The notes beneath the pieces are model-generated. The model did not search any database. It was not told where the DNA came from and was given only the letters and a program-made list of their open reading frames with translations. Below are positions 1 through 64,000 of a stretch of DNA of 64,000 bases, one piece after another. The DNA comes from Aquimarina pacifica (GTDB lineage: Bacteria; Bacteroidota; Bacteroidia; Flavobacteriales; Flavobacteriaceae), in NCBI RefSeq assembly GCF_000520955.1, contig NZ_JACC01000001.1, positions 62,001 through 126,000 on the forward strand, read 5' to 3'. How positions within the stretch are numbered: position 1 is the stretch's first letter; each line of letters starts with the position of its first letter. Made by a program: the position numbers and the translations under genes.

Positions 1-96
1 GATAACCCTTCTTTGAAAATTGAAAAAATCAAACTCTCAACAAATTTTATTCCTAAAAAAGAAAAAGAAATCGTAACAATTTGTAATTTATATTAA
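1..96 (+). CDS. C-terminal end of an unidentified protein (partial)
   Basis: Frame 1 is open from the first base to a TAA at 94-96 and encodes 31 residues rich in Lys and Ile, ending ...TICNLY. The gene would begin before the window. There is no recognisable domain in so short a piece. It could also be a chance open frame, since AT-rich sequence still gives such lengths occasionally. A possible terminator for it lies about 200 bases downstream (294-331). Confidence 0.4.
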   Translation, partial: DNPSLKIEKIKLSTNFIPKKEKEIVTICNLY

Positions 97-469
97 CGAG
101 GCATATGCTTTTTTAGCACTAAAATCACGGATAAGAGAATCTACAGTAATATATATTGCCCCACTTGTTTAGTATGCGCTACGGTTAGTTTCCCAGCTCT
201 CTTAAGAGGGATTAAATAAAAAGTGTATTACTACGCGAATATCTTCTGACTTCGTGCCGTATCAGATTGGTAGATAACAGTAAGAAATATAGTAAAAACA
301 GTCGCATTTGTAAAAAGATGTGGCTGTTTTAGTTTAAAAAAATATACTACAAAATAAAATAAAGTCATAAACTTGAAGTATCTATTAGCATCGCACCTCC
401 TACTCAGCTCTTTAGCTTGCAAAACCAAAGGTAAATCATTAACTTAGTAAGGCTAAAGAAAAAGAAAAC
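97..469. other. Intergenic region with possible terminator and minus-strand -7 box
   Basis: No convincing gene is visible. The only longer minus-strand frame here (65 codons from 428) needs a TTG start and has no recognisable content. A hairpin at 294-331 and a TACCTTTG box on the minus strand (plus-strand CAAAGGTA, 426-433) are the only structures I can point to; the latter could drive a short untranslated transcript leftwards. Confidence 0.35.
294..331 (+). terminator. Possible rho-independent terminator
   Basis: The plus-strand RNA can fold with AAAACAG...CTGTTTT arms, extended by two G-U pairs, around a loop rich in A. A T-rich stretch follows. It would end a plus-strand transcript from the partial gene at the window start or a short RNA between 97 and 290. 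Confidence 0.35.
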
Positions 470-1195
470 ATGAAACTCTCACTTCCCAGAACAAACATTC
501 AACAAAAATTAGATAAAGTAAGGTCCAAAGAGTTTGACCCTAGTACATGGAAACATCAAATTCATAAAATCTTTAAACAAGAAGAAAAGCATAGCCAGCA
601 AATAATTCAAAATTTAGAAAATTCTTCTGTAATACTTTGTAATACCTTCGATTTTGATCAATTAGAAACGCATCGTATTTATCATATTGATCAAATAAAA
701 AAAATCTGTATTGACTATCGACTTCGTTTTTTAGACTCAAAATATTTTAAGGGAAAACTACCGTATTCGGCTATTTCCGAGATCAAAGAGCTCGAAAAAA
801 AACATCAAACCGAGTTAAAAGGATTTAAAATCATAGCGCCATCTAAGCTATTCAAATTAGAAAATGCCGATGATCCTCTACTCTTTGCTCCTATGGGAAA
901 TGATTATTTTTACCTCATTCATACATGGGGAAATGACCTTCATCCATTTCGAAAAATAATGATGTGGTTTTTTAAAAGTTTTGAAAACTTACTCCTACTT
1001 ACATTTTTGGTAAGTGTTGTATGCACCTTTATGATCCCTGAAGGATTATTTAGTAAACAAAGTACAACCTCTACACACATTATGGTATTTTTATTTATGT
1101 TTAAATCCGTTGCGGCCATTGTTTTATTTTATGGATTCGCTCTGGGCAAAAATTTTAATACTGCTATATGGAATAGTAAATATTTTAATGCATAA
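470..1195 (+). CDS. Hypothetical protein with C-terminal membrane hairpin
   Basis: A 241-residue protein that I do not recognise. Residues 1-165 are soluble, charged and mainly helical. Two hydrophobic segments follow, at about 172-190 (after an FRKIMMWFFKSF amphipathic stretch) and 204-226, so the protein is probably anchored in the inner membrane by its C-terminus with the bulk in the cytoplasm. There is no signal peptide. It is followed closely by a DUF2007 protein and another small membrane protein, all in the same direction, so the three probably form an operon. The ATG start has an A/G-rich leader (AAAGAAAAAGAAAAC) typical of this phylum. Confidence 0.7.
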   Translation: MKLSLPRTNIQQKLDKVRSKEFDPSTWKHQIHKIFKQEEKHSQQIIQNLENSSVILCNTFDFDQLETHRIYHIDQIKKICIDYRLRFLDSKYFKGKLPYSAISEIKELEKKHQTELKGFKIIAPSKLFKLENADDPLLFAPMGNDYFYLIHTWGNDLHPFRKIMMWFFKSFENLLLLTFLVSVVCTFMIPEGLFSKQSTTSTHIMVFLFMFKSVAAIVLFYGFALGKNFNTAIWNSKYFNA

Positions 1196-1211
1196 CTTAA
1201 ACTACAAAACT

Positions 1212-1436
1212 ATGTTTACAGAAAGTGAATATGAGAGAGCGTATACCGGGAGTATGATTAATGTACAATTTATTCAGACCCTATTAATTGATCAAGGCAT
1301 TACTTCGATAACCAGAGATGATATGAAATCAGGAATGATGGCAGGTTTCGGAGGTGGAGTTCCTGACCACATTCAACTTTTTGTTAAAAAAGAGGAATAT
1401 ACTAAGGCCCTTACACTAATCGAAAAAAACATGTAA
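1212..1436 (+). CDS. DUF2007 family protein (putative signal-transducing protein)
   Basis: A 74-residue protein. The pattern E(S/Y)ERAYTGSxINVQFIQTLLxDQGI...IQLFVKKEEYTKAL matches the small DUF2007 family (PF09413), whose members are found alone or fused to other domains and have no proven biochemical role. I chose the ATG at 1212 rather than upstream options: the frame extends back into the preceding gene through a TTG, and an ATG at 1188 would overlap that gene by 8 bases. The GGG-rich turn (GFGGGVPD) and the final VKKEE..AL helix are typical. Neighbouring genes encode membrane proteins; no function follows from that. Confidence 0.75.
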   Translation: MFTESEYERAYTGSMINVQFIQTLLIDQGITSITRDDMKSGMMAGFGGGVPDHIQLFVKKEEYTKALTLIEKNM

Positions 1437-1452
1437 AAATCAAAATCTGAGT

Positions 1453-1653
1453 ATGCCAGAAGAAAATGACTCTCAACGAAAAAGCTGGGACCTTATGATC
1501 GGGATCACTTTGGTGGTCTTTGGCGGACTTCGCCTTTACAATCAATTTAAGACAAATATTGACTGGGATTTTAGAGCAATGTTTACGTTATTATTTATAG
1601 GGTATGGCGGATATTTGGTATATCGTCATTTTCAGAATTCTAAAAAAGATTGA
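1453..1653 (+). CDS. Small membrane protein
   Basis: Sixty-six residues with a hydrophilic start (MPEENDSQRKSW), a first hydrophobic segment at about 14-27 (MIGITLVVFGGLRL) and a second at about 43-57 (MFTLLFIGYGGYLVY), then a basic tail (FQNSKKD). This predicts two inner-membrane helices with both ends in the cytoplasm. It lies 16 bases after the DUF2007 gene and is probably cotranscribed with it. I cannot assign a family; short two-helix proteins of this kind are common as uncharacterised genes in Flavobacteriaceae. Confidence 0.65.
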   Translation: MPEENDSQRKSWDLMIGITLVVFGGLRLYNQFKTNIDWDFRAMFTLLFIGYGGYLVYRHFQNSKKD

Positions 1654-1974
1654 TCCTTTTATTTGGCCTATTCATTAAACCCTCTACAAATTATATTGAG
1701 ATAATATATAGATAGCAATAGTGTAATAATATCATTGAAAAAGCAATTATAAGTATAACTAGTTTAAAATATTTTACTAGTCCAAACTATAAAAATTAAG
1801 CATAGCCACGATTTACTTTTCTGGAAAAAAAATACTAGAAAAAGAAACGGGTTATTAGCCTAAAATCACATTTTATATCAAATAATAATGCTCTAAAAAA
1901 AAGCCTAAAGGTGATAATCCCCTTTAGACTTTTTTAAAAATTAAATTATTCTATTTTGCTTGAGAATACTACTT
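1654..1974. other. Intergenic region between convergent genes
   Basis: About 320 bases with no open frame of note. The only clear element is the bidirectional terminator hairpin at 1895-1935. Confidence 0.6.
1895..1935 (-). terminator. Bidirectional rho-independent terminator
   Basis: Arms AAGCCTAAAGG and CCTTTAGACTT (one mismatch) are flanked by A and T runs on both sides, so it can act for the minus-strand ABC-F gene ending at 1975 and for the plus-strand genes ending at 1653. Confidence 0.7.
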
Positions 1975-3720
<1,746 letters not shown>

Positions 3721-3853
3721 TTAAAGTAGAAAAACCGTAATAAAAAAAAATCAAAAAAATGTAATCCAAATAGAATTAACGTATTATTAACTAGTCTGAC
3801 AAAAGTTTCCTACTATTTTTGAAACAAAAATTAGCAATAATACAGTCATTATA

Positions 3854-5299
3854 ATGCCATTTATCGTCGCACGGAGTCTTGTTCTTACTTCTCTATTACA
3901 TTTTCTTTTAGTAGGTTGTTCTGCTCCAGAAAACACAAGTAGAGCATACACTTATTTTGGTGGAGAAATTGTAAACCCTCTCACCGATTATGTAGTGCTG
4001 AGAAATACCAGAGGACATAAGGACACCATATTACTAGACAAAAACAACCGGTTTTTGCATAAAATCGAAAATGTTGAGGACGGATTGTATTCATTTAAGC
4101 ATAATCCAGAGCATCAAATCATGTTAATAGAAAAAGGAGATAGTATCCTTATTCGAGTTAACACATTAGAATTTGATGAATCTCTAGTTTTTACAGGTAT
4201 TGGTGCACGTAAAAATAATTTTTTGATTGATGTGTTTTTAAAAAACGAAACGGATTTAGACAAACTCAAAAAAAATCGTTTTGCACAGACCCCAGAACTT
4301 TTTAAAGAAAATCAAGATTCAATCCTTAAGTTTCATCAAAAATCATTTCAAAAATTAGTAAATAAATATCAACTTACCGATTTGGCAAAAAAAGTAACCG
4401 AATCTAGTTTTATATTTGGCTATTATAACAGACATGAGCAATATTTTAAAAGCCAGTATGACCAAGGAAATCAAAGTGTTCTAAAAGAAATCCCTGCATC
4501 ATTTTATGCATATCGAAATCAAATCAACTTTAACGATAGTCATTTAAAAAGGTTATATTCTTACAATAGATTTTTGCATCACTATTTTACAAATTTGGCA
4601 TTAACAGACGATAAGGGGAATCTTTCTAAACTTTCTACTAATTTTAAAAAAACACAGCATCAACTCAATCTGATCGACTGCAAAGTAGAGAATCCCAATA
4701 TTAAGAATAATTTATTACGAAGATCAACTTTAAATTTTTTATTAAATAGTAAAAACAATATTGAGTCAGATTCAATTCTTACACAATTTTTGGCAACTAC
4801 TTCTAATAAAAAGTCGAGAGCAAAAATGACCACACTCTACCATGCAATTTCTAAATTAAGACCTAATAGTGTAATTCCTGATCAAGAACTTGTCAATTTA
4901 GAAGGTGAAACGGTACAGCTATCTTCTCTATTTAACAAACCTATTACTGCTCTTTATTTCTGGTCTATGAATCATAAAAATCATTATGTTCGTGCACATC
5001 AAAAAGCAACATATCTCAATACTCTATATCCTGATATTAATTTTATAGCTGTCAATATTGATGATAACGAAACCGAAAACTGGTTGAATACCGTAAAAAG
5101 ACATCAATATAACTTAAACCAAGAATATGGGTTCAAATACCCAAAATGTTCTTTTGAAGAACTAGTAATTCATTACAGGAACAAGGTAATACTAGTGGAT
5201 AATGAGGGTAAAATCATCAATGCAAGAGCGGATTTATTTGCATCTATTTTTGAAAAACAACTAATGCAATATACGCAGTTGGCTAGTATTGAAAACTAA
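3854..5299 (+). CDS. Lipoprotein with C-terminal redoxin/TlpA-like domain lacking CXXC
   Basis: A 481-residue exported lipoprotein: hydrophobic signal followed by lipobox LVGC, with Cys22 as the lipidated residue. Residues about 30-110 look like the beta-rich N-terminal domain common in Bacteroidetes TlpA-like proteins (FGGEIVNP...DTILLDKNNRF...). The middle is helical. Residues about 345-481 follow the thioredoxin-fold pattern (GETVQLSSLFNKPITALYFWS, then NIDDNETENWL and VILVDNEGKII). The active site that normally reads W(A)xxCxxC is WSMNHKNHY here, so no disulfide redox chemistry is expected. A TATTTTTG box at 3814-3821 may be its promoter. The terminator at 5298-5331 follows directly. Confidence 0.75.
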   Translation: MPFIVARSLVLTSLLHFLLVGCSAPENTSRAYTYFGGEIVNPLTDYVVLRNTRGHKDTILLDKNNRFLHKIENVEDGLYSFKHNPEHQIMLIEKGDSILIRVNTLEFDESLVFTGIGARKNNFLIDVFLKNETDLDKLKKNRFAQTPELFKENQDSILKFHQKSFQKLVNKYQLTDLAKKVTESSFIFGYYNRHEQYFKSQYDQGNQSVLKEIPASFYAYRNQINFNDSHLKRLYSYNRFLHHYFTNLALTDDKGNLSKLSTNFKKTQHQLNLIDCKVENPNIKNNLLRRSTLNFLLNSKNNIESDSILTQFLATTSNKKSRAKMTTLYHAISKLRPNSVIPDQELVNLEGETVQLSSLFNKPITALYFWSMNHKNHYVRAHQKATYLNTLYPDINFIAVNIDDNETENWLNTVKRHQYNLNQEYGFKYPKCSFEELVIHYRNKVILVDNEGKIINARADLFASIFEKQLMQYTQLASIEN

Positions 5300-5331
5300 A
5301 AAAAGTTACTCCACAAAGAAGTAACTTTTTT
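5298..5331. terminator. Bidirectional rho-independent terminator
   Basis: Arms AAAAGTTAC and GTAACTTTT around an 11-base loop, with A and T tracts outside, between the convergent redoxin-like and transaldolase genes. Confidence 0.7.
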
Positions 5332-5365
5332 ATATCGTAATAAAATAAAAATGGATGGTTTTTAT

Positions 5366-6019
5366 TTAATTTCCTTTTTTATAATCAGCAAGAAATTTTG
5401 CCAAACCTATATCAGTAAGTGGGTGTTTTAACAACCCTTCAATAGACGAAAGAGGTCCAGTCATCACATCTGCGCCTATCTTAGCACAATCAATAACATG
5501 CATAGTATGTCTTACAGAGGCTGCCAATATTTGAGTTGCAAACCCATAGTTATTATATATTTGTCTAATTTCTGCAATTAAGTTAAGTCCATCAGTAGAT
5601 ATGTCATCTAATCGTCCAATAAATGGAGAAACATAGGTAGCTCCAGCTTTTGCCGCCAATAAGGCTTGTCCTGCCGAAAACACAAGTGTACAATTTGTTT
5701 TAATTCCTTTATCACTAAAATACTTAATAGCTTTTACCCCTTCTTTAATCATAGGCACTTTTACTATTATTTGATCATGAAGTTTTGCCAACTCTTCTCC
5801 TTCTTTAATCATTCCTTCAAAATCTGTAGAGATCACTTCTGCACTTACATCGCCAGTTACAATCTCACATATTTTCTTGTAGTGATTAATAATATTTTCT
5901 TTGCCTGTAATACCTTCTTTAGCCATTAAAGATGGATTGGTCGTAACCCCATCTAAAACTCCCAAGTCTTGAGCTTCTTTAATTTGGTCAAGGTTTGCGG
6001 TATCAATAAAAAACTTCAT
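5366..6019 (-). CDS. fsa: Fructose-6-phosphate aldolase / small transaldolase
   Basis: At 217 residues this has the length of the short transaldolase subfamily (FSA/TAL type 3B), which forms decameric TIM barrels in the cytosol. Seen motifs are [10 protein letters not shown] at the start, GVTTNPSL near 25, Lys87 in IIVKVPM as the expected Schiff-base lysine, [23 protein letters not shown] and AASVRH. It either transfers dihydroxyacetone in the pentose phosphate pathway (transaldolase) or cleaves fructose 6-phosphate; sequence alone does not separate the two activities in this subfamily. It is monocistronic between a terminator and the minus-strand SDR gene upstream. Confidence 0.9.
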
Positions 6020-6098
6020 ACTCTTATATTTAGATTTTATATATTCATTTTTATGTATGCGAATATAAAAATAATCGTCCGAGTCCGGGCAACTAAAA

Positions 6099-6920
6099 TT
6101 ATAATTTATAATGATTCATCAATAACTTTTCGTATACCAGATCTGGCAAAATTCGTTTTAGAACAATTGAAAATTTTTGCATAAAAACTCCAACTTTATA
6201 ATGCACCTTAGGAGTATCAGTTCGTATTATTTTATATACTACTTTTGCCATTTCTAAAGGATCACTACCTGAATCTACATGCGAATCCATCATTTTTAAA
6301 GTATCTCCATATGGTTTTTCGTAGGGTGAGCTCTTTATTACGGGGGCATGATATCGTCCCGCTGCAATATTAGTTGCAAAATCTCCTGGAGCTACATTAG
6401 TCATTTTAATATTAAAAGCCTTTAGCTCCATTCTCCAAGCCTCAGTTGTCATTTCTAAAGCAGCTTTAGAAGCACTATAAATTCCGCGATACGGCAACCC
6501 CATATATCCTGCAATAGAAGTGACATTAATTACAAGCCCACCTCCTTGTTTCCGCATTAGCGGTAACACAGCTTTAGTCACATTTATAGGACCAAAATAA
6601 TTCGTTGTAAAGTTTTTTATAATTTCATCTTCAGGAATTTCTTCTATTGGACCTGTAATTCCTGCTCCTGCATTATTAATCAATACATCTAGTTGCCCAT
6701 GCTTTTGTTCTATAACCGCAACAGCAGATTCAATACTTATTGTATCTGCTACATCTAATTTTAATAATGTAAAATGATTAAAGTCTTTGAGCTTTGACGG
6801 ATTACGGCTTGTACCATAAACGATGTACCCTTTTTCTGTAAGATATATACCTATGGATTTCCCTATTCCAGAAGATCCTCCTGTTATTAAAACAACCTTG
6901 TTTTTATGATTTGCACTCAT
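6099..6920 (-). CDS. Short-chain dehydrogenase/reductase (SDR)
   Basis: A classical SDR of 273 residues. It shows the cofactor motif TGGSSGIG (13-20), LDVADTIS, the NNAGAG motif, the catalytic Ser in [10 protein letters not shown], and YSASK with the Tyr and Lys pair. The C-terminus is hydrophobic-basic ([22 protein letters not shown]), as in SDRs that work on lipophilic substrates. The frame extends to a TTG at 6935, but the ATG at 6920 gives the normal start. A TATATTTG box (plus strand 6925-6932) lies four bases upstream of that ATG, so the message may be nearly leaderless if the box is real. The substrate cannot be told. Confidence 0.88.
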
Positions 6921-7020
6921 AGCGCAAATATACAATTCTGATGTACTAATTAAACTTAATAATTACAGTAATTAACGTTATCTTGAAGAAGATGTTTGCT
7001 CATTTTAGGGTACAAAAAAA

Positions 7021-7114
7021 GGCAAGCTACCTACATCACACCGCTACAACCATCTACCTTTGCTGCGTTCCCGCCCTGGAGGATTCAACAGGAGCTAGTT
7101 GTGTAGGACTTGCC
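7021..7114 (-). ncRNA. ffs: Signal recognition particle RNA, small bacterial type
   Basis: Read on the minus strand, GGCAAGTCC...GGTAGCTTGCC gives closing arms that pair (GGCAAG with CTTGCC). The apical part CCTCCAGGGCGGGAACGCAG carries the GGAA tetraloop and the asymmetric internal loop bound by Ffh in the SRP RNA domain IV. A T7 tract follows the 3' arm (plus strand AAAAAAA at 7014-7020), as a transcription end. A strong promoter lies just upstream (7120-7149). It sits between two oppositely oriented genes. Confidence 0.92.
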
Positions 7115-7119
7115 GGGTG

Positions 7120-7149
7120 CAAAGATACGATCTTTAGTAAATAAAACAA
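7120..7149 (-). promoter_or_regulatory. Promoter of the SRP RNA
   Basis: TTG, 19 bases, then TATCTTTG (plus-strand CAAAGATA at 7120-7127) fits the Bacteroidetes sigma-A consensus and places the transcript start at about 7114, the first base of the RNA helix. Confidence 0.75.
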
Positions 7150-7204
7150 TGATTTTTTAAACCCAAATAAAATAAATATCTTTCATCAAAATTTAAATTC
7201 ACAA

Positions 7205-8257
7205 ATGAATATTCGTAACTCTCTTATCATCATTATTTTAAGCACATTAATAATTTCTTGTGGAAGTAACCAAGAGAAGAAAAAAAAATATTTTTCTTTG
7301 TCAATCGCTGATGGTAAGACAAAACTTACGTTAGGACAAACTCTAAAAGCAACTATTGTAAATAATCAAAATATAAAAATTGATTCTGTCATTTATATTC
7401 TTGCTAATAAAAAATCGGTTGCAACACCACCTTTTGAGTATTCTGAAAAATTAGATGACGAAAAACTAGGGAATCATGTTATACAGGCTCAAGTATTTTA
7501 TGACGGAAACATTGATACTATTAGTAAAAAGATAACGCTGCTCAATAATGTATCACCAAAACTTTATTCTTATACCATCAAGGCAGAATATCCACATGAC
7601 AAAGAAGCATTTACGCAAGGATTAGAATTCTCTGGAGATACACTTTATGAAAGTACTGGAAAAAAAGGTTTTTCATCCTTAAGAAAAGTTGATTATACGA
7701 CTGGAGAGGTACTTGTAAAAAAAGAAATAGCAAAGCAATATTTCGCCGAAGGGATTACGATACTTAATGACAAAGTAATGCAATTAACCTGGTTAGCTAA
7801 AGAAGGTTTTATTTACAACCTTGCTACTTTAGAAAAAACAGGAAGCTTTGCATATACCCAAAGTAAAGAAGGATGGGGGTTGTGTAATGATGGTAAAAAT
7901 ATATATAAGAGTGACGGAACAGATAAAATCTGGATACTTGACCCCAATACTCTGGCAGAAAAACACTACATACAGATTACTACTAATAAAAGTGTAAAAT
8001 CAAGGTTTAATGAATTAGAATGGGTTGATGGAAAAATTTATGCCAATACTTGGCAAAAAGATGGTATTGCTATTATTAATCCCAAAAATGGTGCTTTAGA
8101 AGCCGTTATTGACTTAAGTGGACTACGCAAAAAAGTTACACAACATGACCAGATCGATGTTTTAAATGGTATTGCCTACAAACCAGATTCTAAACAACTT
8201 TTTGTAACTGGCAAAAACTGGGACAAATTGTTTGAAATAGAAGTAATCAAAAAGTAA
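7205..8257 (+). CDS. Glutaminyl-peptide cyclotransferase (lipoprotein)
   Basis: A 350-residue lipoprotein: signal ending LIISC with Cys19 as lipidation site. Residues about 30-120 form an Ig-like N-terminal extension. From about 130 onward it follows the plant/bacterial glutamine cyclotransferase beta-propeller (Glu_cyclase_2): EYPHDKEAFTQGLEF, LYESTGKKGFSSL, FAEGITILNDKVMQLTW, GWGLCNDG, FNELEWVDGKIYANTW and QHDQIDVLNGIAY. The enzyme converts N-terminal glutamine to pyroglutamate; here it would act in the periplasm. Since a signal peptidase cut often exposes Gln in this phylum (for example the AQ ends of several proteins in this window), it may modify exported proteins. That link is inference. 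Confidence 0.9.
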   Translation: MNIRNSLIIIILSTLIISCGSNQEKKKKYFSLSIADGKTKLTLGQTLKATIVNNQNIKIDSVIYILANKKSVATPPFEYSEKLDDEKLGNHVIQAQVFYDGNIDTISKKITLLNNVSPKLYSYTIKAEYPHDKEAFTQGLEFSGDTLYESTGKKGFSSLRKVDYTTGEVLVKKEIAKQYFAEGITILNDKVMQLTWLAKEGFIYNLATLEKTGSFAYTQSKEGWGLCNDGKNIYKSDGTDKIWILDPNTLAEKHYIQITTNKSVKSRFNELEWVDGKIYANTWQKDGIAIINPKNGALEAVIDLSGLRKKVTQHDQIDVLNGIAYKPDSKQLFVTGKNWDKLFEIEVIKK

Positions 8258-8400
8258 AACACAATTAAAAAAATATCCTTTACATATATTAGCAAGTGTT
8301 ATCATAAACAACTTAAGCACATGGGATAACAAACAAAAAGCGATCAGTTTAAATATTGCTCGCTCTTAAAAATTTGCAACATCATAATAAGTAACTCGTT

Positions 8401-8433
8401 TTTGTAATAGACGAATAATAAACCGTACCTTTG
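8401..8433 (+). promoter_or_regulatory. Promoter of the DEAD-box helicase gene
   Basis: TTTG (8401-8404), 21 bases, TACCTTTG (8426-8433), then the ATG at 8452: a near-consensus Bacteroidetes promoter with a short leader. Its position also excludes the TTG at 8431 as start codon. Confidence 0.7.
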
Positions 8434-8451
8434 CGGCTTATTTTTAGCTAT

Positions 8452-10215
8452 ATGAACAAATTTGAAGCATTAGGTCTGGGCGAAGCCGTTATTAAGGCTG
8501 TAGAAGATATGGGATTCGAAACCCCTAGTGAAGTACAAGAAAAGGCAATTCCCATTTTGCTGAATGAAGATACAGATATTGTAGCCTTAGCACAAACGGG
8601 GACAGGAAAAACTGCAGCGTTTGGATTTCCGTTGATTGAAAAAGTGGATAGTAGTAGCAGAATTACCCAAGGATTGATTTTATCCCCTACACGAGAACTT
8701 TGCTTACAAATAACAAATGAGTTAAAAAATTATTCCAAATTTATTCCTGGATTACATACTGTTGCTATTTATGGTGGAGCAAGTATCAGTGATCAGGCAA
8801 AACAGATAAAACGTGGGGCTCAAATTATTGTAGCTACTCCCGGACGAATGCAAGATATGATTAACCGTAAGATGGTTGATATTTCTAACATAGGATACTG
8901 CGTACTAGATGAAGCTGATGAGATGCTAAACATGGGGTTTTATGAAGATATTAATGCCATACTATCTCATACTCCCAAAGAAAAGAACACTTGGTTATTC
9001 TCAGCTACAATGCCCAAAGAGGTATCAACAATAGCAAAGCGTTTTATGAGTGCCCCTGTAGAAATTACTGTAGGTCATAAAAACACAGGCTCTAAAAATG
9101 TATCTCACGAATACTATGTTGTAAATTCTAGAGATAGATATGCGGCATTAAAAAGATTAGCTGATGCCAATCCTGATATTTTTTCGGTCATATTTTGTAG
9201 AACCAAAAGAGACACCCAAAAGGTGGCAGAAAATCTTATCGAAGATGGTTATAATGCAGCAGCTCTTCATGGTGACCTAAGTCAAAATCAGCGAGATCTG
9301 GTAATGAAAAGTTTCAGAAACAGACAAATACAAATGTTGGTTGCTACAGACGTTGCTGCTCGTGGAATTGATGTAGACAATGTTACTCACGTTATTAACT
9401 ACCAACTACCTGACGAGATAGAGACATACACCCACAGAAGCGGTCGAACAGGACGTGCAGGAAAAAGTGGTGTATCTATGGTTATTGTTTCTAAAAGTGA
9501 ACTTAGAAAAATAAAGTCTGTAGAACGAATTATCAAGAAAAGTTTCGAGAAAAAAGAAATTCCTAGTGGCGAAGAAATATGTCAAATACAATTATTTCAT
9601 TTAGCTAGTGATATTAAAAAATCAGAAATAAATCACGAAATTGATAGTTACCTACCTTCTATTAATGAAGTTTTAGAAGAATTTACCAAAGAAGAATTAA
9701 TTAAAAAATTCTTTTCTGTAGAGTTTTCTCGTTTTCATAATTATTATAAAAAATCACGAGACCTAAATACTTCTGTCAATGATAGAGACAGAGGAGAATA
9801 TACATCTAACGGAAACAGTACGCGTTACTTTATAAATGTTGGAGAAAAAGATGGGTTTGATTGGATGACTCTTAAAGATTTCCTTAAAGATGCTCTCTCA
9901 TTAGGAAGTGATAGCCTAACGCGTGTTGACGTCAAAGAAAGTTTCTCTTTTTTTAATACCAATACCGAAGATAAAGAAAAGGTCCTTGAGGTTTTTGAAG
10001 ATTTCAAATTACAGGGTAGAAATGTTAATGTTGAAATTTCTAAAGATTCTCGAAGAAGAAGTCCTAAACGTCGTAATGAAGGTGGCGGATATAAAGGAAA
10101 AAGAAGAAGCGATGGATTTAAGCCAAAAAACAAGAAGCGTTTTGATTCTTATAACAAAGATGATAGAGGCAATAATGGGAGAAGAGACAGAAGAAAACGT
10201 AGTGATCGTAACTAA
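8452..10215 (+). CDS. deaD: DEAD-box ATP-dependent RNA helicase
   Basis: A 587-residue cytosolic RNA helicase. The motifs run in order: Q-motif region, AQTGTGKT (I), PTRELCLQ (Ia), TPGRMQD (Ib), DEAD (II), SAT (III), IFCRTKR (IV), ARGIDVDNV (V) and HRSGRTGRAG (VI). After a linker comes a DbpA/CsdA-type RNA-binding fold (RYFINVGEKDGFDWMTLKDF). The tail is basic and low in complexity, RRRSPKRRN...GGGYKGKRR, and would bind RNA without specificity. Roles in ribosome assembly and cold growth are known for the family. The start is the ATG at 8452, downstream of the promoter box. Confidence 0.93.
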   Translation: MNKFEALGLGEAVIKAVEDMGFETPSEVQEKAIPILLNEDTDIVALAQTGTGKTAAFGFPLIEKVDSSSRITQGLILSPTRELCLQITNELKNYSKFIPGLHTVAIYGGASISDQAKQIKRGAQIIVATPGRMQDMINRKMVDISNIGYCVLDEADEMLNMGFYEDINAILSHTPKEKNTWLFSATMPKEVSTIAKRFMSAPVEITVGHKNTGSKNVSHEYYVVNSRDRYAALKRLADANPDIFSVIFCRTKRDTQKVAENLIEDGYNAAALHGDLSQNQRDLVMKSFRNRQIQMLVATDVAARGIDVDNVTHVINYQLPDEIETYTHRSGRTGRAGKSGVSMVIVSKSELRKIKSVERIIKKSFEKKEIPSGEEICQIQLFHLASDIKKSEINHEIDSYLPSINEVLEEFTKEELIKKFFSVEFSRFHNYYKKSRDLNTSVNDRDRGEYTSNGNSTRYFINVGEKDGFDWMTLKDFLKDALSLGSDSLTRVDVKESFSFFNTNTEDKEKVLEVFEDFKLQGRNVNVEISKDSRRRSPKRRNEGGGYKGKRRSDGFKPKNKKRFDSYNKDDRGNNGRRDRRKRSDRN

Positions 10216-10347
10216 TTAAAATCAAATATTTAATAGTATTACTTTTATTTAATAATCATTGAATTTTGTAAACTTTAACACAGTAATACTGTTTTTGGCT
10301 TGATTTTTATGTTACTTAAATCAAAATTGATAGCTATAAAATATTAC

Positions 10348-11112
10348 ATGAGAAACATATTATATTACATCCTATTACTTGTTAGTTTAACTATGTATTC
10401 GCAAACAACCGATTCGGGTATTGTAAACGGAAAAGTTCTAAATGCAAGTACAGATAAGTCGTTAGAAAATGTTCATATCGTTAATCTTAGTCAAGTAATA
10501 GGTACTATAACCAGTAGTGATGGTGATTTTTCTATACAAGCCAAAGTAAATGATACACTGTATTTTTCGTATATCGGATACAAACCTTTGCGAGCAAGAG
10601 TTACCAATGATTGGATTAAATATGGAGAGGTAAGAATAAAAATGACTGAACTAGGAATAGCTCTCGAAGAAATTGTTGTTGCCGATGTACAACTCACAGG
10701 ATACCTAGAAGTAGACGCAAAAAAAATACCTATATACAACAACTATAGATACGGAATTGCAGGACTCAATTCTGGATACGAAGGAGGAAGTAAACAACCT
10801 GGAGCGGTGAACAAAGTATTAGGTGCTATTTTTAACCCCGCAGATTTCCTGTATAATATGTTTAGTAAACGATCTACTGAGCTTCGAAAACTTCGAAAAA
10901 TGAAGAAAGATGATGAGATTCGAAATTTGCTAGAAACCAAGTTTGATCGAGCTACCTTAATGGCATTACTACAAATTGAGAGAATGGATATTGATGAGAT
11001 TTTACGCAATTGTAACTACTCAATTGATTTTATCAAATACGCCAATGATCTTCAGATTTTGGATGCAATAAGCGAATGTTACGAAGAATATAAAATTCTG
11101 GAAAGAAAGTAG
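10348..11112 (+). CDS. Exported protein with carboxypeptidase-like regulatory domain
   Basis: A protein of 254 residues, beginning MRNILYYILLLVSLTMYSQ, a signal peptide ending before QTTDSG. Residues about 25-105 are a CarboxypepD_reg-like beta-sandwich (GIVNGKVLNASTDKSLENVHIVN, ITSSDGDFSI, LYFSYIGYKP), the domain found at the N-terminus of TonB-dependent receptors and in stand-alone periplasmic proteins of Bacteroidetes. The rest is helical and charged (KRSTELRKLRKMKKDDEI) with no known domain and no outer-membrane barrel. The frame is open to a TTG at 10300 and an ATG at 10309; the ATG at 10348 is preferred because it starts the signal peptide. It converges with trmH 21 bases away. Confidence 0.78.
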   Translation: MRNILYYILLLVSLTMYSQTTDSGIVNGKVLNASTDKSLENVHIVNLSQVIGTITSSDGDFSIQAKVNDTLYFSYIGYKPLRARVTNDWIKYGEVRIKMTELGIALEEIVVADVQLTGYLEVDAKKIPIYNNYRYGIAGLNSGYEGGSKQPGAVNKVLGAIFNPADFLYNMFSKRSTELRKLRKMKKDDEIRNLLETKFDRATLMALLQIERMDIDEILRNCNYSIDFIKYANDLQILDAISECYEEYKILERK

Positions 11113-11133
11113 TACTCAAACCCTACATTTATT

Positions 11134-11793
11134 TCACTTCTTTTCGCCGTTATATCTAGCAATAATCTGATCATGACTTTTGATCACTTTCTTAGCCCAG
11201 TCCATTCTTTTTTCTAATTTTTGTTCTTCTGATAATTGCCAGTCGATCGTTGTTTTTTTTAATTCTGAGGTAACATGCTGTAAAATGATAGCCGCCGATA
11301 CTGATATATTAAGGCTTTCGGTAAAACCAACCATAGGAATATGCAATTTACTATCTGCTGCATCCAGTACAGCATTACTTAATCCCTGTTGCTCTCTGCC
11401 AAAGAAGAACGCAGCCGGTTGGCTAACATCAAAATCATACAACACCTTAGAATCATCATGAGGAGTTGTAGCTACGATCTGGTATCCCTTATTTTTTAAT
11501 GTCTGTATACATTCTTTTGTTGTCGGATATCTATGAACATCTACCCACTTCTGTGCCCCCATAGCAATCTCTCTATCAATTCGTTTCACGTTAACTTCTT
11601 CAATAACATGTACATCCTGAATCCCAAAAACATCACAGCTTCGAATCACAGCACTTGTATTATGAAGTTGATAAACATCTTCTACAGCGACAGTAAAATG
11701 ATGCGTCCTATCATTCAATACTTTTTTATTTAACCCCTTACGTCTTGGTGTAAGAAATGATTCTAAATACTCTAAAAGTTCTATATCTATCAT
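11134..11793 (-). CDS. trmH: tRNA (guanosine-2'-O)-methyltransferase, SpoU/TrmH family
   Basis: A 219-residue SPOUT-class methyltransferase. The three family motifs are present: NTSAVIRSCDVFG with the conserved Asn and Arg, FFFGREQQGLS, and the knot-forming IPMVGFTESLNISVSAAI. The N-terminal LTPRRKGLNKKVLNDRTHHFTVAVEDV and the C-terminal basic helix match TrmH, which methylates the ribose of G18 in the D-loop of tRNAs using S-adenosylmethionine. No partner genes are adjacent. Related SpoU enzymes methylate rRNA, but TrmH is the best fit. Confidence 0.88.
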   Translation of the reverse strand: MIDIELLEYLESFLTPRRKGLNKKVLNDRTHHFTVAVEDVYQLHNTSAVIRSCDVFGIQDVHVIEEVNVKRIDREIAMGAQKWVDVHRYPTTKECIQTLKNKGYQIVATTPHDDSKVLYDFDVSQPAAFFFGREQQGLSNAVLDAADSKLHIPMVGFTESLNISVSAAIILQHVTSELKKTTIDWQLSEEQKLEKRMDWAKKVIKSHDQIIARYNGEKK

Positions 11794-12842
11794 ATAAAGC
11801 TAAAATATAAAAAACATCTACTATTTATAGAATCACAACCAATTTTACAGAAAAGAACCACATTAAACCAATACTTCTAGAGTAAGATCACAAAGTAAAA
11901 TTCTGAAAGAACATGTTTCAAAAACAAACTAAGATAATTGTATCAATTTTAGAGACAACAAAATACACTATTTACTCTTTACTTGGCGAACTCTCGCCAC
12001 ACCAAAACCAAATAGTTATTACCTGATAGATTAACAGTAAAATAAGAAGAATCCCAAAAAATAATGAAGACTATAAATAAAATCATGCATAACGTAGTCG
12101 TTAATAAAAGAATGATTCGTTAAAACCATCCTTTTATTAAACACACTACCTGTCCAGTCAAGTTTATAAGGTCCCCATAATAATTTTCTACTTTAACAAA
12201 CAGCCCCAATAATCAAAAAAGTACAGATCATAGACTACCATAAAAACATACAATATATTGAGTAATTTCAAGATGTTATTTTTAACTCTAAATGTATTGA
12301 ACACTTAGAGTAATAATAAATACCTCCTTTTAGGTAAAAAAATCTGGAAAACTCGAATTGATAGCCTATTCACAATAATTGATTTACGATTTAATCGTTA
12401 TTCAAACCCCAATTTTATTGACTCGCCTAAGTTCTAAAATTGCAGGGTTATTACTATTTAAATTTTATTACTTCTAAAATATTGATACCTGATTATTACC
12501 ATAATATATAAATACAAAAAGTAAAGCACGAACCATGTATCAAACTAGTTATAAACACATATCCAAATGCCATAATAAATATAGGCACAAATTGTTAAAT
12601 GTATTCGTTTAAAGAACGCATAATTAATGCGGTATAACAGTAAAACCTCATAAACCCCATTAAATCAGTAGAATAAACCTTAAACTATTCACAAGTAAAT
12701 TTTAACAAAGTATGTATAGTCCCTAGAAATGTAAAAACATAAACCACAGTTCCTTTTAAAATTTGATTAAATGAACCCCATCTTTACACTACACATATAT
12801 CAGTAAATAAAAACAATCATACACCTTAATATAATGCGCAAA
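11794..12842. other. Long gene-free stretch
   Basis: More than 1 kb with stops in all frames and no ORF that I would call. A short perfect hairpin, TGGCGA-actc-TCGCCA, lies at 11984-11999. A minus-strand frame through it reads ...YFTVNLSGNNYLVLVWREFAK and stops, which could be a gene remnant but is too short to assign. No tRNA fold or insertion-sequence ends were found by eye. Confidence 0.5.
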
Positions 12843-12882
12843 AAACTCCTTACTTCTTATAAACTTAAGAAGTAAGGAGTTT
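12843..12882 (-). terminator. Strong rho-independent terminator
   Basis: A perfect 16-base stem (AAACTCCTTACTTCTT with its complement), 8-base loop and a T6 tract on the minus strand, 35 bases beyond the endonuclease stop codon. Confidence 0.8.
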
Positions 12883-12916
12883 CTGATAAAATAAAAATAA
12901 TCTCTATATGACTACA

Positions 12917-14854
12917 TTATTTCTTAATAAACTTTTTGGTTATTTGTTTTCCATCTTCTTCTTCTACAATTGTAAAATAGAATCCAGGAGATAATGAACT
13001 CACTTCTATAGGAGTATTACTTATAACTTGACCTTTCTTTATTATCTGACCAATATGATTAACTATACTAAAAGTAGTATTTTTAGACAATGTTCTAATC
13101 GTAATAATATCCTTGGCTGGATTAGGAAACAACTCAAAATCAACATTAGTAAACTCTTTTTCTACTGACTCATCATATATTTTTGATGAGGTTGTTACAC
13201 AAAAAGCATTTGAATCTATACTACTAAATGCTCCGCCAGAAGCCAAAGTAGTCCCTGTGCTTGTCTCTGTTAATTCATAAGATCCATAACCATAACTACA
13301 ACAGATACCATCACCATATTCATCTTCTACAATCAAAGTATAGCATCCAGCATCTAACGATCTCGAAAGAGTGATCGTAGACCCATCACTTTGGGATCCA
13401 TAAGTACCACCAGAATACACTATCGAATTATTATCATCAATTATTTGCCAGCTGGTTTCTTCTGGGTAGTTATCAAAAGTTATTGTTAGCGCCACATCTA
13501 CTGAAGAATCACCTCCACCAGTATTTCCTCCCGAAGTAGAAAAACTAATATCATCTACTGCCATATCACCTTGCCATGTTGTACCGGTAACTCCATTAAA
13601 ACGCAACTGAATCTCACTTCCTAGATAAGATGATAAATCCACCGATGCTTCTTGCCAAGAATTTCCTTGATTTCCAGATCTACTCCAGATAGAAGTCCAA
13701 CTTGTACCATTAAGACTGATCTCTAAACTAAGACTACCCATTGCGCTTGAACCATATAAGTGATATTGAAAAGAGAAGTCCGCTTGACTTGCATTACTAA
13801 TATCAAAGCATGGTGAATATAAAATTGCTTCTTTACTCGAGTAATTCGGACTCGAAGATTCCATATAAATATAATAAGAACCTGCGCTTGCTGAACTAGG
13901 TCCTGTATTACTTGATGCCGTCGACCCTGAATTTCTTGTCCAATCAAAATCATCTGTAGAAGCTTGTTTCCATTGACCAAAGCCACTTTCAAAACTTTCA
14001 TTATACGGAAAAGAAGTTATTGTAGCATCACATAATTCGTTATCTCCTCCTCCATCACCGGTACCTCCATCTCCAAATAAATCCTCTGCCTGTGCTCCTC
14101 CCCAAATTTCTGTAGCAAAAGCAGGATTATCGATAAATGGGTTTCTATTACCTTGCAACCCTTCTAATATAGGATTACGCTGTTCTTCTAGTTGAGAAAC
14201 CGGATCTTCAGCATTCCAATCCAGAAATAAATCAATCATATTAGCATCACTAGAAACTGAGCTTCCTTCCCCCACGTTAGTAGGTAAACATCGACTACCA
14301 TATCTAATATACATGTACATCATCATACGAGCTACATCTCCTTTAAACTCATCCCCAGGATACCAATACCCTTGAGAAGTCGTTCCGGCATTACCCGATC
14401 CATCTGCAAACTTTTTATTTCCTCGACTAGAATTAGCAGTAATATCTGAAGGTCTTAGATGATGTGCATCTGCTCCCGGACCCGAAGTACCTAAATCAGG
14501 CTCCCCTAATGATTTTGGATAGGTATGCTCGCGATTCCAATTACCCGAATTACCTCCATTTTCGTCTACCCCACGAGTTCTATCTGTTGATAAGTCTCCA
14601 TCAGTATCATCATATCCATAAATTAAAATAACTTGAGAAGAGTTTGTTGGGTTTACATCAGCTAATTTTAAAGCATCCCAAACACCAGGGGTATAGGACA
14701 AAAAATTAGTATGTGTATTGGTTACTTTATCCGACAATTCATTCATTAATGATTGACCGGTAAGAGTCAAATCGACATCATCATAATACGAAGGAATTTG
14801 ACAATATCCTGAAATAGAAATTAATAGGAATACTACTAAAAATGTATTTTTCAT
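12917..14854 (-). CDS. Secreted endonuclease I with adhesion domains and T9SS sorting tail
   Basis: A protein of 645 residues, with signal peptide ending ISGYCQ. Residues about 25-235 match the endonuclease I family (EndA/NucM): DGDLSTDRTRGVDENGG, WNREHTYPKSLG with the catalytic-site His, DAHHLRPSD, NSSRGNKKF and EFKGDVARMMMYMY. A jelly-roll/MAM-like module follows (FPYNESFESGFGQWKQ...WQGDMAVDDISF). Next is a short domain with YGDGICCSYGYGSY, and then a type A T9SS sorting domain (FELFPNPAKDIITIRT...SPGFYFTIV). The enzyme should be secreted through T9SS to the cell surface or medium and digest DNA for nutrients or from biofilms. The ATG at 14854 starts the signal; an upstream TTG is ignored. 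Confidence 0.9.
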   Translation of the reverse strand: MKNTFLVVFLLISISGYCQIPSYYDDVDLTLTGQSLMNELSDKVTNTHTNFLSYTPGVWDALKLADVNPTNSSQVILIYGYDDTDGDLSTDRTRGVDENGGNSGNWNREHTYPKSLGEPDLGTSGPGADAHHLRPSDITANSSRGNKKFADGSGNAGTTSQGYWYPGDEFKGDVARMMMYMYIRYGSRCLPTNVGEGSSVSSDANMIDLFLDWNAEDPVSQLEEQRNPILEGLQGNRNPFIDNPAFATEIWGGAQAEDLFGDGGTGDGGGDNELCDATITSFPYNESFESGFGQWKQASTDDFDWTRNSGSTASSNTGPSSASAGSYYIYMESSSPNYSSKEAILYSPCFDISNASQADFSFQYHLYGSSAMGSLSLEISLNGTSWTSIWSRSGNQGNSWQEASVDLSSYLGSEIQLRFNGVTGTTWQGDMAVDDISFSTSGGNTGGGDSSVDVALTITFDNYPEETSWQIIDDNNSIVYSGGTYGSQSDGSTITLSRSLDAGCYTLIVEDEYGDGICCSYGYGSYELTETSTGTTLASGGAFSSIDSNAFCVTTSSKIYDESVEKEFTNVDFELFPNPAKDIITIRTLSKNTTFSIVNHIGQIIKKGQVISNTPIEVSSLSPGFYFTIVEEEDGKQITKKFIKK

Positions 14855-15070
14855 GGTTTGTGGTGAGTTTGTGATATACAAATTATAATTAAGCGATCTA
14901 AACTAACGCTATAATATTAACATAGCAAGCAGCGCACGTTACCAAATAGTTACGTAAGTTGTTGATAATATAGATATTAAACAAAACTCAAGTGTTAAAA
15001 CACTGAAAAAGAATAATTTAAAAACCAAAAAAAATGTTAATAAGTTATTTCGATGAGACTTATTCATGAC

Positions 15071-15802
15071 TTATACCTCGTAGTAGACTTCCTTAAAAGG
15101 AACTCTAAATCTAGGTCCATATATTCCTTTTTCATCACGTATACCACATCCTATAACCATATTGATTTCTGCCCCATGCGGTATACCCAAAATACTCTTT
15201 ATTCTTAGGGTATCACTTCCTTCCATCGGACAGGTATCATAACCAATTGCGGCCATGCTAATCATAAAATTCTGAGCAGCCAATCCGCAACTTTTATGAG
15301 CAACAATTCTCATATCACTTTTTCGTACCTGTCTATATATTGGCTTAAAAAGTCCAATAGACCAAAAAAAGCCATATTTTAACCAGCCCAAAATTCCAGC
15401 AAAATCAAAATAAACAGTTGGTATTAATTTTTTATAATAATTGAAAGCAAATTTTTCTCTTTTAGAGTAACTCTCAAAACTTTTGTTTCCATATACACTT
15501 TTCAAAAATTCTATATTGCTTTTTCTGCGCTTTCGCCATAAATCCTTCCGAACAACAACTACAACTAATTGCTTTGCCGTTTTCGCAGCGTTTTGACCAA
15601 GACATGCTTTAGTCATTTTTACCATTGTATCTGGAGTCGTAATATGATAGAATTCCCATAATTGCATATTGCTACTAGTTGCAGCTAATGTGGCATTCTT
15701 TATACATGTTCGCACCAACTCGGTATCGATTTCTTTGTCTTGTCTAAAAACACGCACAGATCTCCTATATTCAATAGCCTCTGTTACTATTTTTTCTTTC
15801 AT
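15071..15802 (-). CDS. Nitroreductase family protein
   Basis: At 243 residues it fits the nitroreductase fold: the N-terminal RRSVRVFRQDKEID with FMN-binding Arg/Ser, ATLAATSSNMQLWEFYHI (SN.Q.W. motif), and near the end GLAAQNFMISMAAIGYDTCPMEG and LGIPHGAEINMVIGCG. It would be a flavin enzyme using NAD(P)H on nitro, quinone or ene compounds; the real substrate is unknown. A central insert (residues about 95-160, rich in aromatic and basic residues) is longer than in typical members. It is divergent from the six-cysteine peptide gene at 15946 with 143 bases between them. A functional link with the peptides is only a possibility. Confidence 0.82.
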   Translation of the reverse strand: MKEKIVTEAIEYRRSVRVFRQDKEIDTELVRTCIKNATLAATSSNMQLWEFYHITTPDTMVKMTKACLGQNAAKTAKQLVVVVVRKDLWRKRRKSNIEFLKSVYGNKSFESYSKREKFAFNYYKKLIPTVYFDFAGILGWLKYGFFWSIGLFKPIYRQVRKSDMRIVAHKSCGLAAQNFMISMAAIGYDTCPMEGSDTLRIKSILGIPHGAEINMVIGCGIRDEKGIYGPRFRVPFKEVYYEV

Positions 15803-15945
15803 AATTCTAAATCTATTTAGCCTCCTTTAATATAACCGAAAACAAGTACTTATCGAGATAAATTCCTTACTTTTTCTACTGATTACACCTTGTTGATTTT
15901 CAAATATTTAATTTAAATTTATATTCTAATTCAAACTCACAGACA

Positions 15946-16134
15946 ATGAAAAAAATCTTAAATTTATCAGGAGTTCGCGAACTTTCAAAGCGACAACAGC
16001 AACAAATCAAAGGAAGTGCTATTTACATAAGTTGTTGTGGCACTAACCAATGCCGAATCACTCTTTCTAGTGGAGCTAGTTTTTGTGAACCGGGACGATG
16101 TAATCGTTTTGGAAGCAGCTGTATACTCTATTAA
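15946..16134 (+). CDS. Six-cysteine leader peptide 1 (putative secreted natural-product precursor)
   Basis: Sixty-two residues. The N-terminal 24 (MKKILNLSGVRELSK, then RQQQQIKGSA) match the leader seen in many small Bacteroidetes peptides, related to double-glycine leaders processed by peptidase-containing ABC exporters; here the site reads GS. The core has six cysteines in the order CC-x4-C-x10-C-x4-C-x6-C and ends ILY. Peptide 2 (16406) has the same framework. No exporter or modification enzyme lies next to it, apart from the divergent nitroreductase. An element CTAATTCAAACT is found 20 bases before the ATG, as in peptide 2. It could be a bacteriocin, a signal or a disulfide-rich effector; unproven. 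Confidence 0.75.
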   Translation: MKKILNLSGVRELSKRQQQQIKGSAIYISCCGTNQCRITLSSGASFCEPGRCNRFGSSCILY

Positions 16135-16157
16135 CTATTTTTTTAAAAACTAGATCT

Positions 16158-16187
16158 AAAGCAAGCTTTTTTAGCTTGCTTTTTTTA
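16158..16187 (+). terminator. Rho-independent terminator after peptide 1
   Basis: Arms GCAAGCT and AGCTTGC with a 5-base loop and a T7 tract. It separates peptide 1 from peptide 2, so each has its own transcript. Confidence 0.8.
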
Positions 16188-16405
16188 ATCAATGTAGCTT
16201 TAAACATAACTTTTGACCACCTAATATATACACACAAACCTTACTACTTCTCTTTTTTAGCCCAGTTAAGTCAAACATACAAAAAGTACTTTTTGGCATC
16301 CATCTTTTGATATTGGTTAAAATAATGATAATCACTGAAAACCGTGCATTCGTTTTCGGGAACCATTTTTACATTTAAGCATTACTAATTCAAACTTATT
16401 ATAAC

Positions 16406-16588
16406 ATGAAAAAAATCTTAGATTTAAAAGGGGTTCAAGAACTCTCAAAAAAACAACAACAGCGAATTTCAGGAAGTGCAACGGCAATTACTTGTTGTAG
16501 CCGAAGTAAATGTAGAATTTCATTCCCAGGAGGAAGCATTTGCGAACCAGGAGACTGTTCTACAGGAATTTGTAGACTTCTCTATTAA
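16406..16588 (+). CDS. Six-cysteine leader peptide 2 (paralogue of peptide 1)
   Basis: Sixty residues, clearly a duplicate of the peptide at 15946. The leader is almost identical (MKKILDLKGVQELSK, then KQQQRISGSA). The core keeps CC-x4-C-x9-C-x4-C-x4-C, the shared CEPG turn between cysteines 4 and 5, and the closing LLY. Differences are concentrated in the core between cysteines, while the leader and cysteines are held, as expected for precursor peptides with diversified products. The 270 bases upstream hold no gene, and the conserved CTAATTCAAACT element is 21 bases before the ATG. Confidence 0.75.
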   Translation: MKKILDLKGVQELSKKQQQRISGSATAITCCSRSKCRISFPGGSICEPGDCSTGICRLLY

Positions 16589-16597
16589 CCTGAAAAA

Positions 16598-16632
16598 AAG
16601 GTACATTCATCTTACATTTGATGAATGTACCT
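16598..16632 (-). terminator. Terminator of pta-ackA
   Basis: A perfect 12-base stem (GGTACATTCATC and complement) with an 8-base loop; the T7 tract lies on the minus strand, so it mainly ends ackA, although peptide 2 converges on it. Confidence 0.7.
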
Positions 16633-16642
16633 CTTAGAAAAA

Positions 16643-17827
16643 TTATGATATCAAATCAAATGATTGTTTTGCTATTTCTAACTCTTCATTTGTAGGGATA
16701 ACCAGTATTTTTACTTTTGAAGAAACTGTACTTATATCACGGATTTCTTTAGATCTCACACTGTTCTTTTCTTCATCTAACTGGATCCCTAAAAAATCTA
16801 GATTCTCACAAGCCAATTGTCGCATAAAATCAGAATTTTCTCCGATACCAGCAGTAAAAACAATAGCGTCTAGGCCATTAAGTACAGAACAATAAGAACC
16901 AATAAACTTCTTAATCCTGTAGGCATTCATCTCTAAGGCAAGTTGACATTGTTTATTTCCTTTTTCTGCTTCAGATTCGATATCTCGTAAATCACTATAA
17001 CCTGTTAATCCCAACATACCGCTTTCTTTCTGCAAAAGAGTGCTTACTTTTTCTATCGAATAACCCAAATTGCTTACCAAGTAAAAAATCACGGCAGGGT
17101 CGATATCTCCACATCTTGTACCCATAATAAGACCATTCATAGGAGCAAAACCCAAGGTATGATCAATACTTTTTCCATCTTCTACAGCGGTCATACTACA
17201 TCCGTTACCTAAATGAATCGTAATAACTTTAGAACTCGTTTTTCCTAAAAAATCAATTGCTTTTTCTGAAACATATTTATGACTCGTACCATGAAATCCA
17301 TATAGTCTTATTTTTTCTTCATCTAAAAACTTTGAGGGAATAGCATATCTATATGCTTTATCAGGAATCGTTTGATGAAAAGCAGTATCAAAAACAGCTA
17401 CTTGTGTTGCTTTAGAAAAAATTTCCTCGGCAACCAATATTCCTTGTAAGTTAGCCGGATTATGCAAAGGTGCCAAGGAAGAAAGTTCTTCTATTTTTTG
17501 TTTTACTTCGTCATTTATTACGACTGTTTTAGCAAAAGTGCTTCCACCATGAACAACTCGATGTCCTACAAGATCAATTTCTGAAGCCGAACGAATTACC
17601 CCCACATTGGCATCCATAAGGTATGTTGATATTAATTGCAATCCTTCTTTATGATTTTTGATTGTATCAACTTTTTCAATCGTATTATCATTTGATTGGT
17701 ACTTAATTACTGCATCTTCTAAACCTATACGTTCTACCAAACCCGAACAAACAACCTTTGCTTCTGGCATTACGAACAATTGAAATTTTATTGAAGAACT
17801 TCCTGAATTTAAAACGAGTATTTGCAT
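16643..17827 (-). CDS. ackA: Acetate kinase
   Basis: The 394-residue length is normal for AckA. Family motifs are LVLNSGSSSIKF at the start, VGHRVVHGG, AVFDTAFHQTIP, YGFHGTSHKYV, VITIHLGNGCSM, LGFAPMNGLIMGTRCGDIDPAV and VFTAGIGENS. It interconverts acetyl phosphate plus ADP with acetate plus ATP in the cytosol. It follows pta with 57 bases between them and both are minus strand, forming the usual pta-ackA operon that makes ATP from acetyl-CoA overflow or allows acetate use. The terminator at 16598 closes the operon. Confidence 0.96.
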   Translation of the reverse strand: MQILVLNSGSSSIKFQLFVMPEAKVVCSGLVERIGLEDAVIKYQSNDNTIEKVDTIKNHKEGLQLISTYLMDANVGVIRSASEIDLVGHRVVHGGSTFAKTVVINDEVKQKIEELSSLAPLHNPANLQGILVAEEIFSKATQVAVFDTAFHQTIPDKAYRYAIPSKFLDEEKIRLYGFHGTSHKYVSEKAIDFLGKTSSKVITIHLGNGCSMTAVEDGKSIDHTLGFAPMNGLIMGTRCGDIDPAVIFYLVSNLGYSIEKVSTLLQKESGMLGLTGYSDLRDIESEAEKGNKQCQLALEMNAYRIKKFIGSYCSVLNGLDAIVFTAGIGENSDFMRQLACENLDFLGIQLDEEKNSVRSKEIRDISTVSSKVKILVIPTNEELEIAKQSFDLIS

Positions 17828-17884
17828 ATTTTCTTACAAGTCAACCCTCTAAGATCAGAAGGTCAACACTTTTTTATATTTTAA

Positions 17885-19978
17885 TTAAAGACCTTGTGCC
17901 TGAATTGCTGTAATAATAACTGTATTATACACATCATCCACAGTGCACCCTCTACTTAAGTCATTTACGGGTTTATTCAACCCTTGAAGCATCGGACCAA
18001 TTGCCAAAGCACCGGTTTCTCTCTGTACAGCTTTATAGGTATTATTACCTGTATTGAGATCCGGAAATATCAATACACTTGCCTGTCCTGCAACTTCAGA
18101 ATCTGGAAGTTTACTTTTACCTACCCGCATATCAACGGCTGCATCATATTGTATTGGGCCTTCTATTTTTAGTTCTGGATGGCTTTCTTTGACAATTGCT
18201 GTGGCTTCTCTAACCACCTCTACATCTTCGCCTTTTCCTGAAGTACCCGATGAGTATGATAGCATTGCCACTTTAGGTTCTATACCAAATGCCAAAGCCG
18301 ATTCTGAAGAAGAAATTGCTATTTCGGCCAATTGCTTTGCATCGGGATTGGGATTTATAGCACAATCTCCAAAAACAGAAACTCGATCCTCTAAGCACAT
18401 AAAAAACACCGATGAGACAACTTTTACACCCGGTTTCGTTTTAATAAATTGTAATGCGGGGCGAATAGTATGTTGTGTTGTATGAATTGCTCCAGAAACC
18501 ATTCCGTCGGCATGTCCTTTATAAATCATCATAGTACCAAAATAAGATACATCCGCCATCATATCTCTGGCCATATCCATATTTACGTTTTTATGTTTCC
18601 TTAATTCATAAAAAGTCGTAACATATTCTTCATAAAAGGGAGATTTTGTAGGAAAGACAATATTCACTTTTTTAAAGTCAATTACAATATCAAGTGTTAC
18701 CGCTTTATTCTTTATGATTTTTTCGTCTCCGATTAAAGTAATATCGACAACACCAGATTCTAGTAACCTAGAAGTTGCTTTTAAAATCCTTTCATCTTCA
18801 CCCTCTGGCAAAACGATATGCTTTTTATGCTGTAATGCTCTTCGCAAAAGATTATATTGAAACATACTTGGCGTCAGACTATCTGATTCAAAAGTAATCA
18901 AAGAATCTATTAACTTATCTTGGTCCACATGCTTCTCGAACACACTAATTGATGTATTAATTTTTTGTTCATTATCTGCATAGATTTTAGATTTGATAGC
19001 ACCTATTCTATTGGTAACAGAAAATGTACCTTGAGGCACAGAAACAATTGGCACTGAAGGTGAAACTCCTTCTACTAATCGCAAAATAGAATTTTCTGGG
19101 ATAAGTCCTCCGGTTAAGATAATCCCCGAAATTTTAGGATAATTATCAGATAAATTTGCTTGTAATGCTCCTAGAATAATGTCTGCCCTATCTCCAGGGG
19201 TAATCACCAAACTATTCTCTTTTAAATGCGTCAAGTAATTTCTTAACTGCATAGCTCCTACACCAAAACTATCTGTTTGATTATTCACAAATTCTTTTCC
19301 GAATAAAACCTTACCATCTAACTCTTTAACTATTTCTTTCAATGTTGGAAGAATAAGTGATTTAATTTCTGGTATTATTATTTGTTCTACTGGAGTGTCA
19401 AAATCTTCTTCTAATTGAGCCTTTAATTGCAAATCATAACCGTTTGCTATTTTATTCGCAACTACTGCAACTACTTCGACGTCTTTGGATATAAAAGTAT
19501 CGTGGGCCAATTTAAGATTACCTGCCACCTCTTCTAATGTCTTGTCCTTACCACTAGCTACAATTATAGAAGGAATACCTAAGTTTTTGGCAATAATAAC
19601 ATTTATATCAAACTCTATAATACTGCCTTCATCAGAAAAATCAGTTCCTTCTACCAGAATAAAATCAAACTTTTCTTCTAGGTACTTATATTTTTCAATA
19701 ATACCATCAATGACCTCATTTGGCTTACCTTGATTATACTTCTGTAAAACCTCACTTCTAGTAAACGCATATGTATTCTTGAAATTAATATCTAATTCGA
19801 AATGTGAAACAACCGTATTAATATGATTATCTATTTCATTATCAGGAAGATCATCAATAATAGGCCTAAAATACCCCACTTTTGCAACTTTACCTAAAAG
19901 CATACGCATTAAACCTAAAACAACAATAGATTTACCACTATTAGGTTCTATAGTAGCAATATAAACAGCTTTACTCAT
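17885..19978 (-). CDS. pta: Phosphate acetyltransferase, long form
   Basis: A protein of 697 residues, the long Pta architecture. The N-terminal part (1-220) is a dethiobiotin-synthetase-like P-loop fold (YIATIEPNSGKSIVVLGLMR). Residues about 215-350 form the DRTGG domain. The catalytic PTA_PTB domain lies at about 375-695, with LPEGEDERILKA, MVSGAIHTT, FGDCAINPNP, VAMLSYSSGTSGKG, GPIQYDAAVD and ANVLIFPDL-like VLIFPDLNTGN. It exchanges acetyl-CoA and phosphate with acetyl phosphate and CoA. Its stop is 57 bases before ackA. No clear promoter box is visible directly upstream. Confidence 0.95.
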   Translation of the reverse strand: MSKAVYIATIEPNSGKSIVVLGLMRMLLGKVAKVGYFRPIIDDLPDNEIDNHINTVVSHFELDINFKNTYAFTRSEVLQKYNQGKPNEVIDGIIEKYKYLEEKFDFILVEGTDFSDEGSIIEFDINVIIAKNLGIPSIIVASGKDKTLEEVAGNLKLAHDTFISKDVEVVAVVANKIANGYDLQLKAQLEEDFDTPVEQIIIPEIKSLILPTLKEIVKELDGKVLFGKEFVNNQTDSFGVGAMQLRNYLTHLKENSLVITPGDRADIILGALQANLSDNYPKISGIILTGGLIPENSILRLVEGVSPSVPIVSVPQGTFSVTNRIGAIKSKIYADNEQKINTSISVFEKHVDQDKLIDSLITFESDSLTPSMFQYNLLRRALQHKKHIVLPEGEDERILKATSRLLESGVVDITLIGDEKIIKNKAVTLDIVIDFKKVNIVFPTKSPFYEEYVTTFYELRKHKNVNMDMARDMMADVSYFGTMMIYKGHADGMVSGAIHTTQHTIRPALQFIKTKPGVKVVSSVFFMCLEDRVSVFGDCAINPNPDAKQLAEIAISSSESALAFGIEPKVAMLSYSSGTSGKGEDVEVVREATAIVKESHPELKIEGPIQYDAAVDMRVGKSKLPDSEVAGQASVLIFPDLNTGNNTYKAVQRETGALAIGPMLQGLNKPVNDLSRGCTVDDVYNTVIITAIQAQGL

Positions 19979-20118
19979 GTATTAAAAACTTGGTGTGTAA
20001 CGATTGACTAATGTACTAAATTAACATAGAAGCGTAATTAAAATAATATTTAAAAACGATCCTTTTATTTAATTAAATTTATGATTATTGGAATAAATTT
20101 TTCATCCCTTTCCTCTAA

Positions 20119-20157
20119 AAAAATATCCATTCGGTTTACATTTTTGAATGGATATTT
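20119..20157 (-). terminator. Rho-independent terminator
   Basis: Arms AAATATCCATTC and GAATGGATATTT with a 13-base loop and a minus-strand T7 tract, downstream of the lysine-rich exported protein. Confidence 0.65.
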
Positions 20158-20180
20158 TCTTATTTCAAAAAGCACTACTA

Positions 20181-20705
20181 CTAGTGCTTTTCTGAATAAA
20201 CTTTGTCTAAAGCTTCTTTTCCTTTCTTTGCTTTCTGTTTTCCTTTTTTAACAGACTCTTCTAAATCATTTACTTGCTTTTCTGCTTTTGCAATTTTTGC
20301 TTCTTTTTGCGCTATCTGCTCTTGTGTTAATCTAGCTTGTCCTTCCTTTCCTTCTTTTGCTATGGCTAACCTCTCTTTTGCTTCCTTAATTTTTTCGCGC
20401 CCCATCTTTACTTTATCTTCTCCTTTTTCAAACTTGGTCACATGCAACTTGGTCTTTTTCTTAACTTGTTCTACTTTGGCCTCTCCCAATTCTTTGCCTT
20501 TTAAACCTTCTAATTTTGCCCGTTGTTCTGCTTTATATTTTCGCATATCCATAGCCTTATCCTCTACTCCATTCATCTTCTTTTTGCCTTTCTCAGAAGT
20601 ATATTCTTCTTTCTCCTTTGCACTTTTTGATTCTTCTTGAGCACTTATCGTTTGATTCCCTAAAACTAGAATTACAATAATTACTAAATATTTTATATGT
20701 TTCAT
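20181..20705 (-). CDS. Lysine-rich exported coiled-coil protein
   Basis: The 174-residue product begins with a signal peptide (MKHIKYLVIIVILVLGNQTISAQ). The mature part is nearly all Lys, Glu, Ala, Gln and Gly, with long heptad-like helices (KVKMGREKIKEAKERLAIAKEG, shortened here; then QEQIAQKEAKIAKAEKQVNDL). There are no cysteines or catalytic motifs. It is likely a periplasmic helical rod. I do not recognise a family; resemblance to histone H1-like or apolipoprotein repeats would be by composition only. A small coiled-coil lipoprotein gene precedes it by 51 bases in the same direction, so the two are probably one unit. Confidence 0.65.
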   Translation of the reverse strand: MKHIKYLVIIVILVLGNQTISAQEESKSAKEKEEYTSEKGKKKMNGVEDKAMDMRKYKAEQRAKLEGLKGKELGEAKVEQVKKKTKLHVTKFEKGEDKVKMGREKIKEAKERLAIAKEGKEGQARLTQEQIAQKEAKIAKAEKQVNDLEESVKKGKQKAKKGKEALDKVYSEKH

Positions 20706-20756
20706 TTTTCACAATTTTAATTAATGAAATTTCTAAAGATACTTTTTAGAAATGTT

Positions 20757-20960
20757 CTAAATACTGTCTAAATCCTCTAAGGATGCCTCTAGCTCTTTAA
20801 CTTTTGCATCGACATCTTCAGAAATTTGGTCTAATTCTGTCTCAATAGCTTCTATTTTTTCTACTATCACTTTTGTTTCTTCTTCCTCCTTCTTAAGATC
20901 TTTACAAGAAGTAATTCCTATAAGAAACAACAAAAAAATTAATTTAATACATATTTTCAT
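20757..20960 (-). CDS. Small coiled-coil lipoprotein
   Basis: Sixty-seven residues: a lipoprotein signal with lipobox ITSC (Cys19 lipidated), then a highly acidic helix (KKEEEETKVIVEKIEAIETEL...) with heptad spacing to the end. It resembles in design the small Lpp-type helical lipoproteins, but lacks the C-terminal Lys/Arg that tethers Lpp to peptidoglycan. The downstream partner is a very basic helical periplasmic protein, so the acidic and basic helices could pair; this is inference from charge and linkage only. Confidence 0.6.
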   Translation of the reverse strand: MKICIKLIFLLFLIGITSCKDLKKEEEETKVIVEKIEAIETELDQISEDVDAKVKELEASLEDLDSI

Positions 20961-21137
20961 TTGTGTATAATGTTAGTTGACACGATTTTTAAATATACAT
21001 TATTTTTTGCCTTTTAAAAAGTAATAACAGTCACAAAAAGTATCATTCAACAAAATAAGGTTAACGAACAAAAACCAAAATTGTTTCTTCAAACTCACTT
21101 AGAGTATCACTTTTTTATGAAGATAAAATCGTTCTAG

Positions 21138-21168
21138 TTTGTAACCTCTATTCAATATAGTATCTTTA
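21138..21168 (+). promoter_or_regulatory. Promoter of pheT
   Basis: TTTG, exactly 19 bases, TATCTTTA: one base from consensus at the last position, 25 bases before the pheT ATG. Confidence 0.65.
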
Positions 21169-21193
21169 CCGCCTGAATTTATAAAGAGCACAA

Positions 21194-23620
21194 ATGAAGA
21201 TTTCATACAACTGGTTAAAACAATTTATTAACCTTGATTGGGATGCCGAAAAAACTGGTGAGCTACTTACCGACTTAGGGCTTGAAGTTGAAGGGATTGA
21301 GTCATATCAAAGTATTAAAGGTGGATTAGAAGGAGTCATTGTTGGTCAGGTTCTTAGCTGTACCAAACATCCGAATGCCGATAAATTAAATGTAACCAAA
21401 GTAGATATTGGTCTTGGAGATCCGGTTCAGATTGTTTGTGGAGCTCCTAATGTAGCTTCTGGGCAAAAAGTTCCTGTCGCTACAATAGGAACAAAGTTGT
21501 ATGATAAAGATGGAAATGAGTGGACTATAAAAAAAGGGAAAATTAGAGGAGAAGAAAGTCATGGTATGATCTGTGCTGAAGATGAATTAGGTCTCGGGAA
21601 TGGTCATGATGGTATTATGGTGTTGAATGCAGATGTGGCCGTAGGAAAAAATGTTTCTGATATATTTGATATTGAAAATGACCATGTCTTCGAAATTGGG
21701 TTAACCCCGAACAGAGCAGATGCAATGAGTCACTGGGGTACAGCACGCGATCTAAAAGCTGGCTTACAACAAAAAGACCGGAACATAGAACTTATAACCC
21801 CTTCGGTAAGTAATTTTAGAGTAGAAAACAGATTAAATAAAATTGACATATCAGTAGAAAATAGTGATTTGGCTCCTAGATATTGTGGTTTAACAATTTC
21901 TGATATCAAAATTGCAGAATCTCCCTCATGGCTTCAACATAGACTAAAAGCGATAGGAATAACTCCAAAAAACAATGTTGTTGATGTTACAAACTATGTC
22001 CTCCATGAATTGGGTCAGCCTCTGCATGCTTTTGATATGCAACAAATAGAGGGAAATAAAATAGAAGTAAAAACCCTATCCAGTGGCACTAAATTTACCA
22101 CTCTTGATGAAACAGAACGCGAATTACATCAGGATGATTTAATGATCTGTGATGCAGTAAAACCCCTCTGTATTGCCGGAGTATTTGGAGGGTTAAATTC
22201 TGGAGTCTCAGAAAAAACCACTTCTATATTTCTAGAAAGTGCTTATTTTAATCCTGTAAGTATCCGTAAAACAGCCAAAAGACATAACTTAAATACTGAT
22301 GCTTCTTTTAGATTTGAGAGAGGTATTGATCCTAACATAACAGAATACGCATTAAAAAGAGCGGCTTTATTAATACAAGAAATTGCTGGCGGTAATATTT
22401 CTAGCGAAATTACAGATCTATACCCAAAGAAAATCGAAGACTTTCAAGTATTTCTATCTTTCGAAAATGCTACTAAGCTAATTGGCGAAGAACTTCCGCA
22501 AGAAACCATAAAACGTATTCTGGCTTCTCTTGATATTAAGGTAAATAGTGTGACCGAAACAGGAATAGGACTCACAATTCCTTCATATAGAAATGATGTA
22601 CAGCGAGAGGCTGATGTTATAGAAGAGGTACTCAGAGTATATGGATATAATAATATTGGTTTTACCCAAAAACTAAATGCATCAATCGCTAATATTGATA
22701 AATTCTCTGATCATACTTTACAAAATACAATATCTAATCAATTGGTTGGACAAGGGTTTAATGAAACAATGACTAATTCTCTGACCACAGCCAACTATAT
22801 TGATTTAAGCGAGCAACTAGATATAAAAAATAATATAGAAATGCTTAATCCTCTTAGTAATGATTTAGCTGTTTTAAGACAATCAATGTTATTTTCGGGA
22901 TTAGAAACGATATCCTACAATATCAATAGAAAAAGAACGGATCTCAAACTTTATGAATTCGGAAAAACATATCATAACTATACAAAAGAAAGAATAGAAA
23001 ACAAACACCTTAGCCTAATTGTCTCGGGTAATAACCATCAAGAAAGTTGGCTAGAGCGTCAAAAAAATAGTGACTTCTTCTACATAAAAGGTATTGTATT
23101 ATCAATATTAGAACGTCTAGGGTTAAATAAAACACAGACGGCACCTACAAAAAATGATTTGTTTTCTGAAGGAGTTTCATTGCGAATCGGGAAAACTAAT
23201 ATAGTAGATTTCGGGATCGTAAAAAAAAGTGTCTTAAAACACTTTTCTATCACTCAAGAAGTATTATACGCTGACTTTAACTGGGATGCTGTAATAGAGT
23301 TTGCAAAACGTAACAAAGTGAAGTTTTCTGAAATACCAAAATTCCCGGAAGTAAGGCGAGATTTTGCTCTTTTATTAGACGATTCTATAAAATTCGAAGA
23401 AATTCATACAATAGCTAAGCAAACAGAAAAACAACTTCTAAAAAATGTCAATCTCTTTGACGTATATCAAGGTGATAACTTACCTAAAGGTAAAAAATCT
23501 TATGCTGTAAGCTTTACTATACAAGACAATAAAAAGACTCTTACAGATAAACAAATCGATAAAATAATGAATAAATTACAGCATAACTTTGAGAATAAAT
23601 TAGGTGCTGAATTAAGGTAA
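21194..23620 (+). CDS. pheT: Phenylalanine-tRNA ligase beta subunit
   Basis: The 808-residue length is normal for bacterial PheT. The order of domains is seen: MKISYNWLKQFI start, tRNA-binding OB fold (about 40-155, VGQVLSCTKHPNADKLNVTKVD), B3/B4 editing domain (about 215-395, GITPKNNVVDVTNYVLHELG), B5 (about 405-480), the inactive synthetase-like core, and the C-terminal FDX-ACB anticodon-binding domain (FPEVRRDFALLL...KSYAVSFTIQD). It forms the alpha2-beta2 enzyme with PheS, charging tRNA-Phe and removing mischarged Tyr. pheS is not adjacent, which is common in this phylum. The promoter at 21138 precedes it. Confidence 0.96.
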   Translation: MKISYNWLKQFINLDWDAEKTGELLTDLGLEVEGIESYQSIKGGLEGVIVGQVLSCTKHPNADKLNVTKVDIGLGDPVQIVCGAPNVASGQKVPVATIGTKLYDKDGNEWTIKKGKIRGEESHGMICAEDELGLGNGHDGIMVLNADVAVGKNVSDIFDIENDHVFEIGLTPNRADAMSHWGTARDLKAGLQQKDRNIELITPSVSNFRVENRLNKIDISVENSDLAPRYCGLTISDIKIAESPSWLQHRLKAIGITPKNNVVDVTNYVLHELGQPLHAFDMQQIEGNKIEVKTLSSGTKFTTLDETERELHQDDLMICDAVKPLCIAGVFGGLNSGVSEKTTSIFLESAYFNPVSIRKTAKRHNLNTDASFRFERGIDPNITEYALKRAALLIQEIAGGNISSEITDLYPKKIEDFQVFLSFENATKLIGEELPQETIKRILASLDIKVNSVTETGIGLTIPSYRNDVQREADVIEEVLRVYGYNNIGFTQKLNASIANIDKFSDHTLQNTISNQLVGQGFNETMTNSLTTANYIDLSEQLDIKNNIEMLNPLSNDLAVLRQSMLFSGLETISYNINRKRTDLKLYEFGKTYHNYTKERIENKHLSLIVSGNNHQESWLERQKNSDFFYIKGIVLSILERLGLNKTQTAPTKNDLFSEGVSLRIGKTNIVDFGIVKKSVLKHFSITQEVLYADFNWDAVIEFAKRNKVKFSEIPKFPEVRRDFALLLDDSIKFEEIHTIAKQTEKQLLKNVNLFDVYQGDNLPKGKKSYAVSFTIQDNKKTLTDKQIDKIMNKLQHNFENKLGAELR

Positions 23621-23999
23621 GGTAGTTAAACCTGAAGTAGAATAAACTATTTTTCAATTTTTAAAGAATTATTAAGAGTCCTATATCCAAATTGATATAG
23701 ATACCTTAAAAAAGGTAGACTTACCCCCTCTAATATTGGAGAGTAAAGAAAAGAAAGAGAGTAACGTTCGAAAAACTTAACACCAATAAACCATGAAATA
23801 AGAAGAATTATCTTAAAAAATCTTTATTAATAATAGAGAATTACTGAATTATAGTACTTTTTAGCTCTATTTCCCTCTAAAACTTGACAATTGTTCGTAG
23901 ATTTATAAAAACAAGGGAAACAGAAAAAAATTTAAATAAAGATTTGGTCAGTGTTATCACAAACCAGATTATCACAGTAATGTGTTGGTTTTACACCTC
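23621..23999. other. Intergenic region with direct repeat near the histidine kinase start
   Basis: About 380 bases without a gene. Near the end, TTATCACA occurs twice (about 23954 and 23971, 17 bases apart), and AAACCA/TGGTTT flank the second copy as an inverted pair. This could be an operator for the following gene, but the evidence is weak. No terminator is obvious after pheT. Confidence 0.35.
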
Positions 24000-25877
24000 A
24001 TGGACTCAATAATTTTTTATCAAATACTAATTTTTTTATTGCAGGGAGTCGTAGTTATTTTCTTGACACTTCTGCTATTCCGATTGCGAACAATGTTTGG
24101 TCTGGGAGTTCTATATACTTCTTTAGGGTTATTTCAGTTTATTCAGGTTTTTCTGGCAAGAAGTATCTATTTTAAAATATCAGATACTATTTCAATCTCT
24201 CCTGGGTCCACTATTTTATTTTCTGCTACCTTATTTACTATATTACTGATTTATGTTAAAGAAGACGCCAGTACCGCAAGAAAGCTTATCTATTCGCTAG
24301 TGATCGCAAATATTGTACTTTGTTTTCTCTTACTAGTTTTTAGACTCAATATTGGAGAAGGTCAAAATTTCACATCCTTTGATGGTTCTACAGAATTCTT
24401 CTATACCAATATATCTGTATTACTAATAGGGGCGCTTATACTTTATATAGATTCACTACTTATCATGTATTTATTTGAGTTTGTTTCAAAACGAACATCC
24501 ATATTGTTTTTTAGAATATTAATTACCATGCTATTAGTATTGAGTTTTGACACTATACTTTTTACATTGATTGCATTTTGGCACCTCGACAATCTAAAAA
24601 ACATTATTTACTCGGGGGTACTATCAAAAGCAGTGATCGTTTTCTTATATAGCATCTTATCTACTATATATTTAAAATATTTTGAGAAGGATAAATTCGA
24701 ACCTAATTACTTAATGTTTAAAGATTTTTTTCAGCCCCTCACTTACAAACAAAAGTTTGAAGTTATAGAGAAGGCAATGCAGCATACAGAAAACAGGTAT
24801 CATACATTAACAAATCTTGTTCCTGTTGGTATTTTTATGACTGGATTAGACGGGAAAACATCTTTTGTAAACCCAAAATGGAGTGCGATTTCGGGATTAT
24901 CGCAAAAAGACGTACTTAAAAACGGATGGTTTAATGCTGTTCACCCCGAAGACAGAAAAAAATTAAAACAAGATTGGCAAAAGTCGGCCTCTAAAAAAGA
25001 AATTTCTCATTCTGAATATAGATTTCTCAAACCCGACGGCACCATAATATGGGTGCTAGGACAAGCAATTCCTGAATACAATGATAACCAACAAATCATC
25101 GGTTATGTAGGCACTGTTACAGACATCACGAATATTAAACTATATGAACAAGAGCTTAGTGAGCTCAAAGAAAAAGCAGAAGAAAGTGATCGATTAAAAT
25201 CTGCTTTTCTTGCCAACATGAGTCATGAGATTAGAACACCTATGAACGGTATAATGGGGCTTGCTGAACTATTAACAGAACCTAATTTAGACAGTAAAGA
25301 TCATCTATTGTATCTTGACCTAATTAAGGAAAGTGGAGAACGCATGCTTAATATTATTAAAGATATTATAGACATCTCAAAAATAGAAGCAAGACAAGTA
25401 AGCATCACCATGAGTGCCGTTGATATAAATAATCAAACAGAATATTTATATAACTTTTTTAAACCTCAAACAGATCAGAAAGGCATTCTACTGTCATACA
25501 AAGACGGGTTAACAGGAGATGATGCACTTATTAATACGGATAAAGAAAAATTCTATGCCATACTAACAAATTTGGTTAAAAACGCAATTAAATACACAAA
25601 TGAAGGCAGTATCGAATTCGGGTATTCCTTAAAGGATGAGACACTATATTTTTATGTAAAAGATACTGGCTTAGGTATAGAAAAAAACCGTCAAAGAGCA
25701 ATTTTTGAACGATTTGTACAAGCCGAAATAGAGGGGCGTTATGCAATTGAAGGCGCCGGTATTGGACTATCTATAGCTAAAGCATATGTAGATATGCTAG
25801 ACGGAAAAATATGGCTAGAAAGCAAAAAAGATAAAGGATCTACATTTCATTTTACAATCCCTTATAATCCTACATAA
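24000..25877 (+). CDS. Membrane PAS sensor histidine kinase
   Basis: A protein of 625 residues. The first about 235 residues carry six or seven hydrophobic helices (starting MDSIIFYQILIFLLQGV) with no large periplasmic loop, so sensing is likely within or near the membrane. A PAS/PAC unit covers about 265-385 (MTGLDGKTSFVNPKWSAISG, YRFLKPDGTIIWV, GYVGTVTDIT). HisKA follows with the phospho-acceptor in SHEIRTPMNG. The ATPase domain has NLVKNAIKYT (N box), VKDTGLGI (G1) and GAGIGLSIAKAYVDML (G2). There is no receiver domain and no adjacent regulator gene, so its partner must be elsewhere. The ATG at 24000 was chosen over an upstream TTG. Confidence 0.9.
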   Translation: MDSIIFYQILIFLLQGVVVIFLTLLLFRLRTMFGLGVLYTSLGLFQFIQVFLARSIYFKISDTISISPGSTILFSATLFTILLIYVKEDASTARKLIYSLVIANIVLCFLLLVFRLNIGEGQNFTSFDGSTEFFYTNISVLLIGALILYIDSLLIMYLFEFVSKRTSILFFRILITMLLVLSFDTILFTLIAFWHLDNLKNIIYSGVLSKAVIVFLYSILSTIYLKYFEKDKFEPNYLMFKDFFQPLTYKQKFEVIEKAMQHTENRYHTLTNLVPVGIFMTGLDGKTSFVNPKWSAISGLSQKDVLKNGWFNAVHPEDRKKLKQDWQKSASKKEISHSEYRFLKPDGTIIWVLGQAIPEYNDNQQIIGYVGTVTDITNIKLYEQELSELKEKAEESDRLKSAFLANMSHEIRTPMNGIMGLAELLTEPNLDSKDHLLYLDLIKESGERMLNIIKDIIDISKIEARQVSITMSAVDINNQTEYLYNFFKPQTDQKGILLSYKDGLTGDDALINTDKEKFYAILTNLVKNAIKYTNEGSIEFGYSLKDETLYFYVKDTGLGIEKNRQRAIFERFVQAEIEGRYAIEGAGIGLSIAKAYVDMLDGKIWLESKKDKGSTFHFTIPYNPT

Positions 25878-25886
25878 AAATACTTT

Positions 25887-27200
25887 TTAAGAGGTTCTTA
25901 TAATTTTTGCTCCTATTGCTCTTAATCTCTCATCAATATTCTCATATCCACGATCAATTTGTTCTATATTATGAATAACAGAAGTACCTTTAGCTCCCAA
26001 TGCCGCTATAAGAAGTGAAATTCCCGCTCTTATATCAGGAGAAACCATTGTTGTCGCTTTTAGGGTAGACTTAAAATCATGTCCTATTATCGTTGCCCTA
26101 TGCGGATCACACAATATTATTTTTGCGCCCATATCAATTAGTTTGTCTACAAAAAACAAACGACTTTCGAACATTTTTTGATGTACCATCACCTCTCCTC
26201 TAGCCTGTGTTGCTACCACCAAAACAATACTTAATAAATCAGGCGTAAAACCCGGCCATGGTGCATCTGCAATGGTCATAAAGGACCCATCTATATAACT
26301 TTCTATTTGATATCCATCAACATGCGCAGGGATATAAATATCATCCCCAACTTTTTCTAAGGTAATTCCTAATTTTCTAAACGTATTAGGAATCACTCCT
26401 AAGTTTTCCCAACTTACATTTTTTATAGTAACCTCACTTTTAGTCATTGCCGCCAAACCTATCCATGATCCTATTTCGATCATATCCGGCAAAATTCTAT
26501 GCTCACACCCTTTTAGTGAATCAACTCCTTCTATTGTTAAAAGATTTGAACCTACTCCGTTAATTTTGGCTCCCATAGAGTTCAGCATTCTACATAACTG
26601 CTGTAAATACGGTTCGCATGCGGCATTGTATATAGTGGTAACTCCTTTAGCAAGGACTGCAGCCATTACGATATTAGCAGTTCCTGTAACAGAAGCTTCG
26701 TCTAACAACATATAGGTCCCTGTCAATCCTTGGGGTGCTTCTACTCCATAAAATCGTTCTTCCTTATTATATCGAAACTCTGCACCCAAATTAATAAACC
26801 CCTCAAAATGAGTATCCAAACGTCTTCTACCTATTTTATCTCCTCCAGGGCGTGGTATATATCCTTTTCCAAATCGAGCCAATAAAGGTCCAACAATCAT
26901 AATAGAACCTCTAAGTCCGCTCCCTTCTATCTTAAACTGCTCACTTTCTAAGTACTCAAGTTTAAGATCATCACTCTTAAAAGTATACGCTCCTTTACCA
27001 ATCTTAGAAACCTTAACTCCTAGGTTTTTAAGTATATCAATAAGTTTATTAACATCACGAATATCGGGTATATTCTTAATTATCACTTCTTCTGGAGTTA
27101 ATAATACTGCGCAAAGAATTTGTAAGGCTTCATTTTTTGCTCCTTGAGGTGTGATTTCCCCTTTTAGCTTATGTCCTCCCTCTATTTGAAAAGTACCCAT
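25887..27200 (-). CDS. murA: UDP-N-acetylglucosamine 1-carboxyvinyltransferase
   Basis: MurA of 437 residues, the first committed enzyme of peptidoglycan synthesis (UDP-GlcNAc plus phosphoenolpyruvate). The inverted alpha/beta barrel motifs are seen: GAKNEALQILCA with the catalytic Lys, LRGSIMIVGPLLARFG, ASVTGTANIVMAA, LPDMIEIGSWIGLAA, and near the end MVSPDIRAGISLLIAALGAKG. The active-site loop reads RPGGDKIGRR: Asp (codon 26838-26840) stands where most MurA enzymes have the Cys alkylated by fosfomycin. It lies 41 bases after the DUF4290 gene and is probably cotranscribed. It converges with the histidine kinase gene, nine bases away. Confidence 0.95.
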   Translation of the reverse strand: MGTFQIEGGHKLKGEITPQGAKNEALQILCAVLLTPEEVIIKNIPDIRDVNKLIDILKNLGVKVSKIGKGAYTFKSDDLKLEYLESEQFKIEGSGLRGSIMIVGPLLARFGKGYIPRPGGDKIGRRRLDTHFEGFINLGAEFRYNKEERFYGVEAPQGLTGTYMLLDEASVTGTANIVMAAVLAKGVTTIYNAACEPYLQQLCRMLNSMGAKINGVGSNLLTIEGVDSLKGCEHRILPDMIEIGSWIGLAAMTKSEVTIKNVSWENLGVIPNTFRKLGITLEKVGDDIYIPAHVDGYQIESYIDGSFMTIADAPWPGFTPDLLSIVLVVATQARGEVMVHQKMFESRLFFVDKLIDMGAKIILCDPHRATIIGHDFKSTLKATTMVSPDIRAGISLLIAALGAKGTSVIHNIEQIDRGYENIDERLRAIGAKIIRTS

Positions 27201-27241
27201 GTAGTTAAAAGAAATTATTGGTTAGTTTATATGGTTATGGT

Positions 27242-27898
27242 TTAGTAACGTTTCTTACCGCGATTATTGTTACTTCTGTAATTCTTTTTAGAACCACTGT
27301 TATTCGAAGAATGTTTTTTCTTTTTAGATCTCAACAAATTCGAGGAGTCTGTTAGATCTTCACTACTTCCCTTTAGGTTTATTTTACCATCACTTAACTC
27401 GTATAAATGATTAAAAATAGCTCCATCTTCCACCGTATCCTTGTTCCAATTAAGATAACATTTTTTCATATGATTAGCGATGGTAAGTGTTAGGGCTGAT
27501 TTCATATCACCCTCTTCCCAACTATTAGCCACATCAATCATTCTCTTAATATTATTTCCGTAAAAACGATATTTAGGGAAATTCTGAGGATATTCTAATG
27601 GGTCTGGTCTTTCTTGTAATTTTTCCTTGGTTAGTACAGGAAATGGAGTATCAACATCTAATTTAAAATCACTCATTATGAATAACTGATCCCATAATTT
27701 ATGCTGAAATTCAGGCACATCACGTAAGTGTGGTTGTAAATTACCCATTACCGCAATAATGGACTTCGCCACCTTATTTCTCTCTTCTTTATCTTCTATC
27801 GCCACAGCATGATTAATCATTTTTTGTAAATGACGACCATATTCGGGTATAATGAGCTTTTCGCGCTCAGTATTGTATTCTAAATTATAAATATCCAT
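27242..27898 (-). CDS. DUF4290 domain-containing protein
   Basis: A 218-residue protein. The conserved block runs from the start (MDIYNLEYNTEREKLIIPEYG, then RHLQKMINHAV) through VMGNLQPHLRDVPEFQHKLWDQLF and KYRFYGNNIKRMID to about residue 170. This matches DUF4290, a family mostly confined to Bacteroidetes and typically encoded just upstream of murA, as here. The C-terminal 50 residues are a low-complexity tail rich in Ser, Asn, Lys and Arg (RSKKKKHSSNNSGSKKN...), likely disordered and possibly nucleic-acid binding. The conserved gene order suggests a role linked to cell wall precursor synthesis; no activity is known. Confidence 0.88.
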   Translation of the reverse strand: MDIYNLEYNTEREKLIIPEYGRHLQKMINHAVAIEDKEERNKVAKSIIAVMGNLQPHLRDVPEFQHKLWDQLFIMSDFKLDVDTPFPVLTKEKLQERPDPLEYPQNFPKYRFYGNNIKRMIDVANSWEEGDMKSALTLTIANHMKKCYLNWNKDTVEDGAIFNHLYELSDGKINLKGSSEDLTDSSNLLRSKKKKHSSNNSGSKKNYRSNNNRGKKRY

Positions 27899-28177
27899 AA
27901 AATCTATGTAAAAATTGTGTAGAGACAGTTCAAAAAATCAATATATAAGTGTTGTCAGAATGAGTGTTTAGAGACTTGTTTTGAACACTATGCATCTAAG
28001 CTTTGACAATTGATAATCTTAAGAACCATTCTATAATTCGTTTCGCAAAATACTAAAATAAAACAAGGAAGCTATATTCAAATCAAATTTATTCTTAACA
28101 TCCCATAATCACAGTGGTTTATATCAAGATGAAACTACTAAACATTAATGATTTTAAAATCATCTAATAATTAAACC

Positions 28178-28462
28178 CTATAGAGAAATCACACCTTCAA
28201 CCTTCTCCCCAACTTCTTTATATTTCTTAATTACCTCATCAGGGTTTTTCATTCGAACATTTATAGATACACTTGTATATTTTCCATTTTTAGATTGTTT
28301 CGTACTAATTACTGAACCTAAATTATCAAAAATAGCTTCAATTTGTTCTATCTTGGCAGTGTCTGTAGGTACAATAAACTTATATAAATATGCTGTTGGC
28401 CACATGGCAGTATCAGCTAATTGTTCTTTTAGTTTTTTATAAAATTCTTCGGAGTCCTTCAC
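28178..28462 (-). CDS. DUF493 family protein
   Basis: Ninety-four residues with the DUF493 (YbeD-like) fold pattern: FYKKLKEQLAD, YLYKFIVPT, KIEQIEAIFDNLGSVIST and SKNGKYTSVSINVRMKNPDEVIKKYKEV. The family is an ACT-like ferredoxin fold suspected of allosteric or lipoate-related regulation, without proven function. The start is unusual: GTG at 28460-28462 is the only usable start, since a TAA lies eight codons upstream with no ATG between. A TATCTTTG box on the minus strand (28599-28606) may be the promoter. It lies 279 bases upstream of the DUF4290 gene. Confidence 0.82.
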   Translation of the reverse strand: MKDSEEFYKKLKEQLADTAMWPTAYLYKFIVPTDTAKIEQIEAIFDNLGSVISTKQSKNGKYTSVSINVRMKNPDEVIKKYKEVGEKVEGVISL

Positions 28463-28923
28463 AAATAAATTATAATTATGTTATTAATTTCTTATCAATA
28501 CTCTTTACATTAATTAAATAGCTAAGTTGAATACGACAGGATGTTCTCTTTTTCATGTCCTTTCAAAATACAAATTGTATTGCTAAAAAAACAAGTGCCA
28601 AAGATACGGTTATCAAAAATAAATATAAAAGTAAACCAAACACCTGTATATATTTTTTTCAACAAAAAAAACACACTATAAATTATCCTAATTACTCACA
28701 AATATTATATATCGTGCCTAAAAAAATAACGCTATCGCTAAAGATTATCTTTTTTCTTTCCCTATCTACGCATCAAACGCAATCAAAATCTGAAAAATTG
28801 TAATCACCAAAAAAAAAACATTCATATTAATTACAAAAGCTTATCAATTCGTTTTCTTCTAAGGTAGATGTTTGCAAAAAAAACATTTAAAAAGACAAAA
28901 TCTCTAGCTGCCCGGTAATTATT
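28463..28923. other. Intergenic region with minus-strand promoter box
   Basis: No convincing gene. An 82-codon plus-strand frame here is low in complexity and crosses the TATCTTTG box (plus-strand CAAAGATA, 28599-28606) that probably serves the DUF493 gene. The rest is A/T-rich with no clear structure. Confidence 0.5.
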
Positions 28924-29349
28924 TTATTTTTTATAAAAGCTTTTCTCATCTACCATAATCGTTGTCAATTCAACAGTATGACCATCTGGATCTTTTGTAT
29001 AAATTGAATGAAAATAATGATGATCTTGAATATTAAATTCTAAATTGAGGTGTTCGTATTGTTTTTTGGCTTTTTTAAAATTTTCATTTGTTACATTAAA
29101 AGCAAAATGATCAATCTTAACATTTCTAGATTTTGGATCCAATACTCTATCCTTACTATTGGCAGGAAATAAGGCTACACCGGATTTATTAGCTAACATA
29201 AAAACGGGAAAATCTCCCCATTCTGATAATTTATATTTTTTTAGTCCCAATACTTTTTCATACCACTTCACGGATGCATCGATATCAGATACACGAATTG
29301 CTACATGATCCAAAAATTCAATTTCTATTTTTTCTGTTTTGCCTTCCAT
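28924..29349 (-). CDS. VOC family (glyoxalase/dioxygenase superfamily) protein
   Basis: A 141-residue single-domain vicinal-oxygen-chelate protein. The two beta-alpha-beta-beta-beta modules are visible: FLDHVAIRVSDIDASVKWYEKVLGL and KIDHFAFNVTNENFKKAKKQYE. Candidate metal ligands are His in LDHVAI, His in KIDHFAF, and Glu in GHTVELTT near the C-terminus. The partner modules YSIYTKDPDGH-like (HSIYTKDPDGH) fit glyoxalase or fosfomycin-resistance-like enzymes; the substrate cannot be decided. It is monocistronic. Confidence 0.85.
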   Translation of the reverse strand: MEGKTEKIEIEFLDHVAIRVSDIDASVKWYEKVLGLKKYKLSEWGDFPVFMLANKSGVALFPANSKDRVLDPKSRNVKIDHFAFNVTNENFKKAKKQYEHLNLEFNIQDHHYFHSIYTKDPDGHTVELTTIMVDEKSFYKK

Positions 29350-29489
29350 AAACTCAATTGCAAAGAAAAATTTTTATTGTAAACTGGGTTAACGAAGTGA
29401 AGCGGGTTGAACCCACAAATATATTTCAAAAACCCGATGACTAAAACTTCATTACAAAACTCCTAATACATTTCTTACTTTAGACTTTT

Positions 29490-30554
29490 TTAATGTGAGT
29501 CACTAATAATTCTTACTTCCTTCTGTTTTGATTGATCATGTATAGCACCTTTTTTTTCTTGAAGCGAAATAGGATTTTGTTCACGTGTTACGGCCAAAAT
29601 TTCGGCAATAATTGATATTGCTATTTCCTGAGGTGTTTCTGCCCCTATATTAAGTCCTGCCGGACCGTGAATCAAATCTAAAAAATGATCTGACACCTCC
29701 GGAAAATATTCTATAAATGCTGAAAGTAATTTCTCTCTTCTTTTTGCTGGCCCTAAAAGACCAATATACGCAGGTGTAGTATCCTTAAGAGCTCTTAAAT
29801 ACAGAAGATCTTTTGCAAAATTATGATTCATAAGTACTACAGCCGTTTGACCATCAATCCCTTCTACATCCATTTCTTCTGGAGAAGTACATAAAACTTG
29901 AAGTGCTCCTGGGAAATCATTATGATTCAAACCATTTTTTGAAGACCCCACGATTATCACCTCCCAACCCGTAATTGATGCTAAAGCACTAAGTTGAATA
30001 GCATCATGTTCTACCCCGACAATTATCAATCTAAAACATGGGTGCACCCTTCGTGAAAAACATAATAAAGAAATGTCTTGGTCACCAGTAACTTTATTAG
30101 AAAAAACAATATCCTCATTACTCTCAAAAGTGACCTTTGATCCCATACCAATAGATTTACTAGTATCGTTTTTTGTATACCATGAAGATATCGTAAAAGG
30201 TATTCTTAACTTGAGGTAGTTTTGTATTGTCAAAACCTTGTTTTTATCAATAGAAAAAGGTTCTATTAATATAAATAATGTTCCCTCACACCCCAAACGA
30301 TATTTACCATCATATATCATTATTCGAGATTGACCTGTACTAAAAACCGATTGTGCTTGTCTCCACACTTCTTTCTCAACGCAACCACCGCTAACGGCAC
30401 CTGTAATTTTACCATTTTGTAATAGTAACATTCCGACACCGGGTCTTCTATACGATGAGCCATCTACATCAACAACAGTAGCCATCACTGCAGGAATTCC
30501 TTTTTCTAGTGCTGTCTTATAAGACGTGATTATCTCTTTAAATTCGTGTGTCAT
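29490..30554 (-). CDS. XdhC family molybdenum hydroxylase maturation factor
   Basis: A 354-residue protein. The N-terminal XdhC/CoxI domain has PAVMATVVDVDGSSYRRPGVGML and GAVSGGCVEKEV; the C-terminal Rossmann domain has RLIIVGVEHDAIQLSALA and AYIGLLGPAKRREKLL, then the HGPAGLNIGAETPQEIAISI end motif. XdhC proteins hold the molybdenum cofactor and mediate its sulfuration before insertion into xanthine-dehydrogenase-type enzymes. It is the third gene of a minus-strand operon, nine bases after the large hydroxylase subunit, so it most likely matures that enzyme. Confidence 0.9.
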   Translation of the reverse strand: MTHEFKEIITSYKTALEKGIPAVMATVVDVDGSSYRRPGVGMLLLQNGKITGAVSGGCVEKEVWRQAQSVFSTGQSRIMIYDGKYRLGCEGTLFILIEPFSIDKNKVLTIQNYLKLRIPFTISSWYTKNDTSKSIGMGSKVTFESNEDIVFSNKVTGDQDISLLCFSRRVHPCFRLIIVGVEHDAIQLSALASITGWEVIIVGSSKNGLNHNDFPGALQVLCTSPEEMDVEGIDGQTAVVLMNHNFAKDLLYLRALKDTTPAYIGLLGPAKRREKLLSAFIEYFPEVSDHFLDLIHGPAGLNIGAETPQEIAISIIAEILAVTREQNPISLQEKKGAIHDQSKQKEVRIISDSH

Positions 30555-30563
30555 TTGGTAATA

Positions 30564-32717
30564 TTATCCTAACAAATCCTTACTTTTCATATTTTTAATA
30601 AAGGGTTGTTTATATAATCGAATTCCTTTTGCAGCTTTTATAGCGTTAGCCACAGCTGCACCTGCAGGAGGTAAGGTAGGTTCTCCTAAACCTGTCGGAG
30701 AGGCATTACTTTCTACAAAATGAGTTTCGACCAGTGGTGTTTCATTCATGCGAATCAATTTGTAAGTATTGAAGTTTTTATATTGTGGTTCTCCATCTTT
30801 AAATGCAAAATCACCATACATTGCGTGCCCAATCCCATCAATCACTCCTCCTTCAATTTGATTTTTTGCCCCTAAGGGATTCACAACAATTCCGCAATCC
30901 ACAACACAAGTAACTTTTTTAACTATGGGCAAGTCATTTTCTAATACCACCTCTGCCACTTCTGCCACGTGAGTATTATGACAATAATACGCACTGAACC
31001 CTTGGTATACTCCTTCTTTCGCATTACCCCAACCAGATTTATCTACCGCTAATTGGATTACTTTCTCCAAACGTTCTGGAGAATACTCTATTTTTTCATC
31101 TGTGGTTCCTTTTACTTTCTGTAAAAGATCCAATCGAAGTTTAATTCTATCAATCTCTAATATTTCTGACAATTCATCAAAGAAACTCTGTTCTGCAAAT
31201 GACAAAAAATTGGTATATGGTGCTCGCCAAGCTCCTGTGGTGATGTTACTTTTGTAATTTGCTACATCGACCTGATAATTTTCTATGGCACCTGCAGGAA
31301 AAAAATTAGGGATTAGCCCATACATGTTTGAGTTGACAGAAGCTTCTTTCAGATGATATCCTGTAATTTTATTATCCTTTATAGATGCACTTATTCTATA
31401 TTTTATAGCTGGTCTATATATACCCGCTGTCATATCATCTTCTCTAGAATAAACAACCTTGACCGGTTTTTTGGCAAGCTTCGATATTTCTGCTGCTTCT
31501 AAAGCAAAGTCACCATACAAACGTCTTCCAAAACCACCTCCCATTCTGGTCATTTCTACAGATACATCCTCTACATCTCGCTCTAACAACCTAGCGACTC
31601 TTTCTGCCGTTCCTGCTGGTGTCTGTATCGGGCCTACTAAACGAACTTTTTCATCTGTAACATCGGCAAAAAAGTTCATAGGTTCCATACAATTATGAGG
31701 TAAAAAAGGAGACTCATATGTTCTTTCTATTACCTGATCTGCTTGGGCAAATGCTTCTTTAACATTACCATCTTTTCTCATGGTCTTAAACTCAGAACCT
31801 TCTAACAGGCTAGTAAGTATTTGATCGTGATCTTCTGTGTTTTCTAATTTAGAATCTACTTCCCAAGTAACTTTTAAGTCTTTCTTACCTTTCATGGCAG
31901 TCCATGTATCCTTAGCAAGTACTGCTACTTTATCCCCAAACTTAATTACGTCTAGTACACCTGTTATTTTTTTAACACTAGTTTCATCGCAATCTATAAG
32001 CTTTTTACCAAAAGAAGGAGGCCTCAGTACTGAGGCATATACCATACCATCTGCCTTGTAATCTAACCCATAAAGCGATTTACCTGTTATAATCTTATCA
32101 AGATCAACATTAGGGATATCTTTTCCTATGATGGTAAAATCTTTGGGGTCTTTCAAAGTTACATTTTCTGGTACTTCGAGTCCAGCTGCAGCTGTAACTA
32201 CATCACCATAACCGAGAGTAGCTCCGCTAGAATTAGAAATCACTCCATTTTTTGCAGTACATTCTGATGCCTTAACACCCCATTGCGCTGCCGCTGCATT
32301 TATAAGCATTTGCTTTGCTGTTGCCCCAGTTTGTCGCAAAGGCTCCCAACCATGTCGAATTGATTGGCTTCCCCCTGCTACTTGTCTCGTATAATTCTTG
32401 GTATCCAGAGCTCCCTGTACTACAAGAACATTATCCCAAGATACATCAAGCTCCTCTGCGATTAGCATAGGCATAGCTGTTTTAACTCCTTGCCCTATTT
32501 CAGGATTAGGTGAAAAAATAGTAACCATTCCATTATCTGCTATTTTGATAAAGGCATTAAAATCATTAAAATTAAGTTGGGTTATATCAACTGGTGGAGT
32601 TACCTCTGGTTTGCATGCCTGAAATAGATTAAAACCAATTAACATTCCGCCACCCGCTAATGCAGATGTTTTTATAAAAGACCTTCTGCTTAATGAAGGT
32701 GATAAAGGATTCTTCAT
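30564..32717 (-). CDS. Molybdopterin-binding subunit of a periplasmic aldehyde/isoquinoline-type oxidoreductase
   Basis: A 717-residue large subunit of the xanthine dehydrogenase superfamily, IorB type. The N-terminus has a twin-arginine signal (SRRSFIKTSALAGGG), possibly with a lipidated Cys35 (FQAC), so the enzyme is exported folded. Cofactor motifs include GQGVKTAMPMLIAEELD, GGSQSIRHGW, MGGGFGRRLYGDF, RAPYTNFLSFAEQSF and the C-terminal GLGEPTLPPAGAAVANA, whose Glu is the expected catalytic base. It partners with the 2Fe-2S subunit encoded just before it. No FAD subunit is present, so electrons must go to another acceptor. The substrate is unknown. Confidence 0.9.
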   Translation of the reverse strand: MKNPLSPSLSRRSFIKTSALAGGGMLIGFNLFQACKPEVTPPVDITQLNFNDFNAFIKIADNGMVTIFSPNPEIGQGVKTAMPMLIAEELDVSWDNVLVVQGALDTKNYTRQVAGGSQSIRHGWEPLRQTGATAKQMLINAAAAQWGVKASECTAKNGVISNSSGATLGYGDVVTAAAGLEVPENVTLKDPKDFTIIGKDIPNVDLDKIITGKSLYGLDYKADGMVYASVLRPPSFGKKLIDCDETSVKKITGVLDVIKFGDKVAVLAKDTWTAMKGKKDLKVTWEVDSKLENTEDHDQILTSLLEGSEFKTMRKDGNVKEAFAQADQVIERTYESPFLPHNCMEPMNFFADVTDEKVRLVGPIQTPAGTAERVARLLERDVEDVSVEMTRMGGGFGRRLYGDFALEAAEISKLAKKPVKVVYSREDDMTAGIYRPAIKYRISASIKDNKITGYHLKEASVNSNMYGLIPNFFPAGAIENYQVDVANYKSNITTGAWRAPYTNFLSFAEQSFFDELSEILEIDRIKLRLDLLQKVKGTTDEKIEYSPERLEKVIQLAVDKSGWGNAKEGVYQGFSAYYCHNTHVAEVAEVVLENDLPIVKKVTCVVDCGIVVNPLGAKNQIEGGVIDGIGHAMYGDFAFKDGEPQYKNFNTYKLIRMNETPLVETHFVESNASPTGLGEPTLPPAGAAVANAIKAAKGIRLYKQPFIKNMKSKDLLG

Positions 32718-32739
32718 TTTAAAACTTTTTTTGAACTGG

Positions 32740-33201
32740 TTACTTCATTTTAGTTGCAGCAACAGCTACTGCCTTTTCAATTCTATTGTATGCAGCGCAT
32801 CTACATATATTTCCACTCATGGCATCTCTAATTTCTGATGTATCTGGTGTATTATTTTGAGACAAGAAGGATGCTGCTGTCATTATTTGCCCTGCTTGAC
32901 AATATCCACATTGCGGAACATCTACTTCTTTCCAGGCCTGCTGTACAGGGTGCCCACCATCTTCTGATAATCCTTCTATTGTTGTAATTTCCATATCATC
33001 AACCATAGAAACCTGAAGTAGGCAGCTTCTGGTAGCTGAACCATCTAAATGAATGGTACATGCACCGCATTGACCAATACCACAACCAAATTTGGTGCCT
33101 ACCATATTCAAATGATCTCTTAACACCCATAAAAGAGGGGTATCCTGATCAGCCTCAACGGCATGAGATTGACCATTTACTTTTAAATTATAAATTGGCA
33201 T
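32740..33201 (-). CDS. 2Fe-2S subunit of the molybdenum oxidoreductase
   Basis: A 153-residue small subunit (IorA/CoxS type). The plant-type cluster is at FGCGIGQCGACTIHLDG with a later Cys, and the C-terminal four-helix cluster ligands are in QCGYCQAGQIM and GNICRCAAY. It passes electrons from the molybdenum site of the large subunit (22 bases downstream). It has no signal peptide of its own and probably travels with the large subunit through the Tat system. It is the first gene of the operon; upstream 270 bases hold no gene. Confidence 0.93.
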   Translation of the reverse strand: MPIYNLKVNGQSHAVEADQDTPLLWVLRDHLNMVGTKFGCGIGQCGACTIHLDGSATRSCLLQVSMVDDMEITTIEGLSEDGGHPVQQAWKEVDVPQCGYCQAGQIMTAASFLSQNNTPDTSEIRDAMSGNICRCAAYNRIEKAVAVAATKMK

Positions 33202-33473
33202 GAAACGTATGTTTTAAATTTTATATTTAACTAGTCTAAATAAGGTGATCTGAAATTAATTTCCCATGGAAGTTACTAAAAAATAGTTTTTTAAAAATTG
33301 ATTTTAACAGACCTTTATAGTAAAAAAAAATAATTGAGGACTACTATTAATAACCAATAATACATATTGATTTTATGTAAATCCTACCAAAAAGCTTAAT
33401 CTGTAAGGAAAACTTTGATCAACTTCTTTTCAAAATTCTTTTATAATTACGAAATTTGTAAAAAACCGTTCCT

Positions 33474-34031
33474 TTGGCAAAAAAAAGAATTGTAATTACC
33501 GGGGCTCCCGGCACAGGTAAGACATCCATTATTAATGAATTAGAAAAAACACATTTTTTCTGTTTTCATGAAGTTATACGAACCATGACTCAGGAAGCAA
33601 AAAAGAAGGAGGGTTCGAAGACAATGATATCCAACCCTATTGTTTCTGTCTCTGACCCCTACCTGTTTAACAAACAAATCCTTACTGAGCGAACAAAACA
33701 ATTTGTTACTGCTCAAGAAATAGAAAAAGACATTCTTTTTTATGACCGGGGAATTCCTGATGTATTAGCATACATGAATTACTTTGGACAAGAATATGAA
33801 AAGGGGTTTATTGAAGTGTGTCAGAATCATGTTTATGATTATGTTTTTTTGCTGCCACCCTGGGAACAGATTTACGTATCTGATGAGGAACGATTTGAAA
33901 GTTTTGAACAAGCACAAGAAATCCACCTTTCTCTTAAAAAGATATATACTGATCTAGGATATAAGTGTATCGAGGTTCCTTTTGGAACTGTTCGTGAACG
34001 GTCTGATTTCATTCTTCAAAACTGCCAATAA
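33474..34031 (+). CDS. AAA family ATPase (nucleotide kinase-like)
   Basis: A 185-residue P-loop protein of the AAA_28 group: VITGAPGTGKTSIINELE (Walker A), EVIRTMTQEAKKKEG, a Walker B-like ILFYDRGIPDVLAYM and a C-terminal EERFESFEQAQEIHLSL helix. This fold resembles small-molecule or nucleotide kinases; the substrate is unknown. The start is unusual: TTG at 33474 is the only option, since a TAA lies four codons upstream and no ATG occurs near the N-terminus. It ends seven bases before recQ and is likely cotranscribed with recQ and fmt. Confidence 0.82.
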   Translation: MAKKRIVITGAPGTGKTSIINELEKTHFFCFHEVIRTMTQEAKKKEGSKTMISNPIVSVSDPYLFNKQILTERTKQFVTAQEIEKDILFYDRGIPDVLAYMNYFGQEYEKGFIEVCQNHVYDYVFLLPPWEQIYVSDEERFESFEQAQEIHLSLKKIYTDLGYKCIEVPFGTVRERSDFILQNCQ

Positions 34032-34038
34032 CTTATAA

Positions 34039-35943
34039 ATGAGTAGCCCTCTAGAGATATTAAACACATACTGGAAGCATGGTAGTTTTAGACCCATGCA
34101 AGAAGAAATTATTTCTTCTATTCTAGAGGGTAATGACACATTTGCCTTGCTACCAACGGGAGGAGGAAAATCAGTTTGTTTTCAAGTCCCTGCATTAGTA
34201 AAAGAAGGAATTTGCCTTGTTATTTCTCCATTAATAGCGCTTATGCAGGATCAAGTAGATGGACTCATAAAAAAAAACATAAAGGCCATTGCATTAACCA
34301 GTGGTATCAAATACAAAGAATTAGACACCTTACTTGACAATTGCATTTATGGCAATTATAAATTTCTATACCTATCGCCAGAACGTCTACAACAAGAAAT
34401 TGTACAGGAGCGTATAAGAAAAATGAATATTAATCTTATTGCTGTAGATGAAGCACATTGTATTTCAGAATGGGGAAATGATTTTAGGCCTTCCTATAAA
34501 AAAATAGCTATTCTTAGGGAATTGCATCCTACTGTACCGATGATAGGGTTAACAGCATCTGCTACAAAAGAAGTAGTAGAAGATATTATTAAAGAACTTG
34601 ATTTATTTTGTCCCAAGGTATTTCGCCAGTCCTTTTTTAGACCAAATTTGGGGTATCGGGTTGCTCATGTTTTAGACAAAAAACATGCATTAATACAAAT
34701 TTTAAAGAAGTACCCTGGCACTTCGATTATATATGTTAGAAATCGAAAATCAGCTATCGAATTAAGTGATTTTGTAACATCTCATGGATATTCATCGACA
34801 TATTATCATGGCGGTATTGATGCCAAAGAAAAAACAAAACGTTTTCAGGAATGGCTAACAGAAAATATTCAGGTCATGATAGCGACCAATGCTTTCGGGA
34901 TGGGAATAGACAAGTCTAATGTTCGAACCGTAATTCATTATACTACACCAGAGAGTATTGAAAGTTATTTTCAGGAAGCAGGAAGAGCAGGAAGAGATGG
35001 GTTGGCTTCTTATGCTTTTCTATTAAAAAATGAACATGATACTCATCGTCTAAACTCTCAATTTATAAAAGTATTACCCGATATCTCTTCATTAAAATTA
35101 GTATATCGAAAACTATGTAATTACTTCAGAATATCCTACGGTGAGGGTGAACAAACAAGTCATAACTTTGAGTTTACAAAATTTTGCAAAACCTATGAAC
35201 TAAATACTCTTTTAACCTATAACACCTTACTGTTTCTTGATCGCTGTGGTGTAATTAGATTTATACAACGTTTTACCAAAAAAAGCAGTATCCAGATGCT
35301 TACCTCGGGAAATCATATTCTCACATTTCTTAAGAGTAATATAGAATACGAATTGGTTACCAAGGCTATTTTGAGAACTTATGGTGGTGTTTTTGATGAA
35401 GAAGTTTCTATCAACATCCCATTAATTGCTAAAAAAACAGATACTCCAGAAAAAGAAATAGTAAACATCTTAGAGCGTCTTAATGATGTAGAAATCGCTA
35501 AATTCACCTATACGCGCTCTGATGCAGAAATTATATTTTTAGTCCCTAGAGAAGACAGCCATACCATCCATCGTATCGCCAATCATTTACACACTCAAAA
35601 CACTGCAAAAATTAAGAAAATAGAGGCCATACTAACATTCACCAAAAACAATAGTGTTTGCAGAAGCAGACAACTATTGCACTATTTTGGCGAAGAAGAT
35701 ACCGAAGACTGTAACATTTGCGATGTATGTATATCTAGAGCCAATACAACTGAACCCATAGATACTCAAAAAATACAAGACGAGATTATCGAGCTTTTAG
35801 AAGTAAAAAACTTATCTTCAAGAGATATTGTAAGTAAATTGTTGTATCCCGAAAAAATAATCTTAACTGTATTACGCCAAATGAACGAACATCGGGTGAT
35901 AAAAATTAATTTTGATAACAACTATCAACTAGCACACAAATAA
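34039..35943 (+). CDS. recQ: ATP-dependent DNA helicase RecQ
   Basis: A 634-residue RecQ-family helicase acting 3' to 5' in recombination and replication repair. Motifs are FRPMQEEII, LPTGGGKSVCFQVP (I), TLLLAPLIAL-equivalent VISPLIALMQDQVD (Ia), AVDEAHCISEWGNDFRP (II plus aromatic-rich loop), LTASAT (III), IIYVRNRKS (IV), FGMGIDK (V) and QEAGRAGRDG (VI). The zinc-binding module has CRSRQLLHYF...DCNICDVC with four cysteines. After it comes a short winged-helix-like end; there is no HRDC domain. Its TAA overlaps the fmt start (TAATG), a sign of translational coupling. Confidence 0.92.
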   Translation: MSSPLEILNTYWKHGSFRPMQEEIISSILEGNDTFALLPTGGGKSVCFQVPALVKEGICLVISPLIALMQDQVDGLIKKNIKAIALTSGIKYKELDTLLDNCIYGNYKFLYLSPERLQQEIVQERIRKMNINLIAVDEAHCISEWGNDFRPSYKKIAILRELHPTVPMIGLTASATKEVVEDIIKELDLFCPKVFRQSFFRPNLGYRVAHVLDKKHALIQILKKYPGTSIIYVRNRKSAIELSDFVTSHGYSSTYYHGGIDAKEKTKRFQEWLTENIQVMIATNAFGMGIDKSNVRTVIHYTTPESIESYFQEAGRAGRDGLASYAFLLKNEHDTHRLNSQFIKVLPDISSLKLVYRKLCNYFRISYGEGEQTSHNFEFTKFCKTYELNTLLTYNTLLFLDRCGVIRFIQRFTKKSSIQMLTSGNHILTFLKSNIEYELVTKAILRTYGGVFDEEVSINIPLIAKKTDTPEKEIVNILERLNDVEIAKFTYTRSDAEIIFLVPREDSHTIHRIANHLHTQNTAKIKKIEAILTFTKNNSVCRSRQLLHYFGEEDTEDCNICDVCISRANTTEPIDTQKIQDEIIELLEVKNLSSRDIVSKLLYPEKIILTVLRQMNEHRVIKINFDNNYQLAHK

Positions 35944-36890
35944 TGAGAGACATTCGAATCCTTTTTATGGGCACCCCGGATTTTGCCGTTGAAACTTTAA
36001 AAACAATTCTAGAAAATAAGTTTAAAGTTGTCGGTGTGATTACAGCTCCTGATAGACCCGCAGGGCGTGGAAGAAAACTTAAAGCATCTGCTGTAAAAGA
36101 ATTTGCCGAGTTAAAAAAAATAAAAGTATTGCAACCAACCAACTTAAAAGACGAAAAATTTATTGATGAATTAAAGACGTTAAATGCTAATCTCAATATT
36201 GTAGTTGCCTTCAGAATGCTCCCCAAAGTAGTTTGGAATATGCCAGAATATGGCACTTTTAATCTTCATGCTTCGCTGCTTCCTGATTATAGAGGCGCTG
36301 CTCCTATTAACTGGGCTATTATTAATGGAGAACAAAAAACAGGAATTACGACCTTTTTTATAGATGAAAAAATTGATACAGGTCATATCATTTATAAAGA
36401 AGAAGTTGATATCAACAAAGATGATACTGCGGGCATATTACATGACACTCTTATGGTCAAAGGTGCACAATTAGTTATAAAAACAATTAAAGCTATCCAA
36501 AATGATGCGGTTACCGTAATACCTCAACCAGAAAATAGTGATTTTAAGACTGCCTACAAACTAAATCGTGATAACACCAAAATTGACTGGCAAGCCGATA
36601 TGCAAACTATACATAATCTTATTCGTGGATTAAGCCCCTATCCATCGGCATGGTGCCAGTTACAGAATAATGATGATATTGAAAATGTAAAAATATACCA
36701 TAGTCACCCCGTTGAAGAAATGCATGCCCATGCGCCAGGAAAAATTATAATAGAAGATTCTGTGATAAAAGTAGCTGTTAAAAACGGGTATATGATACTT
36801 AATAAATTACAACTTCCGGGTAAGAAAGCAATGGAATCAAAAGCCTTATTAAATGGTTATACTTTTTATAGAGATGCCAAAATGAGTTAA
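35943..36890 (+). CDS. fmt: Methionyl-tRNA formyltransferase
   Basis: At 315 residues this is a normal Fmt. The formyltransferase domain shows ILFMGTPDFAVETL, TAPDRPAGRGRKLKASAVKEF, and the 10-formyl-THF site ASLLPDYRGAAPINWAIINGE with Asn/His/Asp equivalents, followed by IDTGHII. The C-terminal OB-like domain (about 205-315) carries IRGLSPYPSAW and binds tRNA. It formylates initiator Met-tRNA. The ATG overlaps the recQ stop by one base. Confidence 0.95.
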   Translation: MRDIRILFMGTPDFAVETLKTILENKFKVVGVITAPDRPAGRGRKLKASAVKEFAELKKIKVLQPTNLKDEKFIDELKTLNANLNIVVAFRMLPKVVWNMPEYGTFNLHASLLPDYRGAAPINWAIINGEQKTGITTFFIDEKIDTGHIIYKEEVDINKDDTAGILHDTLMVKGAQLVIKTIKAIQNDAVTVIPQPENSDFKTAYKLNRDNTKIDWQADMQTIHNLIRGLSPYPSAWCQLQNNDDIENVKIYHSHPVEEMHAHAPGKIIIEDSVIKVAVKNGYMILNKLQLPGKKAMESKALLNGYTFYRDAKMS

Positions 36891-36992
36891 AACCTAGTGT
36901 TTATAAGGGTTTAAAAATTGATAAAAAACAACAATGTTTATTAACAATCCCATTGAGTTATCAACAAAACCCCGTATTTACTGGGCTAATCC

Positions 36993-37022
36993 TTGCACGA
37001 ATCATAAAACCGTATAAATTTG
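36993..37022 (+). promoter_or_regulatory. Promoter of the HU gene
   Basis: TTG (36993-36995), 19 bases, TAAATTTG (37015-37022), leaving a 50-base leader before the ATG at 37080. Confidence 0.7.
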
Positions 37023-37079
37023 TAAAGCGTTTAACATAAAAAATTGGTCTAACCAAACAATTAATTAAAAAACATAATT

Positions 37080-37352
37080 ATGAACAAAACAGAATTAATC
37101 GATGCAATGGCAGCTGACGCTGGAATTACTAAAGCAGCAGCAAAAAAAGCCTTAGAATCTTTCTTAGGGAATGTTGAAGGTACTCTTAAAAAAGGAGGAC
37201 GTGTTTCTTTAGTAGGTTTCGGATCATGGTCGGTTTCAGAAAGAGCTGCAAGAGAAGGTAGAAACCCTCAAACAGGAAAAACTATCAAAATCGCTGCAAA
37301 AAATGTTGTGAAGTTTAAGGCTGGTGCTGATTTATCTAGTTCAGTAAACTAA
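37080..37352 (+). CDS. HU family DNA-binding protein
   Basis: Ninety residues of typical HU: MNKTELIDAMAADAGITKAAAKKALESF helices, GFGSWSVSERAAREGRNPQTGKT (arm region with the RNPxTG tip) and KFKAGADL at the end. It forms a dimer that bends DNA and packs the nucleoid. It has its own promoter (36993-37022) and a strong terminator (37379-37408), so it is a single-gene unit, as expected for a highly expressed protein. Confidence 0.95.
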   Translation: MNKTELIDAMAADAGITKAAAKKALESFLGNVEGTLKKGGRVSLVGFGSWSVSERAAREGRNPQTGKTIKIAAKNVVKFKAGADLSSSVN

Positions 37353-37378
37353 TCAGTTCTTTTTTAGATATTATTACA

Positions 37379-37408
37379 GAAGCTCCTAATAATAAGGAGC
37401 TTTTTTTA
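37379..37408 (+). terminator. Terminator of the HU gene
   Basis: Arms AGCTCCT and AGGAGCT with a 7-base loop and a T7 tract. Confidence 0.85.
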
Positions 37409-37490
37409 TGGTTTCTATTATAAAAAAACGCTGAACTTTCTTTGATTATTAAAAATAATTATTTAGCTTTAATAAGAATAAAACCATCGC

Positions 37491-38051
37491 ATGATATCAT
37501 TTCAACCTTCAAAAGGACATTTGCTAGTTGCAGAGCCATCTATAATTGGTGATGTTTCTTTTAATCGTTCTGTAGTTCTTTTGGCTGACCATAGTGAACA
37601 AGGGTCTATTGGTTTTATAATGAATAAACCTCTGGAGTTTCATCTTGCAGACTTAGTTCCAGAAATTGATGTAGAGTTCAAAATATATAATGGAGGCCCT
37701 GTAGAACAGGATAATCTATATTTCATTCATAAAATACCCGAATTAATCCCTAACAGTGTAGAAATATCTAGTGGTATTTATTGGGGTGGTGATTTTAGTA
37801 TTGTGTCAGAATTGATTGCAGAAGATAAAATCACCCCAAATGAAATTCGTTTTTTCCTTGGATATTCTGGTTGGGATTCAAAACAACTAAATCAAGAACT
37901 AGAAGCTAATTCTTGGGTAATTGTAGAAAATGATCCAACCAAAAATATTTTCGGAAAATCATATGACACGTTCTGGAAAGAAAAAATGATAGAACTGGGA
38001 GGTGAATACATCTTATGGTCAAATGCACCAGAAAACCCCGCATACAATTAA
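37491..38051 (+). CDS. YqgE/AlgH family protein
   Basis: A 186-residue member of the YqgE/AlgH (DUF179) family: GHLLVAEPSIIGDVSFNRSVVLLADH, GSIGFIMNKPL, YNGGPVEQDNLYFIH and RFFLGYSGWDSKQLNQEL, with the closing NIFGKSYDTFWKEKM. The fold is known but the function is not; AlgH was linked to alginate regulation in Pseudomonas. Its last four bases overlap the convergent aminotransferase gene. Confidence 0.9.
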   Translation: MISFQPSKGHLLVAEPSIIGDVSFNRSVVLLADHSEQGSIGFIMNKPLEFHLADLVPEIDVEFKIYNGGPVEQDNLYFIHKIPELIPNSVEISSGIYWGGDFSIVSELIAEDKITPNEIRFFLGYSGWDSKQLNQELEANSWVIVENDPTKNIFGKSYDTFWKEKMIELGGEYILWSNAPENPAYN

Positions 38052-38896
38052 TCTCCTAAACGGATTCTACTATTAAGTAACCCCACAATTCTTTTACTAA
38101 TTGTTGTATCGTATTCTTTTTTTCTAAAGCGAGTAATCGGAACAATTCCTGTAATTACATTAGTAACAAATAATTCATCTGCTTTTTGAAGTTCAAAAGG
38201 AGATACTGAGGCTTCCTCAATTTGAAATTCTGGTAATTTCTTAAGAAGTCTTAATAATTGAGTCCTTAGGATCCCTTTAAGACAACCATCTGCTACAGGT
38301 GGTGTTTTTATTACTGTTCCTTTGACCAAAAATAAATTACCATTAAGTGCTTCTATAATCATTTTGTCAGCATTCAGAAGCAAGCAATTATCAAAACCAT
38401 TTTCTTTAGCAAAAATACTCCCAAGGATATTGACTAATCTGTTATTTGATTTTAATGTAGACAAAAGATCTTTTGCAACATAATGATCCTTAAACAAAGT
38501 CACTTCATATGCTTGATCAGTAATAGTATAAAAAGGTGACGCTATTTGAGACATCGTAATACAATAGGTAACCTCATTTGATATAGGTGTATACAACCCA
38601 CCCGAAACTCTATTTACAATTAATTTGACCCTTACAGACTTGTTAGTAAGTCCATTTTCTGTAATCAAATCCAAAATCTCCTTCTCAAGGAATTCTGGTG
38701 TAAATTGCATGGGTATTTGCATCCTAAGAATGCGCATGGAAGCCATTAATCTAAAATAATGGTCTTCCCAAAAAAGAATGCTACCAGAATTAACACGTAT
38801 TGTCTCAAATAATGCATCTCCGTATGCATATCCTCTGTTATTAACAGGCAACGTAGCCTTGTCATCGTCTAATAAATTTCCGTCGATATTAATCAT
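38048..38896 (-). CDS. Class IV aminotransferase
   Basis: A 282-residue PLP enzyme of the branched-chain aminotransferase/aminodeoxychorismate lyase fold. Seen are NNRGYAYGDALFETIRV, the strand with FWEDHYFRLMASMRIL, the PLP-lysine region LLSTLKSNNRLVNILGSIFAKENGFDNCLLLN, and CLKGILRTQLLRLL with ELFVTNVITGI. The substrate is open: 4-amino-4-deoxychorismate lyase (PabC), D-amino-acid or branched-chain transaminase are all possible; no pab or ilv genes are nearby. It converges on yqgE. Confidence 0.88.
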   Translation of the reverse strand: MINIDGNLLDDDKATLPVNNRGYAYGDALFETIRVNSGSILFWEDHYFRLMASMRILRMQIPMQFTPEFLEKEILDLITENGLTNKSVRVKLIVNRVSGGLYTPISNEVTYCITMSQIASPFYTITDQAYEVTLFKDHYVAKDLLSTLKSNNRLVNILGSIFAKENGFDNCLLLNADKMIIEALNGNLFLVKGTVIKTPPVADGCLKGILRTQLLRLLKKLPEFQIEEASVSPFELQKADELFVTNVITGIVPITRFRKKEYDTTISKRIVGLLNSRIRLGD

Positions 38897-38959
38897 AAAA
38901 AATTCCCATTACCTAGAAATGTGAATGGGTAGTACATATTTTGTATTAAAAAAGAGAAG

Positions 38960-39352
38960 TTATGCCGAGCCCAAAACATGTTTAAGATTACCAATCATAT
39001 TCTCCCAAAGCATTTTATTTTCATCCATCTCATCATCCTCTGAATAATCAGTAACCATAAGAGAAACATCCTTTGTAATCTCATCAACCTGAATACGAAT
39101 TTCGAAGAAATAATCATTATCATCCTCATCATCACTTACCCATCTAAATTTGATTCGCTCCCCACTTTTTTTACTAAGTAGTTTTGCCTCTTCCTCAGAA
39201 TCATCCCAAATAAAAGTAAACAACTCTCCTCGAGAATTCACGTTATCAGCAAACCACTCTGAGAGCCCTGATGGCGTGGAAATATATTGATATAATAATT
39301 GTGGAGAAGACTTTACCACGAATTCAAGTTCATATTTTGTTTTTTCAGACAT
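38960..39352 (-). CDS. START-like/SRPBCC domain protein
   Basis: A 130-residue protein (from the second ATG; another ATG lies two codons earlier). The sequence YELEFVVKSSPQLLYQYISTPSGLSEWFADNV, with FTFIWDDSEEEAKLL and GERIKFRWV, follows the helix-grip SRPBCC fold of the AHSA1/START-like family that is widespread in Bacteroidetes. It is acidic in its C-terminal half. It is presumed to bind a hydrophobic ligand or a client protein; no function is established. Upstream, in the same direction, lies only the promoter of the opposite-strand tRNA. Confidence 0.85.
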   Translation of the reverse strand: MSEKTKYELEFVVKSSPQLLYQYISTPSGLSEWFADNVNSRGELFTFIWDDSEEEAKLLSKKSGERIKFRWVSDDEDDNDYFFEIRIQVDEITKDVSLMVTDYSEDDEMDENKMLWENMIGNLKHVLGSA

Positions 39353-39436
39353 AATCATTGTTGTTAATAAGCCAATATATAGATTAATTGTCGACTTTAA
39401 AAGTACATTGAAAAAAAAATTAATTATGCATAAATG

Positions 39437-39467
39437 TTTGCGTCAATCTATTTTGTTTTTATATTTG
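39437..39467 (+). promoter_or_regulatory. Promoter of tRNA-Met
   Basis: TTTG (39437-39440), exactly 19 bases, TATATTTG (39460-39467): the best consensus promoter in the window. Confidence 0.8.
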
Positions 39468-39522
39468 CACCCTCCTAAGGAATACATATAAAATAATGTT
39501 GTTATTTGGGAGATATATAAAA

Positions 39523-39596
39523 GGCGAGGTAGCTCAGTTGGTTAGAGCGTCGGATTCATAACCCGGAGGTCGGGGGATCGTGCCCCCCTCTCGCTA
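39523..39596 (+). tRNA. tRNA-Met (CAT anticodon)
   Basis: Seventy-four bases fold as a tRNA: acceptor GGCGAGG with TCTCGCT (G-U pairs at both ends), D arm GCTC/GAGC, anticodon loop TTCATAA (CAT), variable AGGTC, T stem GGGGG/CCCCC. No CCA is encoded (CAA follows). Two features are odd: the base of the anticodon stem next to the loop is A31-C39, and the T loop reads ATCGTGC rather than TTCRANY, so T54 and A58 are exchanged. The D stem is elongator-like, while the CCC on the 3' side of the anticodon stem resembles the initiator. Confidence 0.9.
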
Positions 39597-39627
39597 CAAA
39601 TACAGAAAAATTGATTCAAAAATCAAC

Positions 39628-39657
39628 AAAAAAGCGTCTTTTTAAGGCGCTTTTTTT
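39628..39657 (+). terminator. Terminator after tRNA-Met
   Basis: Arms AAAAAGCGTCTT and AAGGCGCTTTTT with one T-G pair, tight loop and a T7 tract. Confidence 0.75.
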
Positions 39658-39813
39658 ATATATTTCTACTTGATTTTAGATAGTTTTCGATTAAAACCAA
39701 TACGCTTTAAAATAGCTCTACTTATCAATTATTTAATCAGATAGAGGCAAATTCCGCTTTTTTATTCTGACGAAAATTCTTATTATTAATATTCACACAC
39801 AATAGTTTAAACA

Positions 39814-40632
39814 ATGTATCAAACCTTCGGTTGTGTTATTGTAGAAAAGAAAAAAGGGTTTTTCTTACGAGATCGCGTATCAAAATCAATATCAGCTTTG
39901 GGTCTAAAAATAAAGCAAAAAAGTTCTGACATCTCTCACTTGGCAGATTACCTAACCACAAACACCCTAAAAGATGATCAAATAATAGCAGCAGAATATA
40001 AAGACCGATTTATACTATTGGGGCATCCACTATATTTTTTAATGAATAAAGAACTCTCAGATACTGTTCAAAAAACCAAAAGAACAATATTTCATTTTTC
40101 AGAACATAAAAATAGTAGAGAATATGGGTATAAATATTATTCGGACGGAACTTTATGTACACATAGTATTTGTTTTGGAGAAAATTTTGATGTTTACCAA
40201 AGGGATTGGTTTCAAAACGGAATAAAACTACCCCAGTCTATACATCGAGAAAATGCCTTAAAAAAATATGCTTTAGACAGAAATATACCTTTTGATTTAG
40301 TAACACTGTTACATATATCCTTGCCAAGAAAAGGTATGTCTTCTTTACTTTTTCATCCTATTAAACAAAAATGGGTCTATGGAAAACAAATTATTACTGT
40401 ACACCCAGATGGTGTGGTAACCTCTTTTCAGGAATTGGCTCCACAAGGGCATAAACGAGGACAAATCGTTTCTATTGATCCAAACTTGGTAAAAGAAGGA
40501 CTACTCATAACTTGGCAAGGACTATTTTATGAATGGCATCACAGGACGATTGAAGAACTTATAGGTTTTAGATTTGATAGCCCTTCACAATATCCTAATG
40601 ATATAACTTGTACAAAATATGAATTACATTAA
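39814..40632 (+). CDS. Hypothetical protein
   Basis: A 272-residue protein that I do not recognise. It starts MYQTFGCVIVEKKKG without a signal peptide, and contains aromatic- and charge-rich beta-like stretches (REYGYKYYSDGTLCTHSICFGENFDVYQ, split here as REYGYKYYSDG and CTHSICFGENF). It ends with TWQGLFYEWHHRTIEELIGFRF. Composition suggests a soluble cytoplasmic protein. The next gene, a lipoprotein, overlaps it by 14 bases, so the pair is cotranscribed and probably coupled in translation. Confidence 0.65.
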   Translation: MYQTFGCVIVEKKKGFFLRDRVSKSISALGLKIKQKSSDISHLADYLTTNTLKDDQIIAAEYKDRFILLGHPLYFLMNKELSDTVQKTKRTIFHFSEHKNSREYGYKYYSDGTLCTHSICFGENFDVYQRDWFQNGIKLPQSIHRENALKKYALDRNIPFDLVTLLHISLPRKGMSSLLFHPIKQKWVYGKQIITVHPDGVVTSFQELAPQGHKRGQIVSIDPNLVKEGLLITWQGLFYEWHHRTIEELIGFRFDSPSQYPNDITCTKYELH

Positions 40633-41392
40633 TAAACGATATATACATATCATTTTGATGATCTTGATTTCTGGTCTTTTAAGTTCTTGTTCAAAACCTA
40701 AAAAATATCAAATAGGAATCACAGCAGTTTCTGAACAGGGTTATGGTGTGATTATAAATAAAATAATTCCTCATACTACTGCTGCACTTCCTATTAAAAT
40801 TGGAGCAAATAACTTTTGTAAGCTTTACATATATCCCACAACCTCTGTAGAGCATGCGAATGCTACGTGGTTAAATGATTTTAAAGGGGTACCTCATGAC
40901 CAACTACCTAATTATATTACATTCGAATATCAACTTGCTGCTATTTCTGAATGTTCTGTATCACGCAAAGACAAAACCATTAAACTACAATTCTTACAAG
41001 ATTATAAACCCTACCAAAAAGGAGACACTGTGGTTATGAGATGGGAACTAGCTGAGTATTACTTAAAGCGAACTCGGGATATTGTCAAACTAATTCCTTC
41101 TATAAAAGAAATTCATAATTCTAATGATACTCTACTTAAAAGAGAATTAGAAATAGCTAAAGCATACTATACCAAATCAAATTGCAAAAATTGGAATTTA
41201 ACTAACCCAAAAAAATTCAAAAAAACAATAGATCTCAGGGCGTTTAAAAAATCTAAAAAGATTGAACGTTTCGGCAAACAAAACAAAAGTGCTTCGGGAA
41301 GCTATTACGGTCTTAGGGTACTTTATCAATTTTACGATGACGGAGAAATCAAATTATATTTAGAAAACTATGCCACCAATCCGTGGAAATAA
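40619..41392 (+). CDS. Hypothetical lipoprotein
   Basis: A 257-residue protein with a lipoprotein signal (IILMILISGLLSSC; lipobox LSSC). The mature part begins SKPKKYQIGITAVSEQGY and is mixed alpha/beta with a helical section (LIPSIKEIHNSNDTLLKRELEIAKAYY) and a final YGLRVLYQFYDDGEIKLYLENY. No family was recognised. It overlaps the upstream hypothetical gene by 14 bases. Confidence 0.65.
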   Translation: MNYINKRYIHIILMILISGLLSSCSKPKKYQIGITAVSEQGYGVIINKIIPHTTAALPIKIGANNFCKLYIYPTTSVEHANATWLNDFKGVPHDQLPNYITFEYQLAAISECSVSRKDKTIKLQFLQDYKPYQKGDTVVMRWELAEYYLKRTRDIVKLIPSIKEIHNSNDTLLKRELEIAKAYYTKSNCKNWNLTNPKKFKKTIDLRAFKKSKKIERFGKQNKSASGSYYGLRVLYQFYDDGEIKLYLENYATNPWK

Positions 41393-41577
41393 TTTCTACT
41401 TTCTGAAATTTCGGAAAATGATCTAAACCGAAAAAAAGGATGAGGCTGTAAACGAATACCATCAAAAAAAATTCTAAAATTTAAAAAATGAAAGTTCACT
41501 AGATGCGTAATTATAAAAATGACATTATAGATTATAACATGTCTAGCATTGTTTTTAATCTAATTCTAATTACCTAT

Positions 41578-43479
41578 TTATACTTTTTTGATTTGTATAT
41601 TCAAAATAGTACCTCTATCTAACACTGAGTCGATCTGAAGAGTTCCGTCAAACTTTTTTAATCTATTTTCTATGTTTTGTAAACCTATACCTTCTTTGAC
41701 TTGTTCCGTTTTAAACCCTATGCCATTATCCTCAAAGATAATGTGAATATTATCATTCAATAGATCTATTTGAATATGTATTTCTGAAGCTTTCGCATGC
41801 TTTAGTGTATTTGTTAACAGTTCTTGAATAATTCGAAAAACTTCAACACCTAAATCTTCACTAATTTCATTTATTTCATTTTCAGGAAATACATTTAAAG
41901 TAACCGTTAGATTATGAACGGTTCCGATATCATTCAAATACTCTTGCACAAGATTAGTAAATTTATTTTGATAGAATTTTTCGGGCATCAAATTATGAGA
42001 TATTTTGCGTATTAAATTATAGGTCTCATCTATTTGCCCTTTTATAATATCAAACGCTGTGTCTTTCTTTTCGGTTGAATCGAGTTGTAATTTTATAGCA
42101 GCAAGGTTACCTCCTATACTATCATGTAAATCTTGTGCGATACGTTTTCTTTCTGAGTTTTGCACCTCTATAGACGACCGAATCAACTTTAACTCTTGTT
42201 CTTTTATCAATGTATTTATCTTTTCTCCATTTATTTCTTCCTGCTTTTTGCTTAACTTATTCTTGGCAACCAGTTTTTGATAATAGACAATCAAAAGAAT
42301 AACACTAGATATTAAAACTATTAATAAAGCGATAAACATCAACTGCTTCATCTTTTTTTCTGATTCGAGTCGATTTTCGTTTAGCTGCTGATCCTTTTTT
42401 AATAATTCAATTTCTTTTTCTTTTTGCAGTATTTGATATTTTACTTCTAACTCTTTATTTTCTTTATTTTTTTGAATTTGAACGAGTGAATCCTTTAGCT
42501 TATACTTTTTGATAGTATACTTATCTGCATCTTGATAATTTTTCTGTGCAATCAACGAGTTACTTAAGTTCTCTAAAATTTCTATTTCGATATCTATAAA
42601 GCCTTTTTGCTGTACTTTTTTTAGAAGGTTTTTATAAATAGTTATGGCTTTGTCGTACTGTTGCTTCTGATGGTATGATTTTCCGATTGTATTATCAGAG
42701 AGTAGTATAAATTTTAAGTCCTTATCCCCAAACATTTTTTTTGCTAATAGTCCATATTCTATCGCCTCATCTAATTTCCCCATCTTTAGATAACATGCAC
42801 TTATGCTTTCTAGACAATACCCCCTTGCTTTATGACCACTGGGCGCTTTACATGCTTTTTCTAAATATAACAAAGCATTATCATACGCTCCTTTTTTGGT
42901 ATATATCTGCCCCAAATTATTGTATGCAAAGTATATGGTATGATTGTTTTTATCTATTTCTATACTCTCTTTATATAGAGGAATTGCCTTATCATATTCT
43001 CCTTCATCAGAGTAGTAATCTGCTAACCCCCTTATATGGTGAACAGAAACTTCTTTGCTAACCAATTTGTTCTCATAGAGATCTAGTCCTTTTAAATGAT
43101 ATTGCCCTCTAATACCGGTAAGCCCTTTGAATCCATATCCAATGGCTAGCATATTATATGCTTTGCTAAGCATAGCATACGATAGAGAGTCTGATTTTCG
43201 AATAGACAATTCATAAATTTTATTCCCGTAGTAAATAGTCGAATCCGGAATCTCTTTTTCCATAAAATACCTTCCTAAATAATTCAACCCTTTTAAATGC
43301 TGATCTTTATTTTTAAGAATAGGTTTTACTAATGCAAAAAAATCATCATGATCAAGATCATTGATGTTTTTAAGTTTTTTTTCGAGTTCATCATACCCAT
43401 ATTGACTTTTTTGGCAAAACATTTGTGACGCGAAAAAAAAAACTAAAAAAAGAACAAGATAATTGGACAGTGGTTTCAA
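41578..43479 (-). CDS. TPR sensor histidine kinase (HisKA_3 type)
   Basis: A 633-residue sensor kinase. A signal/anchor (NYLVLFLVFFFASQMF) leads to a periplasmic array of about six tetratricopeptide repeats (for example YDKAIPLYKESIEID and YDKAITIYKNLL), then a coiled coil, one membrane helix (LMFIALLIVLISSVILLIVYY) and a cytoplasmic HisKA_3 domain with RKRIAQDLHDSIGGNL (phosphorylated His). The ATPase has ELLTNTLKHAKA, FEDNGIGF and EGIGLQNIENRL. Such kinases normally work with a LuxR-type regulator, but none is adjacent, so this one is an orphan. Confidence 0.9.
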   Translation of the reverse strand: MKPLSNYLVLFLVFFFASQMFCQKSQYGYDELEKKLKNINDLDHDDFFALVKPILKNKDQHLKGLNYLGRYFMEKEIPDSTIYYGNKIYELSIRKSDSLSYAMLSKAYNMLAIGYGFKGLTGIRGQYHLKGLDLYENKLVSKEVSVHHIRGLADYYSDEGEYDKAIPLYKESIEIDKNNHTIYFAYNNLGQIYTKKGAYDNALLYLEKACKAPSGHKARGYCLESISACYLKMGKLDEAIEYGLLAKKMFGDKDLKFILLSDNTIGKSYHQKQQYDKAITIYKNLLKKVQQKGFIDIEIEILENLSNSLIAQKNYQDADKYTIKKYKLKDSLVQIQKNKENKELEVKYQILQKEKEIELLKKDQQLNENRLESEKKMKQLMFIALLIVLISSVILLIVYYQKLVAKNKLSKKQEEINGEKINTLIKEQELKLIRSSIEVQNSERKRIAQDLHDSIGGNLAAIKLQLDSTEKKDTAFDIIKGQIDETYNLIRKISHNLMPEKFYQNKFTNLVQEYLNDIGTVHNLTVTLNVFPENEINEISEDLGVEVFRIIQELLTNTLKHAKASEIHIQIDLLNDNIHIIFEDNGIGFKTEQVKEGIGLQNIENRLKKFDGTLQIDSVLDRGTILNIQIKKV

Positions 43480-43895
43480 AATATGATGATATTGAAATAT
43501 TGAGTTTATATGCTTTGTAAAAATAAACTTTTCAGATGATCAAACTCTAAAAAGGCTGTTGATTTATATGGATGTGATCTATTCCTACTGTTACTTTTAT
43601 TACTGAGTTGTATTCATGAATAAAACCTCTATAGAGGCTTTTCAAAATATTTTTATGTAAAAACAAAATTGAAATATCTACTTGATCTTGTTTTCAAATC
43701 CAACACAAAAAAATAACTTTTAACTAACAAAAATATTGCCCTATCTCCTTATTAATCAATTTTTAGTTTAATAAATATACATACATGATTAAAACTTTAA
43801 ATGACCAAAGAAATTGAATTCTAAATTTCTCTGGTCATTGGTTTTAAGTTATTGAGTATCTCACTCCTTACTTATGATTTGATATCAATATTCAG
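43480..43895. other. Intergenic region upstream of TPR kinase and downstream of adhesin
   Basis: About 415 bases with no gene. It contains the probable terminator of the adhesin operon (43800-43838) and the leader of the TPR histidine kinase; no strong promoter box was found. Confidence 0.5.
43800..43838 (-). terminator. Probable terminator of the adhesin operon
   Basis: Arms ATGACCAAAGAAATT and AATTTCTCTGGTCAT pair with one mismatch around a 7-base loop; on the minus strand a modest T-rich tail follows. It lies 60 bases beyond the adhesin stop. Confidence 0.5.
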
Positions 43896-46800
43896 CTATT
43901 CGATGATTAGTTTTCTAACCTGACTTACTGTCGATGTTTCTAATAAAATAAAATAGACACCTGCGGCCAACTGCTGCATATTATATTCAAATGCATAGGT
44001 GTCTGAACCTTCTCCCATTCTTGAGTCCAAAATTCTATTATCAACCATTGTAAAGACTTTTACATTTATCGATTGCACACTTGATAAGGCAACATCTACT
44101 GTAAAGCTTCCAGTAGGTGATGGGTTAGGGTATGCAGTATAGTCAATATAACTGTGTACAGTATTTGAACCTCCACTCTCGCTTCCTTCCTCTGTTTCTA
44201 TTTCTTTATCTACAACAACTACGGTTTTTGTAGTACTTGCAGTACATAAACCTCTATATGTTATTAAAGTGACTTCATACTCTCCGGGAGTTTCAAAAAA
44301 TGCTTCGGCATAATTATCATCTTCATAAGTTATTATTGCCTCTTCAGGAAAGATCCATTCTACTGTATCAGGAAAGGGATCACTGTTCTCAACGAGCACA
44401 AACTCCTCTCCTACAAACACCTGTGTAGAAGCAATAAACTGCGATCCTATAGTATCTGTAGTAGTATCTATAAAAATAGAATCTACAGCTGTACATCCAT
44501 CAGAATCTGTAACTAGGACTTCATAAATGCCAGAATCACTAACTTCTACAGTAGATTCAGAACTCCTAAAACCATTCTCAGAAGTCCATTGATATGTGGC
44601 GTTATCATCTTCTATCGTTGCGTCTAAAACAATGGTTTGATCTAGACATAATGTAACATCCTCTCCTAAATCAATAACTAATTCTTCTGGGTTATCCAGA
44701 AGAATCTCTCTTGTTATTTGGCACTGCTTACTATCTGTTACTGTTACTGTATAGGTTGCTGCACAAAGGTTGTTGATATTATTCGTGGTCTCACCTGTAC
44801 TCCACATATAGGTGTACGGAGGAGTTCCGCCTAAGGTTTCTAAAGAGATGATTCCATCACATCCACCATAACATGTGGGTATAGTTAACGACGGTATTAT
44901 TTCTAATGCCTGTGGTACAGTTAAAGTAATCTGATCGGTAATTTGACATCCTCGTATATCGGTAACTTCTAGGGTGTAGGTACCAGCAACTATATTTTCT
45001 AATTGTTCGCCAGTCTCACCATTGCTCCATTGATAGCTATAAGGTGCCGTTCCACCCTCTACCTGTGGGGTAATAGTCCAGTCATTACCATCTCCACAAA
45101 AGACAAAATTCGCCTCTAAGGATAGTTCTAATATATCCGGTTGTCCTAATTGAAAAGTAGTACTTGTAACAGTAGTACCAACAGCATCAGAAACGATTAC
45201 ATAATAAGTACCAGAGCCTCTATCTTCTAATAAAAACCAATCATCCCCTACTTCTAAATTACTATCGGCATCAAACCATTGATATATATATTGCTTTGAT
45301 GCGTTAAATGGGGCTCCACCTTCTGCAATAGCACTTAAACTAGCATTTTCATCTCCGAAACATGAAACTACATTAACCTGTTCTACGATTACTTCTAATG
45401 GTGGTGGTTCATATAAATCAACATTTTCGATTTCAAGAATACATCCATTGGCATCAGTAATTGTGACAGCATATCCCTCAGTACCTATGTTGTCAAGCAC
45501 ATTGATAGTAGAAGGCTGAATAGTATTATCAAAATCTCTCCACTCATACTGATAGGGCGGTGTTCCTCCTCCGATTGTTAACGTAATACTTCCGTCGTTA
45601 GCTCCGCTAACCGAAGGATATAACCTTACAATTGCACCGCTAACAAAAAGACCTGGGGGTTGCTCTATTTCTATTTCTGCTTGCACTGTACATAAATTTG
45701 CATCGGTAACAGTGACCGTATAATTACCTGCTCGTAATGAGGAAATATCTTCTGTAACTTCTCCATTACTCCAACTATATGAGTAAGGAGGCACACCACC
45801 ATCTACTGTAATATCAATCTGGCCATTTTCGTATCCCCGACACAATAAATGAGTTACGCTAGATTCAATTTCAAGAACTGCTGGTTCTGTGACTTCATAA
45901 GAAGTGTTATCTGTATTTCCATTACTATCGGTAACTATAACAATATAAGTTCCTGCAAGAACAGTAGTCATTGTTTGTGGGCCTGTAAATATTGGATCAG
46001 AACCTCCTCCTACTTGATACCACTCATAAGAATATGGCGATACTCCTCCTTCTGTTGTTGTATTTAACGGAATTATTGTTTCTTCTCCAAAACATTGTAT
46101 CCCTTCTTCTAGTAATAGAGGTGTTATTAGAACAATTAATGGATCTGGTTCTGTAATTTCTTGAGTTATTGTTGCGGTACAATTATTTGCATCTGTAACT
46201 ACTAATTGATACACTCCCGCGGCAATCCCATTAATATCTTGACTCGAAGAATTGTAACCTACTCCATCTATTCGACTCCATGCATGACGATATGGTAAGA
46301 CTCCTCCTCTTACTTCTAGAGATATACTTCCGTTACGGGTTTCAAAACCTGTCAAATTAACTGGCTCAATATCATAAATTTCTAGTGCAGCATCTGGTTG
46401 AGTAATAACCACAGACTCACTCAATGACGTCGTACACAAATTATCATCAATCACAACCAACTCATACGTCCCAGCACTTATATTTTCTAGATCTTCGGTG
46501 GATGCTAAAAAACTTGGATCCTCTATCTTAGTCCATCTATAAATATACGGCAAATATTCGCCTGTAATTTCATCCCGAGGACCTCCGCTTACTGTAATAT
46601 CTATAGCTCCTGTTGCTTCTCCATAACAGTTTACATTCGTGGGTTCTTCGCTCAAAACTACTGTCAAATCATCAGGTTGCATAATTTCAAAAAAAGCATC
46701 ATCACTTGCTCCCTGGCTATCAGTAGCAAGCACTCTGTAGGTTCCTGCTGCCAGACCATCAATACTGGTTTGTGTTAAATCAGTAGTAACCGGAGATTCT

Positions 46801-49800
46801 GTTCCTTCTTCAATTACATACCACTGGTACGTATAATCTGCCGGTGTTGCACCTGTAATAGGGTATCCTCCTACCACCGTTGCTCGAAGTTCTCCCAATA
46901 AATCTCCATAACAAAGGATTGGATTGGTTTGTTCTATAGTCACCTCTAATGGATCCGGTTCTATAACTTCAAAAGTTCTACTCATCTCGCATCCTGTATG
47001 ATCGATTACGATTACCCCATACTCACCGGCAGAAATACCAGTGATATCTTGGGTAGCAGCACTAAATGATACATCATCAGTTTTGGACCATGTGTATGTA
47101 AAAGGCCCTACTCCTCCTTCAATATTTATATCAATAGCGCCATTGGTACCATCTACAGTAGTTGCATTTGTTACTAGTACCGGAGTAATTGAAATCTCAG
47201 TTGGCTCATCAATTACAATATTCTGGGGAACAGCTATCTCACATCCATTAACATCTCTAATCCAAACTTCATAGGTTTCCGGCTCTAGATTAGATATTGT
47301 TAAATTAGTTAAATCACTCTCTAATATATAATTCACCCTATTATCTATAGAAAAAGAATAGGGTCGTGTTCCTCCTCCTGGATTTAATATAATTGTACCA
47401 TCATCTTGTCCATAACATGATACATCGGTTTTAGAGAGAGACAAGCTTAAAGCTTCTGGTTGTAAGATGACTAACTCTTCGGATCTGGCAGTGGTATAGC
47501 CATCGTTTACCTCAATAAAATAGGTTCCTGCACCTGTGCTTAATTCAATGTCATCTTCATTGGCTATAGCAGATCCGTTTCTATACCATTGATACGTATA
47601 GGTTTCTGATCCTCCCTCTGCCTCGGCCGTAATTGTTATAATCCCAGCATTACATATGATGGCAGGAGCATCAATAGACACTAATAATTCTTCGGGCTCT
47701 GTAATTTCTATCGGAGTCGATTGTTGTACGCAATCATTGGCATCTGTAACCGTAGCTATATAACTACCTGCAATCAAATTATTAATCGTTGTTCCTGTAC
47801 CTGCATTTGTAGGAGGCGTTCCAGCTCTCTGCCAACTAATGTTGTATGGATTAGTTCCTCCTCCTACCGAGATGGTAATAGATCCATTGGCTTGTTCAAA
47901 AACAGTATTATCAACTACGGTTTGTGGGGTTATTCTTATTTCATCGGGTTGTGCGATGGTATATACTCCCGAGATATCAGAGGTACAAACAGTAACATTG
48001 CGATCTCGAACTCTAAAACGATAGCCAGTACTTGTATTACCATTTAGCAAAAAAACATTACTATTTTGCCAAGTGGTATTCGTGGTTCCTTGCCACAAGG
48101 CATATTGATATTCACCTGACGTTCCTCCTCGGGCAGTAATAGTAACTGTAGCCTCTTCTCCATGACAATCTATATCGCCTATACTAACATTAGATATTAC
48201 AACCGGTAACGGAATATTCTCAAATCTAATATTGGTAAGTTCTGCTTCAATTCCTCTTTGGTCAGTTACTACCACCTGATATATGCCATCTCCCCCAGTG
48301 ATAGAATTACCAACCGTATCTACTGTATCTCCTTGTTCTCTCCAAGATATACTATACGGAGGGGTTCCTCCTTCTATATCATCATCTGATAATGTAAGCA
48401 CACCGTCCTCAGCTGATGAACAACTTGGATCTTGTTTTTGAATATCTGATTCAGAAAAAGTAATAGGGTCGGCATCTATTAATGTAAAATTTAGACTCAC
48501 TGAACATCTACTTTGCCCATAAAACCGATAATTATATTCTCCTTCTCCCAAGTTATCTCTTAATAACCCTGAAATCGGTACGGGAATTCCAGAAGAATCT
48601 CTATCCGCTTCTCCTGTATCTAAATCATAAATGGCCTCATCCATTAAATAATACAACGTTCCATCAGTATCTTCAAAAGGCACATCTCCGGTAATTGAGC
48701 CAATTTCTAAATATCCCGTGGCAGTATTTGCAGTTGCTGGAGGAAAATATTCAACATCGTTTAAAACTGTTCTGGTTGCGGTTTCTATTCGTACTGTTAC
48801 TTCTTCTGATTCACAAGCGGTACTATTTCTATCCCTTACTCGTACCCTATTGATCCCTGATGATAAACCAGGAATCACTCTTGGAAGTGATGTAATCGTA
48901 TACCAGGGACCGTTATTTGCACTGAATTGATATGCCCCAGATCCACCATCTAATGAAGTGATCACAGCACGTCCTGTGTTTCCGGTTTCGCAAGTAGGTG
49001 TACTTGCCTCCATTGTAAAGGTTATAGGATCTAATGTTTCGATATCAAAATCGTCACTAGTTGTCAGGCAGGTTGCTGAGCCACCATCATACCCTCCTAT
49101 TTCTAACCGATAAGTACCATCGGTAATATCAACGTCTTTGGTATCAAAATTATATCTCCATTGCCCCCCAACATTAACAAATGTACCTTCTGCTGGTAAT
49201 ATATTATTGGCATCAGAATCCAAAGTACCATCTGGTCTATACTTAAGTAAGTTAATGTACAACTCCTCATCGGTATACAAATTTCTGTTAAATACAAAAG
49301 CAATACTGGCAGGAGTATCTGCACAGGATTGTGTAACAATTGGATCACCGACTAGCTCTGGAGGAGGTGGTAAAAAATCAACTGTTAAAATATTGGATTC
49401 CTGTTCATCCGTTCGTATTATATATAGGTCATTATTACAATCTGTACGAATTCTTACAGAAATAGTATAGTCTCCTGCTATAGCCTCTTGATCGCTTATA
49501 CTATTAGGATATAAAACCTCGGGGGTTAATGTAAATGATGATTCTCCTTGAACCGGAGTTATCCTATTCCAGACAGGAGCTTGAGCGGTCAATGGATATC
49601 CCGCATTTTCATAATCTTCTACTGCTTGTCGGGCTTCTTCAACTGCTTCTTCTTCTTCTTCACAGCTTCCTTCATCATCATTAGCACAGTCATTTTCTTC
49701 ATCTTCGGCTTCAGTAAGCGCATCTAACACAGCTTGATAATCTGGGTGTGTAATGGTTTCAGTATTAATAGGGTCTAAAAACTCCCACTGATATGCTACT

Positions 49801-50384
49801 GCAGAAAACCCTGGAGATGCTTCGATATCAATACCGCTACTGGTACACCCTGTCTGGACAGAACCCACATGTGCATCGGTATCTGCATACCAGAGTTCCG
49901 TTTTGGGTACAATGGACACCTGTGCAAACCCTTCTCTTCCCCTTGTTTGCCGCGGAAAAACCTCTGCCCTAGTATATTCTCTAAAATAACAATTGTAATC
50001 TACGTTTCTAAAATCGAAAAATATATGATCCCTATTAATCGCAGAAGAACAGCCATTAAAACCACTATTACGGTCAAAACTCAAAAATTCTATTTGTGTC
50101 AAGGGATTATCACTCGTGAATGTATGGGCTCTTGGAAAAAAAGATCGGTTAGAATACCCTCTATTATCATCGGGATCTCCTGTAATATACTCTATATCTC
50201 CATTTTCGAAATGAAGTCCAATATATTGTAAACCATGACTTCTACAAGTTGCTCTTCCTTGTCCGATATACCCAAAAATACGTACTACATATTCACGCTC
50301 TTCTTCGGTCTGTTGCGCATGTATATTCACTATACTAAAAAGCAATATAACTACCCAGATTATCTTTTTCATATCATTCATCAT
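43896..50384 (-). CDS. Giant SprB-repeat T9SS surface adhesin
   Basis: A 2162-residue secreted protein. A signal peptide ends NIHAQ. Residues about 25-430 hold two or three beta-rich domains, with an acidic helical insert near 210-255 (EAEDEENDCANDDEGSCEEEEE). Then come about 17 SprB/Ig-like repeats of 75-95 residues (GGTPPYSYSWSNG, AGTYTVTVTDANGC), a PKD-like domain (FVGEEFVLVEN...FETPGEYEVTLITY) and a T9SS type A sorting domain (YTAYPNPSPTGSFTVDV...LAAGVYFILLETS). Repeats 2-16 form five A-B-C triplets defined by cysteine presence. SprB repeats occur in gliding adhesins and other surface filaments. It is last in its operon, two bases after the Fn3 gene. A second ATG at 50372 gives a more typical signal start. 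Confidence 0.93.
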   Translation of the reverse strand: MMNDMKKIIWVVILLFSIVNIHAQQTEEEREYVVRIFGYIGQGRATCRSHGLQYIGLHFENGDIEYITGDPDDNRGYSNRSFFPRAHTFTSDNPLTQIEFLSFDRNSGFNGCSSAINRDHIFFDFRNVDYNCYFREYTRAEVFPRQTRGREGFAQVSIVPKTELWYADTDAHVGSVQTGCTSSGIDIEASPGFSAVAYQWEFLDPINTETITHPDYQAVLDALTEAEDEENDCANDDEGSCEEEEEAVEEARQAVEDYENAGYPLTAQAPVWNRITPVQGESSFTLTPEVLYPNSISDQEAIAGDYTISVRIRTDCNNDLYIIRTDEQESNILTVDFLPPPPELVGDPIVTQSCADTPASIAFVFNRNLYTDEELYINLLKYRPDGTLDSDANNILPAEGTFVNVGGQWRYNFDTKDVDITDGTYRLEIGGYDGGSATCLTTSDDFDIETLDPITFTMEASTPTCETGNTGRAVITSLDGGSGAYQFSANNGPWYTITSLPRVIPGLSSGINRVRVRDRNSTACESEEVTVRIETATRTVLNDVEYFPPATANTATGYLEIGSITGDVPFEDTDGTLYYLMDEAIYDLDTGEADRDSSGIPVPISGLLRDNLGEGEYNYRFYGQSRCSVSLNFTLIDADPITFSESDIQKQDPSCSSAEDGVLTLSDDDIEGGTPPYSISWREQGDTVDTVGNSITGGDGIYQVVVTDQRGIEAELTNIRFENIPLPVVISNVSIGDIDCHGEEATVTITARGGTSGEYQYALWQGTTNTTWQNSNVFLLNGNTSTGYRFRVRDRNVTVCTSDISGVYTIAQPDEIRITPQTVVDNTVFEQANGSITISVGGGTNPYNISWQRAGTPPTNAGTGTTINNLIAGSYIATVTDANDCVQQSTPIEITEPEELLVSIDAPAIICNAGIITITAEAEGGSETYTYQWYRNGSAIANEDDIELSTGAGTYFIEVNDGYTTARSEELVILQPEALSLSLSKTDVSCYGQDDGTIILNPGGGTRPYSFSIDNRVNYILESDLTNLTISNLEPETYEVWIRDVNGCEIAVPQNIVIDEPTEISITPVLVTNATTVDGTNGAIDINIEGGVGPFTYTWSKTDDVSFSAATQDITGISAGEYGVIVIDHTGCEMSRTFEVIEPDPLEVTIEQTNPILCYGDLLGELRATVVGGYPITGATPADYTYQWYVIEEGTESPVTTDLTQTSIDGLAAGTYRVLATDSQGASDDAFFEIMQPDDLTVVLSEEPTNVNCYGEATGAIDITVSGGPRDEITGEYLPYIYRWTKIEDPSFLASTEDLENISAGTYELVVIDDNLCTTSLSESVVITQPDAALEIYDIEPVNLTGFETRNGSISLEVRGGVLPYRHAWSRIDGVGYNSSSQDINGIAAGVYQLVVTDANNCTATITQEITEPDPLIVLITPLLLEEGIQCFGEETIIPLNTTTEGGVSPYSYEWYQVGGGSDPIFTGPQTMTTVLAGTYIVIVTDSNGNTDNTSYEVTEPAVLEIESSVTHLLCRGYENGQIDITVDGGVPPYSYSWSNGEVTEDISSLRAGNYTVTVTDANLCTVQAEIEIEQPPGLFVSGAIVRLYPSVSGANDGSITLTIGGGTPPYQYEWRDFDNTIQPSTINVLDNIGTEGYAVTITDANGCILEIENVDLYEPPPLEVIVEQVNVVSCFGDENASLSAIAEGGAPFNASKQYIYQWFDADSNLEVGDDWFLLEDRGSGTYYVIVSDAVGTTVTSTTFQLGQPDILELSLEANFVFCGDGNDWTITPQVEGGTAPYSYQWSNGETGEQLENIVAGTYTLEVTDIRGCQITDQITLTVPQALEIIPSLTIPTCYGGCDGIISLETLGGTPPYTYMWSTGETTNNINNLCAATYTVTVTDSKQCQITREILLDNPEELVIDLGEDVTLCLDQTIVLDATIEDDNATYQWTSENGFRSSESTVEVSDSGIYEVLVTDSDGCTAVDSIFIDTTTDTIGSQFIASTQVFVGEEFVLVENSDPFPDTVEWIFPEEAIITYEDDNYAEAFFETPGEYEVTLITYRGLCTASTTKTVVVVDKEIETEEGSESGGSNTVHSYIDYTAYPNPSPTGSFTVDVALSSVQSINVKVFTMVDNRILDSRMGEGSDTYAFEYNMQQLAAGVYFILLETSTVSQVRKLIIE
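44916..48772 (-). repeat. Five A-B-C triplets of SprB-type repeats
   Basis: Within the adhesin, units begin at about 48772, 47948, 47205, 46397 and 45660 and average near 770 bases. In each unit the first domain (A) lacks the early Cys but has the late one, the second (B) has the early Cys, a YQWY-like core and no late Cys, and the third (C) has both. A domains share NGSI/NGAI/NDGSI instead of the CYG motif. Confidence 0.75.
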
Positions 50385-50386
50385 CT

Positions 50387-52480
50387 CTAATAGTTTATTT
50401 CAATTTTCTTAATTGGCGAAGAAGTACCCGAATCTAATACTGCTTTTAACAAGTAGGTATAATGGGTATTCACTTTTAAGTTGTTATCTATAAATTTTTC
50501 TTCCTGATCAGTAAATACTTTATAGAGTGTTGGTTTTTCATCTTCTTCTGCTCGATAGAGTAAAAACTCGTTAATCTCGCCCTCTTTGTATTTCCATTGT
50601 AATATTATTCTTTTCTCGTCACGATTGACAAGTCCATCGAATTTATCAATCTCAGGATTTATTGTTTGCTTTGCTGATCTAATGGTTAGCGGTGTTATGG
50701 GTTCTGATTCTAGCCCTGATTCGTCTATAGTAACTAAGGTATACAGATAGGTAATCCCAGATTGCACACTGGTATCCCTATGTTTAGTTTCTGGTATATT
50801 GATATCCGCAATAAGCGCCCAAGAGGTCTCTGCTCCTTTTTCTTTTCTATATATTAATGTCTTAGCTGCATCTACACTACTGCTGGTAATCCAAGTAAGT
50901 TCAATCACTCCATTCTCTGCATTAAAAGATTCAAACACGGGTTGTGTGGGTGGCACAACATCAGGCTTTACCAATGTTAATACTTCAGAAAAATTTGATG
51001 GATTGTATCTCTTATCAAAAGACTGTATTTTATAATATACTTTGGGGTTTAGGTTCTTAATTTTTATGGTATCTATAAACCTGTTTTGTGGGGTTGGTTT
51101 TATCGTAATTTGTGTAAACTCTTCATTCTCTAGATTTGCTCTAAACACGCGATATCCCAAAAAATCTTTTTCTGTATTCATTTGCCATTGCAGTTGAACT
51201 ACACCCGTAGAATCAATTGTACCTATAAGTCCAAACGGAACTGCTGGTGGGGTGTCATCTACTGGTTGAATCATTTGAGGAAATGATTTTCTTCTACTCC
51301 CATCCTTACCAACCGCGGTAATACTAAAATAATTGATGGTGTTAAGTTGAGTAACCGTAATAGTTCTACTAGCTTTTGGGATATCTGATCGTACGGCAGT
51401 ATATTTTCCGTTTACCATATCCGATCTGAATAACTCAAAATGATCGAGAGTCTCTATGCCTTCTTCAGGAAACTCCCAACTGATTACTGCACTGCGGTTA
51501 TCGGGTAATAATCTGGCTTCTATAATCCCCGGATTATGTAATAAAGGAGCCTTTCCTACTCCCGAAATCACTTCTGATGTAGGGCCAACCTCTCCAAAAG
51601 GTGAGATTCCCTTAATTCTGTAATAATACGTTTTGTCATTTTGTGGTAAACTATCAATATAAAAGATACGTTCTGATGATTTTTCATCTTTATCATTAAG
51701 ATTAACCAAGGGTCTATCATTAAGTTTAGCAAATGAAGTACCATCTACAGATCTCTCAATGATATAACTTGTGTATTCTCTTTTAAGCAACTTATAATTC
51801 CAACTTAATAACGCATGTTTGTCCTTAAAAATCCCAATAAACTCTTGTGGTTTAGGTAGTGGTCGATACTCTGATAATCCTGTATATACTCCTCCGAACT
51901 TTACCTTTATTCTTTCCTCTGGGATCGCGGTATAAACTCTATAAAGATACCGTTCATTAGGTTTCACATCAGTATCAACATAGGCCAATCCAGAATACTC
52001 AGCAACCTTATAATCTTGATCTGCAGCAAATAATGCAAATGAGAACCGTTGTTCTAATACCTTGGCTTTATTTATGATCTGCATTAAGGCATTTCCTCCT
52101 TCTTCCATATCAACAGCAAAATCTTCTCCATATAGTGCTTGAGCTGCAATTGCTGCATTGTCATTTCCGTCGACAAAATTTTCCCATTCCATCATAGGTT
52201 TAGGAAGTATTGGCGTTACTGTCAATCTTTTTACAATAGGTTCTTTTAGAATTTCATCTCCAATTGCAATAGTTTTTCTTTCTATTACGTACCCGTATTG
52301 ATTTGCATATTTCCATGCCAATGGAGTAGTAACTCCCCATCGCAACTTAATCGCATCTTTGGTAGCTACACTGATTACTTTTACCTCTGGTTCTTCATCC
52401 CCTATTGGTTGTTGGGCATAGGCTACAGAAGAGAAGCTAATCAATATTATTAAAATTGCCTGTACTAAATATCTATTCAT
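50387..52480 (-). CDS. Exported fibronectin type III repeat protein
   Basis: A 697-residue protein with signal peptide ending SSVAYAQQ. After an N-terminal domain of about 200 residues it consists of about five Fn3-type domains, seen as repeated YRI/YYKIQS and (S/G)xxSxxSEV strands: FSPFGEVGPTSEV-like (ISPFGEVGPTSEV), AVGKDGSRRKSF, FDKRYNPSNFSEVL, TIDESGLESEPI and the final LKAVLDSGTSSPI. There is no T9SS tail and no enzyme motif, so it may be a periplasmic or outer-membrane partner of the adhesin. Its ATG overlaps the upstream stop by eight bases (ATGAATAG) and its stop lies two bases from the adhesin start. An upstream in-frame start at 52510 would overlap more and lacks a clean signal. Confidence 0.85.
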   Translation of the reverse strand: MNRYLVQAILIILISFSSVAYAQQPIGDEEPEVKVISVATKDAIKLRWGVTTPLAWKYANQYGYVIERKTIAIGDEILKEPIVKRLTVTPILPKPMMEWENFVDGNDNAAIAAQALYGEDFAVDMEEGGNALMQIINKAKVLEQRFSFALFAADQDYKVAEYSGLAYVDTDVKPNERYLYRVYTAIPEERIKVKFGGVYTGLSEYRPLPKPQEFIGIFKDKHALLSWNYKLLKREYTSYIIERSVDGTSFAKLNDRPLVNLNDKDEKSSERIFYIDSLPQNDKTYYYRIKGISPFGEVGPTSEVISGVGKAPLLHNPGIIEARLLPDNRSAVISWEFPEEGIETLDHFELFRSDMVNGKYTAVRSDIPKASRTITVTQLNTINYFSITAVGKDGSRRKSFPQMIQPVDDTPPAVPFGLIGTIDSTGVVQLQWQMNTEKDFLGYRVFRANLENEEFTQITIKPTPQNRFIDTIKIKNLNPKVYYKIQSFDKRYNPSNFSEVLTLVKPDVVPPTQPVFESFNAENGVIELTWITSSSVDAAKTLIYRKEKGAETSWALIADINIPETKHRDTSVQSGITYLYTLVTIDESGLESEPITPLTIRSAKQTINPEIDKFDGLVNRDEKRIILQWKYKEGEINEFLLYRAEEDEKPTLYKVFTDQEEKFIDNNLKVNTHYTYLLKAVLDSGTSSPIKKIEINY

Positions 52481-55400
52481 AAATAGGGTTATAATATTTT
52501 CTATTTTCACTTGTTCCTTCTTTGATAGCCCCTGGTAGGATGTATTTTAGTGTGGTTTTATAATTACCCTTATCCATTAATGGGAAAGGTTTTGTAATCA
52601 GTTGTTCGTACTGTATCATATGTTCCCAATTCAAATCAGAACTAATTAATTGATACCTTAAATCTTCATAATCTCTATAGTAATATAGTCCCAAATCATA
52701 TCGGTAAGGAATAAAATAGTTATACTGATCTGCGGGGATATCATTTTCTAAACTTGTTAGATACCAGGATATTGGTTCTACTCCTTCTACTGGGGGTACT
52801 CCTACTTTTTCTGTGCTTCGACGTACAGAAAACTGACCTGCCAATGGATATTCTTTATACAATAATGGATATACTTTCTTTTTATAAAAATCATTATCCA
52901 TCACTGCTCGTGCTACTACCAGAGGTTGGTTGCCCGAATATGCCGTTCCTGTCAATTCTGAAATATCAAAAGGTTCCATCGGTTGTATACGTGTTTTGAG
53001 CGCAACACCATATGGGTAAGGAATATGATCGTATAAATCAAATACCTTATCCGCATCTGCCATTTTTTTGGCAAAAGTGGTATATTCACTTGTACCGAAA
53101 CTATAGGTTAATAGTAATCGTTCATCACCTTTTATTTCTAATCCTTCTAAAGAATTAGATTTAATCTCTACCGTATTTTCATCATTCCCTTCGTCATCAA
53201 AACTCTGTTTAGTATAGGACTCCTTAATAGAGTTACTTGTAGCTGATTCTGGGGGAATTAAACTTATTCTTATATCATAAGAGTTTTTTGTACTCATCTC
53301 TTTAGGTAAGACATATGTAATTTGCTTTTCGCCACTATTATACCCAAAGGTTTTAGACATTATTCCTCCTGTTTCTGATCCCATAATCATACTTTTAGAA
53401 AACCCAGGAGCATTATCGAAGAGGTACTTTTGTCCTCTTTTTAAAGTAATATATCCGGTTCCGTATTCATTAATAAAGAAATTTTTCTGATCCAAAACAG
53501 GATACATAAAGTCGATATTAGTCAATGGTATATTATCCGGAGCCAGACCTGTGGTAAAACTTACCTCTTTAGTTTCTAGGGCGGGCCTACCATTATCCAT
53601 TATTACCTCCCATTTTCCGTTAATATATTCTTCAAAATGTAATTGAACATATGCCTTCAGGTCTGTATTCGGGGGTAATATTTCATGAGAATAAAATGAT
53701 GCCAGACTATTATAAGAATTCCATTTAACTTCTCCTATGATAGGTGTTCCATTATCTAGGACTTCAAATTTATCCACAAGAACTTTATACCTATGGTCTC
53801 CTGTATCATCAGGTATTTCAAATACTTTGTTTATTTGTAAATTAAAGGATACTTGTGGTACCCCAAACACATCTACCTCGGTAGTACCATCTTTTGGGGT
53901 CATATCCCCAATCACTACGATTCCGTCTATTGGCGAACCATCAACGATTTCGCAGTAATCACCCAACTCTATTTTAAATCTAAAACTTCCTTTAATAAGG
54001 CCACCTAAAACACTATACCTTCCTTTAAGATACCCTCTCAGCCATACTGGATTTGGTAACCTTGCTTGTAGTAATACAGCTGCTCCTCCACTAAAAATAG
54101 TAACTTTCTTTTTCTTACCAAATAGCCTAAACTTAACGCCCATTTTTCCTTGAAAATAGCCATAGGCTTGCCCATTAGCATACCAGCCATCTAATCCCAC
54201 AGGACCTGATGACCCTTTACAATGGGCTTCTCCGTAATCCTTGACCATAATATCAAAACCAATACCCGAACGGAAACTTGCGTAATACATTAAGAATTTG
54301 AGGTCTGAGGACATCTCAAAATGAGAACCAAAGGCAAATCCTCTTCCTGATTCGAGCATATTAAGATCTCGGGTATAATCTAACTCAGATACATCTACCC
54401 CCAATAGTTCTGCAACAATTGGTGGTGGTGGTGGACTGCCTGGGATATCATCACCAAGCATGAAATAACTTTTGGTTGTCATTTTCAGGATTCCTATATC
54501 CATAATAACCCCTGTTGGATCTTCTGGTGTTCCTATAAGAATATGCCAGGTATCTGGACCCACGTAAAAATCTAACCATCCCGCTCGTCCGTTGGGCCCT
54601 ACTCCTTTGAGGATTCCGAAATTGATATATAATTCTGATGTTGCATGAAAGACATCATTGACAAAATCAAACTTGATCATAACGTTGGCTGACATGGCTC
54701 CTGTTGGTGCATATGCTGGTAAACTTGTTCCACTAGCCAGATGTCCTAATTTTTCGCCTAACATTTCATAAAAATTCCCAGGTAGACTTGCTATTAACTC
54801 TCCCTCTCCTTTAAAATAAATTTCTTGTAATCCTCCAGAGGTTAGGAAAGAAATCCCGAACTCTAAAGAGCCATGAAACAGACTTTCTGAGCTTTGCGTA
54901 ATAATCCCAACAGATGCCTTGAACCCAAAACCATTTTCTTTTGAAGGTTCATAGATTACACCAGAAACGGAAGCTCCAATTTCCATATAGGCTGCATCTT
55001 CCTGATAGGTTACTCCGGCCATTTTCATACGATTAAAAAAACCACCTCCAAATGAATTAATGGCAAATCCTGTAAAAATAGGAATTCCTTGTGGTAAGGT
55101 AACTTGCGCATCTGCAAACCAATATCTAAACTCGTCTGTTCGCCCAAAAAGTGCTTTTGCCTCTACCTCTAGTTTCATCCCAGTACTAAACTTAGCACCT
55201 ACAGCTCCTGCAAAACCTTTTCCGTAAGTGGGGTCATCATCAAATATAAATACGGCCCCTTTGAGCTCCATACCGGCAACCTCCATCTGTACGAAGACGC
55301 GCTCTAAGTCTATACCATCATACTCCCACTTATCTCGACCATTATGATCTACCTGAATAGCTTTGATCGCCAACTTAGCTCCTCCTCCATTACCTCCATC

Positions 55401-57110
55401 ACTCTCTGATGTAAGGTTGATATTAAAATCAAAAACTAACTCTGCTTTACCATCAGATGGTGTTCTAAGACCAAGTTCATTAAGAGAAATCGGGAAACCT
55501 GCAATACTCATCGATCCACGATATCCAAAATATGTGACCGAGAGTTTAGGTGATTCTGTTTGTAAGAGCATATTCTCAAACACAATGCCTTTAAAATCTA
55601 CCGTATTGTCACCAGATCCAGAATCTTTACCTAATCCTGACTCTATTCCTACAGAACCATGAAGATTAGCTTTAGGTCTGAATTTATCGTCCTTTATTTT
55701 CATTTCTATATAGGAATCCTTGGTCAGGGTAACCTTAGCATTCCATAAATCAAAATCAATTTCGTCTGTGCTCGCAACTCTAAAACTATATTCATCAGGT
55801 TGTATAATTGCATTATACTTTAATCGATCTACTGATGAAACAGGAAGAAGAAATTCTCCGCTAAACTCTCCAGCTTTAAGGCTGTTTGTTTCTATTTCTA
55901 ACTTAAAATATTCTAGTGAAAATTGCCATTTTGAGGCAGAGCCTTCGTCTATCGTTAGTATATTTTCTCCTGTAAACTTACCACTTACTCCTTGACTATC
56001 AATAATCATATCGGTGGCCCCAAAAGTAACTCGATTCTCAGATCCTCTTTTGGCAAAAGCTTTTGGCAATACAACTTCAAGGGATTGAATATACACCCCC
56101 CTCCAAAGCTCGGGAGCTTCATTATAATATGTAGTAAGATAGTCTGATGGTGTTTGCGGATCATTACGTAAATCACTAAAATCAAATATTGCTGTATTTA
56201 GTCTGAAGGTTGTTCCTTCTACTCCTTTGATCCCAAATTCTGGTAAAGAAATATTAATAAGCATATCATTCCAGTCACTAGCCACTACTTTAAAACTGCT
56301 TTCTACATACCCAAGAGTTTCTTTACCATCTTCATCTACTGGGTATATCAATCCATTACTGAATTGAATATTGGCATCTATTCCTAATTCTTTGAACCCC
56401 GAACAATCGATGGTAGCATACGTTCCTGTTTTTTCGAACCCTCCGTTAAGAGTCAAAAGAACTGACCCATTATTAAAATTAACGGTAAACTGAGAAATAA
56501 GATTAAGTTTTGCATCGCCAACAATTCCCCCTTCATGAGATAGTTTGATATCATCGGCTCCTAGAATAAGAACCCCACGGGCCGTTTCTATTTTGAGAAA
56601 AATAGTAAGTTCTGTATACTGCGGTTTGAAAACCGCTTTAGCGATTCCTACTGTATATTTAACATTACTAATTTCTATAGGGTTGATTGCGACGGGTAAT
56701 TCGCCTAAACTTTCGTCCTTTAACTCATCTATATAATTTTTGGTTTCCTCTATTTTACTAAAAACATCTTTGGCCATTTCGAGCCACTTATTGTTCTCAA
56801 TAGAATCGGCTGTATTAAAATTGAAACCAGTCTTCTGATGAAATTTTTCGGGTTGTTTATCGCTTATCGGTGTATCAAATCGTTCTAAAGACTTAAAATT
56901 ACGAAATGCCTTTACTGCTATACTAGAACTAACTTCTTTGGTTATTGAATGAGAAACATTATCGATGCTACTATCTTTGGCAGAAGTTACCTTGTCACTT
57001 GTTATTTCTTTTTCTATTTCGGATTCTATGAAAGGAATATTTTTTGACAACACACTTGTTGTGCATACATAAAAACATAGAAACATTAAGACATGTATCG
57101 ATTTATTCAT
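52473..57110 (-). CDS. Giant exported protein of unknown function (1545 residues)
   Basis: The signal peptide is HVLMFLCFYVCTTSVLS. Residues about 20-110 are charged and partly coiled coil. From about 140 to 1050 the sequence is dominated by long beta strands with alternating hydrophobic residues and many Gly (VKYTVGIAKAVFKPQ, LTIFLKIETARGVLILG, KANLHGSVGIESG, GGGAKLAIKAIQVD). The C-terminal 450 residues contain Ig-like beta domains (FEIPDDTGDHRYKVLVDKFEV) and a Tyr-rich end without a T9SS tail. The pattern suggests an elongated beta-sheet or surface-assembly protein; I cannot name a family. It is the first gene of the three-gene operon that ends with the adhesin, and its position implies a role in assembly or anchoring of that adhesin. 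Confidence 0.85.
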   Translation of the reverse strand: MNKSIHVLMFLCFYVCTTSVLSKNIPFIESEIEKEITSDKVTSAKDSSIDNVSHSITKEVSSSIAVKAFRNFKSLERFDTPISDKQPEKFHQKTGFNFNTADSIENNKWLEMAKDVFSKIEETKNYIDELKDESLGELPVAINPIEISNVKYTVGIAKAVFKPQYTELTIFLKIETARGVLILGADDIKLSHEGGIVGDAKLNLISQFTVNFNNGSVLLTLNGGFEKTGTYATIDCSGFKELGIDANIQFSNGLIYPVDEDGKETLGYVESSFKVVASDWNDMLINISLPEFGIKGVEGTTFRLNTAIFDFSDLRNDPQTPSDYLTTYYNEAPELWRGVYIQSLEVVLPKAFAKRGSENRVTFGATDMIIDSQGVSGKFTGENILTIDEGSASKWQFSLEYFKLEIETNSLKAGEFSGEFLLPVSSVDRLKYNAIIQPDEYSFRVASTDEIDFDLWNAKVTLTKDSYIEMKIKDDKFRPKANLHGSVGIESGLGKDSGSGDNTVDFKGIVFENMLLQTESPKLSVTYFGYRGSMSIAGFPISLNELGLRTPSDGKAELVFDFNINLTSESDGGNGGGAKLAIKAIQVDHNGRDKWEYDGIDLERVFVQMEVAGMELKGAVFIFDDDPTYGKGFAGAVGAKFSTGMKLEVEAKALFGRTDEFRYWFADAQVTLPQGIPIFTGFAINSFGGGFFNRMKMAGVTYQEDAAYMEIGASVSGVIYEPSKENGFGFKASVGIITQSSESLFHGSLEFGISFLTSGGLQEIYFKGEGELIASLPGNFYEMLGEKLGHLASGTSLPAYAPTGAMSANVMIKFDFVNDVFHATSELYINFGILKGVGPNGRAGWLDFYVGPDTWHILIGTPEDPTGVIMDIGILKMTTKSYFMLGDDIPGSPPPPPIVAELLGVDVSELDYTRDLNMLESGRGFAFGSHFEMSSDLKFLMYYASFRSGIGFDIMVKDYGEAHCKGSSGPVGLDGWYANGQAYGYFQGKMGVKFRLFGKKKKVTIFSGGAAVLLQARLPNPVWLRGYLKGRYSVLGGLIKGSFRFKIELGDYCEIVDGSPIDGIVVIGDMTPKDGTTEVDVFGVPQVSFNLQINKVFEIPDDTGDHRYKVLVDKFEVLDNGTPIIGEVKWNSYNSLASFYSHEILPPNTDLKAYVQLHFEEYINGKWEVIMDNGRPALETKEVSFTTGLAPDNIPLTNIDFMYPVLDQKNFFINEYGTGYITLKRGQKYLFDNAPGFSKSMIMGSETGGIMSKTFGYNSGEKQITYVLPKEMSTKNSYDIRISLIPPESATSNSIKESYTKQSFDDEGNDENTVEIKSNSLEGLEIKGDERLLLTYSFGTSEYTTFAKKMADADKVFDLYDHIPYPYGVALKTRIQPMEPFDISELTGTAYSGNQPLVVARAVMDNDFYKKKVYPLLYKEYPLAGQFSVRRSTEKVGVPPVEGVEPISWYLTSLENDIPADQYNYFIPYRYDLGLYYYRDYEDLRYQLISSDLNWEHMIQYEQLITKPFPLMDKGNYKTTLKYILPGAIKEGTSENRKYYNPIYE

Positions 57111-57493
57111 AGGCTTGGGGCGAAATCAACAGAACAAAAAACGTAAAATATTCCCTTTATGAGTTTCTAATCATAGAGTAACTTCTCTGTACAACTTGAT
57201 TCCTAATTACTTAATTCTTTAATACAGTGCAATTTTATGACTTTTCATCCAAAAAAAAATCACCGTTTTCAGTGATTTTTATTCTAATTCCCAGAAAGTT
57301 AAATAACCAAACACGCGATCTTTCCTCTTAATCATTAAGCCCACAAAGTATTTGGATTGGTTTATAGAGTTTAACAAAAGTCTATTTTGAGACTAGTTTA
57401 AACTCAACTAAACCAGGCATATCGTTTTAGATCTATTAATTATTGGAGCAGATTTACGCACAACTTAATCAAGGCCCGTTAATTAAAACAGAG
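57111..57493. other. Intergenic region separating two minus-strand operons
   Basis: About 380 bases with no gene. It holds a terminator (57255-57280) for the upstream toxin-like unit and, nearer to 57110, the leader of the 1545-residue protein; a TACGTTTT-like box may act as its promoter but is weak. Confidence 0.55.
57255..57280 (-). terminator. Rho-independent terminator
   Basis: Arms AAAAATCAC and GTGATTTTT around an 8-base loop, with nine T residues on the minus strand. It divides the giant zincin-like protein/413-residue unit from the adhesin operon. Confidence 0.65.
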
Positions 57494-58735
57494 CTACTGT
57501 TTAGAATTTTCGACCAATTTTGAAATAGTATTTCTAACATGCTCATTTCTTGTATCTAAGAGGCCCCGCGAAGGTCTACTTTCTTTGGACACAAACATAT
57601 CTAGCATTACAATTGGTCGGTCAGGATCGTTAGTTAACATAAAATCTCCTAGATTGGTCTCATGTAAAAAATCACCATTATCGGTTAACTTTTTCTCAAT
57701 ATCATCAATTGCCTTAAGATGAACATCTGTTACCTGGATAGACAATGGTTCATTTCGGGACATTGAGCTGTTAAGGCTAAATAAATCTTTCCCCTCTATT
57801 TTTTCCATTGCTACCGCCTCGCGCCATACTCCATTATCATCTTGTACTCTAACCCTTCCATATAACTTAGCTCCACCATAAGGTTCCAACCCTTTAAGCA
57901 CTAACTCCATTTCTTCAACTACATCATAATCAGTTGCACTATCAAACTTAAAAATGGCAGAATTCCCTTCATAATTACCTGTAAAAATTCTTCCCAAACC
58001 TCCACTTCCACTCGTGATTTCTGTAGCCGTAACACTTGGTAGCTTCATTACCTTCTCAACCTCACTCAATGCTGCTTTAAAACTTTTATCATCAACAATT
58101 TTGGAAGCAGCTCTATTGACAATTAATGTTTGTAGGTACTCTATTATGGACGAATTCGAAGAACTTCCTAAAACAAATATATCCTCTCCACCTCTTAATA
58201 CAATATTAGAAAGAGAACGCACTTCATTTATTTTAAGAATTTCACTTTTTATTGCATCGGACAAATGTGAATCCTTTACAAAATCATGCATTTTGCTCAC
58301 AAATAATTCATCAGTCCAGTCCTCTTCATAATACTTTTCATTAATTAATCGAGCTTCTAAATATAATTTTTTATTGGTATCAGCTCCCAAAGCAATTGTT
58401 CTCCAACTCGTATATCCACCGGATATTTCTATCTCAGTAATAATGTCATTAGATCCCTTTTCTGAACGCTTAGCATATTCTGATACTTCTTTTAGATTAT
58501 CCACATCTAATCTATTTGCACTTTGATCCGCCTTATACAAGATTCGCCAAGCATCATAGGCATTTTCCATATTGTCCTCAAAATGCTTCACCACATCATC
58601 AGAACCTGCTATCAATTCATTTTTGATGGTATCCCATAAACATTGGTCACCTTGAGCTTCGATTCCTTGAAACCCAAAAATCAAAACAATCAGGATCATT
58701 ACTCTTTTACTATATGTTTTCATTATTGTTTCCAT
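57494..58735 (-). CDS. Secreted protein with kinase-like C-terminal motifs
   Basis: A 413-residue protein whose ATG overlaps the upstream stop (TAATG), so the two are translationally coupled. A second ATG four codons on starts a signal peptide ending GIEAQG. Residues about 30-235 are helical. From about 240 the order SGSGGLGRIF (Gly-rich loop), AIFKF with Lys263, VVEEMELVL with Glu, VAMEKIEGKDLF (hinge-like), FLHETNLGDFML and MLDMF follows that of protein-kinase-fold proteins, but the catalytic loop lacks a proper HxD and N, so activity is doubtful. It could be a secreted effector, an inactive kinase fold or an immunity-like partner of the preceding giant protein. No homologue is known to me. 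Confidence 0.8.
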   Translation of the reverse strand: METIMKTYSKRVMILIVLIFGFQGIEAQGDQCLWDTIKNELIAGSDDVVKHFEDNMENAYDAWRILYKADQSANRLDVDNLKEVSEYAKRSEKGSNDIITEIEISGGYTSWRTIALGADTNKKLYLEARLINEKYYEEDWTDELFVSKMHDFVKDSHLSDAIKSEILKINEVRSLSNIVLRGGEDIFVLGSSSNSSIIEYLQTLIVNRAASKIVDDKSFKAALSEVEKVMKLPSVTATEITSGSGGLGRIFTGNYEGNSAIFKFDSATDYDVVEEMELVLKGLEPYGGAKLYGRVRVQDDNGVWREAVAMEKIEGKDLFSLNSSMSRNEPLSIQVTDVHLKAIDDIEKKLTDNGDFLHETNLGDFMLTNDPDRPIVMLDMFVSKESRPSRGLLDTRNEHVRNTISKLVENSKQ

Positions 58736-61700
58736 TATTTACAGTTTGGTCTGTTTATTTTAATATTTTCTAAAATGGTATTCACTCGCAGGTGTCGTGC
58801 TCCATTATCCGTAGTTCCGGTATTTCTAAAGCCATACGTATTTCCATTCTTAAGAAGTACACCCTCTCCTCTATAATCAGTTACTACTTCATAGTTAGGC
58901 ACATCTGCCTCGTCTATGAAATTCTTTTTTTGAAAATTTCCATCAATATATCTTCCTATTTCAGTACTATTACCTCCTGTTAGACCAGGATCTAACCTAA
59001 CGATAACCTCCCCATTCTTGATCCCACTAAACTGAACCGGAATAGAAGAAGGAAACAAATTATCAACCACTTTAAGACCATCAATTAGTTTTTGCTTACT
59101 GGCGGGACTACCATCAACCATTAATCTGGTTAATCCTTCAAAACCAGTATTTCCTTCATACTCGAATCTTCTACTCACCTGTGCAAGCACTTCGATATTC
59201 CCTGGGACCTTACTAATTATAGGGAAGGTCCGAAGTAGCTCCGTAGCTCTCTCAAAACGAGTTCTGACTCTTTCTACTTGTACTTTTAATTCAGGTGTTA
59301 TATTTGGAGATGTATCTACTTTACCTGTCACATACCCCATCGCAGTATTGGCTTTTGGATCATTGGCAATGGCTAATACTAACTCATCAGGAAGCTCATC
59401 AGTTTCTCTTACCAACCCAATAGGATCAGGCATTGGAGAATTAGGAACTGCATTGTCTATATCATCTAATGAATAATCCCTGACAGGTAAATTATTAGGT
59501 GACCTTAATAACGACTGCGCACTAAAACTTAGAAAAGATTGTACAATCGTAAAATTGCTTAAGTTCTGATATAGTTCTCCATTTTCTGAAGCAAAATCAG
59601 TATCACTAGTTGCTGTGGTTGCAATACTTAATAAATCTACCGCCATATCAAAAGCAACAGCAGCTTTGTGTATTTTAGACCCTGCAGTTAGTAAAGCTCC
59701 TGGTCCCGTTGCCAAACTTAATACATCAACAGCTGTAATAATACTCGCTGCGGTTGTTTGATTTGACGCAGAAATATCTGCGTACATTAGTAAAATTGCA
59801 GGTACAGGTAAATTGATCTGAGATTCGGTTTTACCAAAACCTTGTAATACATCTAGATTCGATTTATTATGAAAATACACCAAATCAAAAGGACGTAATG
59901 GATCTGACATAAACTCTCCTTTTTCTCTTACTAAGAAATGAGGAACCAAACCTTGTGTTTCATTTTGAGTTGCCTGAAACTTTCCTGTAGCACTATCATA
60001 ATCAGTGTCTATAGAAAAATAGGTCGTTTTCTCTTTAAACCAGTCCCAATTATTAATTGCCCCTTGTGTCATTATCAAAGCAGAGGTATTAACTGCTCTT
60101 ACTGCTATATTCTGATATTCTAAAACAAAGGATCTTCGATATAAATTATTTTCAAATGATGTTTTTCTATCCTCATGCAATTCTGTAGCCTTCATAAACA
60201 GTTTTGAAAAACCGACGATTAAACGTGCACGTTCATTATCTCCCGAAAGAAACCCTAGAAGTTTATCATCTACTTTAGTAAAAATTTGATAATAAAGAAT
60301 TTCCTCCTTATAATTCGTATGACCACCTTGTCCTGTAAAAGATTTCTTATAGTAATTAACATCTTCTAACCCTAAAATTATGGTAGCCGCCTCTGAAGGG
60401 TTAGCATCTTCGATTAATCTAATTATAGCCGTCTCTCTATTATTAGACTCATCAGACCCCTCAAAAATTCCCTCATATGCCATTCTGGATAAGATCCTTA
60501 CAACATCTTCTCCGCTAAGGCTATATATATCTGCTGTGGTGGCAAAGTTAATAGCTCGAATAAGATTCTCTATATCTACAGTGTCGACATAATCAATATC
60601 CTCTTTAATTGATGCTATAATCTCCTCTGTCTGAATGGCTTCTTCTTGAATTCCCTGTTCAATAAATAGAATAAATTCTTTAAGGAAGTCTATTTGAGTA
60701 TTTGGTAAGTCACTCTCTACATACTTATCTTTTAGTTTGCACAGAACAATACGTTCATTGCCAACCCACTGATCTTTACAATCCAAGTATTTATCGGACA
60801 GCCAATTTAGAAATCTCCGCTCTGACCATTCCCAATACTCACCGTTTATCAAACTTGTTTTGGACCACTTACCATAATGATCCGTAGTCACATAGTCTAT
60901 ATATGTAGGAAAAGCCGCTCTTAATTCTGCAATCTTGGTTCTAATAAAAATATCATTGAAATTACCTAATACATGCCCTGTCTTAGACCATTTTATGATA
61001 TCATTAGTAACAATATGTGTATCAGACCCTAACTGCGCATACCCATCTAGTTTTTTAGAAAGTACACTTCCGTTAAAACTAGGAACCGGAAAGTGCACCA
61101 CATCTTTTAATTCACTAGTACCTCCTTCATAAAAATTTACGGTTCCTGTATCAAATCGGGTAGTCTTCATAAGTTGATAACTATCTTCATGATTTGTTAA
61201 AAAGATGCATTCTACACTGTAAAAATCAAAATCCCCATTATTGTTTTCATAGGCCACGGGTCCATTTGCTGTTTCTGCATAATACCCTAATAATGTAGCT
61301 GTATCACCGCTAAACTGCACCTTAGCGTTATAGGCTAGATCTCCTATTTTAAAACTCTTTAGAGTTCCGGGTGTAAATTTGATAAATTCTTGTATTTCTC
61401 CTTGAATCGACTCTCCATAATACCCATAATAAAACTCGACATTCTCTACATTATTAGGTAACACTATTGCTTCTGCTGATGGTGTCAAAAAAGTAAATGA
61501 ATCATCATATGCTGAGGTGTTGCTTCTGTTTTCTCCAAATTTATAATCCCTAAAATATGAACCGATTACCACACTTGCTCCTTCTTCATCATCTTGAAAC
61601 CAATACAACTGTAATCCCGGAGCATGAATTTTTTTCCAATCCATATGGTTGAGCGTAGTTCCTCCGTTATAATCCATCAAGAAATCAGTACTTCCTTTTG

Positions 61701-64000
61701 GTGTTCCATATTTTTTAAATGGATGCTCTAACCCAAATACACCATGACCAATCTCATGAGCAATAGTTCTTGCCTGATTCGTAGATTTCTGAAAAACAAA
61801 TCCATATTGTTTTTTGAGTGGCATAAAGCCATCAATATCTTCACCGTTATTACTATCTGTAGCTTTTAGATCTGTAAGGAAGAGGTAATAATTGTTGTCG
61901 CTATAGGTACGTTGTGTCTTAAAATATGCTATTATCGCTTTTTCTTCTGCCGAATATGTACTTAGCAGACCACTATCTCCTGCATTAAGGGTTTGATCTG
62001 CGGTTTCTACATCCCAAACACTTTCTGGAACCTGTAACCTACTAGCTAGACTGATATTAAAATTGACTCCAGATTTTCTATAGACTTCATTAATATTTCC
62101 TTTGAGATTTGCCTCAATACTAACATCGTTAATAGGTACAATAACCAAATTAATATTTGAAAGCTCAGAACTCCCCATATGCACTAGGTTGAATGCTCCT
62201 GCAACTGCATATTTATCTTCACCCTTTAGTTTTACCGAGGCAACTATTTGCTCTATGAGATAATCCGATTTTTTGGTGAGTTTAAGAGTAGCTGTATTAC
62301 CATTCCATGTTGCTGGGACCTCAGCACCATTTTTTGTTTTGAAGATAATATCATCTGTAGATAAACTGGCATCAGAAAAAGCAGCCTCGGCTGTTATAGT
62401 ATCCTCTCCATTGGTATCTGACACTGCCTTAAATGGCACATTATATATACCATCATCTGGCATCGTAAGAGTTATATATTCTGCTCCTAGCTGATTTTTT
62501 ACTGTATCCGGTAAAACATCGTAACTATAAAATCCAGATGCTTCAAAATTTACACGTACTCCTGTGGCAGAAATTTCTGCAATCTCACCATTTTCTAATC
62601 CTATAGTAGTATCCTCAGTAACTGCTCCTCCTTCTGCTACCTGTCCTTGGGTAATCGAGCCATCGCTTCCTATTTCCCACACTTTGTCATCTTCATCTTT
62701 TATGATTACATTATTACCTCCAGGAACAATAGCTTCTTCTCCATTCGTACCAGTAATTACAAAGGCTCCATTTTCATTAACTTCTATACTTTCTATTACA
62801 AAATCAACTTCTGCAATCGAGGATTCTCCATCACTTCCGTATATTATATCCACCACATCGATATCTACATCAACTGTCATTTCTTCTCCTTCTCCAAATT
62901 TCTCATCATACATGGTAACAATCTCTCCTTCGGCTAATTGTTTGTCTGTATTGATTAAAACATTAGAATACGTGACTCCGAATCTGGCTCTCTTTAGATA
63001 TGGTATTCCTACGTATCCGGTTCCTGTAATTCTTCCATCTGACTGACTGGTAATCTCAGTGAGTGTAATAATAAAGCTTCCTGCTCGGATGCGATCTCCT
63101 ACAGATAAGCCTGGATGGGGATTACGATTGGAAATAGCAATCGCATCGGGTGTGATGCCACAATTATAATCTGCTTCCTCATCTTGTGTTACTTCGGTAG
63201 TTACTTCTTGTACTTCTGAGAATGCTCCATACTGATATTTACACTTGGCTTTTACCTTATATTCATACGTCGTACCTGGCTTGAGATCCCAGATAGTGGT
63301 CCAACCACTATTAGTAATTTCGGTAAACCAATTTGCATCAGGATTATTAGCCTCCCTATAGGCTATAGTATATTCTGTATATGTGGTAGGGTCTTCGTCC
63401 CAGAATACATTGATCTTGGAAATTCCTTTGGGTTCAGCATATACATTCGGAAGTAGAACACAAGAAGAGGTTCTAGAAAACCAAAACACTTCACTTTTTC
63501 CCTCATTTCTAAAAAGCCCAATCTCTTCTGCTCCCTGCAAGGCTTTAGCACGCACTTGCCATGCATACCTTTTTTCTGGCAATAATAAAGGTTGCGTGGG
63601 ACCATATACAAAAGAGGTTCCTCTGGTGGTAGTCTGAAAAACTGGTGGTAATGATAAAAACGCCGTTTGTGGATCTACAAAATCATCCCAGATTTCTACT
63701 ATACTTAGTTCATATTCGACATTACTAACGTTAATATGACGGGGCGTCCATTGAAAAACAATATTTTCAACATCTGTAGGCTCTATATTACTCCCATCAA
63801 AAGGCAGATTAAGTATTGGGGGATCATTCTTAAAAATATAGGTATTTGCACAGGTCTTTGATGATAACCGATTACCTGTAGAAAAATCAAATACTTCAAA
63901 ACAAAACTGATAACTTCCTTCGGGGATTGTACTAGCGTAATTACTCGAATTAATCCCTTGTATATTCTGAAACTCAAAATAAGGTGCTAAGTCTACATTA
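58735..64000 (-). CDS. Giant multidomain secreted protein with zincin motif (5' end outside window)
   Basis: The frame is open from the window edge to 58735, at least 1754 residues; the N-terminus is missing. In order: an Fn3-like domain (ILNLPFDGSNIEPTDVENIVFQWTP...LPEKRYAWQVRAKA), a second Fn3 (GISKINVFWDEDP...PGTTYEYKVKAKC), a long beta-rich region, and a zinc-protease-like domain with AHEIGHGVFGLEHPF (codons 61723-61758) preceded by FMPLKKQYGFVF and followed by DFLMDYNGGTTLNHMDW. The spacing HExxHxxxGLEH is one longer than a classical metzincin. The last about 1000 residues are unlike known domains and may include a variable effector end. There is no T9SS tail. The design, with the coupled downstream gene, recalls Bacteroidetes polymorphic toxins. 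Confidence 0.8.
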   Translation of the reverse strand, partial: NVDLAPYFEFQNIQGINSSNYASTIPEGSYQFCFEVFDFSTGNRLSSKTCANTYIFKNDPPILNLPFDGSNIEPTDVENIVFQWTPRHINVSNVEYELSIVEIWDDFVDPQTAFLSLPPVFQTTTRGTSFVYGPTQPLLLPEKRYAWQVRAKALQGAEEIGLFRNEGKSEVFWFSRTSSCVLLPNVYAEPKGISKINVFWDEDPTTYTEYTIAYREANNPDANWFTEITNSGWTTIWDLKPGTTYEYKVKAKCKYQYGAFSEVQEVTTEVTQDEEADYNCGITPDAIAISNRNPHPGLSVGDRIRAGSFIITLTEITSQSDGRITGTGYVGIPYLKRARFGVTYSNVLINTDKQLAEGEIVTMYDEKFGEGEEMTVDVDIDVVDIIYGSDGESSIAEVDFVIESIEVNENGAFVITGTNGEEAIVPGGNNVIIKDEDDKVWEIGSDGSITQGQVAEGGAVTEDTTIGLENGEIAEISATGVRVNFEASGFYSYDVLPDTVKNQLGAEYITLTMPDDGIYNVPFKAVSDTNGEDTITAEAAFSDASLSTDDIIFKTKNGAEVPATWNGNTATLKLTKKSDYLIEQIVASVKLKGEDKYAVAGAFNLVHMGSSELSNINLVIVPINDVSIEANLKGNINEVYRKSGVNFNISLASRLQVPESVWDVETADQTLNAGDSGLLSTYSAEEKAIIAYFKTQRTYSDNNYYLFLTDLKATDSNNGEDIDGFMPLKKQYGFVFQKSTNQARTIAHEIGHGVFGLEHPFKKYGTPKGSTDFLMDYNGGTTLNHMDWKKIHAPGLQLYWFQDDEEGASVVIGSYFRDYKFGENRSNTSAYDDSFTFLTPSAEAIVLPNNVENVEFYYGYYGESIQGEIQEFIKFTPGTLKSFKIGDLAYNAKVQFSGDTATLLGYYAETANGPVAYENNNGDFDFYSVECIFLTNHEDSYQLMKTTRFDTGTVNFYEGGTSELKDVVHFPVPSFNGSVLSKKLDGYAQLGSDTHIVTNDIIKWSKTGHVLGNFNDIFIRTKIAELRAAFPTYIDYVTTDHYGKWSKTSLINGEYWEWSERRFLNWLSDKYLDCKDQWVGNERIVLCKLKDKYVESDLPNTQIDFLKEFILFIEQGIQEEAIQTEEIIASIKEDIDYVDTVDIENLIRAINFATTADIYSLSGEDVVRILSRMAYEGIFEGSDESNNRETAIIRLIEDANPSEAATIILGLEDVNYYKKSFTGQGGHTNYKEEILYYQIFTKVDDKLLGFLSGDNERARLIVGFSKLFMKATELHEDRKTSFENNLYRRSFVLEYQNIAVRAVNTSALIMTQGAINNWDWFKEKTTYFSIDTDYDSATGKFQATQNETQGLVPHFLVREKGEFMSDPLRPFDLVYFHNKSNLDVLQGFGKTESQINLPVPAILLMYADISASNQTTAASIITAVDVLSLATGPGALLTAGSKIHKAAVAFDMAVDLLSIATTATSDTDFASENGELYQNLSNFTIVQSFLSFSAQSLLRSPNNLPVRDYSLDDIDNAVPNSPMPDPIGLVRETDELPDELVLAIANDPKANTAMGYVTGKVDTSPNITPELKVQVERVRTRFERATELLRTFPIISKVPGNIEVLAQVSRRFEYEGNTGFEGLTRLMVDGSPASKQKLIDGLKVVDNLFPSSIPVQFSGIKNGEVIVRLDPGLTGGNSTEIGRYIDGNFQKKNFIDEADVPNYEVVTDYRGEGVLLKNGNTYGFRNTGTTDNGARHLRVNTILENIKINRPNCK

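Follow-up and report, generated by a model that had tools for sequence, protein, structure and literature searches.

The 2162-aa protein encoded in the window (the whole 64,000-nucleotide stretch of Aquimarina pacifica DNA that was analysed) contains fifteen domains which, classified by their cysteine content, follow the order A-B-C five times. A domains possess only the late cysteine, B domains only the early one and C domains both. This arrangement is probably that of a stapled rod, where the early cysteine of domain n would bond the late cysteine of domain n+1, giving staples at the B|C and C|A junctions and none at A|B, and hence stiff B-C-A blocks with one free junction per triplet. Judged from sequence, the pairing of the original prediction, with the late cysteine of A bonded to the early cysteine of B and each C closed on itself, should most likely be reversed.

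In a profile search the protein matched the SprB repeat PF13573 with 265.4 bits against a curated cut-off of 28 (E 1.1e-80), and the T9SS type A sorting domain TIGR04183 with 41.1 bits against a cut-off of 23. By inspection it starts with the hydrophobic stretch MKKIIWVVILLFSIVNIHA, a putative export signal. The repeat family is shared with SprB of Flavobacterium johnsoniae, whereas the sorting domain of SprB is of type B. The corresponding type B C-terminal signal, TIGR04131 (as given in part of PMC12618676), was not found in the 2162-aa protein, where the C-terminal matches were TIGR04183 and a weak M36. A role as an SprB-type gliding adhesin was rejected, as the sorting domain is type A and not type B; the earlier description as a giant SprB adhesin is thus valid for the repeat family but not for gliding. 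Passages of PMC12618676 describe type A signals as supporting static anchoring or release, and SprB as carrying a type B signal. We take the 2162-aa protein to be a putative surface rod, either static or released, that would belong to a TANFOR cassette. Table 1 lists its domains and neighbouring genes.

Table 1. Genes and domains of the SprB-repeat locus (positions in the window; residue numbers refer to the 2162-aa protein)
Feature	Position	Strand	Remarks
2162-aa SprB-repeat protein with T9SS type A sorting domain	43896..50384	-	ORF
T9SS type A sorting domain (Por_Secre_tail)	43902..44132	-	profile match
PKD-like domain, late-type Cys 2047 only	44199..44465	-	candidate terminal "A"; domain and Cys 2047 placed by eye
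Last C-type domain, Cys 1913 and 1964	44466..44687	-	
Extra C-type repeat, Cys 1838 and 1888	44688..44912	-	second pair 1842/1874
C5, Cys 1763 and 1813	44913..45140	-	
B5, sole early Cys 1675	45141..45407	-	
A5, sole late Cys 1648	45408..45659	-	
C4, Cys 1515 and 1565	45660..45884	-	
B4, sole early Cys 1431	45885..46148	-	
A4, sole late Cys 1402	46149..46394	-	
C3, Cys 1253 and 1317	46395..46673	-	
B3, sole early Cys 1158	46674..46958	-	
A3, sole late Cys 1132	46959..47207	-	
C2, Cys 990 and 1048	47208..47462	-	
B2, sole early Cys 911	47463..47699	-	
A2, sole late Cys 885	47700..47951	-	
C1, Cys 740 and 800	47952..48218	-	
B1, sole early Cys 655	48219..48476	-	
A1, sole late Cys 627	48477..48788	-	hand-assigned; relatives show it
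C-type repeat preceding the triplets, Cys 465 and 524	48789..49037	-	
N-terminal region, beta-sandwich domains, residues 25-449	49038..50312	-	nine Cys
707-aa Fn3 protein	50387..52510	-	conserved partner gene, just upstream of the 2162-aa gene
1545-aa protein	52473..57110	-	conserved partner gene
TANFOR-type protein	58735..64000	-	runs off the window edge

By segmentation, A1 to C5 span residues 533-1824 (window positions 44913-48788), which agrees with the range originally predicted and confirms the five triplets with complementary cysteines. For five A, five B and five C domains the chance of a perfect order is 1/756756 for one given order and 6/756756 for any. A1 (residues 533-636) was missed by the repeat profile and was assigned by hand; relatives show it, as exemplified by locus L108 with the order C(ABC)x5CC. 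With both cysteine columns excluded, and over four triplets, identity within the window protein was 0.321 between domains of the same class versus 0.275 between different classes (permutation P 0.003), and 0.32 at lag 3 versus 0.27 at lag 1. In this self-alignment, three-domain spacing thus beats one-domain spacing outside the cysteines, as had been predicted. The same-class test gave P < 0.02 in 13 of 14 proteins, the exception being L113 (P 0.23), and the period is strong in L120 and L121, which have 13 triplets (0.57 and 0.56 at lag 3 versus 0.29 and 0.28 at lag 1). The long array of L029 has near-copies at a six-domain period (identity 0.68 at lag 6 versus 0.30 at lag 3), suggesting that it expanded two triplets at a time.

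The A-B-C order is kept in relatives from Aquimarina, Flavobacterium and Tenacibaculum, with up to 13 triplets. A search with the repeat region revealed 72 loci, L108 and L120, the latter (ABC)x13, among them. Of the 146 non-redundant proteins examined, whose selection the ABC query biases towards such arrays, 43 have at least two ABC triplets; the triplet periodicity is present in related proteins too. Among 69 loci taken from the top SprB matches listed for 395 genomes of the phylum, seven hold a protein with at least two triplets and five more a single triplet. Most of the remaining ones are uniform C arrays, from which the 2162-aa protein differs by its A/B/C period of three. The N-terminal region is present in 9 of the 36 genomes searched, the window's own genome counted; among the eight other proteins that carry it, which include L028, two or more ABC triplets occur in seven and a single one in L035. 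With the cysteine loops excluded, the domain that matched best in another genus belonged to the same class for 481 of 662 domains (genus labels assigned by hand), which indicates that A, B and C diverged long ago as distinct lineages. This, together with the higher identity at lag 3, supports the predicted duplication in units of three domains.

The early cysteine of one domain and the late cysteine of the next are largely present or absent together. In 2199 neighbour pairs from 146 proteins both were present in 1911, neither in 257 and only one in 31 (phi 0.935), whereas phi was -0.147 for early and late cysteines of the same domain and -0.108 for late(n) and early(n+1). The 31 exceptions include an A domain with an early cysteine in L123, L125 and L137. 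These are three Tenacibaculum proteins with one A domain carrying the extra early cysteine and one junction off the rule. Direct coupling analysis of 2501 domain pairs, with sequences reweighted, ranked early(n)-late(n+1) (n:16|n+1:72) first of 6868 (z 22.8), compared with rank 2129 of 3160 for early-late within a domain and 4463 of 6868 for late(n)-early(n+1). The presence tables count sequences rather than events, and shared ancestry inflates all counts. Furthermore, the presence tables and the top coupling fit both the early(n)-late(n+1) rule and the mixed scheme originally predicted, because the order (ABC)n satisfies both. In proteins outside the ABC group, early(n) and late(n+1) are associated (odds 108, P 1.9e-15) and were jointly absent at 11 junctions, one per protein. 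Most of these proteins contain a lone A-B step, where the same limit of order applies; the 93 non-ABC proteins without an A-B step had one joint absence and 25 single absences. The coupling n:16|n+1:72 ranked second in the non-ABC proteins (z 7.3), in which columns 16 and 72 of one domain are coupled as well (rank 26 of 3160, z 4.9), and CC-only pairs did not discriminate (same-domain 4.0, late(n)-early(n+1) 4.2, early(n)-late(n+1) 3.2).

The geometry of the domains was predicted from a five-domain model of C3-A4-B4-C4-A5 (pLDDT 95.9, pTM 0.77) and from the direct couplings within domains (20-58, 22-57, 14-81, 31-68, 36-67 and 65-73, and 10-79 in CC-only pairs); the model and couplings 14-81 and 20-58 give the strand order. 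Predicted strands and couplings together describe an Ig-like sandwich. The AB loop, which would hold the early cysteine, is placed with the EF loop and the last part of strand G at the pole turned towards the following domain. The FG turn, which would hold the late cysteine, is placed next to the BC loop at the other pole, towards the preceding domain. A second cysteine pair at columns 19-20 and 57-59, exemplified by residues 1842 and 1874, is found together in 241 of the 261 domains having either. This co-occurrence within domains suggests that the AB loop adjoins the start of strand F, and the late cysteine comes after the opposite end of that strand. Within a domain, early and late cysteine would thus be separated by about one strand, and the late cysteine of A and the early cysteine of B by about two domains. 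In the chain the latter two are separated by 26-29 residues, close to the 25 originally given; judged from topology and couplings, however, they would be far apart in space, which speaks against the bond then proposed. Two couplings without cysteine, n:17|n+1:3 and n:17|n+1:68, tie the AB loop of domain n to the N-pole of n+1 and recur in CC-only pairs and in non-ABC proteins. Against a staple, neither is among the 14 strongest couplings listed when only ABC proteins are analysed, and pooling of the loop-to-pole pairs gives a weak contrast (mean z of 0.16 versus 0.00; within ABC proteins 0.11 versus -0.11).

The ends of the arrays were scored in 103 non-ABC proteins with 104 arrays, against 1299 inner domains. 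The first domain was without the late cysteine in 19 of 104 arrays versus 9 of 1299 inner domains, and the last domain was without the early cysteine in 12 of 104 versus 22 of 1299. In the opposite direction, last domains without the late cysteine were also enriched (4 of 104, P 0.012), and enrichment was not clear for first domains without the early cysteine (4 of 104, P 0.12). Taken together, the losses at the array ends and the predicted pole positions point to early(n)-late(n+1) bonds. A bond from late A to early B, with each C self-closed and the rod stiffened at A|B, would pair every cysteine in (ABC)n and in uniform C arrays, is compatible with the presence tables and accords with the short distance along the chain. 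Nevertheless it is very unlikely, since the late cysteine of A is predicted to face the domain before A and the early cysteine of B the domain after B, and the two cysteines that each C would join are placed at opposite poles by strand order, couplings and the second cysteine pair. Two different geometries would be required. The scheme would also leave partnerless Cys 2047 and many of the end domains, as 14 of the 19 early-only first domains are without any cysteine 18-45 residues upstream and 6 of the 12 late-only last domains without any downstream partner. The original suggestion of inter-domain disulfides consequently holds in principle but not for the partners named, closeness in sequence not being closeness in space.

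Pairing of the early and late cysteine within each domain, with A and B having lost one of them and carrying free thiols or inter-chain bonds, would explain why most SprB repeats have both (1298 of the 1373 domains followed by a neighbour in non-ABC proteins) and why same-domain coupling is seen in these proteins. It is highly improbable given the opposite poles and the joint loss that it predicts, as 75 of the 1373 domains were without one cysteine and none without both; seven domains without either are at ends or apart (L048, L063, L071 and L102). About 500 unpaired cysteines (255 in B, 246 in A) would furthermore have been retained in the ABC proteins. There is likewise little to suggest that the pattern reflects mere shared ancestry of tandem copies, with no bonds formed: this would fit the kinship among the domains and tables based on sequences rather than events, but opposite cysteines are lost at opposite array ends outside the ABC group, the couplings were reweighted and the order is kept across several genera. 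It is quite possible, if not what we expect, that the staples form as proposed and A|B is no hinge, being held by another interface or serving as a binding site. The A|B linkers are no longer than others (median 44 at both A|B and B|C, 46 at C|A) and so lend a hinge no direct support; the AB loop of A has a distinct consensus (tgfglsNG), the FG turn of B is likewise distinct, and the model has high pLDDT with a pTM of 0.77. On the other hand, no A|B-specific partner residues were found in an analysis that pooled all ABC junctions.

In the reading we favour, Ig-like SprB repeats make up a long rod, and bonds from early(n) to late(n+1) would hold the end of each domain to its neighbour. At the A|B junction of the ABC subfamily neither partner is present, which would leave B|C and C|A stapled and A|B unstapled. 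B-C-A would then form a stiff block, and the A|B junction may bend or yield as a regular hinge; the reverse of a rod stiffened at A|B, as first predicted, is thus favoured. In the 2162-aa protein the staples would be 465-627, 655-800, 740-885, 911-1048, 990-1132, 1158-1317, 1253-1402, 1431-1565, 1515-1648, 1675-1813, 1763-1888, 1838-1964 and 1913-2047, with A|B empty. Further putative pairs are 180-439, 354-524, 1842-1874 and 233-241; with all of these, Cys 47, 112, 132 and 316 out of 38 cysteines would be unpaired. The shortest covalent path computed over residues 533-1824 is 482 residues when stapled, 883 in the scheme with A-B bonds and self-closed C domains, and 1291 without bonds. If the staples form, shortening of the path from 1291 to 482 would shield most of each domain from unfolding. 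For 15 ideal domains (1245 residues) a uniform C array leaves 252 residues and an ABC array 450, and ABC rods should therefore yield further than uniform C rods.

Homologs of the 707-aa Fn3 protein were found in 33 of 39 ABC loci versus 0 of 33 others, and of the 1545-aa protein in 26 of 39 versus 0 of 33, contig ends cutting some of the loci. Searches of Pfam, NCBIfam and defence families at E 0.01 gave no match for the 1545-aa protein. A 1615-aa ORF is the window-truncated part of the TANFOR-type gene, the start of which is beyond the window edge (L218 at about 2312); a homologous start is present in 24 of 39 ABC loci versus 1 of 33 others. Over 236 aa this extended start shares 49% identity with another TANFOR-type protein from this genome; that protein scores 32.2 bits with TIGR02542, short of the cut-off of 67. 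The gene at the window edge was not itself listed by the TIGR02542 search. No PorP/SprF-like shuttle family was found among five nearby proteins (Pfam, E 0.01). Two further cassettes in the genome, L011 and L013, combine an Fn3 homologue (41-42% identity) with an SprB-repeat protein, followed in L011 by a TANFOR match. According to parts of PMC7073777, SprB repeats, Fn3 and sorting domains are enriched around TANFOR genes, and the polymorphic-toxin neighbourhoods described there resemble the present one, with SprB-repeat, Fn3 and type A sorting genes beside a TANFOR-type gene. Cysteines and triplets do not appear in section 9 of that paper, nor, by a term search, does "cysteine" in its main text. 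That the 2162-aa protein is the presenting arm of the TANFOR cassette is only a guess.

The grappling hook protein A (GhpA) of Aureispira forms a heptameric assembly. GhpA (PDB 9flv, 9flu and others) and the 2162-aa protein have a tandem-domain fold in common, the GhpA entry sequence being longer (5898 versus 2162 aa). Adhesin rods stabilised by calcium-clamped or ester-bonded domains are described in portions of PMC5380327 and PMC12679949. Like these, the 2162-aa protein would be an extended multi-domain surface protein stabilised against pulling, here instead by putative inter-domain disulfides with regular omission.

SprB-repeat proteins are common on the surfaces of Bacteroidota, and SprB repeats were matched in 101 of 395 genomes of the phylum. 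We tentatively suggest that SprB repeats in general form rods with each domain disulfide-bonded to the next, so that load would bypass most of the fold, and that omission of a staple at fixed intervals would set the sites of bending or yielding, one per three domains in the TANFOR-tied ABC subfamily. The staple rule, if true, could be read from sequence and would predict covalent junctions. Existing structures and single-molecule methods could then be used to test SprB-type mechanics. The rule would also mark a distinct subfamily located beside polymorphic-toxin-type genes.
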